DNA from: a virus
IMG/VR virus record: IMGVR_UViG_3300032893_002216
Span: 1 to 20,093 of that record
DNA length: 20,093 bases
Direction: 5' to 3' (one strand)
The notes under the pieces are model-generated. The model ran no database searches and had not been told where the DNA came from. It saw only the letters and a list, made by a program, of their open reading frames with translations. The translations under genes and the position numbers were made by a program. Positions 1 through 20,093 of this stretch are shown here, one piece after another (within the stretch, counting starts at the first letter, position 1; each line of letters begins with the position of its first letter).

Positions 1-376
1 GATCGCCGGGGAAATCATCAATCGGACGGCCGGTCGAGATCGGGTCTTCCCTGCGCGGCTGGCGCATATCCTTTGCAGTAGGGACACGACAGCGGATGGC
101 ATCAACGACCTTACCTTGATAGTCCGTCTTGACGGAGAACAGGATCAAGGGCTGGTCGTACCATTCCTCGGTCTCATCACCATAGGCATCACTGATTGTT
201 GCCGCGTTCGTCTTGTTCAGAACAACGCCCTTGTCCTTGCCCTTGAAATATAGAACGAGCTTATTGTCCGCACCGATTTTCTCGCGCTCGACATTGGCCA
301 TGACGACCTTGACTTCGCGTCCCTGGAGATCAGCAGCTTTCAGGTATTGGCTTGGGAATTCTTCGGAGACTCTCAT
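1..376 (-). CDS. Conserved phage early protein, C-terminus beyond the left edge
   Basis: The reading frame is open from an ATG at 376 to position 1 (125 complete codons), so the C-terminus is missing. The product begins MRVSEEFPSQYLKAADLQG and is a soluble, charged protein with beta-strand-like stretches (REVKVVMANVERE, LVLYFKGKDKGVVLNKTNA). This pattern resembles a small protein often found in early or replication regions of alphaproteobacterial phages, but I know of no established function. No membrane segment or signal peptide is visible. The start overlaps the stop of the upstream cysteine-rich gene by 4 bases (ATGA), and an AAAGG element lies about 8 bases upstream. It belongs to the leftward operon driven from the promoter at 1226-1254. 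An OB-fold or DNA-associated role is possible but only a guess. Confidence 0.75.
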   Translation of the reverse strand, partial: MRVSEEFPSQYLKAADLQGREVKVVMANVEREKIGADNKLVLYFKGKDKGVVLNKTNAATISDAYGDETEEWYDQPLILFSVKTDYQGKVVDAIRCRVPTAKDMRQPRREDPISTGRPIDDFPGD

Positions 377-594
377 TTGGGTACCTTTTCGTTTCGTCGT
401 GGTGTGAACAGCGGGCAATAGCCCAAATTAACGTTTACGCATCGATTGTAGGGCTCATGTAGAACCCATTGTCTTGGTGCAACGGCATCAAGATTTTCGA
501 GCCTCGGAAACTTGAGGCAAAGCCACTGACGAGGTGTGTGCTTGCGCGTGTGCTCCGCAACAAAGTCACAATCCTCGCAGGGTGTCGGTGTCAT
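373..594 (-). CDS. Small cysteine-rich phage protein, possible metal binding
   Basis: The 73-residue product carries five cysteines (residues 6, 9, 26, 52 and 60), starting with a CEDC motif. The first pair plus C26 and C52 or C60 could form a zinc site. The middle reads PRQWLCLKFPRLENLDAV and is followed by EPYNRCVNVNLGYCPLFTPRR. The spacing is reminiscent of small metal-binding proteins that recur in phages, but no function is known to me. It overlaps both neighbours by 4 bases (ATGA), which implies translational coupling. No membrane segment is visible. Its cysteine spacing and compact operon position make a real gene very likely. The biochemical role is unassigned. Confidence 0.75.
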   Translation of the reverse strand: MTPTPCEDCDFVAEHTRKHTPRQWLCLKFPRLENLDAVAPRQWVLHEPYNRCVNVNLGYCPLFTPRRNEKVPK

Positions 595-800
595 TCAGCC
601 CTCGCTGTCAGCCGCCTGAAATCCCCTGCATTCTGCACATGACGCAAGGCGCCTGTTTGAACCAAAATCTGAATGGTCCGTAGGCTGAAGAATGGTCCCT
701 GCTTGGTAAGGGCGTAGCCACGACGAAAAGGGCGAAGATGTCCGATCGTGGCTTGAATGATCGCGCGGCGCTGGGCCGGGTTGTTGCGGAAGCGTTTCAT
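591..800 (-). CDS. Small basic phage protein, winged-helix-like
   Basis: The 69-residue product is highly basic (MKRFRNNPAQRRAIIQATIG at the N-terminus). It has a middle segment, GYALTKQGPFFSLRTIQILV, that could be the recognition part of a small winged-helix DNA-binding fold. The start at 800 was chosen over a longer upstream frame because it forms an ATGA overlap with the tiny gene ending at 797 and has a purine-rich GGAAGAG element 4 bases upstream. Its stop overlaps the next start by 4 bases. DNA binding is inferred from charge and helix pattern only, and no named family is recognised. Confidence 0.65.
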   Translation of the reverse strand: MKRFRNNPAQRRAIIQATIGHLRPFRRGYALTKQGPFFSLRTIQILVQTGALRHVQNAGDFRRLTARAE

Positions 801-877
801 GTCGCTCTTCCCAGCCACCAGAAGGCAGCTATCATGCAACCGATCGCGTAAAGCATGATCCAATCGTAGCCGGTCAT
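797..877 (-). CDS. Tiny membrane protein (26 aa)
   Basis: A 26-codon frame encodes a single hydrophobic helix (about residues 5-22, WIMLYAIGCMIAAFWWLG) with a short polar start and the basic end GRAT. It overlaps the upstream 36-residue gene by 4 bases (ATGA) and the downstream gene by 4 bases (ATGA). This continuous chain of overlaps is the main reason to believe such a short gene. One transmembrane pass is predicted. No lipobox or holin signature can be seen. It sits in an early-type operon, so host-membrane interference or superinfection exclusion would be as plausible as any lysis role. Confidence 0.6.
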   Translation of the reverse strand: MTGYDWIMLYAIGCMIAAFWWLGRAT

Positions 878-984
878 CCGAGCACCAGCCAATCTGCCCA
901 TACGCTTATGCAGGCGAGGAACATGCCGACGACGAAAGCGGTGAAGAGTGCGTGAGGGAGATCAGAGAGGATTTCGCGGATCAT
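874..984 (-). CDS. Tiny membrane protein (36 aa)
   Basis: The frame MIREILSDLPHALFTAFVVG continues into MFLACISVWADWLVLG, giving one long hydrophobic helix (about residues 11-33) after a charged N-terminus. The ATG at 984 overlaps the stop of the preceding gene by one base (TGATG), and its own stop overlaps the next start by 4 bases. An alternative GTG lies one codon upstream at 987. It forms a pair of adjacent single-pass proteins with the 26-residue gene downstream. There is no lipobox, so a spanin pair is not supported. Function unknown. Confidence 0.6.
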   Translation of the reverse strand: MIREILSDLPHALFTAFVVGMFLACISVWADWLVLG

Positions 985-1193
985 CACGCGACCTCCTCAT
1001 AGAAGCCCGCTTCCTTGAGAAGATCGTTGGTGACATCCTCGCAGATGCCGTCATGAATGTGATGGATGAAAGCGATCCGGTCGTACTCGCCCGAGCGGAT
1101 GCGATCGATTACGCCGCGGCGGGTGATCTCAGGATCGACAATGGCCTCACGGCCTTTCCGGCCATAGTCAATGCAAACGACGTAATATGACAT
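984..1193 (-). CDS. First gene of the leftward operon, small conserved phage protein
   Basis: The product is 69 residues and begins MSYYVVCIDYGRKGREAIVD, with a middle ITRRGVIDRIRSGEYDRIAF and an acidic C-terminus ending GFYEEVA. The alternating beta/alpha pattern and DYGRKGREA stretch look like a small protein I associate with the immunity region of alphaproteobacterial phages, but no function is established. The start at 1193 is preceded by GGGGG five bases upstream, a possible ribosome site using a G-U pair. It is the first gene after the operator-controlled promoter at 1226-1254, so it should be directly repressed by the phage repressor. Confidence 0.75.
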   Translation of the reverse strand: MSYYVVCIDYGRKGREAIVDPEITRRGVIDRIRSGEYDRIAFIHHIHDGICEDVTNDLLKEAGFYEEVA

Positions 1194-1198
1194 GAAAG

Positions 1199-1225
1199 CC
1201 CCCAGCAAGGTGATTTGCTAGGGGG
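1199..1225 (-). promoter_or_regulatory. Hairpin covering the ribosome site of the 984-1193 gene
   Basis: Read on the minus strand, CCCCC-U-AGCAA at 1225-1215 can pair with UUGCU-GGGGG at 1208-1199 around a 6-base loop, apart from one bulged U. The 3' arm contains the GGGGG just 5 bases before the ATG. The 5' CCCCC arm lies between the -10 box and the expected start point (about 1219). It would therefore be present only in transcripts that read through from the repressor gene. Pairing is seen in the sequence. The regulatory meaning is inferred. Confidence 0.45.
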
Positions 1226-1254
1226 ATCATAAATCCGGTAGGACTACCGGTCAA
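1226..1254 (-). promoter_or_regulatory. Promoter of the leftward operon
   Basis: On the minus strand TTGACC (1254-1249) is followed by a 17-base spacer and TATGAT (1231-1226), both one mismatch from the sigma-70 consensus. The predicted start is near 1219, an A, giving a leader of about 26 bases to the ATG at 1193. The spacer is almost entirely filled by operator 1, so repressor binding would block polymerase directly. Confidence 0.8.
1235..1250. promoter_or_regulatory. Operator 1
   Basis: CCGGTAGGACTACCGG is a perfect inverted repeat of 7-base arms around a 2-base centre. It shares the core CGGTA-N4-TACCG with the sites at 1260-1277 and 1648-1661. It lies between the -35 and -10 boxes of the leftward promoter, the expected place for a repressor site. 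Confidence 0.85.
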
Positions 1255-1259
1255 GGGAA

Positions 1260-1277
1260 ATCGGTAGGTCTACCGAT
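1260..1277. promoter_or_regulatory. Operator 2
   Basis: ATCGGTAGGTCTACCGAT is a perfect inverted repeat with 8-base arms around a 2-base centre. It lies just upstream of the leftward -35 box, 26 bases centre to centre from operator 1. It also contains the TAG stop codon of the repressor gene, so the coding end and the binding site share bases. This spacing would allow paired binding of two dimers. Confidence 0.85.
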
Positions 1278-1587
1278 ATTTTCTTTTTCGTACCGGTTCG
1301 GGAGGGGCGAGCCGCTGGTCAAGGACGCGGTTGATGCGCTCATCGAGTTCATCATCCGCGGCAATGGCTCCTGGAGGGCGCAGGAGCTCCCAGGACGAGG
1401 TTTCCAAGGCTTTGGCTACTGCTTCAAGGGTATCCAGGGTCCACATTCCCTTAAGCTCGCCAGCGGCATACCGGCGCAGATTACGGATAGCATCCTGCTT
1501 CCCGGCCTTGATGCCGACGGCATTATCGGTCGTCCGCTTGGCTTTTATAAGCCGATCTATGTTTGCGAGGAGCACTCTGAGATCCAT
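1270..1587 (-). CDS. Phage repressor-like HTH protein
   Basis: The 105-residue protein begins MDLRVLLANIDRLIKAKR. It has a helix-turn-helix-like region at about residues 18-60 (TDNAVGIKAGKQDAIRNLRR, then WTLDTLEAVAKALETSSWEL), matching the XRE/lambda-repressor DNA-binding pattern. The charged C-terminal tail (EPVRKRKYR) has no S24 peptidase domain, so RecA-driven self-cleavage is not expected. The start at 1587 gives a protein that begins right at the HTH domain. Longer upstream starts would run through the divergent promoter. No ribosome site precedes it, so a leaderless mRNA is possible. It is divergent from the Cro-like gene and flanked by operators, which supports autoregulation. Its role as the main repressor is inferred. 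Confidence 0.75.
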   Translation of the reverse strand: MDLRVLLANIDRLIKAKRTTDNAVGIKAGKQDAIRNLRRYAAGELKGMWTLDTLEAVAKALETSSWELLRPPGAIAADDELDERINRVLDQRLAPPEPVRKRKYR

Positions 1588-1588
1588 G

Positions 1589-1604
1589 CCGGTAGAATGA
1601 CCGG
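1589..1604. promoter_or_regulatory. Operator 4, imperfect, at the repressor start
   Basis: CCGGTAGAATGACCGG lies directly upstream of the repressor ATG (1587). The arms CCGGT and ACCGG are perfect, and the site differs from the CGGTA-N4-TACCG core at one base (GACCG). It overlaps a weak -10-like CATTCT on the minus strand, so it is suited to negative autoregulation of the repressor gene. Confidence 0.6.
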
Positions 1605-1637
1605 AATCGGGCGCATGTGCATTCGGCAAGTTTACCG

Positions 1638-1666
1638 TTGACAAGACCGGTATGTTTACCGATATT
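1638..1666 (+). promoter_or_regulatory. Rightward promoter giving a leaderless Cro-like mRNA
   Basis: TTGACA (1638-1643) is a perfect -35 box, followed by exactly 17 bases and GATATT (1661-1666) as the -10 box. A start point 7 bases further on falls on the A of the ATG at 1673, so the mRNA would have no 5' leader and no ribosome site. Operator 3 fills the spacer. A lone TACCG half-site lies at 1633-1637. Confidence 0.8.
1648..1661. promoter_or_regulatory. Operator 3
   Basis: CGGTATGTTTACCG carries the same CGGTA-N4-TACCG core as operators 1 and 2. It is placed between the -35 and -10 boxes of the rightward promoter, overlapping the first base of the -10. The arrangement mirrors operator 1 in the leftward promoter, so one protein could shut off both directions. 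Confidence 0.8.
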
Positions 1667-1672
1667 GTGCCC

Positions 1673-1915
1673 ATGTCAGCAATCGACGAACTGCTTCGCA
1701 TCGCGCACCGGTATGGAGAAATCGAGGGTATTCCGCTCTCGACAGTCTCCTCGCGAGTCCTCAACGACGGGAAGAAGCTTCGCGCGCTGGAGACAGGGTC
1801 CGACATCACCGTCGGTCGCCTCGAAGAGGCATTGCGCTGGTTTTCGGAGCATTGGCCCGCGGATGCTCCATGGCCAGCCGATATTCCACGCCCTTTCTTT
1901 GAGGTCCGCGCATGA
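1673..1915 (+). CDS. Cro-like small DNA-binding protein
   Basis: The 80-residue product begins MSAIDELLRIAHRYGEIEGI and continues with a helix-turn-helix-like stretch, LSTVSSRVLNDGKKLRALET, and a C-terminal part rich in Trp and Pro (WFSEHWPADAPWPADIPRP). I recognise this layout from small Cro/repressor-like proteins of alphaproteobacterial prophages. The start at 1673 was chosen over an ATG at 1652 because the latter lies inside the promoter and operator 3. With the start at 1673 the mRNA is predicted to be leaderless. It is the first rightward gene and is divergent from the 105-residue repressor. It may bind the same operators or act as the antagonist. Confidence 0.8.
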   Translation: MSAIDELLRIAHRYGEIEGIPLSTVSSRVLNDGKKLRALETGSDITVGRLEEALRWFSEHWPADAPWPADIPRPFFEVRA

Positions 1916-2000
1916 CGCTTCCACGGACCGCGGATTACATTCCCACTGTCGCGAAGTAAGTTGCGTTTGCGTCCAGATGCATCACCCTGGGCCTTTTGGA

Positions 2001-2306
2001 ATGATCAGAGTGGAAAAGGGGGCAGAGGTTGCCCCTGGGATATTCGCCTTTCATGTCCCGTTGATCGGATTTAGCGGCAAATCGAGCGCGCCGCTGTCTG
2101 ACGCCTGCCGAGCGATCAAACGCAGGAATGACGGCATGGGAGAGTGCCTGGTAGGCCTCTTCCGCGAGGGCCATGACGAACCCGACATGACCGTGACCCT
2201 GGATGTCGGCGCCGAGCTCACAACGGCTGAGCCGAGCCATGGTCGCATCGCCTTCCGTAAATACCGCAAATACCGCTTTTCAGCAGCTGCTCTGGAGAAG
2301 AAATGA
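2001..2306 (+). CDS. Small phage protein of unknown function
   Basis: The frame encodes about 101 residues from an ATG at 2001 (MIRVEKGAEVAPGIFAFHVP). An in-frame ATG at 1977 would add 8 residues, and neither start has a convincing ribosome site. The central region, GFSGKSSAPLSDACRAIKRR, is followed by ECLVGLFREGHDEPDMTVTL, giving a mixed alpha/beta soluble protein with a basic end (FRKYRKYRFS). This resembles small accessory proteins next to Cro-like genes in rhizobial phages. No function is known to me. Its stop overlaps the next start by 4 bases. The 85 bases before it contain only a 15-codon frame that I do not call. Confidence 0.6.
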   Translation: MIRVEKGAEVAPGIFAFHVPLIGFSGKSSAPLSDACRAIKRRNDGMGECLVGLFREGHDEPDMTVTLDVGAELTTAEPSHGRIAFRKYRKYRFSAAALEKK

Positions 2307-2452
2307 ACCCGGAGATCACGGCTGCTCTCAATGAAGTCCTGCTGCAGGCAGCGTTACGCGCTGAGCGGGCAAACCAGATTCGCGAAGCCGATCGTCGGGC
2401 GACTGAGTTGGCGAAACGAATGGATGCGAAGAGTGTAGCGCGCAGGGTGTGA
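2303..2452 (+). CDS. Small helical protein (49 aa)
   Basis: The ATG at 2303 overlaps the upstream stop (ATGA) and is preceded by a good GGAGAAG ribosome site. The 49-residue product (MNPEITAALNEVLLQAALRA, then ERANQIREADRRATELAKRM) is a continuous amphipathic, highly charged helix that could form a coiled coil or bind nucleic acid. No named family is recognised. The strong ribosome site and overlap support a real gene despite its length. Confidence 0.6.
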   Translation: MNPEITAALNEVLLQAALRAERANQIREADRRATELAKRMDAKSVARRV

Positions 2453-2659
2453 GGCTTCGGCCTTCTGGGATGCGCGTAGTGGTAAATGCCTGGATGTCGG
2501 TTATCCGGCGGCGGCTCTGCAAGAAACTCGTCTCAAGTGACATGCAGTCCGTCCATCTCTCCCTACCCTGCACGGTGAAATTCCGTGGGGGTAAGGGGGT
2601 GTTTGGGCGGATACAGAAATCTGAACTCAGTGACATGAACAATAGAGAAGGAAAATAAC
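2453..2659 (+). other. Non-coding leader with a stable hairpin
   Basis: No convincing gene lies in these 207 bases. The best frame begins at a GTG and has no family-like features. The main element is a hairpin at 2561-2599. CACGG at 2571-2575 pairs with CCGTG at 2583-2587 around a 7-base loop, and CCC-TACCC at 2561-2568 pairs with GGGTA plus a bulged A and GGG at 2589-2597. It is not followed by a T run, so it is not a standard terminator. It may be a leader structure for the operon starting at 2660, or a processing site. No clear -35/-10 pair was found. Confidence 0.45.
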
Positions 2660-2806
2660 ATGAGTATTGCTGAACAGATCAAGAGAGTGAAACTTGAATT
2701 GGCTCGCTCAAAACCTCGATCGCGTCGGCATGTCGAACTTGAGTTGCGTTTGCGTGATCTCATCGTGAGACAGCTTCGTTCAGAAAATCGCCGTCGCGTG
2801 GCTTGA
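2660..2806 (+). CDS. Small basic protein (48 aa)
   Basis: The 48-residue product (MSIAEQIKRVKLELARSKPR, then SRRHVELELRLRDLIVRQLR) is strongly basic and helical. An AGAAGGA ribosome site lies about 7 bases before the ATG. Arginine-rich helices of this kind can bind nucleic acids, but no family is recognised. It is the first gene after the 2453-2659 leader and is followed 14 bases later by the 2821 gene. This suggests the start of a transcription unit that runs into the NusG-like gene. Confidence 0.6.
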   Translation: MSIAEQIKRVKLELARSKPRSRRHVELELRLRDLIVRQLRSENRRRVA

Positions 2807-2820
2807 AGTGGGGGATAACG

Positions 2821-3222
2821 ATGGAAACACCGTTCGAGCGCTTCAAAAAAGCCTATCCCAAGCGTGACGGGTCCAATCCCTGGCAGCCGGCGCAGAAGAA
2901 GTTCGATCAGCTTGTGAAATCAGGCGTAGATCCTGAAGTCATCATCAAAAGCGCCGAGCGTTTTGCCCAGCAGGAGGCGCAGCGCGGCAATTTCGGCACT
3001 CGCTTCGTTCCGATGGCGTCAACTTGGCTCAACCAGCAGCGCTATGCAGATTTGACGGAGGTTGCGTCCAAAGCAGAACCGGACATGCACTGGGATGCAA
3101 TTCTGACGACCTACAAGCGGTTCGGGCATTGGTCGAGATATGCCGGTCCTGACCCGGATTCGCCGGCCTGTCGGTGTCCTCGGGAATTGCTGGCCAAGTA
3201 TGGCCTGGGGGAGGCCGTATGA
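2821..3222 (+). CDS. Replication-organizer-type C-terminal domain protein
   Basis: The 133-residue product begins METPFERFKKAYPKRDGSNP. It carries the pattern aYPKR..NPW.PA.KKF..L, then GVDPEVIIKSAERFA, then TRFVPMASTWLNQQRYAD (residues 1-85). That pattern is typical of the C-terminal domain of phage replication initiation or helicase-loader proteins. The rest (residues 90-133) is unfamiliar and includes CRCPRELLAKYG. The HTH initiator part normally found upstream is missing, so this is either a stand-alone module or a domain reused in another role. The start at 2821 has a GGGGGA element 6 bases upstream. The stop overlaps the next start (ATGA). Confidence 0.65.
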   Translation: METPFERFKKAYPKRDGSNPWQPAQKKFDQLVKSGVDPEVIIKSAERFAQQEAQRGNFGTRFVPMASTWLNQQRYADLTEVASKAEPDMHWDAILTTYKRFGHWSRYAGPDPDSPACRCPRELLAKYGLGEAV

Positions 3223-3464
3223 AAATCAGATATCCGACGGTCCTGGAGGCCCTGACTTACGAATGGCAATCTCGTGAGGATATCGAGCGGCAGGTTGGCG
3301 GTCCCTGCATGAGCCAGCTGAGCCGGCTCTACAACAATGGAAAGGTGCTTCACACGGTTGACGCGACGGTTGAACCATGGAGGCATCTGTACTGCAAGCC
3401 AAGGATTCTCAGGGAAGTCTGGATCGGCAAAACCCGCGTTGGGCATATAGGGGCTGCGGTATGA
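3219..3464 (+). CDS. Small winged-helix-like protein
   Basis: The 81-residue product begins MKIRYPTVLEALTYEWQSRE. It continues with IERQVGGPCMSQLSRLYNNG, then KVLHTVDATVEPWRHLYCKP. The pattern of helix, helix with a SQLSRLYNNG recognition-type segment, and a beta wing (KVLHTVD) fits a small winged-helix DNA-binding fold. The start overlaps the upstream stop (ATGA) and the stop overlaps the NusG-like gene start (ATGA). A regulator of the rightward operon is a reasonable inference. No named family is recognised. Confidence 0.6.
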   Translation: MKIRYPTVLEALTYEWQSREDIERQVGGPCMSQLSRLYNNGKVLHTVDATVEPWRHLYCKPRILREVWIGKTRVGHIGAAV

Positions 3465-3910
3465 ATGACAATTGGATGGTGATTTGCTCCAAGCCACAAC
3501 AGGAATCCCGAGCGGAAACCAACCTCCGCCGGCAATTCATGGAGGTTTATTGCCCTCGGGTTCGTGCACGGGCCTGCATCAAGCCGTTATTCCCCGGATA
3601 TCTGTTTGCGCGTGTATTCAATGATGACCAATTCAGGGTCATCGGCAATACCTATGGAGTCCGGCAATTGCTTAGGGTTGGAGACGAGATTGCGACGATC
3701 TCAAATCATGAAATCGTGCAGATCAGGGATCGCGAAGACAGGGACGGTATTATCAGACTCTTCAAGAGAGGTGATGCGGTACATTGGGGAGATATCCCCG
3801 CGATTTTCGAAGAAATGATTGACGACGAGCGTTGCAGTATTCTATTTAGTATGCTCGGACGTGCGAATCACAAGGTGTTGCGCGTAGCCGACCTTGCACC
3901 TGCCTGTTAA
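3461..3910 (+). CDS. NusG/RfaH-like transcription antitermination protein
   Basis: The 149-residue protein shows the NusG N-terminal domain pattern: W.VICSKPQQESRAETNLRR (residues 5-24), EVYCPRVRA (28-36), and the signature PLFPGYLFARVF (42-53), then VIGNTYGVRQLLRVGDEIA. The C-terminal part (about 100-145, FKRGDAVHW then ILFSMLGRANHKVL) matches a KOW domain. NusG-type proteins bind the RNA polymerase clamp, and specialised paralogues such as RfaH suppress termination and pausing in chosen operons. The gene precedes a rightward run of more than 16 kb of packaging, enzyme and virion genes without an obvious terminator, which fits a late antiterminator. It overlaps its neighbours by 4 and 1 bases. 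A specific recruiting DNA site was not found. Confidence 0.85.
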   Translation: MNDNWMVICSKPQQESRAETNLRRQFMEVYCPRVRARACIKPLFPGYLFARVFNDDQFRVIGNTYGVRQLLRVGDEIATISNHEIVQIRDREDRDGIIRLFKRGDAVHWGDIPAIFEEMIDDERCSILFSMLGRANHKVLRVADLAPAC

Positions 3911-4185
3911 TGTGCGGGTGTGGTAACATGCAAGCAGACCTCGACAAACATCCCAGCGATTTGCAGAAGGCCTGCATGGCTTTCATTAAGAGCTTGGGCG
4001 CACCCGCGGCCCATCATGCTGTCTATGGGCAAACCCGAGTCAACAGGGTTACGGGGGCTGCTGAGCAGGTGATCATCGTTCACCGTCATCCCCTGGCTCC
4101 CATGGAATTTCGCACCAAGGACCTTCCGGACACGTTTGGCGGCTATCCCGTGGTTGAAGAGGACTGGCCGAGTCAGGATCTCTAA
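3910..4185 (+). CDS. Phage protein of unknown function
   Basis: The product is 91 residues from an ATG that overlaps the upstream stop by one base (TAATG). An in-frame ATG at 3928 would remove MCGCGN and is an alternative. The C-terminal half (VIIVHRHPLAPMEFRTKDLP, then DTFGGYPVVEEDWPSQDL) looks like a folded beta-rich module. No known domain is recognised. It is followed by a one-base stop/start overlap to the next gene, so it belongs to the same translation-coupled operon as the NusG-like gene. Confidence 0.6.
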   Translation: MCGCGNMQADLDKHPSDLQKACMAFIKSLGAPAAHHAVYGQTRVNRVTGAAEQVIIVHRHPLAPMEFRTKDLPDTFGGYPVVEEDWPSQDL

Positions 4186-4373
4186 TGCCGAGCCATTCAG
4201 TCAAGCAAGCGAAGACCATGAGTGCGATCGCCCATGGTTGGCATCCAACGGGTAAGGCAGCTGATATCCCCGTATCGGTTGCCAAGGAATTCCACCAGGC
4301 AGATGCCGGCAAGAAATACGGCGCGAGACCCAAGTCGAAGGCGCATCATCTCGCAAAGGCAATGAAGGGCTAA
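4185..4373 (+). CDS. Small basic phage protein
   Basis: The 62-residue product (MPSHSVKQAKTMSAIAHGWH, then IPVSVAKEFHQADAGKKYG) matches a recurrent small phage protein pattern: S.KQA..M.A.AH, a GIP-like loop, then VAKEF..AD. The function of this group is unknown to me. It is basic and histidine-rich, and could bind DNA. Its start overlaps the upstream stop by one base (TAATG), and its stop directly abuts the TTG start of the four-cysteine gene. Confidence 0.7.
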   Translation: MPSHSVKQAKTMSAIAHGWHPTGKAADIPVSVAKEFHQADAGKKYGARPKSKAHHLAKAMKG

Positions 4374-4541
4374 TTGCAAGGCAAGCGTGACAAGCCCAGT
4401 GTTCATTATCGGGATGCGACAGGTTCAAGGCGCTGCGGGACCTGTAAGTATTCCTACGGACCGGACGACAACAGGCAATGCAAACTGGTGATGGGCAAGA
4501 TTCATTCAGACGATGTCTGCGATCTCTGGGAACATGACTAA
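4374..4541 (+). CDS. Four-cysteine small protein, iron-sulfur/HiPIP-like pattern
   Basis: A 55-codon frame starts with TTG immediately after the upstream TAA, with an AGGG element 5 bases before it. The product has CGTC at residues 21-24, C36 and C49, in the context RRCGTCKYSYGP, QCKLVMGKI and DVCDLWEHD. This C..C-(11)-C-(12)-C pattern resembles small phage proteins related to high-potential iron-sulfur proteins, and the four cysteines could hold an iron-sulfur cluster or zinc. The alternating GKI/VCDLWE ending supports a real family. The TTG start is forced because no ATG or GTG gives the complete motif. The stop overlaps the next gene by 8 bases. Confidence 0.7.
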   Translation: MQGKRDKPSVHYRDATGSRRCGTCKYSYGPDDNRQCKLVMGKIHSDDVCDLWEHD

Positions 4542-4767
4542 CAACGATCTCTACAAAGGCTTGTTCGATGAGCTCCACGCCCAGGGAGCATTGCTGAGCA
4601 ATATAGCGGCCGAGATAGAACACCACGGGCGCAATAACCAGCAAATGCAGGACTGGGCGAATAGATTGTACACTCTGGCGCATTCGGCGACGAGGTTATC
4701 CATCATCCGCCCTACGCAGCTGCCATTCGATTCGATGCGTTCTGTCGAGATGCGATCACAGCCTTGA
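4534..4767 (+). CDS. Small phage protein of unknown function
   Basis: The 77-residue product from ATG 4534 (MTNNDLYKGLFDELHAQGAL, then LSNIAAEIEHHGRNNQQMQD) has a helical N-terminal half. A GGGA element precedes the start. An earlier in-frame ATG at 4513 would overlap the upstream gene more deeply, so 4534 is preferred. No domain, signal or membrane segment is recognised. It overlaps the following coiled-coil gene by a TTGA stop/start junction. Confidence 0.5.
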   Translation: MTNNDLYKGLFDELHAQGALLSNIAAEIEHHGRNNQQMQDWANRLYTLAHSATRLSIIRPTQLPFDSMRSVEMRSQP

Positions 4768-4988
4768 GCACAGTCGATAAACTCGCCTTGATCGTCTCAA
4801 GGCGCCAAGATCTTGAAAAGCAATTATCAGACGCTGCAGATCATCTCCTCCAAAGGTATGACGCAGCTCCTTCAAAGGCACAGCAGGCCTTCGCAAAGCA
4901 TCATGCAAAGCTGGATGCGGAGGACAAATCGCTTCAAGACCTGGAGCATGCGATCGATGCCCTCTCAAACGACCCTTTAGGGCAATAG
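4764..4988 (+). CDS. Small coiled-coil protein with TTG start
   Basis: The frame starts with TTG overlapping the upstream stop (TTGA). It encodes 74 residues that are almost wholly helical and charged (VDKLALIVSRRQDLEKQLSD, then HHAKLDAEDKSLQDLEHAID), as expected for a coiled coil. No ATG or GTG start exists that would keep the heptad region intact. Its stop abuts the acetyltransferase start. The gene order just before the terminase might suggest a packaging or scaffold-related role, but nothing in the sequence shows this. Confidence 0.55.
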   Translation: MSTVDKLALIVSRRQDLEKQLSDAADHLLQRYDAAPSKAQQAFAKHHAKLDAEDKSLQDLEHAIDALSNDPLGQ

Positions 4989-5402
4989 TTGGTTACCTTA
5001 AGACCCGTAGGGCTACACGACTGGCAATTCCTCTATGATCTCCTCGCTGAAAGACCCAAGGAAGCCAACATCAGCCACAGGCAAATGCCCTCGATCGCAG
5101 AGCATGTCGCATTTCTGCGTTCAATACCCTACGCAGCCTGGTACATCGTTGAACATGACCACAAGCCAGCAGGCTCGATATACCTGTCAAAGCAAGACGA
5201 AATCGGCATCGCAATACATTCAGGTTTTCAACGCCTTGGTCTTGCCAAACAGGCCATTGAAGAGCTCATGCGCCAGCACCCAAGACCCAGATACCTCGCA
5301 AACATAGCCCCACTAAACCACATGAGCCAAAAGCTCTTCGCAGAACTAGGCTTCAACTTGATACAGCAGACATTCGAGAAGCATGGCAGCTCGAACACGT
5401 AA
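4989..5402 (+). CDS. GNAT family N-acetyltransferase
   Basis: The 137-residue protein has the GNAT layout: an N-terminal VTLRPVGLHDWQFLYDLLAE, a central AWYIVEHDHKPAGSIYLSKQ, the acetyl-CoA binding stretch SGFQRLGLAKQAIEELM (the R/Q..G.G/A motif), and the C-terminal NHMSQKLFAELGFNLIQQTF. The family moves an acetyl group from acetyl-CoA to an amine. Close relatives act on ribosomal proteins (RimJ/RimL) or on amino sugars (PseH in pseudaminic acid synthesis). The nonulosonate-type genes downstream make an amino-sugar substrate attractive, but this is inference. The start is a TTG directly after the upstream stop. It overlaps the terminase small subunit gene by 20 bases. Confidence 0.8.
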   Translation: MVTLRPVGLHDWQFLYDLLAERPKEANISHRQMPSIAEHVAFLRSIPYAAWYIVEHDHKPAGSIYLSKQDEIGIAIHSGFQRLGLAKQAIEELMRQHPRPRYLANIAPLNHMSQKLFAELGFNLIQQTFEKHGSSNT

Positions 5403-5691
5403 AATACGCCACGACGACAATACACGAGCCAAGATCAAGGCAAGTCAGCTCATAAATCGCTTGCAAGATCATTTCCTTGGCAAAGTGGAGCTGTCAGCTA
5501 CACAGGCAAATGTGGGGTTGGGGCTGCTACGGAAGATCCTGCCCGATCTGGCAGCCACAGAGCTGTCTGGTGAAGTAGCACGGACTACAGTCATCCGAGC
5601 ACCTGAAACCGTAGCAGATTCAAGGACATGGCTAGAGAAGCATGCGCCTGGTCGCGATGATGCTGAGCCCAAGCCTGATCAGGTCAACTGA
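5383..5691 (+). CDS. terS: Probable terminase small subunit
   Basis: The 102-residue protein begins MAARTRKIRHDDNTRAKIKA. It continues SQLINRLQDHFLGKVELSAT, then QANVGLGLLRKILPDLAATE and LSGEV. A basic N-terminus and an ASQLINRL...LGKVELSATQ...LLRKILPDL core followed by ELSGE is a pattern I know from genes directly upstream of phage terminases. Small subunits recognise the packaging site and recruit the large subunit. It starts inside the GNAT gene (20-base overlap). Two short direct repeats lie at its 3' end (5688-5706), possible binding sites. Confidence 0.75.
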   Translation: MAARTRKIRHDDNTRAKIKASQLINRLQDHFLGKVELSATQANVGLGLLRKILPDLAATELSGEVARTTVIRAPETVADSRTWLEKHAPGRDDAEPKPDQVN

Positions 5692-5706
5692 CGCACAGCT
5701 GACGCA
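5688..5706 (+). repeat. Short tandem direct repeat at the terS 3' end
   Basis: CTGACGCA occurs twice (5688-5695 and 5699-5706) with a period of 11 bases, about one helical turn, overlapping the terS stop codon. A one-turn spacing would place both copies on the same DNA face, as expected for terminase or regulator binding. No binding protein is shown by the sequence. Confidence 0.4.
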
Positions 5707-5924
5707 TGGCAGCGCTAAGCCAATGATTTCATTGTATGTCCGTTACCTTAGTAAGGAATTGCACGGTGTTGTGTCAGGACCAGCCTATGGTGGAGACCCG
5801 GGGGTAGGTCGGCCGGGGTTGGGAGTCCCGTTACCCGGGGGAGTCACTATGCGTACCCCCGCCCCTATAAAAAACCCCCAACCGCTGTCGATCCTACACA
5901 GTCTAACTCAGTAGACTCTACGCA
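5692..5924 (+). other. Repeat-rich non-coding region, candidate packaging (cos/pac) site
   Basis: This 233-base gap between terS and the next gene is the longest non-coding stretch in the rightward part and holds dense repeats. ACCCGGGGG occurs at 5796-5804 and 5833-5841. The inverted repeat CGGGGG/CCCCCG lies at 5836-5841 and 5856-5861. GGTTGGG at 5817-5823 pairs with CCCAACC at 5877-5883. AGTCTA/TAGACT form a 6-base-arm palindrome at 5900-5917. A 90-codon frame crosses it but has no protein-like features. The location next to both terminase genes fits a cos or pac site. A promoter or leader structure for the terL operon is the alternative. Confidence 0.5.
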
Positions 5925-5942
5925 ATGGCAGTCGATCCTACA
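5887..5942 (+). repeat. 12-base direct repeat flanking a palindrome
   Basis: GTCGATCCTACA is present at 5887-5898 and again at 5931-5942, 44 bases apart. The second copy lies inside the first codons of the 5925 gene. The palindrome AGTCTA-N6-TAGACT lies between them. The arrangement resembles a protein-binding site with flanking repeats. Confidence 0.5.
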
Positions 5943-6179
5943 GAGTTGTTAGCCATAGCCAGCCGGGTCAAGCGTGATACGCGGAACCGGGACATCTTGG
6001 AGTTATGTGAGGCGGTCTTGTCTTGGAAGGGGGTGGTGCCAACTGTATCCAAGCAATCCAACATCTCTGAGATCAGGCCCCGGTTGATAGCCGGGGCCGC
6101 AAGGTGTCCTGAGTGTACTCGGCGTCGGTCCATGAGAACTGCATCGCAGCGGAAATGGCGAAAGAAGCGTACGAAGTAA
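5925..6179 (+). CDS. Small basic protein upstream of the terminase large subunit
   Basis: The 84-residue product begins MAVDPTELLAIASRVKRDTR. It continues NRDILELCEAVLSWKGVVPT, and has a basic C-terminus with a CPEC motif (residues 61-64, RCPECTRRRSMR). The KRDTRNRDILELCEAV helix followed by C..C and an RKWRKKR tail suggests a nucleic-acid-binding protein. No named family is recognised. It overlaps the terL start by 25 bases. No strong ribosome site precedes the ATG. A second, DNA-contacting terminase accessory is possible from its position only. Confidence 0.6.
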   Translation: MAVDPTELLAIASRVKRDTRNRDILELCEAVLSWKGVVPTVSKQSNISEIRPRLIAGAARCPECTRRRSMRTASQRKWRKKRTK

Positions 6180-7651
6180 TCTGGGCACCTCAGTCCGGGC
6201 CTCAGACGGCCTTATTGAGTTGTGAGGTGTTTGAGGTGTTCTTTGGGGGTGCTCGTGGGGGTGGGAAGACGGATGGGATGCTGGGGGATTGGATCAGCCA
6301 TTCCGACCAATATGGGGCGAATGCTTCGGGTCTGATGGTTCGACGGTCTTTGAAGCAGTTGGAAGACACCATCAAGCGATCGAAACAGCTTTATTACAAG
6401 TTGGGGGGGAAGTACAACGAGACGAGTAAAACGTGGGTTATGCCCGGGGGAGGCCAGTTGAAGATGGCCTACCTTGAACGGGATGAGGACGCCCAGAATT
6501 ATCAGGGTCACAGCTACACGAGGATCTATGTCGAGGAGATCGGCACTTTCCCCAGTCCGGACCCTATTTTTAAGCTCATGGCTACTTTACGCAGCGGCTC
6601 CGGGGTGCCTTGCGGGTTCCGTGCCACAGGCAATCCTGGCGGGCCTGGCCATCAGTGGGTTAGGGCTAGGTATATTGACCCTGCTCCGGGAGGTTGGAAG
6701 CTTGTGGAGGAGGCGTTTGTCAACCCTTTCACTGGCGATTCTATTAGCCGGGAGCGTGTATTCATCCCTTCAAGGGTGACTGAGAATAAATACCTGGGAA
6801 CCGAGTACATCGCCAACCTCCAGATGGTTGGAAGTAAGAACCTTGTAAGGGCCTGGCTGGAGGGGGACTGGTCGGTCATTGAAGGGGCGTTCTTTCCTGA
6901 ATTCTCTGAGGCTCGTCATGTCATTCTTCCGTTTAGAATACCGGATGACTGGCTTCGTTTTCGCAGTATGGATTGGGGAAGTGCTTCTCCTTTCAGTGTC
7001 GGATGGTGGGCTGTGGCCAGCGAGGATCATCGCCTTCCTGACAAGCGCATTATTCCTAGGGGTGCTCTGGTTCGTTACCGCGAATGGTATGGAGCCTCCA
7101 AACCGAATGTCGGGCTGAAACTCACCGCGGAGGAAGTAGCCGATGGGATCAGACTTAGGGAGTCAGGAGACCCCAAGATCAGTTATGGAGTTCTTGATCC
7201 GGCAGCTTTTGCTGTCGATGGAGGTCCCAGTATCGCCGAACGTATGGGTAAACGTCAGATTTACTTCCGAGGGGCTGACAACAAACGTATTGCCTCCCGA
7301 GGAGCTCTTGGCGGATGGGATGCTGTCCGTGCAAGACTTAAAGGGGACGACCATCCCGGCATCTTCTTCTTCGACACCTGCGTAGATTCGATCAGGACCC
7401 TTCCTGCCCTTCAACATGACCCCGACAGAATGGAAGACGTCGATACCGAGGGGGAGGATCATGCCCCTGATGAAATCCGCTATGCCTGTATGTCCAGGCC
7501 TTACGCCAGAACGTCTTCCGAATATTCCACCTATGAGGGACCAAGTCCACGGGGACCTGTCCAGATGAAAGCTTTTCCGGTGAGACAGCCCACCCTGGAA
7601 AACCTCTGGTCCGAGGCGGAACGCAACTATCCCAGGTCGAGGCGGATTTGA
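6155..7651 (+). CDS. terL: Terminase large subunit (ATPase/nuclease)
   Basis: The 498-residue protein is the DNA-packaging motor. The Walker A motif GGARGGGKT is at residues 31-39, and the Walker B-type RIYVEEIGTF at 123-132 contains the catalytic acidic residue. ATGNPGGPGH (157-166) is the coupling segment. The C-terminal RNase H-like nuclease has acidic residues in SMDWGSASPF (D273), GVLDPAAF (D348) and HAPDEIRYACM (D439). The length is usual for the family. The start at 6155 (MAKEAYEVIWAPQSGPQ) was chosen over an ATG at 6113 because the family-like sequence begins there. The two genes overlap by 25 bases. It is followed by a TTGA overlap with a tiny membrane protein. Confidence 0.93.
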   Translation: MAKEAYEVIWAPQSGPQTALLSCEVFEVFFGGARGGGKTDGMLGDWISHSDQYGANASGLMVRRSLKQLEDTIKRSKQLYYKLGGKYNETSKTWVMPGGGQLKMAYLERDEDAQNYQGHSYTRIYVEEIGTFPSPDPIFKLMATLRSGSGVPCGFRATGNPGGPGHQWVRARYIDPAPGGWKLVEEAFVNPFTGDSISRERVFIPSRVTENKYLGTEYIANLQMVGSKNLVRAWLEGDWSVIEGAFFPEFSEARHVILPFRIPDDWLRFRSMDWGSASPFSVGWWAVASEDHRLPDKRIIPRGALVRYREWYGASKPNVGLKLTAEEVADGIRLRESGDPKISYGVLDPAAFAVDGGPSIAERMGKRQIYFRGADNKRIASRGALGGWDAVRARLKGDDHPGIFFFDTCVDSIRTLPALQHDPDRMEDVDTEGEDHAPDEIRYACMSRPYARTSSEYSTYEGPSPRGPVQMKAFPVRQPTLENLWSEAERNYPRSRRI

Positions 7652-7770
7652 AGTCGGATTTCCCATCGTTGAATGACGACAAGGAACTTGAGAAGTTTAT
7701 TGGCTGCGTTCTTCTCGTCACTGCCTTGGTAACGACTGCAGTCTACTTCTTGGTCTACTTCTTCACATGA
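7648..7770 (+). CDS. Tiny membrane protein between terL and the enzyme cassette
   Basis: A 40-residue frame starts at TTG overlapping the terL stop (TTGA) and ends with an ATGA overlap to the aminotransferase gene. The product has an acidic N-terminus (SDFPSLNDDKELEKF) and one hydrophobic helix at about residues 20-39 (IGCVLLVTALVTTAVYFLVY). GAGG lies 5 bases before the TTG. It bridges the two genes exactly, so it is probably translated. A single-pass inner-membrane protein is predicted. A holin-like role is possible but unsupported. Confidence 0.65.
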   Translation: MKSDFPSLNDDKELEKFIGCVLLVTALVTTAVYFLVYFFT

Positions 7771-8930
7771 GATACCAAAAATCCCAAGAAGAGCTCCAGC
7801 GGGTCAAGCAGATCATCCCGCTGGCCTCCCAAACGTTTTCCAAGGCCTATAACCGGTGGCCGAAGCAGGCCCCGCATTTTCTTTCTCATGGTAAAGGTGG
7901 GAGAGTCTGGGATGTCGATGGCAACCAATACGTTGATCTCGTCTCGGCACTCCTGCCAAATGTCCTGGGGTACTGCGACCCTGACGTTGACCAGGCCGTC
8001 ATCGATCAGCTGGGGAGAGGCATTAGCTTTAGTCTGCCCACTCTGTCAGAAGTCGCTCTTGCCGACCGCCTCGTTGAGTTCATTCCATGCGCTGAAATGG
8101 TCCGGTTCGGTAAATCAGGGACTGATGCCACCTCAGCAGCAGTCCGACTCGCGCGTGCAGTCACAGGTCGCGACCACATCATCATGTGCGGATACCACGG
8201 CTGGCAAGACTGGAGCATAGGGCAGGCTGACAATCTCGAGAACAGGAAGGGTGTGCCGCGTTCAGTTCGCGAGATGACCACCCAGATCAGGCCTGGTGGA
8301 ATCAAGTGGATCAATCATGTAAATCCTCCAGCCGCCATCATCGTGGATTGTTCGAAAATACAGTTTCATGATGCAAGGCAGTTTCGCGATCTAGCAGATG
8401 ACTGCGGAGCTCTCCTCATCTTCGATGAAGTCATAACGGGGTTTCGATGGGATATCGGGGGAGCTCAATCGGTCTGGGGTGTGAAACCTGACCTTGCCTG
8501 TTTCTCAAAGGCGATGGGAAACGGGATGCCGATCTCTGCGATCGTCGGTCGTGCCGATCTCATGAAGAACTTTGACCATGTCTTCTTCTCCGGAACGTTT
8601 GGTGGGGAAACCCTGTCCATAGCAGCAGCGATCGCCTGCATCGACAAGATCGAACGTGAGGACGTTTGTGAGAAGTTGTCAGTTTCCGGTCGCCTCCTGA
8701 AAGCTGAATTCGGCTCCTCTGATCAGGTCTGGCTGACCGGCCATCCCGCGTTCCAGCAACTGAACTTTGCCTCAGCGGAGGTCAGGGCTGCCTACCTCAC
8801 CTCCATGCTGGAACGCGGGATCCTCGTTAATGCGTCCCTCAACGTCTGCTACGCCCACAACCGTTCCGACCTGATGCAGGTGATCGACGCCCACCACGCC
8901 TCCTTGGAGGCTCTTAAAGTCGCGGCTTGA
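7767..8930 (+). CDS. Class III PLP aminotransferase, glutamate-1-semialdehyde aminomutase-like
   Basis: The 387-residue enzyme shows the class III pattern: VWDVDGNQYVDLVSALLPNV (48-67), cofactor-phosphate loop GKSGTDATSAAVRLARA (115-131), YHGWQDW (143-149), the FDEVITGFR motif with the PLP-contacting aspartate (219-227), and the Schiff-base lysine in CFSKAMGNGMPISA (K248). The closest pattern is glutamate-1-semialdehyde 2,1-aminomutase, but this protein is roughly 40 residues shorter than the usual form. GSAM-like enzymes occur in bacterial surface-sugar clusters with SpsF- and NeuB-type genes, where they probably aminate a sugar, so a tetrapyrrole role is unlikely here. It starts with an ATGA overlap and leads the enzyme cassette. 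The substrate is not evident from the sequence. Confidence 0.88.
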   Translation: MRYQKSQEELQRVKQIIPLASQTFSKAYNRWPKQAPHFLSHGKGGRVWDVDGNQYVDLVSALLPNVLGYCDPDVDQAVIDQLGRGISFSLPTLSEVALADRLVEFIPCAEMVRFGKSGTDATSAAVRLARAVTGRDHIIMCGYHGWQDWSIGQADNLENRKGVPRSVREMTTQIRPGGIKWINHVNPPAAIIVDCSKIQFHDARQFRDLADDCGALLIFDEVITGFRWDIGGAQSVWGVKPDLACFSKAMGNGMPISAIVGRADLMKNFDHVFFSGTFGGETLSIAAAIACIDKIEREDVCEKLSVSGRLLKAEFGSSDQVWLTGHPAFQQLNFASAEVRAAYLTSMLERGILVNASLNVCYAHNRSDLMQVIDAHHASLEALKVAA

Positions 8931-9451
8931 AGTACGAACCTCGACATCTCGCGCAGGCTCTCCCTGAGGAGCAGGTCAGGGATCCCTTCATCAGGAAGTT
9001 GAAACGCGGCTTTCCCCAAAAGGCCAAGTCGGAACGGCATACGCCCGAGGAGTCCTGGGGGTTTCATCTCCTGATCGATTGCCTTGATATGGACGACGAA
9101 ATCGATGACGAGAAAGACATCGAGGCGTTCTTTACCGAGCTGATCCAGGCTTTGGACATGAAACCCCTGTCGGAATTCTTTTGCGTCAGGGTCGATAATG
9201 AAGAAGGCCGAGGTATCTCTGCGTTCCAGATGATCACGACATCCCACATTGCCATGCACTTCGATGACGACGGGCATAACGGGTTCATGGACGTGTTTTC
9301 TTGTAAGAAGTTCGATCCCAGGATCGTTCTTCAGATGATCGAGAAGCACTTCAAGCCTGACAACATGATGGTGCAGTTCGTTTATCGGGATACGGGTATT
9401 GTCGTCGGACCCGATGACAAGAACGACTATGAGATGCACAACACCATATGA
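8927..9451 (+). CDS. SpeD-type pyruvoyl decarboxylase homologue (AdoMet decarboxylase family)
   Basis: The 174-residue protein carries WGFHLLIDCLDMD (44-56) followed by the processing region TTSHIAMHFDDD and GFMDVFSCKKFDP. Relative to Thermotoga SpeD (Ser63, His68, Cys83), the serine that becomes the pyruvoyl group (S106), the histidine (H111, +5) and the cysteine (C126, +20) are all present at the right spacing. The residue before the serine is Thr instead of the usual Glu. SpeD makes decarboxylated AdoMet for spermidine synthesis, but some homologues are known to have become arginine or ornithine decarboxylases, so the substrate is open. There is an extra N-terminal stretch of about 40 residues. 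The start is TTG overlapping the aminotransferase stop (TTGA), and the stop overlaps the pentein gene (ATGA). Confidence 0.85.
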   Translation: MKYEPRHLAQALPEEQVRDPFIRKLKRGFPQKAKSERHTPEESWGFHLLIDCLDMDDEIDDEKDIEAFFTELIQALDMKPLSEFFCVRVDNEEGRGISAFQMITTSHIAMHFDDDGHNGFMDVFSCKKFDPRIVLQMIEKHFKPDNMMVQFVYRDTGIVVGPDDKNDYEMHNTI

Positions 9452-10284
9452 TCACGCCTTCCAGATGGAATGGCCCCGTCTTCCTGATGAACTTCCCTAT
9501 TTCAGTGTCAAGTGACGTTCCCAACAACGCCCTTATGCGTCCGGGTACGATCTACGACAAGAAGAGGGCCTGCGATCAGTGGCTGGAGTTCTATCGAATA
9601 ATGACCGGGGAAGCGCTGGTCTACGTTTTACCCGGACATGATCACCTCCAAGACCTTCCCTTCGTCGCAAACCTCGGTTGTTATCTCCCGCATATCAGAA
9701 ATGACGACGTTGTCCTTCTTTCGAACTACACGTCAGAACCAAGGATAGGTGAGGAGAGGTTCGGGTTCCGCTTCTTCAACAGCTTCGATTACAGCGTTGT
9801 TCAATCCCCCTATTGTTGGGAAGGGGAAGCCGATCTCAAGTGGATCAGGGACAACATCTATATCGGTGGTATCGGGATGCGCTCCACCCCTGATGCTTAC
9901 AAGTGGATGCGATTGAATTTCGACATGGACGTTCACGAGATCAAAATAAACGATCCAAAACTCTATCACCTCGACTGCGTTCTTCTTCCGCTCAGTGAAA
10001 ACAAGGCTCTTGTGAACGTGTCCGTCGTTGACAAGAAAGACCTGAAGACCCTGGAAAGCCTGGTCGAGGTCATCCCGGTCCCGAAAGAGTATGTTTATCA
10101 GGGTTGGACGAACAGCATCATTCTGAACGGCATCGTCATGCATTCACCTGCCGACAAGCCGATCACGCCGTTCGCAGATTTGTTGGACAAGCACGATCTG
10201 AAACTTGCTACTTTTGATCTCACAGAGTTCGACAAGTCGGGAGCGGATTTGTCATGTCTGGTGATGCACATGAACTACAGATGA
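9448..10284 (+). CDS. Pentein-fold guanidino-modifying enzyme (amidinotransferase/DDAH-like)
   Basis: The 278-residue protein has the pattern of the arginine-modifying pentein superfamily. It has an N-terminal VFLMNFPISVSSDVPNNALM (11-30), FVANLGCYLPH (72-82), the substrate-acid motif WEGEADLKWIRDNIYIGGIG (124-143), the catalytic histidine segment LYHLDCVLLPLSENKALV (172-189, H174 and D176), and a C-terminal nucleophile cysteine in GADLSCLVMHM (C270). The His, acidic and Cys residues are all present, so an active enzyme is expected. Family members use a Cys-amidino intermediate to hydrolyse or transfer the guanidino group of arginine, agmatine or methylarginine. It is translationally coupled to the SpeD-like gene upstream and the aldo/keto reductase downstream (ATGA overlaps). 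Either an agmatine-type step or amidination of an amino sugar is possible. Confidence 0.8.
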   Translation: MITPSRWNGPVFLMNFPISVSSDVPNNALMRPGTIYDKKRACDQWLEFYRIMTGEALVYVLPGHDHLQDLPFVANLGCYLPHIRNDDVVLLSNYTSEPRIGEERFGFRFFNSFDYSVVQSPYCWEGEADLKWIRDNIYIGGIGMRSTPDAYKWMRLNFDMDVHEIKINDPKLYHLDCVLLPLSENKALVNVSVVDKKDLKTLESLVEVIPVPKEYVYQGWTNSIILNGIVMHSPADKPITPFADLLDKHDLKLATFDLTEFDKSGADLSCLVMHMNYR

Positions 10285-10952
10285 GAATCGGTCTCGGCAC
10301 GGCGCAGTTCGGGTCTCCTTACGGGATTACGAACAAGGGCCAGCCTTCCCGCAAGGAGTGCGAGAAGATCGTTGAAACTGCGCTCGATGCCGGGATCGTC
10401 TATTTCGACACGGCCGCCTATTACGGGGAAGCGGATTTGATCCTCTCCTCCCTCCTTCCCAGTGAAGGCGTCCGTGTCGTGACCAAGGTCAAAACACCCA
10501 GCGAAGTCCAACAGTCCGTCGATCTCTTCGGAAGAAATCTCTGGGGCATCCTGAGTGATCGGTTCATAGCTGAAGGTATCAGGTCTGGGATTTCCGTTTA
10601 CTGGCCGATCAAGATCGATCCAACAGCACAAATCGTGCAGATGCCCCTGAACATCGCGGATCCCCGAAATCTTCCCTTGTTACGTCTGTACAAGGCCCAG
10701 GACACGGAAGTCCACGCCCGTTCTGTCTTTCTTCAAGGGCTTCTTCTTCAGAGAGGGGCGACCATCAGACAGTGCCTCAAATACGTCCTTGATAAGCCCG
10801 TCGATGTCGCCCTGGTAGGAGTGAACTCAGCGGACGAGCTGAAGGAAATCCTGGAGGCTGTCGAAACCCTCGAACAGGAAAAATGCACAGATATTCCCTT
10901 TATCGAGCCTGAAATGCTTGATCCCAGAGGATGGCCAAATGCCAACAATTAG
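10281..10952 (+). CDS. Short aldo/keto reductase
   Basis: The 223-residue protein begins MRIGLGTAQFGSPYGITNKG, then VYFDTAAYYGEADLILSSLL, and later IVQMPLNIADPRNLPLLRLY and VDVALVGVNSADELKEILEA. These are the hallmark segments of the NAD(P)H-dependent aldo/keto reductase barrel. Asp43, Tyr48 and Lys69 of the catalytic tetrad are present. The segment that normally holds the fourth residue (LLHD) is reduced to NLWGILSDRF with no histidine, and about 60-80 residues are missing compared with typical members. Such reductases accompany GSAM-, SpsF- and NeuB-type genes in bacterial clusters. The start at 10281 forms an ATGA overlap. An altered reaction, epimerase-like or non-redox, is possible. Confidence 0.82.
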   Translation: MRIGLGTAQFGSPYGITNKGQPSRKECEKIVETALDAGIVYFDTAAYYGEADLILSSLLPSEGVRVVTKVKTPSEVQQSVDLFGRNLWGILSDRFIAEGIRSGISVYWPIKIDPTAQIVQMPLNIADPRNLPLLRLYKAQDTEVHARSVFLQGLLLQRGATIRQCLKYVLDKPVDVALVGVNSADELKEILEAVETLEQEKCTDIPFIEPEMLDPRGWPNANN

Positions 10953-11283
10953 CCCGTTCACACCACAAACAGGAAGCGCGGGATCTATCGCCGTCATCGC
11001 TTCGACAAGCGCTTCCCTGCTTCAGTTACCCTTCGGAGGTGGAAGCCAGATCAGGGTCGCCAACTCCGCATCAATTCCAACCTATATGGATTTCGGGGCA
11101 TCAACCGTTGTTGCTTCAGCATCTACTCCGGTTGGAATCATGATGAATCCGACATCCACGCAAATCTTCACGTTTGACACCATCGCAACAGGAACGGCAG
11201 GCAGCAAGACGCAGTATGTCTCTGTCATCGCGAGCGCTGCTACTACTACCCCGATCATCTTCACCCGGGGTGAAGGTTTTTGA
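10939..11283 (+). CDS. Small beta-rich protein, probable virion decoration protein
   Basis: The 114-residue product begins MPTISPFTPQTGSAGSIAVI. It is dominated by Ser, Thr, Ala, Gly and Val in beta-strand-like runs (QIRVANSASIPTYMDFGAST, TPVGIMMNPTSTQIFTFDTI, KTQYVSVIASAATTTPIIFT), has no cysteine and no membrane segment, and is poor in charge. This is typical of small capsid decoration or head-surface proteins with a jelly-roll-like fold. It overlaps the reductase gene by 14 bases and the cytidylyltransferase start by a TTGA junction. It therefore sits in the middle of the sugar-enzyme genes, which raises the idea that it is what gets decorated. Confidence 0.6.
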   Translation: MPTISPFTPQTGSAGSIAVIASTSASLLQLPFGGGSQIRVANSASIPTYMDFGASTVVASASTPVGIMMNPTSTQIFTFDTIATGTAGSKTQYVSVIASAATTTPIIFTRGEGF

Positions 11284-11873
11284 GGACTGTCGCCATCATA
11301 CAGGCGCGCATGGGATCGACTCGACTGCCCCGTAAAGTGCTGATGGATCTCGGTGGCAAGCCTGTCCTGAAATGGGTGTTCGACGCTGCAAAGGCTGCAA
11401 AGCTCGTTCATCATGTCGTAGTAGCCACTCCGGACTATGAGATCGTTGAGTTCTGTGATGCAAACGAAATCCCATGGAGCATGGGTCCTGAGGACGATGT
11501 TCTCGAACGGTTCATCATTGCGGCAGAACATACCAGAGCAACCAAGATCATCAGGTTGACTGCTGACTGTCCCTTCCTTGATCCTGAAATCATCGATCAG
11601 TGCATCCTTCTCAATGAAAGCGCTGTCGATGAATGGCCCGATGGAATGGATGTTCAGGTCATCGATCCCAGATGGCTGCCAATGGGGGACAGAGAACACG
11701 TCGTTCCCGTCAAGAACAACCTTCCCCAGCTGGCCTGTCCTGTGGGGAATATGAGGCACGTCAGGGTGACCCTTGATACGCCTGAAGACCTTGAACGCTG
11801 TAGAACTATGGCGAAGTTTCTTCCGAAAAACCGACCTCCTAAATGGAGGGAGACGATCTCTGCGCATGACTGA
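11280..11873 (+). CDS. spsF: SpsF-type cytidylyltransferase
   Basis: The 197-residue protein starts with the CTP-binding signature IIQARMGSTRLPRKVLMDLG (6-25). It continues with VVVATPDYEIVEFCDAN (46-62), EDDVLERFIIAAE (71-83), the RLTADCPFLDP motif with the metal-binding aspartate (92-102), GMDVQVI (122-128) and DREHVVP (137-143). This is the CMP-Kdo/CMP-sialate synthetase-like SpsF family, expected to activate an acidic sugar as its CMP derivative. It is roughly 40-50 residues shorter than usual SpsF proteins, mainly in the second half. The start is TTG overlapping the decoration gene stop (TTGA). It overlaps the NeuB gene by 8 bases, so synthase and activating enzyme are translationally coupled. 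Confidence 0.88.
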   Translation: MRTVAIIQARMGSTRLPRKVLMDLGGKPVLKWVFDAAKAAKLVHHVVVATPDYEIVEFCDANEIPWSMGPEDDVLERFIIAAEHTRATKIIRLTADCPFLDPEIIDQCILLNESAVDEWPDGMDVQVIDPRWLPMGDREHVVPVKNNLPQLACPVGNMRHVRVTLDTPEDLERCRTMAKFLPKNRPPKWRETISAHD

Positions 11874-12492
11874 AGTCGTCGCTGAAATCTCCGGAAATCA
11901 TGGCGGCTCGATCGTTCATGCACTTGAGCTCATCACGAGAGCAAAGCTGGCCGGTGCAGATTCCGTCAAGTTCCAGTGCTTTGATCCCCAGAAACTCGCG
12001 GAAAAACGTTCGAAAAACCCTGAAGTCCTGAAGTTAGTAAATGGTGCTCCCCTCCTTGATCTATATCGCAAAACTCATACTCCGAAAGAGTGGTTTCCGC
12101 GGTTGATCAACCATGCTCGTACTCAGGATATCGCGTGGTTCTCTTCCGTGTTTGATCCCAGTGATGTCCAGTTTCTCGAAAGGCTCGAATGTCCCCGCTA
12201 CAAGATCAGCGCGTTTGAAATGCTGGACTGGGAATTGATCAGGGCGGTCACGGAAACGGGAAAGCCGATCGTGATCTCGGTCAGACCGACAGAGAAGGTC
12301 ACGGTCTTACAAGCTTCCGACTACAAGGGGATCATGAGGCCTCTTGGTGTCTCTGATCACGGTGGAAGGCTCTGGCGCAACGTTCCCATGGTGGAATGGC
12401 ACTTGAAGCTTCCCGGGGTTGAGACCTTGGACAGCGATTTTTCCCTGACTCCTGATGATATGGAGCAGCTGATTTTTGAGATGCGAGCATGA
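11866..12492 (+). CDS. neuB: Minimal NeuB-type nonulosonate synthase
   Basis: The 208-residue protein has NeuB-barrel motifs: EISGNHGGSIVHALELITRA (7-26), GADSVKFQCFDP (30-41), WFSSVFDPSDVQFLERL (91-107), PRYKISAFEMLDWELI (110-125), GVSDHGG (161-167) and a compressed MVEWHLKLPG...SDFSLTPDDME end (175-200). NeuB enzymes condense phosphoenolpyruvate with a 6-deoxy or N-acyl hexosamine to form sialic, legionaminic or pseudaminic acid. The usual enzyme is about 330-350 residues with a C-terminal antifreeze-like SAF domain. That domain is absent here, and a barrel stretch (the LLHC.S.YPTP region) is also missing. Activity is therefore uncertain. The start at 11866 gives an 8-base overlap with spsF. 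The stop overlaps the dehydratase start (ATGA). Confidence 0.85.
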   Translation: MTEVVAEISGNHGGSIVHALELITRAKLAGADSVKFQCFDPQKLAEKRSKNPEVLKLVNGAPLLDLYRKTHTPKEWFPRLINHARTQDIAWFSSVFDPSDVQFLERLECPRYKISAFEMLDWELIRAVTETGKPIVISVRPTEKVTVLQASDYKGIMRPLGVSDHGGRLWRNVPMVEWHLKLPGVETLDSDFSLTPDDMEQLIFEMRA

Positions 12493-13340
12493 AGATTCTC
12501 GTTACCGGAGGTTCAGGTTCGTTCGGCCAGTCCTTCGTGCGTCGAATGTTGCATAACTGGGATTGCACGCGTGTCGTGGTTTTTTCGAGGGGCGAGCATA
12601 CCCAAGCCGCAATGGCGCAGGAATTGAACGATCCTAAACTGAGGTTCTTTATTGGCGATGTCAGAGATCGCGACAGGTTGCGCCGCGCCATGCAGGGCAT
12701 TGATACCGTGGTTCATGCGGCTGCTCTGAAGCGTATTGAGGTGGCCGAATACAATCCGCTAGAGGTCAAGAAGACGAACATTGATGGTTCTGAAAATGTC
12801 ATTGAAGCAGCGACTGATGCGGGTGTTCGAACGGTTGTGGCGCTTTCCACCGATAAGGCCTATCAACCTGTCAACTTCTACGGCGCATCCAAGTTTCTTG
12901 CGGAAGGGCTATTTCTCAAAGCGAACAATACACGTGGAACGTTTGGGCCAAGATTTGCCGTGTGTCGCTATGGTAACGTATGGGGGTCGAACGGTTCTGT
13001 GGTGCCGAAGTGGCAGGAAATCCTGAAGACATCCGACACTGTTCCAGTAACTGATCCTGATTGCACCCGCTTCTATATGACTCTGGACGAGGCCGTCGAT
13101 CTGGTGGTTAGGGCCATCAAAGATATGAAGGGCGGTGAAACCTTCATCCCAACTCTTCCTGCTTATCGTCTTGGTGACCTTGCCGAGGCCATGGGTGCGA
13201 AGATCAAAGTTCTGGGTCTTCCTGACTGGGAAAAGCGTCACGAGTCCATGGGGCCTGGCAATTCCAGCGACAAGGCGCGTAGGATGAGCGTTGAAGAGCT
13301 CCGCGGCATCCTGGGTATAACGGTCGCCAAAGCGGCATGA
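12489..13340 (+). CDS. pseB: UDP-N-acetylhexosamine 4,6-dehydratase (PseB/FlaA1/CapD type)
   Basis: The 283-residue short-chain dehydrogenase has the NAD(P) motif VTGGSGSFG (5-13), VVHAAALKRIEVAE (74-87), the STDKAYQPVNFYGASKF segment (120-136) with Asp122-Lys123 and the Tyr131-x3-Lys135 pair, CRYGNVWGSNGSV (159-171), and a late LPDWEKRHESM. This is the polysaccharide biosynthesis dehydratase group that removes water from UDP-GlcNAc to give a 4-keto-6-deoxy sugar, the first step of pseudaminic acid synthesis in PseB. Inverting and retaining versions cannot be told apart by eye. It is shorter than the roughly 330 residues usual for PseB. It overlaps the neuB stop and the portal start (both ATGA). 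Confidence 0.87.
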   Translation: MKILVTGGSGSFGQSFVRRMLHNWDCTRVVVFSRGEHTQAAMAQELNDPKLRFFIGDVRDRDRLRRAMQGIDTVVHAAALKRIEVAEYNPLEVKKTNIDGSENVIEAATDAGVRTVVALSTDKAYQPVNFYGASKFLAEGLFLKANNTRGTFGPRFAVCRYGNVWGSNGSVVPKWQEILKTSDTVPVTDPDCTRFYMTLDEAVDLVVRAIKDMKGGETFIPTLPAYRLGDLAEAMGAKIKVLGLPDWEKRHESMGPGNSSDKARRMSVEELRGILGITVAKAA

Positions 13341-15718
13341 ACGATCTTTTCGATCCTGACGACGAGTCGATCAAGGACGACCAGACAGCTGGCGCCTACT
13401 GGAAGTGCGAGATCGATCGCTCTCAGAAGGAGTTCAAGACGTATTGGGAGAAGTGCGACAAGATTGCCAAGCGCTATCGTGACGAGCGCGACCAAAACCG
13501 GGAGAACGCAAAACGCTTCAATATCCTGTGGTCGAACATCCAGACCATGAAGCCGGCGGTCTATGCCAAGGCGCCGAAGCCGATCATTGAGCGACGCTTT
13601 CTTGAACGTAATGATATCGAGCGCGTTGCTGGTATTGCTCTTCAGCGTGCTGTGGCAGTTGAGATCGAAACAAGCGACTTTGAGGAGGCGGTCGGCGGTA
13701 AGCAGGGTGCGGTTATGGATTACCTGCTCTACAGCCGCGGCATGGTATGGCTCAGGTATGAAGCTGATCTCAACACTGAGGACGAATCCACCCCTCTTAC
13801 TGATATTCCAGAAGGCAATGACGAAGTTGAACAGGAGGAAACAAGTCTTCCCACTGTTACAGCCGAGCGAATCTGCATCGACTACGTCCACAGAAAAGAT
13901 TACCTCTGCGATCCCGCCAGAACCGAACAGGAATGCCGATGGAAAGCCAAGAGATCATGGCTGACGAAACGACAGGTCAAGGACAAGTTCGGGGATGAAA
14001 TCGCAGGTAAAGTGGAATATCGCCAGATCAACGATGACGATCGTTATGACGACAAGCAGGCCCCGAAAGAAAGACGAGCAGAGTTCTGGGAAATCTGGGA
14101 CAAGGTCCGCCGAAAGGTATGGGTGATCAACACCGGCTATGACGGGATCTGCAAGGTTACAAAAGACCCCCTTGGACTGAAGAACTTCTGGCCGTGCCCG
14201 AGGCCTCTCTATGGCACGATGACGGATGACAAGCTGGTCCCGATTCCAGATTATATCGAGTACCAGGATCAGGCCGAACAGCTCGATCAGTTGTCTCAAA
14301 GGATCGACAAGATCACCCAGGCCATCAAGGCCGTTGGTTTCTTCGATGCTTCCCAGCCCGAACTGGGACGTTTGTTCGAATTCGGAACAGACAACAAGAT
14401 GGTGCCGTGCGAGACATGGGCCGTCATGAAGGACAAGGGCGGTCTAGCAGGGAGCGTAGACTTCTTCCCGCTGGACATGCTGATCAAGACGCTGGAAACC
14501 CTTCAGACGGTCTTTGATAGTCAGTTACAGCGCCTCTATGAAGTGACCGGGATTGCCGACATCATCAGGGGCAATTCTTCCCCTGAAGAAACCTATGGCG
14601 CCCAGAAGATCAAAGGGCAGTTTGCGACCTTGAGGCTTCAGGATCGGCAGCGGGATGTCTCGCGATTCTGCCGGGATATAGTTTCGATCATGACCGAGCT
14701 GATCGCGGTTCACTTCGAACCAGAGACGATCGCGGCCATGACGGGGTTGGGGGACCAGAACTCTCCTGACGCCCAGTATTTTCAGCAGGCCATGGAGCTT
14801 GTCGGGGATGCCCGGCTTCGTTCCTTCCGGGTCGATATCGAGACGAATTCAACTATCGAGCTCGATATCAACGAGGACAAGAAGAACACCACGGAGTTTG
14901 TCAACGGCGTAGCCCAGTATTTCAACCAGATCATGCCGGCGGCGGAAAAGATGCCGCAACTTATTCCTTTGGCCGGCAACGTCCTTCTCTGGGCGATCAG
15001 GAGATTCAGGACCGGACGTGAGTTGGAAAGCGTCTTTGAACGCGCTGTTGATGATTTCACCAGGATGTCTCAGTCGGGTGCTCTGACTGTTCAACAGCCC
15101 AACCCTGAGATGCTGAAGATCCAGGCCCAGCAGCAGTCCGACATGGCCGATCTGCAGCTTCAGAGGGAGAAGATGCAGAATGATGCCCAGATGTCCGAGG
15201 CCCAGATGCGCTTCGAGATGTTGAAGCATCAGAATGACATGGCGTTCCAGCAGAAACAGCATGAAGAGCAGATGGAGCTGGAAAGGTTGAAATTGGGTGC
15301 CCAGGTCCACCTGAAGGACAAGGACATTCAGCAACAAGACAAGGAACATCAGTACGAGATGGACCTGAAGCAGGTCGATCACGCCCACGACTCGACCGAG
15401 AGAGAAAAGGATCGCTCCCACGAGTCCCTGCACAAACTGGCTGATCAAGAGCATGAAGGCAAAATGAAGAAGGAAGATCATGCTCATGAGGCCACTGAAA
15501 AGGGCAAGGATCGTCAGGCACAGTCTGAACAGGCAGACAAGACCCATTCCGCCACGGAGAAGGTCGCCAAGATCAAGGCAAATCCGAAGGGCGAGGATAG
15601 CGACTTGTCTGATCTCAAGAAGCAACTTGACGAGCTGATGAAGCACCACAAGGCACCCGTTGAAATCCTGAGGGGCAAGGACGGGAAGATCACTGGGGCA
15701 AGGCGTGTGCTGCAGTGA
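13337..15718 (+). CDS. Portal protein with long C-terminal coiled coil
   Basis: The 793-residue protein has the arrangement of a large phage portal. The N-terminal region has RFNILWSNIQTMKPAVYAKA and a clip/stem-like middle (DYIEYQDQAEQLDQLSQRID, then ALYEVTGIADIIRG-like and GAQKIKGQFATLRLQDRQRD at about 415-440). The family C-terminus PVEILRGKDGKITGARRV ends it. From about residue 588 to 770 the chain is almost only Gln, Glu, Lys, Asp, His and Met, with recurring DHAH..TE..KDR units, which predicts a long coiled coil resembling the barrel of P22-type portals. The portal forms the dodecameric DNA gateway of the head and docks the terminase. Its start overlaps the dehydratase stop (ATGA), and the stop overlaps a GTG start. 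Confidence 0.88.
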   Translation: MNDLFDPDDESIKDDQTAGAYWKCEIDRSQKEFKTYWEKCDKIAKRYRDERDQNRENAKRFNILWSNIQTMKPAVYAKAPKPIIERRFLERNDIERVAGIALQRAVAVEIETSDFEEAVGGKQGAVMDYLLYSRGMVWLRYEADLNTEDESTPLTDIPEGNDEVEQEETSLPTVTAERICIDYVHRKDYLCDPARTEQECRWKAKRSWLTKRQVKDKFGDEIAGKVEYRQINDDDRYDDKQAPKERRAEFWEIWDKVRRKVWVINTGYDGICKVTKDPLGLKNFWPCPRPLYGTMTDDKLVPIPDYIEYQDQAEQLDQLSQRIDKITQAIKAVGFFDASQPELGRLFEFGTDNKMVPCETWAVMKDKGGLAGSVDFFPLDMLIKTLETLQTVFDSQLQRLYEVTGIADIIRGNSSPEETYGAQKIKGQFATLRLQDRQRDVSRFCRDIVSIMTELIAVHFEPETIAAMTGLGDQNSPDAQYFQQAMELVGDARLRSFRVDIETNSTIELDINEDKKNTTEFVNGVAQYFNQIMPAAEKMPQLIPLAGNVLLWAIRRFRTGRELESVFERAVDDFTRMSQSGALTVQQPNPEMLKIQAQQQSDMADLQLQREKMQNDAQMSEAQMRFEMLKHQNDMAFQQKQHEEQMELERLKLGAQVHLKDKDIQQQDKEHQYEMDLKQVDHAHDSTEREKDRSHESLHKLADQEHEGKMKKEDHAHEATEKGKDRQAQSEQADKTHSATEKVAKIKANPKGEDSDLSDLKKQLDELMKHHKAPVEILRGKDGKITGARRVLQ

Positions 15719-16425
15719 AGGTTGCTTTAGTTGGTGGTGCTCCGTCCTCTCGAATGCTTGCGCCCTACAAGGACGAAAGTTGGGAAATATGGGCGACAAG
15801 TCCTTCGAACTACCAGTTACTTCCAAGGGTTGACAGGTGGTTCGAACTGCACAAGGACTTTCAGTTGTGGGGCGGGAAGCACGGTCATCCCGACCAGAGC
15901 TTCTATGTTGAATGGCTCGAACATCATTCGAAAGAGCGATTCAGGCTCTACATGCTCGACCAGGAAGACATTGCTCACGCCCATGTCTTTCCGTGGAAAG
16001 AGCTCGTTAGTGAGTTCTCACCCTATTTTTTTACGTCAACGTTTTCGTGGATGTTCGGATATGCGCTTCAGCAGGGCGCAACGGAGATCGGCATATACGG
16101 TGCTGATATGTCCACGGATGAGGAATACCGCAAGCAGCGTCCTCATTTCCAGCACTTCATCTGGCTGGCGCTGCAACGCGGTGTGAAGGTAACTGCGCCC
16201 TATGAATCGGACATCATGCAGCCGCCACCGCTTTATGGTGTCAGCTTCACGACACCCCGAGGGCGCAAGTTCGTTGAAAGAGAATATGAACTGAAGCGTC
16301 GAATTGCAGAAATGGAAGCCGAGGAAACCAAGCTGAACAAGATGAGACTTCAACTGCTCGGCTCCCTCGATGACAACGATTACATGCAGACGACGTGGAC
16401 TTCTGATCCCATAGGAGAAAGTTAA
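15715..16425 (+). CDS. Rossmann-like phage protein of unknown function
   Basis: The 236-residue protein starts with GTG (GTGA overlap with the portal stop). It has an N-terminal nucleotide-binding-like loop, MKVALVGGAPSSRMLAPYKD, then SWEIWATSPSNYQLLPRVDR and WFELH. A second alpha/beta part follows (TSTFSWMFGYALQQGATEIG, IYGADMSTDEEYRKQRPHFQ), and the end is a coiled coil (about 185-220). The GGAPSS loop and A...G..EIGIYGAD layout recall DUF115/MptE-like and some glycosyltransferase folds. Similar proteins occur near phage portals without sugar genes, so a morphogenesis role is the other option. No catalytic residues can be assigned with confidence. Confidence 0.7.
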   Translation: MKVALVGGAPSSRMLAPYKDESWEIWATSPSNYQLLPRVDRWFELHKDFQLWGGKHGHPDQSFYVEWLEHHSKERFRLYMLDQEDIAHAHVFPWKELVSEFSPYFFTSTFSWMFGYALQQGATEIGIYGADMSTDEEYRKQRPHFQHFIWLALQRGVKVTAPYESDIMQPPPLYGVSFTTPRGRKFVEREYELKRRIAEMEAEETKLNKMRLQLLGSLDDNDYMQTTWTSDPIGES

Positions 16426-16892
16426 TGCCTCAATACACTGTCATCGGTAACCAGGCCACCGTTTCGACTTCATACAAAACGGCCATTTCCGTCACTGCTG
16501 CTTCGTCTGGTACTCTCAGGCGTGGTCGTGTCTTTGACTTTTCGATCGGTCCCCAGGCGGCCCCGAACTCTACGGATTGCTCCATTCAGTGGGACTTGTC
16601 CCGCATGACTGCTTCGGGAACGGCAACCGTCTCCCTCGTCAACGCTGCAGACACCGTGGACGCCGCCTTTACCGGGCTTGGATTCTCCAACTATTCGGCT
16701 GAACCGACTGTTACCTCGTCTTCTCAGGTCTGGAACAACGGCGCCAACCAGAGAGCTCCCATGCGTTGGGTCGCTTCCGGTCCTGATGCTGAGTTCGTTT
16801 ACCCAGCGACAGCCTTCAACGGCTTCGTTCTGAGAGCGCTTTCGACGCAGTTCTCCGGTGCGGCCGGTGGGACGATCGCGGTCCGTGAGTAG
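16425..16892 (+). CDS. Beta-rich virion protein, possible head decoration protein
   Basis: The 155-residue product begins MPQYTVIGNQATVSTSYKTA. It is Ser/Thr/Ala/Gly rich with beta-strand-like runs (ISVTAASSGTLRRGRVFDFS, DCSIQWDLSRMTASGTATVS, TVTSSSQVWNNGANQRAPMR), without membrane segments. This fits a small head-surface or accessory structural protein next to the portal gene. The start overlaps the upstream stop by one base (TAATG), and an AGGAG ribosome site is 7 bases before it, one of the best in the window, so high expression is expected. It is not obviously related to the 114-residue protein at 10939. Confidence 0.7.
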   Translation: MPQYTVIGNQATVSTSYKTAISVTAASSGTLRRGRVFDFSIGPQAAPNSTDCSIQWDLSRMTASGTATVSLVNAADTVDAAFTGLGFSNYSAEPTVTSSSQVWNNGANQRAPMRWVASGPDAEFVYPATAFNGFVLRALSTQFSGAAGGTIAVRE

Positions 16893-17163
16893 CTGGCTTA
16901 CAAAACGCTCGTCACTCGGTACGACAATTGTCTTTACCGAGAATGGCGAGCAATGCACGGACACCTGCACCTGTCAGCATTGCAACAGGGCGTTTTATGT
17001 CATGCCCTATACTCAGCCGGAACATCGCTGTCCCGGTTGTTTCCAGCCGATCTGCCCAAGGTGTGCTAGTGATGCGAGGTTCAATTGCATTCCGTTCGAG
17101 GAAAAGCTGACTCGGTACGAAAAGTTGCAGGCTGAGCTGGAGAGAATGAGGATGGGCGGATGA
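16885..17163 (+). CDS. Small zinc-ribbon-like phage protein
   Basis: The product is about 92 residues from a GTG at 16885. Cysteines occur as CTDTCTCQHC, then HRCPGCFQPICPRCASDARFNC, giving two or more C..C knuckles suited to zinc. The C-terminus (FEEKLTRYEKLQAELERMRM) is a charged helix. The C..C..C pattern followed by PFEEKL is familiar from small proteins of phage structural operons, function unknown. The start overlaps the upstream gene by 8 bases. An ATG in the same frame at 16858 would add 9 residues deeper into the neighbour. The stop overlaps the next start (ATGA). Confidence 0.7.
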   Translation: MSSWLTKRSSLGTTIVFTENGEQCTDTCTCQHCNRAFYVMPYTQPEHRCPGCFQPICPRCASDARFNCIPFEEKLTRYEKLQAELERMRMGG

Positions 17164-17411
17164 CGCCAATCGAAAAAGCGGAAATGCAACAAGCCCTGAT
17201 CGCACAATACAAGGCTGCGGAATGGGCCTTGTTCAGGGTCAATGACGCCATTGCGAAGGGTGCGCATTTGATCTCATTGAAGGCCGAAGACGAAGCTCTG
17301 GCTGACAGATCGGTTGACTTTGAGCTCACGCTTGAAGAGAGCGCGGAAGTGTTCAAAGTCATCGGTGATCTCATTTCCGCGCGTATGAAGGCGATCGAGG
17401 CCAAGCTTTGA
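17160..17411 (+). CDS. Small helical phage protein
   Basis: The 83-residue product (MTPIEKAEMQQALIAQYKAA, then EWALFRVNDAIAKGAHLISL) is predominantly helical and acidic toward the end (FELTLEESAEVFKVIGDLIS). No motif, membrane segment or signal is seen. It starts with an ATGA overlap and its stop overlaps the TTG start of the beta-propeller gene. It could be a chaperone or accessory protein for the structural proteins around it, from position only. Confidence 0.6.
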   Translation: MTPIEKAEMQQALIAQYKAAEWALFRVNDAIAKGAHLISLKAEDEALADRSVDFELTLEESAEVFKVIGDLISARMKAIEAKL

Positions 17412-19618
17412 TCATCAGTATGGCAGATTTTGCCAATACGGTTCCGGTGGCTGTTCCGTCTCCTGTATGGTCGCCCATATCAATAGATGGGGGCGGTTAT
17501 GTAACCGGAATGGACTTCGCCTCTGATGGCACCATGGTCTGTCGAACTGACGTAGGAAATGCGCAGGTAGGTACTGCATCAACACCGTGGACAAGATTGC
17601 TGACATCGACCTCGATGCCGGCAAATTCGTTTTTTCTGAATGGCTCTGGAAACTGGATTCAATCCACCGGAATTTATGAAATCAGGATTGCGCCGAGCAA
17701 TACTCAAATCTTCTACATGCTCTATTATGGCAAGGTCTATAAGACTACAAACCAAGGCGTGTCTTGGACTCTTCTCAGCAATTTTCCCTCCATCACCTAC
17801 AATCCATCGCAATCAAACAACGGGATCGCAAGCAGGTGGTGGGGCCACAAGATGGCCATTCATCCGACCGACCCGAACACGGTTGTTGTTGGTTCGCCGA
17901 CCAACGGCCTCTACTACACGACTGATGGCGGGGCATCTTGGACAGCTATTTCAGGAATTACGACACCAACAAGCAATAACGGCTATTCCGGGGTTTGCTT
18001 CGATCCAGCGACACCAACAACGGTATTTGCCTGTTCCAATGGCAACGGCGTTTGGCAGACGACGACTGGCGTGACGGGCACATGGACGAAGCTGAGTTCT
18101 TCTGGAATGCCAACGCAGGTCACGGATGCGATCGTCACAGGCGGGAACTATATTTGCTGCGACGGCACTCATATCCAGATCTACTCCGGAACGTGGGCGC
18201 AACAATCTCCGTCGTCATCGAATGGCTATTTCACGCTCGATGTGGATCCGGCAAATTCGAACCACATCGTTGCTCTTGATATCGCTGGCGCTCAGCCTAC
18301 TCAGTCTCATGATGGCGGATCGACATGGGCTAGTCATGCGTACATCACGGGTACGATATCATCGTCAGGAGATGTTCCCTGGCTCAGTTTGAAATCGCCA
18401 TCTGACGGCTATCTCGGGACCGTGAAAGTTCTGTTCGATCCATCAGTTACAAATCGTGTGTGGGCAGCCTTCGGTTTCGGGGTTCTCTACACCGACAACA
18501 TTGCGACAACCAGTGGAGGTCCGGCGCCTGGTGGTGCGATCTCGTGGATTCCAAAAAGCGCAGGTATTCAGATTTTGGTGGGCAGACGGATTATTTCGCC
18601 TTCCAACGGATTGCCATTGGCCTCCGCGGAGGATTGTCAGGAGTTTCTTATCAAGAATCCCGCGATCAATCCCTCGACTTTCGGAATTACAAGTCAGGGT
18701 GTCCAGGAAGCCGGGACCGGATTGGACTATGCGATGGGATCGCCCCGCGTTATCGCAGCGTTCAACACATGGTCAGGCAATCCGGCCGCAAGCGGTTATT
18801 CCACGGATGGCGGCACGACATGGACCAAGTTCACCAATGGTCCAGAGGGCAGTTACACCGGCGGAAACATAGCTGCTGCAAGCTCTACAAATTTTGTCGC
18901 TCTTCAGTTCAACCAGGCAAATCCTGTCATTTACACGAATAATGCTGGTTCAACGGCATGGAGTGCAGCATCAGGATTGCCGACTTTCACATGGGCGTTC
19001 GGTTCAAACTCCTGGACTGCAAATACGCAGTATCTTTGCTGTGATGCAGCTGGAACATACTTCGTCTACAACAAAGGAAACGGTACCTACTATTCGACCA
19101 ATGGTGGTGCCAACTGGTCATCAGGGAGTTCGACCGCTCTTCATTCCGGTTCATCATTTCAGCCGCAGATCAAAGCTGTCCCAGGCAACGCAGGACATCT
19201 CTTTTATGCTGACGGAGGTGCTAACAGCAATCCTCAGCCCAACAGTTCAGGCCCCCTTTGGTATTCCACCAACGGCGGCGCATCGATGACATGGAATCTT
19301 CTCTCAAATATCGAGAGTGTTTTTTGTGTCGGCTTCGGTGCTGCTGCTTCGGGGCAGACATATCCAACCGTATGGATCGTTGGATGGGTGAAGGGCGGAC
19401 TGAAAAATGGGGTCGCCACTTCTTCCTATACATATGGCGTATGGGTGTGCAAGTCAGGGCCACCATTTTCGGCGGCGAACTGGACATGGTTGATTGATTT
19501 CCCGTTCGGAAGCATAGACCAGGTGGCAGATATCACCGGAGACAACAACGACTCAGCGAAGTGCTACTTGGCGTTCCAAGGTACGAGTTTTGGCTACGGA
19601 AAAAATCTGACCTATTAG
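17408..19618 (+). CDS. Asp-box beta-propeller protein, GH74/sialidase-like fold
   Basis: The 736-residue protein contains at least six Asp-box-type repeats (S/T-x-D/N-x-G-x-x-W): TTNQGVSW (~111), TTDGGASW (~170), SHDGGSTW (~300), STDGGTTW (~464), STNGGANW (~563) and STNGGASMTW (~620). The start (WSPISIDGGGYVTGMDFASD, then GTMVCRTDVGNAQ) and the KMAIHPTDPNTVVVG segment resemble GH74 xyloglucanase and sortilin-type propellers. Such folds bind or cut polysaccharides, and in phages they occur in tail or surface proteins that recognise host glycans. No signal peptide is present, as expected for a virion protein. The TTG at 17408 overlaps the upstream stop (TTGA) with a GAGG element 8 bases before it. 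An ATG at 17420 is the alternative. Catalytic residues were not identified. Confidence 0.75.
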   Translation: MIISMADFANTVPVAVPSPVWSPISIDGGGYVTGMDFASDGTMVCRTDVGNAQVGTASTPWTRLLTSTSMPANSFFLNGSGNWIQSTGIYEIRIAPSNTQIFYMLYYGKVYKTTNQGVSWTLLSNFPSITYNPSQSNNGIASRWWGHKMAIHPTDPNTVVVGSPTNGLYYTTDGGASWTAISGITTPTSNNGYSGVCFDPATPTTVFACSNGNGVWQTTTGVTGTWTKLSSSGMPTQVTDAIVTGGNYICCDGTHIQIYSGTWAQQSPSSSNGYFTLDVDPANSNHIVALDIAGAQPTQSHDGGSTWASHAYITGTISSSGDVPWLSLKSPSDGYLGTVKVLFDPSVTNRVWAAFGFGVLYTDNIATTSGGPAPGGAISWIPKSAGIQILVGRRIISPSNGLPLASAEDCQEFLIKNPAINPSTFGITSQGVQEAGTGLDYAMGSPRVIAAFNTWSGNPAASGYSTDGGTTWTKFTNGPEGSYTGGNIAAASSTNFVALQFNQANPVIYTNNAGSTAWSAASGLPTFTWAFGSNSWTANTQYLCCDAAGTYFVYNKGNGTYYSTNGGANWSSGSSTALHSGSSFQPQIKAVPGNAGHLFYADGGANSNPQPNSSGPLWYSTNGGASMTWNLLSNIESVFCVGFGAAASGQTYPTVWIVGWVKGGLKNGVATSSYTYGVWVCKSGPPFSAANWTWLIDFPFGSIDQVADITGDNNDSAKCYLAFQGTSFGYGKNLTY

Positions 19619-20093
19619 ATGAGTATCACAGTCACAAATTCGGTCTCAGGAACTCCGGCCGCGGTATCGAACGGCTTTGCTGGTGGCACAGTCACGTTCT
19701 CCAACCTGAACGGCGGGACGAATTTCTCCTCGGGAACGACCGTTGTCGTCATGGTGAATTTTGACGATAGCGGCCCTCCAGGCTCTCCGAAAATTGGCGG
19801 TCAAACTCCGACCGGATCGATTGACTGCTCCGGTGCTGCTGCCAGAACGGCGACGATGTTTTATCTGGATGTCACATCCAGCATAGCCGATACGTTCGCA
19901 TGCAGTGGTTCTGGCTATGACAAGATGGCGGTTATTGCGTGGGTTTTATCTGGCGCTGCGACAGGCGGACCATCGAGCAGTGTTACCATCACCTACCCCT
20001 CTGCGGGCAACCCACAAACGTTCCCATCCATCACCAACCCATCCGGGGGTGTGATCATTGCCGGCGGGGCGATGGGTATTTCCGGCGGTCAAA
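19619..20093 (+). CDS. Beta-rich structural protein, truncated by the right edge
   Basis: An ATG directly after the propeller gene's TAG (19616-19618) opens a frame that stays open to the end (158 codons). The product begins MSITVTNSVSGTPAAVSNGF, with later runs such as TVVVMVNFDDSGPPGSPKIG, VTSSIADTFACSGSGYDKMA and VIAWVLSGAATGG. Its Gly/Ser/Thr-rich beta composition, with repeated VT-strand segments, resembles lectin-like or adhesin-like virion proteins. No catalytic motif is visible. The C-terminus lies beyond the window. Confidence 0.7.
   Translation, partial: MSITVTNSVSGTPAAVSNGFAGGTVTFSNLNGGTNFSSGTTVVVMVNFDDSGPPGSPKIGGQTPTGSIDCSGAAARTATMFYLDVTSSIADTFACSGSGYDKMAVIAWVLSGAATGGPSSSVTITYPSAGNPQTFPSITNPSGGVIIAGGAMGISGGQ

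Follow-up and report, generated by a model that had tools for sequence, protein, structure and literature searches.

A putative pseudaminate-type nonulosonate cassette with a spliced-in probable polyamine gene pair between phage terminase and portal genes

Individual sugar-tailoring genes have been described in phages, as has phage modification of host glycans. In bacteria, the Group I polar flagellin glycosylation island of Aeromonas has the gene order pseB-pseC-aldo/keto reductase (AKR)-pseF-class III aminotransferase-pseG-pseH-pseI (PMC7874193). In Acinetobacter baumannii, the prophage-encoded EpaA/EpaB turn pseudaminate made by the host into the 8-epimer and alter the capsule (PMC12053666). 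A survey of viral polyamine enzymes reported the combination of arginase with ornithine decarboxylase solely from giant viruses, and no phage arginase (PMC9992855), and a SpeD-derived ornithine decarboxylase (SpeDC) is marked by four diagnostic residues, Gln, Thr, Phe, and Tyr (PMC10407285).

Here we analyzed a 20,093-nucleotide viral stretch (the window; IMG/VR record IMGVR_UViG_3300032893_002216). The record is a 20-kb fragment, and genes absent here may sit elsewhere in the phage genome. The window shares PseB, AKR, an SpsF/PseF-type cytidylyltransferase, a class III aminotransferase, PseI, and possibly PseH with the Aeromonas Group I island, but the fragment lacks PseC and PseG, the gene order is changed, and the PseI is compact and SAF-less; the set also lies in a phage late operon that includes a probable polyamine pair. 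As with EpaA/EpaB, the genes are phage-borne and predicted to act on pseudaminate, whereas the prophage system modifies host-made pseudaminate and has no synthesis genes (PMC12053666). A phage SpeD-family enzyme is common to the window and to described viral polyamine enzymes (PMC9992855; SpeD-derived decarboxylases, PMC10407285), although its partner here is an arginine-dihydrolase-like enzyme. Our preferred reading, to which we give a probability of about 0.5, is that the phage expresses these genes late to make a pseudaminate-type nonulosonic acid, that a separate polyamine pair is spliced into the cassette, and that the CMP-sugar is put on virions.

Gene order between terL and portal

The interval between the terminase large subunit (terL) and portal genes is occupied by seven genes for enzymes and a single small virion-like gene (Table 1). 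The first-pass annotation had described this arrangement with 4- to 14-base overlaps, and the ORF coordinates agree: from the first enzyme gene through portal, successive overlaps are 4, 4, 4, 14, 4, 14, 4, and 4 bases, the fourth (AKR gene with the next ORF) becoming 35 bases if TTG 10918 is the start. Only the junction of terL with the first enzyme gene lacks an overlap (115 bp). That annotation left two of the seven enzymes unnamed. The terL-portal spacing is 5,686 bp here versus a median of 446 bp in 37 related contigs, bearing out the earlier view that phages usually keep these genes close and that the block is an addition. Intervals above 1.5 kb occurred in 9 of the 37, and an interval about as long as this one (5,578-6,266 bp) in only three.

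Table 1. Features of the terL-portal region and flanking genes in the window.
Coordinates	Strand	Feature	Evidence
4989..5402	+	GNAT N-acetyltransferase, PseH-like candidate, upstream of terL and outside the block first annotated	Acetyltransf_1 7.8e-09
6113..7651	+	Terminase large subunit (terL)	phrog_2 1e-30 (PHROGs)
7767..8930	+	Class III aminotransferase (PRK06209/GSA-AM-like)	Aminotran_3 1.3e-44
8927..9451	+	SpeD/AdoMet decarboxylase family, pyruvoyl-type	AdoMet_dc PF02675 1.1e-17
9448..10284	+	Guanidino-modifying enzyme (GME), arginine-dihydrolase (ArgZ/AgrE)-like	NF052232 8.7e-20
10281..10952	+	Aldo/keto reductase (AKR), short form	Aldo_ket_red PF00248 5.5e-15
10939..11283 (ORF from TTG 10918)	+	Small Ser/Thr-rich (28%) virion-region protein	Composition, homologues
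11280..11873	+	SpsF/CTP_transf_3 cytidylyltransferase (PseF role)	PF02348 9.5e-26, 91.4 bits
11860..12492	+	Compact NeuB/PseI, 210 aa	NeuB 1.7e-29; PseI TIGR03586 2.3e-40
12489..13340	+	PseB-type UDP-GlcNAc inverting 4,6-dehydratase	TIGR03589 2.2e-101
13337..15718	+	Portal	phrog_12082 2e-163 (PHROGs)
15715..16425	+	Candidate nonulosonate transferase (family A3/A6), remotely GT42/MptE-like	Weak profile matches
16425..16892	+	Ser/Thr-rich (23%) virion-region protein after the candidate transferase	Composition

Nonulosonate enzymes and related cassettes

Profile searches returned the NeuB, SpsF, and PseB families, all three of which had been proposed earlier from the sequence (Table 1). The best PDB match of PseB was 2gn4 (9.1e-81), deposited as a UDP-GlcNAc C6 dehydratase, and its DKA and YxxxK region aligned; it scored 339 bits against an NCBIfam equivalog cut-off of 407.75 (~408), a shortfall due partly to its shortness. 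The SpsF-type family profile matched the cytidylyltransferase 6oew (2e-46), with the N-terminal CTP-binding QARMGSTRLPxKV motif and the DCPF of the catalytic-Asp region conserved as in CMP-sugar synthetases. The match of the compact PseI to TIGR03586 covers the N-terminal 142 of 327 model positions, and its 138.8 bits fall below the equivalog cut-off of 340, again partly through shortness. This protein stops after the barrel without the C-terminal SAF domain, as do several phage relatives, and two compact homologues are 68% and 63% identical to it. E9, N13, H14, K37, K115, E120, H167, and H181 are invariant across six phage NeuB/PseI synthases; we take these to be predicted metal- or substrate-site positions of the barrel core.

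PLP Lys248 and Asp220 of the class III aminotransferase are invariant in its alignment, and homologues of the AKR occur at 26-33% identity in bacterial Pse operons. The same enzyme set was present in bacterial operons among about 15 loci that we mapped, one of which (L269, read by eye) adjoins a Maf-like protein and flagellar genes. These loci and the published Aeromonas islands (PMC7874193) support the earlier statement that the aminotransferase and AKR accompany the sugar families. The GNAT matched no NCBIfam model, but one homologue adjoins the compact NeuB in L250 and another lies within a PtmG/HisF/NeuB/PseB cluster in L257. No DegT-type PseC was found among the window ORFs of the 20-kb fragment, and no PseG UDP-sugar hydrolase was recognized in the window. 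The class III aminotransferase, which may substitute for PseC, belongs to a different family from it, and kin cassettes have both. The proposal of a CMP-activated acidic sugar thus stands as far as the synthase, cytidylyltransferase, and PseB families go, but not as a complete route, as PseC and PseG are missing from the fragment.

Sister cassettes occur in many other soil viruses, among them a phage lineage of ~75 kb. Of the contigs from this lineage, NeuB was present in 20 of the 27 that are 30 kb or longer and in 15 of the 16 that are 57 kb or longer, usually as part of a cassette next to terL that also has PseB, a PseC-like DegT, SpsF, and an aminotransferase, yet among 50,697 annotated phage records just three had a PseI relative. 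The cassette order (L243-L261) is GNAT-SAM methyltransferase-Gfo/Idh-SpsF-aminotransferase-PseB-DegT-NeuB. Aminotransferase, SpsF, PseB, and NeuB families, proximity to terL, and the candidate transferase family are common to these cassettes and the window, with the closest NeuB/PseB relatives at 63-70%. In contrast to the window, these cassettes have DegT, Gfo/Idh, and a methyltransferase, and in those that were read completely SpsF is fused to the aminotransferase; AKR was not detected, and SpeD is absent; the terL and portal of these phages have no detectable relation to those of the window. A further phage type, L132, has a legionaminate-like cluster beside terL. Judged from gene content, the ability to make a nonulosonate seems close to a core trait in the uncultivated ~75-kb lineage. 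The sister sets in many soil viruses suggest that entire phage groups produce this sugar of bacterial surfaces on their own account. The papers that we searched describe no such phages and no pseudaminate genes in soil viruses.

Virion-region genes and proposed destination of the sugar

In L010 and L012, homologues of the small Ser/Thr-rich protein encoded within the block lie immediately 5' of portal, and we therefore regard the gene in the window as native to the virion region and flanked on either side by enzyme genes. Downstream of portal, the product of 15715-16425 is the best candidate for a transferase. Its profile matches were nearly all to CstII or Cst-I, and seven of its best PDB matches were GT42 enzymes at weak E-values (0.3-1.4). 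A PF06002 (GT42) search of the window gave no match, and no control matched either. When the A3 family was compared profile to profile with MptE-like proteins of phages, the match was colinear over 112 columns but weak (pairwise P 0.0046, probability 7.5%). NeuB and this family occur together in four phage types that differ in terL and portal (the window, the 75-kb phages, L005/L007, and L132), a co-occurrence that partly reflects lineage inheritance, L132 itself having been found with an A3 query. Among 41 terL/portal relatives, the family was present in none and NeuB in one, and a Microcystis phage in which no NeuB was found has one relative of A3. The order A3 followed by a homologue of the 16425-16892 protein recurs in most of L117-L129, and that protein is a possible acceptor.

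Two steps of the route are normally carried out by PseC and PseG. In the mechanism that we propose, PseB would convert UDP-GlcNAc to a 4-keto-6-deoxy sugar, which the aminotransferase, AKR, and upstream GNAT would tailor; the freed sugar would be condensed with PEP by the compact PseI and CMP-activated by the SpsF enzyme, the PseC and PseG steps being supplied by the unseen part of the phage genome or by the host. With its genes in the same operon as those for terL, portal, and virion proteins, the CMP-sugar would be made during particle assembly, and a late-gene transferase, for which 15715-16425 is our best candidate, would put it on Ser/Thr-rich virion proteins. The analysis shows the gene families, the predicted active-site residues, the operon layout, and the kin cassettes; the product, its time of expression, the acceptor, and the transferase are inferred. 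If the sugar is on virions, the bacterial virus would wear a sialic-acid-like coat of its own making, and adsorption, particle stability, and the evasion of surface-recognizing defenses would be affected. It is a tentative extension that several unrelated phage groups make their own pseudaminate- or legionaminate-type sugar late and attach it to virions through a new transferase family (15715-16425 and relatives), nonulosonate-coated particles being common in soil. The small SAF-less NeuB enzymes and the candidate transferase family are defined here.

The nonulosonate might instead alter the surface of the infected cell (flagellin, capsule, or LPS) through host transferases, for example to block superinfection. 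EpaA/EpaB provide a precedent in the A. baumannii capsule (PMC12053666), and flagellin glycosylation islands have this set of enzymes, but the genes lie within the late virion operon rather than an accessory lysogeny region, and the candidate transferase is in the virion block. Moreover, neither an integrase nor a repressor turned up among those window ORFs that were tested, and the first 2 kb, searched for concealed lysogeny genes, gave no family match. We consider this alternative possible but distinctly less probable, and lean towards virion decoration from the late-operon position and the recurring candidate transferase in the virion block.

It is unlikely that the cassette simply tops up a host pathway, with bottleneck enzymes raising flux to host nonulosonate for phage growth or adsorption and forming no new product. 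In favor of such a role, PseC and PseG are missing from the fragment and PseG was not recognized in those cassettes of the 75-kb phages that were read completely; however, L132 and the 75-kb phages have PseC-type aminotransferases and near-complete sets. Because Aeromonas subgroups ID and IE also lack pseG (PMC7874193), its absence is no sign of incompleteness, which argues against a top-up role.

The SpeD-family and arginine-dihydrolase-like pair

The SpeD-family and ArgZ-like genes are probably a polyamine pair rather than sugar enzymes, and would feed putrescine/spermidine synthesis. The pyruvoyl-forming Ser106, together with His107, His111, and Cys126, is kept in the aligned SpeD-family protein, whose substrate may be AdoMet, ornithine, or arginine. 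Compared with SpeDC, Gln101, Thr105, and Phe112 could fit and the Tyr was not found; Gln and Phe are also present in phiN3 AdoMetDC. The latter is a validated phage AdoMet decarboxylase. The only PDB matches of the ArgZ-like enzyme were AgrE (6lrf) and ArgZ (6jv0), and the GME catalytic Cys-His-Glu positions, predicted from the alignment with AgrE, are kept. A viral scan with this protein as query returned no relative.

The first-pass annotation treated the block as one pathway. In a reading of that kind, these two enzymes would equip the sugar with an amine or a guanidino-derived group. The pair is seamless in the operon with the sugar genes, but the SpeD family was present in none of 39 related or NeuB-bearing phages, and we therefore judge a single pathway for all seven enzymes very improbable. 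Relatives of the ArgZ-like gene were found only in Campylobacter, Bacteroides, and (weakly) Xanthomonas phages, neither enzyme occurs in the kin cassettes examined, and both have known polyamine/arginine chemistry (PMC9992855, PMC10407285). Decay of passenger genes, to which compact proteins and a partly missing bacterial enzyme set might point, is scarcely credible and was rejected, as every cassette ORF is intact without stops or frameshifts, catalytic residues are kept and conserved across the phage NeuB synthases, and further phage contigs have the compact NeuB at 45-68% identity with a dN/dS of about 0.12, indicating purifying selection and according with the earlier description of a fully integrated block.

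The terL-portal interval

Eight plus-strand ORFs fill the span between terL and the portal in the window, a complete 20,093-base IMG/VR record that is itself probably a fragment of its genome, and are joined through overlaps of 4-14 bases, with the 115 bp between terL and the first gene as the sole gapped junction. The first-pass annotation had placed seven enzyme-like genes and one virion-like gene here, and the ORF map agreed. Pfam and NCBIfam searches matched a class III aminotransferase, a SpeD/AdoMet decarboxylase family protein, an arginine-dihydrolase-like guanidino enzyme, an aldo/keto reductase, a CTP_transf_3 (SpsF-type) cytidylyltransferase, NeuB/PseI, and PseB, so the predicted NeuB, SpsF, and PseB families were all returned. 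The fifth ORF had no match in either database. Since its homologues lie directly 5' of the portal in two contigs (L010 and L012), we consider it native to this region, with enzymes on both sides.

Features of the window discussed in the text
Feature	Coordinates	Basis or position
NusG-like transcription antiterminator	3377-3910	PF02357 2.1e-13, phrog_6386
GNAT acetyltransferase	4989-5402	upstream of terL
terL	6113-7651	PHROGs
SpeD-family protein	8927-9451	Pfam, NCBIfam
Arginine-dihydrolase-like enzyme	9448-10284	Pfam, NCBIfam
Ser/Thr-rich protein	10939-11283	composition
Compact PseI	11860-12492	Pfam, NCBIfam
Portal	13337-15718	PHROGs
Candidate transferase	15715-16425	follows portal
Ser/Thr-rich protein	16425-16892	composition
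BNR/Asp-box protein	17408-19618	GH74-type xyloglucanases (best match; PDB 6p2m, E 8.1e-30)

The terL-portal distance was 5,686 bp, compared to a median of 446 bp across 37 related contigs in which both genes were found; only three of these had distances about as long (5,578-6,266 bp). Large adhesin-like genes were read by eye in this interval in relatives L054 (4273-9971), L078 (3874-9965), and L055 (3460-7080), as were adhesin-like proteins in the long intervals of L062, L066, and L077. Judging by these proteins, the interval appears to serve generally as a cargo site. The NusG-like antiterminator also occurs in L022 and L039, relatives with similar portals.

The sugar enzymes and a probable polyamine pair

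We conclude that the cassette is a genuine nonulosonate module and is intact (probability about 0.85). The proposal that the whole block serves this pathway held for five of the seven enzymes but not for the SpeD-family and arginine-dihydrolase-like proteins, which fall outside it. Bacterial and archaeal genomes were scanned with the aminotransferase family, loci were mapped with the phage proteins, and three were read by eye. A single operon in Aeromonas rivipollensis (L269) encodes PseB-PseC-AKR-SpsF-aminotransferase-PseG-PseH-PseI (AKR, aldo/keto reductase); flagellar genes and one for a Maf-like protein lie close by. Comparable sets occur in Janthinobacterium, Undibacterium, Colwellia, and Verrucomicrobiales. 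Such operons bear out the aminotransferase and aldo/keto reductase as companions of Pse enzymes. PseB, the reductase, SpsF, the aminotransferase, PseI, and perhaps PseH are common to the window and the Aeromonas operon, while PseC and PseG, both present in the operon, were not found in the 20,093-base fragment. The product is probably pseudaminate-like. The enzymes and bacterial operon are known ones; here the set sits in a phage late operon and recurs across phage groups.

At 210 aa, the compact PseI has no SAF domain. Every residue that is invariant across six phage synthases is nonetheless retained, among them the His in the S(D/A)H and E(W/Y/K)H motifs. Compact homologues occur in two other phage contigs (68% and 63%), and additional ones in L250 and L256. 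The aminotransferase retains its PLP Lys and Asp, and SpsF its CTP motif. Together with a dN/dS of ~0.12 between the window and L002 copies of PseI, with dS near saturation, these residues indicate intact genes rather than decaying remnants.

In the remaining pair, the SpeD-family protein retains the pyruvoyl-forming Ser, His, and Cys, and its phage relatives include validated AdoMet decarboxylases, as well as arginine or ornithine decarboxylases (PMC9992855, PMC10407285). The only PDB matches to its partner were two arginine dihydrolases, AgrE and ArgZ, and the Cys, His, and Glu positions are retained. The neatest reading is a putative route from arginine through ornithine to putrescine, in which the decarboxylase substrate is a candidate assignment. 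The SpeD family was not found in 39 related or NeuB-bearing phage records, which argues that such cassettes do not ordinarily include these two genes. They are likely a polyamine pair added to the nonulosonate module. Amidinotransferase-like kin of the dihydrolase-like enzyme recur in Campylobacter Fletchervirus (MT863715, 95927-96910; L112) and Bacteroides phages (MT074139, 153945-154922; L116).

Nonulosonate genes in other phages

Scans with NeuB and PseB turned up further phage contigs with such genes. A ~75-kb soil phage lineage was delimited with the capsid protein, an identity backed by PHROGs and annotated relatives, of one phage found via the candidate transferase. NeuB was present in 20/27 of its contigs of at least 30 kb and 15/16 of at least 57 kb. 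The order GNAT-(methyltransferase)-methyltransferase-Gfo/Idh-SpsF-aminotransferase-PseB-DegT-NeuB is largely kept in most of 20 mapped regions, which usually adjoin a terL of divergent orientation. The DegT enzyme best matched PseC, and one NeuB scored above the PseI equivalog cut-off. SpsF and the aminotransferase form a single ORF in six contigs (L002, L003, L004, L244, L248, and L256), linking the aminotransferase with nonulosonate synthesis. In the marine contig L132, positions 1-9450 hold a legionaminate-like cluster adjoining a virion gene and terL, its genes named by eye as NeuA-, PtmG- (amidotransferase), HisF-, LegB-, LegC-, LegG-, NeuB-, and NeuD-like. Only 3 of 50,697 annotated phage records, one a Moritella contig, had a PseI relative. 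Near-identical clusters with NeuB, PseB, SpsF, and WbqC-like genes lie upstream of terL in L005 (402-5922) and L007 (7172-12692), which come from different IMG/VR datasets.

Candidate transferase and proposed role of the sugar

The gene following the portal belongs to a family that occurs together with NeuB in four terL/portal types: the window, the ~75-kb lineage, L005/L007, and L132, which was counted despite having been retrieved with this family as query. In 41 phages related to the window phage by terL/portal, the family was not found and NeuB was present in one. Across 50,697 phage records the family appeared only once, in a Microcystis phage in which no NeuB was found. When only contigs of 30 kb or more are considered, the counts were 5/7 versus 1/24 (Fisher P 0.0007, a value inflated by shared descent). 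GT42 sialyltransferases topped all other PDB chains in profile searches at E 0.3-1.4, alone not significant, and a match to phage MptE-like proteins was colinear but weak. An MptE-like domain is present in Maf flagellin transferases. On the NeuB co-occurrence and these weak matches, we tentatively treat the protein as a candidate transferase, with the two Ser/Thr-rich proteins as possible acceptors. Phage MptE-like (PF01973) proteins lie downstream of the portal in L006 (8691-9512) and in portal relatives L018, L019, L023, L040, L051, L081, L101, L106, and L110, with two in some contigs.

Late-operon phage genes are expressed during particle assembly. An alternative role for the nonulosonate, alteration of the host surface, is rather unlikely; we favor predicted decoration of the virion, at roughly even odds. 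The BNR/Asp-box protein is likely a propeller, virion-borne or released, that would degrade or bind glycans.

Follow-up and report, generated by a model that had tools for sequence, protein, structure and literature searches.

Besides true AdoMetDC, the AdoMetDC homologues include arginine decarboxylases, called SpeDA, and ornithine decarboxylases, called SpeDC (PMC10407285). A 2023 survey of the virosphere reported SpeDA and SpeDC in phages as well as an arginase and an ornithine decarboxylase (ODC) in giant viruses, found no arginase homologue in phages, and makes no mention in its text of an arginine dihydrolase or an amidinotransferase (PMC9992855). The papers on SpeDC describe no pentein coupling for phages (PMC9992855, PMC10407285), and psd figures in the ocean AMG catalogue in connection with lipids. 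Phage polyamine enzymes have so far mostly been lone genes acting on host metabolites. Some phages package polyamines, and T4 DNA synthesis and maturation need them (PMC7226272); a Pseudomonas phage has another way of increasing the putrescine made from arginine (PMC11898732).

Here, we describe a SpeD-like gene overlapping a pentein gene in a 20,093-base IMG/VR phage fragment, referred to as the window. From sequence comparisons and structural models, we predict that this gene pair is a phage-borne, two-step route leading from host arginine to ornithine and then to putrescine, a reading that we consider probable, with appreciable room for doubt.

Organization of the locus

The two genes belong to a single operon located between a terminase gene (6113-7651) and a 793-aa ORF (13337-15718), which looks like a portal protein, judging from its position. 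The operon successively encodes a class III aminotransferase, the SpeD-like protein, the pentein, a short aldo/keto reductase, a small ORF, a cytidylyltransferase, a shortened NeuB/PseI-like protein and a PseB-like protein. Its features are:

7767..8930, + strand: class III aminotransferase, glutamate-1-semialdehyde-aminomutase-like (Pfam/NCBIfam)
8927..9451, + strand: SpeD-family pyruvoyl decarboxylase, predicted SpeDC (ornithine decarboxylase)-like (Pfam PF02675, motif alignment, tree, AF2 and Foldseek)
9448..9451, + strand: ATGA stop/start overlap of the SpeD-like and pentein genes (sequence)
9448..10284, + strand: pentein (guanidine-modifying) enzyme, apparently arginine-dihydrolase-like (NCBIfam, PDB sequence search, AF2 and Foldseek, invariance in 84 homologues)
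10281..10952, + strand: short aldo/keto-reductase-like protein (start overlapping the pentein stop, ATGA)
11280-11873, + strand: cytidylyltransferase (Pfam/NCBIfam)
about 11866-12492, + strand: shortened PseI/NeuB-like protein (Pfam/NCBIfam)
12489-13340, + strand: PseB-like protein (Pfam/NCBIfam)

The SpeD-like ORF starts with TTG and encodes 174 aa, and the pentein ORF starts with ATG and encodes 278 aa. The coordinates and residues that the original prediction had given for both genes are correct, as are the ATGA overlap and the description of their neighbours as sugar-type enzymes lying between the terminase and the next late gene. Overlaps of 4 bases are found between the aminotransferase and SpeD-like genes (TTGA), the SpeD-like and pentein genes (ATGA) and the pentein and reductase genes (ATGA), the second of which suggests that the SpeD-like and pentein genes are translationally coupled. 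The aminotransferase gene shares the operon with the pair; a part for it in the function of the pair is not supported.

A scan of viral_contigs with the pentein alignment retrieves 138 relatives, the best 80 of which underlie our counts. The aminotransferase, NeuB, cytidylyltransferase and PseB genes of the window are found at none of the other pentein loci (best 80 of 138), so that the link to NeuB raised by the original prediction now looks incidental. Most simply, the sugar cassette and the pair would have been brought together in the window phage; that putrescine or ornithine is used on the sugar is conceivable but not supported. Six SpeD loci adjoin a PseB-like match, but these matches are weak (E down to 4.6e-08) and were not counted in favour of a sugar link. 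The NeuB/PseI-like protein (about 209 aa) and the aldo/keto reductase (224 aa) of the window are both far shorter than their families. The NeuB match spans just the first half of the profile and an FSLTPDD-like end is still present, as if the gene had been compacted through an internal deletion.

Predicted affiliation of the SpeD-like protein

Ser106, His111 and Cys126 of the SpeD-like protein lie at S, S+5 and S+20, the spacing that was originally noted and that of the catalytic S63/H68/C83 of T. maritima AdoMetDC (residues named in PMC10407285). The protein matches the Pfam family AdoMet_dc (PF02675) with E=1.1e-17. In its AlphaFold2 model, the SpeD-like domain aligns with T. maritima AdoMetDC (1vr7/1tlu) at TM 0.75-0.88 and rmsd 1.5-1.7 (Foldseek) and, as modelled, has the class 1b AdoMetDC fold.

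SpeDC carries a Gln, Thr, Phe, Tyr signature (PMC10407285 Fig. 8) and true AdoMetDC a Pro signature (PMC10407285). The ODC-diagnostic positions were placed here by conservation among related proteins of phages and bacteria (motif VQLIxTSxIxxHFxxxxxxxYLDVFSCK); the same region of the window protein reads FQMITTSHIAMHFDDDGHNGFMDVFSCK. Q101, T105 and F112 are found at the positions thus inferred, and the fourth is occupied by Phe120, in contrast to the Tyr of the ODC group. The proline that AdoMetDC conserves just beyond the region of the catalytic His is missing (HFDDDG vs HTWPE).

In a tree of 132 rows (IQ-TREE), the window protein and that of another phage contig, L038, are sisters (92/99) inside a 116-row SpeDC-type group (92/92), with the AdoMetDC clade (100/99) and the pelagiphage ADC proteins (91/90) both separate. 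The window protein is on a long branch. The SpeDC-type group includes the C-halves of SpeD-SpeDC fusions and a Methanomicrobiales protein, which are taxa reported for SpeDC (PMC10407285). Such fusions, of 278-315 aa, are encoded at L190, L219, L224, L230, L234, L237, L238, L243 and L251, mostly Desulfobacterales-type MAGs, in agreement with the fusions of PMC10407285.

An AdoMetDC identity of the SpeD-like protein was rejected, given that the conserved Pro is missing and that the protein lies outside the AdoMetDC clade. The ODC clade contains one Sinorhizobium phage protein that is a genuine AdoMetDC (PMC9992855); phiM19, a relative of this protein, has Asp at the position of the window's Thr. 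The window protein groups with the branch of pyruvoyl ornithine decarboxylases (SpeDC), and its activity is predicted accordingly from sequence; the tree is also consistent with the initial proposal of a neofunctionalised, non-AdoMet branch.

The pentein appears arginine-dihydrolase-like

In NCBIfam, the pentein comes nearest to arginine dihydrolase (8.7e-20), followed by mycobacterial-type DDAH (6.8e-17); all these matches fall well short of the curated cut-offs. As it scores 71 bits on NF052232, for which the curated cut-off is 450 bits, it is called dihydrolase-like and not a member of the family. When the single sequence is compared with PDB sequences, ArgZ/AgrE come best (E 2.2e-14), SxtG and HsvA reaching 0.017 and 0.14, and a profile built from 18 relatives matches AgrE and ArgZ alone (best E 1.8e-24). 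The AF2 model (pLDDT 88.4, pTM 0.88) gives similar results: its top 13 Foldseek matches in the PDB are ArgZ/AgrE (TM 0.82-0.89, rmsd mostly about 2; 1.9 at TM 0.88), DDAH comes next (TM 0.76), and the amidinotransferases AGAT and HsvA (TM 0.71-0.76) are further down.

The catalytic His174, acidic residues and Cys270 already recognized in the original prediction are present. N75, R99, E125, D129, R145, H174, D176, N222 and C270 are invariant among 84 aligned homologues, and N75/R99/E125/D129/R145/H174/D176/C270 align with AgrE N71/R90/E118/D122/R139/H168/D170/C264 (residues counted on alignments). The crystal structure of an ArgZ N71S mutant contains a covalently attached reaction intermediate (title of 6juz), and structures of C264 mutants contain substrate. 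The match of the catalytic sets of both the SpeD-like protein and the pentein is far beyond chance. R90 and R139 of AgrE, like their counterparts in DDAH and ArgZ, presumably clamp the substrate carboxylate; the invariance of R99 and R145, which correspond to them, thus argues for a substrate bearing a carboxylate. As the N71-equivalent Asn is also present in bacterial homologues without assigned specificity, citrulline is compatible with the sequence as a product, and the pentein might hydrolyse arginine to citrulline. In the pentein tree, the phage-type penteins are set apart as one clade (100/100), in which the window and L038 proteins are sisters (100/100). Arginine dihydrolases yield ornithine plus two NH3. 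By sequence, profile and predicted fold, the pentein appears arginine-dihydrolase-like, and arginine is its predicted substrate.

The pentein could alternatively be an amidinotransferase, with arginine as the amidino donor and an amine (polyamine, amino sugar or nucleotide) as the acceptor; the ornithine thus freed would be converted by SpeDC to putrescine, perhaps itself the acceptor. We consider this unlikely. Campylobacter homologues of the pentein do carry that annotation, AGAT and the polyamine amidinotransferase HsvA share the fold, ornithine would likewise be produced, and the window pair sits among sugar genes. However, ArgZ/AgrE are much nearer in sequence, by the E-values given above, and also in fold, the pentein has 278 aa where amidinotransferase chains have 340-387 residues, and all the other pentein loci (best 80 of 138) are devoid of the window's sugar genes. 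The suggestion first made for this locus, amidino transfer to an amino sugar, is likewise not supported, amidinotransferases being far more distant matches. A close relationship to AGAT, StrB or SxtG was rejected, since the best such match among PDB sequences is SxtG at E 0.017 and the likeness is in fold only (TM 0.76).

A reverse order of the two steps, also proposed at first, would have the SpeD-like protein make agmatine from arginine and the pentein deiminate or hydrolyse agmatine to N-carbamoylputrescine or putrescine. Pelagiphages have pyruvoyl ADCs of SpeD origin and the phage SpeDC UCP01 accepts both arginine and ornithine (PMC9992855), and the SpeD-like gene comes first of the two in the operon. 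This order is nevertheless very unlikely: in the PDB, the pentein profile matched arginine dihydrolases only, both presumed carboxylate-binding Arg are invariant, the window SpeD-like protein groups with ornithine decarboxylases and outside the pelagiphage ADC group, and the pentein gene is ahead of the decarboxylase gene in T4-like loci. An agmatine deiminase identity of the pentein was rejected, as no match to that family was found in Pfam, NCBIfam or PDB sequences. Structure prediction, the check originally proposed, upholds a guanidino enzyme, nearest to ArgZ/AgrE, and speaks against agmatine, with no agmatine deiminase among the 50 Foldseek matches listed.

The pentein recurs beside two families of decarboxylases

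Scans of viral_contigs with a single SpeD-like or pentein sequence gave no matches, and alignments were required. L038 is a 118-kb phage contig whose portal is unrelated to that of the window. It encodes a SpeD domain and then a pentein, in the same order as in the window and with a TGATG stop/start overlap, and its SpeD is 43% identical to the window protein, the other aligned members being under 40%. The L038 SpeD domain is C-terminal in a 691-aa ORF (L038:7929-10004) that has an N-terminal NUDIX domain and low-complexity linkers. This ORF sits between the portal gene and a DUF2213 gene, and the NUDIX-SpeD protein may be virion-associated.

A homologue of PS_Dcarbxylase (PF02666; PSD) is next after the pentein in 78 of 80 viral contigs (best 80 of 138). 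The two exceptions are L038, with its SpeD partner, and a contig ending 93 bases past the pentein match. Conversely, 77 of the 80 loci scanned from the PSD side (best 80 of 229) contain the pentein, the other 3 being cut at a contig edge. In a collection of 50,697 phage records, all 45 with a PSD homologue are also among the 47 with a pentein; these 45 are Campylobacter and Bacteroides phages, which stem from a small number of lineages and should be weighed accordingly. The two pentein-only records come from a Xanthomonas phage, whose pentein is of the ArgZ clade, and from a Campylobacter phage with a partial pentein match. The PSD family is absent from the window and L038, the SpeD family was found in none of 23 other pentein records except L038, and none of the records searched for both families contains both decarboxylases.

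As no pentein is found in the flanks of SpeD-side viral loci (0/80), the association is directed from pentein to decarboxylase and not the reverse. An ArgZ-type pentein is present in 1/34 bacterial SpeDC genomes, as a 725-aa ORF of bifunctional size, and these genomes were rejected on this ground as the origin of the pair. SpeDC has therefore no need of a pentein.

Among the neighbour clusters of the pentein, the upstream one (74 loci) was identified as the Gp23 major capsid protein and the second one downstream (71 loci) as PhoH, each from one representative. At L068, the PSD-family gene (10906-11643) comes directly after the pentein gene, as it does at 78 further loci (L003 and L012-L091 less L038, L068 and L085); PSD loci of the L068 type are T4-like aquatic phages. 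The order pentein then PSD is also that of Bacteroides phage DAC19. In Campylobacter phage F336 (MT863715.1), the homologues are encoded far apart, as 'amidinotransferase' (95927-96910) and 'phosphatidyl-serine decarboxylase' (5210-5977), annotations that are probably misleading. On the bacterial side, L273:564-2264, in a genome from the Pseudomonadota set, has a PSD-type decarboxylase gene and then a phage-type pentein gene, in opposite order; its neighbours (ABC transporter, SDR) look non-phage. At L272, a SpeDC-like gene lies about 3.4 kb upstream of a phage-type pentein gene. The bacterial genome G386 has two phage-type penteins (L271, L272), each near an adenylate-cyclase-like ORF.

The SpeD-pentein pair is real and recurrent. 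The original prediction made much depend on co-occurrence of the pair in related phages, which is found in L038 and, with PSD as the neighbour, in 78 of the 80 contigs; this pyruvoyl decarboxylase beside the pentein in nearly all other viral loci also supports its view of the two enzymes as a predicted functional pair. That the decarboxylase product would be a lipid or AdoMet-derived, the pairing being an inherited late-region gene order in few phage lineages, is hardly probable: although the PSD family is named after phosphatidylserine, one phage SpeD of the ODC clade is an AdoMetDC (PMC9992855) and many paired loci come from related T4-like phages, so that records are not independent events, T4-like, Bacteroides, Campylobacter (distal), L038 and window phages all show the pairing, as does the bacterial contig L273, where PSD comes first, the two decarboxylase families substitute for each other without detected similarity, and the PSD and pentein record sets coincide across the 50,697 phages.

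PSD-family enzymes are pyruvoyl-dependent, like SpeD, and no similarity was detected between the two families. Their exchange beside one type of pentein has the appearance of a non-orthologous replacement and suggests a common chemistry. The phage PSD-family proteins all keep a Gly-Ser-Gln motif and a His. To our knowledge, no amino-acid substrate has been described for such a protein, which is possibly a candidate new branch of amino-acid decarboxylases.

A putative route from arginine to putrescine

Gene structure, homology, fold, catalytic residues and repeated pairing with two decarboxylase families are all observed; the substrates, products, order of steps and biological purpose that we infer for the pair are as follows. 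The pentein would hydrolyse L-arginine to L-ornithine through Cys270, with release of ammonia and CO2. The SpeD-like proenzyme would cleave itself at Ser106, forming its pyruvoyl cofactor, and the enzyme would then decarboxylate ornithine to putrescine. This order is proposed because the pentein is arginine-dihydrolase-like and the SpeD-like protein lies in the ornithine-decarboxylase group. Putrescine could be used late in infection, for instance in neutralising DNA charge during packaging, a supply suggested by the location of pentein-family genes near head and packaging genes. In other phages, the same pentein would act with a PSD-family pyruvoyl decarboxylase replacing SpeD.

If this is true, the phage makes putrescine from arginine in two steps and bypasses the ornithine supply of its host. 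A testable function would also be provided for two families that are misleadingly named or nameless in Campylobacter, Bacteroides and aquatic phages. A broader claim, for which we see even chances, is that of a widespread phage polyamine module, in which an ArgZ-like pentein and an interchangeable SpeD- or PSD-type decarboxylase convert arginine to putrescine at head assembly, the PSD type being a new amino-acid decarboxylase branch.

Comparison with known systems

In the open-access literature searched, we found no phage arginine-to-putrescine route of this kind, in keeping with the original prediction that no described pathway joins the pair, and no paper joining PSD and amidinotransferase in phages. 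The closest described relatives each share part of the proposed module. SpeDC (PMC9992855, PMC10407285) resembles the window protein in fold, S/H/C spacing, Gln/Thr/Phe signature and occurrence in phages; the window protein differs by Phe120 in place of Tyr, an N-terminal extension and its coupling to a pentein. The cyanobacterial ArgZ/AgrE (PDB 6juy, 6jv0, 6lrf-6lrh) share with the pentein the fold (TM 0.88) and all the active-site residues compared. The window pentein is, however, only 22-26% identical to them, stand-alone and without the ornithine cyclodeaminase domain; WEGEAD replaces FEGAGD, and it belongs to a separate clade (100/100) and is phage-borne beside a decarboxylase. The giant-virus (Klosneuvirus) arginase and ODC resemble the proposed module as a virus-encoded path from arginine to ornithine and putrescine, but belong to different enzyme families (PMC9992855). 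Finally, the 'phosphatidylserine decarboxylase' and 'amidinotransferase' of Campylobacter Fletchervirus are homologues of the PSD partner and of the pentein and always occur together in the records searched, whereas, unlike the window pair, they are encoded apart and annotated with unrelated functions.

Follow-up and report, generated by a model that had tools for sequence, protein, structure and literature searches.

The enzymes of a sugar cassette in a viral DNA record are smaller than their usual bacterial forms, which raises the question of whether they are broken or were trimmed during evolution in phages. The window analyzed in the present study is an entire IMG/VR virus record of 20,093 bases, which is linear and probably a fragment; no DNA-level relatives of this window were found among annotated phages. 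Our favored reading, which we consider likely with a probability of roughly 0.7, is that a cassette for a nonulosonic (sialic acid-like) acid occurs in tailed phages, seemingly from soil, and that its enzymes were trimmed in phage genomes.

Gene content of the cassette

The cassette (7767-13340) lies between the gene for the terminase large subunit (6113-7651; PF03237, E 4e-6, below the cut-off) and that for a probable portal protein (13337-15718), which was assigned by position and size and has no Pfam match. Because of this location, late expression is probable. The cassette begins with a 387-residue class III (HemL-like) aminotransferase (AT; 7767-8930; PF00202, E 1.3e-44), a 174-residue S-adenosylmethionine decarboxylase-like protein (8927-9451; PF02675, E 1.1e-17), and a 278-residue amidinotransferase/arginine dihydrolase-like protein (9448-10284; NF052232, E 8.7e-20, below the cut-off). 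These are followed by a compact aldo/keto reductase (AKR) of 223 residues (10281-10952; PF00248, 55.6 bits, cut-off 24), a Ser/Thr-rich protein of 114 residues (10939-11283), which has no family match and, judged from its sequence only, is perhaps structural, and a compact SpsF-type cytidylyltransferase of 197 residues with a TTG start (11280-11873; PF02348, E 9.5e-26, 91.4 bits, cut-off 22.6). The last two genes encode a compact NeuB/PseI-like synthase of 208 residues (11866-12492; PF03102, E 1.6e-29, 103.5 bits, cut-off 22.1) and a PseB-like UDP-GlcNAc 4,6-dehydratase of 283 residues (12489-13340; PF02719, E 1.6e-81; TIGR03589, 339 bits, below the cut-off of 407.75). All of these genes are on the + strand, and the residue counts given in the initial annotation for AKR, SpsF, NeuB, AT, and the dehydratase were all correct. 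The Pfam matches of these five enzymes all exceed the respective family thresholds.

The genes of the pseudaminic acid pathway in the fragment are PseB-like, PseI-like, and SpsF-type, with one GNAT acetyltransferase (137 residues; 4989-5402, + strand; PF00583, E 7.8e-9) as a candidate for the PseH-type step. No PseC- or PseG-like gene was recognized in this 20-kb linear fragment. Together with the nearby S-adenosylmethionine decarboxylase, the amidinotransferase-like protein may modify the sugar with an amidino or amine group. Relatives of the amidinotransferase-like protein occur in Campylobacter and Bacteroides phages (46 phage records). Downstream of the portal gene, 15715-16425 (+ strand) encodes a phage protein family that is a candidate nonulosonic acid transferase. 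The best nine PDB matches to the profile of this family were all GT42 sialyltransferases, at weak scores (E 0.024-0.2), which suggests a transferase as a lead; PF06002 did not match the window, including 15715-16425. The homologue of this gene in another phage (L184:13010-14770) is broken by an apparent intein (CVAPETRILTSDLRWIPASEVKDGDELIAFDEYS).

The reading frames of the cassette are open, and most neighbors share a few bases (e.g., ATGA at 10281 and 12489). Therefore, there is no frameshift and no lost 3′ end, as the initial annotation had held for frameshifts, and frameshift or truncation was rejected as the cause of the shortness. The shortness itself would fit decaying pseudogenes or an assembly artefact; however, the same lengths recur in 15 independent contigs, with open frames and purifying selection, and this explanation is scarcely credible.

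Parts absent from the NeuB barrel

NeuB had been described as lacking the C-terminal SAF domain. We found no SAF in frame in the window NeuB, nor a separately encoded, standalone SAF reading frame in the window or at the further loci with a compact NeuB (best E 0.82). The absence is real but not distinctive, because SAF was also missing from 16 of 85 cellular NeuBs (and from 54 of 97 other viral NeuBs). The cellular cases indicate that SAF is not strictly required in this family.

A further loss, which the initial annotation overlooked, lies within the barrel. The window NeuB aligned to PseI structures over residues 1-140 and then weakly from 175, and the gap between these stretches indicates that NeuB is shortened internally as well as C-terminally. 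Approximately 40 barrel residues are absent, exclusively from the stretch that runs from β5 to β8. The segments from β1 to β5 have normal lengths (28/59/19/25), and the β5-β6, β6-β7, and β7-β8 segments comprise 15/10/14 residues versus 33/26/21 in cellular relatives. Across the alignment of the compact clade, the corresponding values are 15 versus 33, 10-11 versus 26, and 14-22 (median 16) versus 21, with a tail of 22 versus 102 residues.

An AlphaFold2 model of the compact NeuB, made from ten compact sequences without templates (pLDDT 88.5, pTM 0.86), contained eight strands and no α5-α7. It superposed on residues 11-262 of Campylobacter jejuni PseI (PDB 8h2c) with a Z of 22.4 and an rmsd of 2.8 over 198 residues. 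The model and the segment lengths place the absent helices at NeuB residues 140-144 (α5; 12283-12297), 152-156 (α6; 12319-12333), and 165-174 (α7; 12358-12387), all on the + strand; the names α5-α7 follow the model and TIM barrel order rather than a comparison with PseI secondary structure. In the model, the protein is not the complete (β/α)8 barrel of the NeuB/PseI family, as it has the eight strands with no helices between β5 and β8. C. jejuni PseI shares the barrel fold and active-site residues with the compact NeuB, whereas the latter has neither SAF nor α5-α7 and falls far under the cut-off of the PseI equivalog TIGR03586 (138.8 versus 340.25 bits). A Foldseek search of the model against BFVD returned no close viral NeuB.

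Despite these losses in length, the main active-site residues were retained. When binding-site positions were taken from the literature (PMC6795526), the equivalents of Glu25, Gln55, Lys129, Ser154, Tyr186, Ser213, His215, Glu234, His236, and Asp247, which include metal, PEP, and substrate residues, were invariant in 15 compact NeuBs. The Thr110 position is Ser in the compact NeuBs, and the Asn184 position is Asp (mostly) or Glu in all but one. In the Neisseria enzyme, Arg314 of SAF touches the substrate (PMC6795526). This residue is absent from the compact NeuBs, and so their substrate preference may differ. KDO8P synthase is a SAF-less relative of NeuB. In our favored reading, the compact NeuB is probably still a PEP-condensing synthase, in which the chemistry would take place at the mouth of the barrel (Glu, Lys, two His, Tyr, and Asp), as in KDO8P synthase.

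The outer face of the sheet was considered using positions assumed to face outward, which were set by strand alternation rather than coordinates. At positions 139 and 145, every compact NeuB has a hydrophobic residue, whereas those of cells are mostly polar there; the other assumed outward positions remain hydrophobic, except for 178, which is mixed. The face bared by helix loss would then still be hydrophobic, and may be covered through homo-oligomerization or by another protein of the cassette.

Relatives and origin of the compact NeuB

Scans of viral contigs yielded 15 further contigs with a NeuB of the same compact length at 50-68% identity. One of these (L127) is a fragment, which leaves 15 usable compact NeuBs including that of the window. 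Of the other compact-NeuB records, 14 were checked for a terminase, and each had a PF17289 or PF03237 match. Annotated phages contained just one partial NeuB match. The distance from the β4 Lys to the β7 SDH motif was 48-50 residues in the compact NeuBs (the misanchored L123 and the fragment L127 were left out); elsewhere, where measurable, it was at least 70, and in cells at least 79.

In a tree of 205 shared columns, the 15 compact NeuBs formed a single clade with a support of 100/99 and no cellular rows. The grouping of short forms as a viral clade, which the initial annotation had raised, therefore holds for NeuB. The closest rows are NeuBs from viruses that have no SAF and are intermediate in length (235-287 residues), and in two NeuBs (L136 and L130) the same β5-β8 connections are partly shortened. 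Branch support just beneath the clade was moderate (93/82 and 88/76), and some neighboring branches are long. The tree reads as stepwise loss within viruses, with the direction inferred and some branches long. dN/dS was 0.08-0.27 for the closest compact-NeuB pairs with unsaturated dS, and the median pN/pS over all pairs was 0.41, a value inflated by saturation. Since the strands and catalytic residues are all retained, NeuB appears to have been trimmed by selection rather than broken. The description of the enzymes as streamlined and not broken is borne out for NeuB by the clade, purifying selection, the invariant active site, and viral intermediates; the tree also supports a long residence in phage genomes, for NeuB only.

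Equally short homologues in ordinary bacteria would speak against this reading. No complete compact NeuB was found among the 80 best cellular matches listed, and no genuine one in 299 Pseudomonadota genomes. A cellular frame of 215 residues in these genomes was rejected as a cut gene because it borders the edge of its contig (3,159 bases). A match of 190-193 residues (L059), in which the anchor motifs are absent, was set aside. Cellular SAF-less NeuBs of about 263-277 residues (e.g., L055, L057, L082, and L099) resemble the compact form in the absence of SAF; however, their spacing from the β4 Lys to the β7 SDH is normal, at 80-81 residues. These findings bear on the view that only general genome compaction was at work, with dispensable pieces missing and short forms acquired already short from bacteria. 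SAF-less cellular NeuBs of about 275 residues do exist, and phage genes are reportedly shorter in general than their host homologues (PMC5083919). We nevertheless regard compaction only as improbable, because internal deletions were seen in no complete cellular NeuB (the 80 best matches listed and 299 genomes), the deletions are confined to β5-β8, and the partly shortened neighbors are viral.

A second lineage of mini-NeuBs was detected in six contigs, namely, the L184 phage and five more viral contigs. The cassette of L184 has its own compact AKR and a very divergent NeuB of 201 residues (PF03102, E 2.6e-10). According to the alignment, NeuBs of this lineage are shortened between β5 and β8, and also between β2 and β3. 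Their branch in the tree is very long and lies apart from the compact clade, a position from which a separate origin is likely. Another phage (L195) encodes an ordinary-length NeuB (2314-3342) together with a second-lineage mini-NeuB (5989-6633).

The short NeuB may instead be a catalytically dead or repurposed barrel with a non-enzymatic role, such as a sugar-binding or regulatory subunit. The loss of three helices and SAF, the frequent Asp at the Asn184 position, the neighboring AKR without its catalytic His, and the ordinary-length NeuB beside the mini-NeuB in L195 are consistent with such a role. However, it appears unlikely given that the residues for metal, PEP, and substrate do not vary among 15 members, dN/dS is well below 1, and PseB, AT, and SpsF genes accompany NeuB. 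Returning to a working synthase, we tentatively propose, at slightly below even odds, that a minimal functional TIM barrel evolved in phages at least twice: the outer helices of the second half of NeuB would have been deleted with the strands and active site kept, and the bare sheet covered by oligomerization or by cassette partners.

Other cassette enzymes and related systems

Lengths were counted from the initial residue up to the stop, and enzymes of bacterial NeuB loci served as the cellular counterparts. The cellular medians were 334 residues for NeuB, 326 for PseB, 245 for SpsF, and 431 for AT, and the window enzymes are all shorter. The phage medians were 284 (compact group) and 302 for PseB, and 211 and 230 for SpsF. 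The window AT (387) is the shortest in its set, and the window SpsF (197) is near the short end. Phage enzymes were shorter than cellular enzymes for NeuB (p 9e-12), PseB (p 1.5e-7), and AT (p 0.009) in tests that ignored sequence relatedness. On its core profile PseB was not shorter; therefore, the difference is mainly C-terminal. The dehydratase, which had been noted as short, is indeed below the cellular median at 283 residues, but this is an ordinary length for a phage PseB. The proposed parallel shrinkage is thus upheld statistically for NeuB, PseB, and SpsF and is weak for AT, while for AKR the support comes from only three phage sequences.

The initial annotation had also stated that motif order was kept. 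This is the case for SpsF, which retains QARMGSTRLPRKV, TADCPFLDP, DGMDV, REHV, and RVTLDTPED, but not for AKR. The best stretch of the 223-residue window AKR covers positions 1-79 of 291 in the PF00248 profile; Asp43, Tyr48, and Lys69 of the tetrad are present, and His is absent at the β4 position in an alignment with L079. Three phages are known to encode a compact AKR: the two relatives of the window form are in L173 (213 residues) and L184, the latter without the tetrad Asp, and annotated phages contained none. The AKR model was too weak to use (pLDDT 58.7).

PseB, AT, and SpsF genes travel together with the compact NeuB. In several relatives (e.g., L004, L006, and L007), SpsF is fused to a HemL-like aminotransferase in a protein of approximately 670 residues (at about 3050-5060 in L006 and L007); the window genes are separate. 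An O-antigen ligase-like (Wzy_C) protein, below the cut-off, adjoins the cassette in L006 (8690-9997).

TIM barrels without some helices and short phage genes are already known, and the compact NeuB is a variant of these. Endo H, a GH18 TIM barrel without α5 and α6 (PMC3408457), is likewise a natural eight-strand barrel short of some outer helices; however, it is an unrelated hydrolase, has lost two helices rather than three, and is not from a phage. Auxiliary metabolic genes of cyanophages are reportedly shorter in general than their host homologues (PMC5083919) and resemble the cassette as phage metabolic enzymes below host length, whereas the compact NeuB has lost a specific part of its fold and belongs to a phage-only clade. 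The prophage genes epaA and epaB, which mediate pseudaminic acid 8-epimerization (PMC12053666), also represent phage-encoded nonulosonic acid metabolism that changes a surface sugar. In contrast to the cassette, they convert pseudaminic acid made by the host and involve neither a synthase nor compaction. In the literature searched, we found no description of a phage nonulosonic acid synthase or of a phage-only, catalytically conserved NeuB clade without three consecutive helices.

If NeuB forms the sugar acid, SpsF would convert it to the CMP-activated form, and the cassette product may decorate the virion or host surface. If active, the compact NeuBs would show, with natural intermediates, how far the commonest enzyme fold can be cut down. 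Phages would then use miniature enzymes to make sialic acid-like sugars of their own, a capacity relevant to how they may alter virion or host surfaces, and the compact enzymes could serve as small biocatalysts.

Elsewhere in the window, 3377-3910 encodes a phage NusG-like protein (PF02357), and 17408-19618 encodes a 736-residue protein that carries Sortilin-Vps10/BNR repeats and may be associated with the tail and bind glycans.
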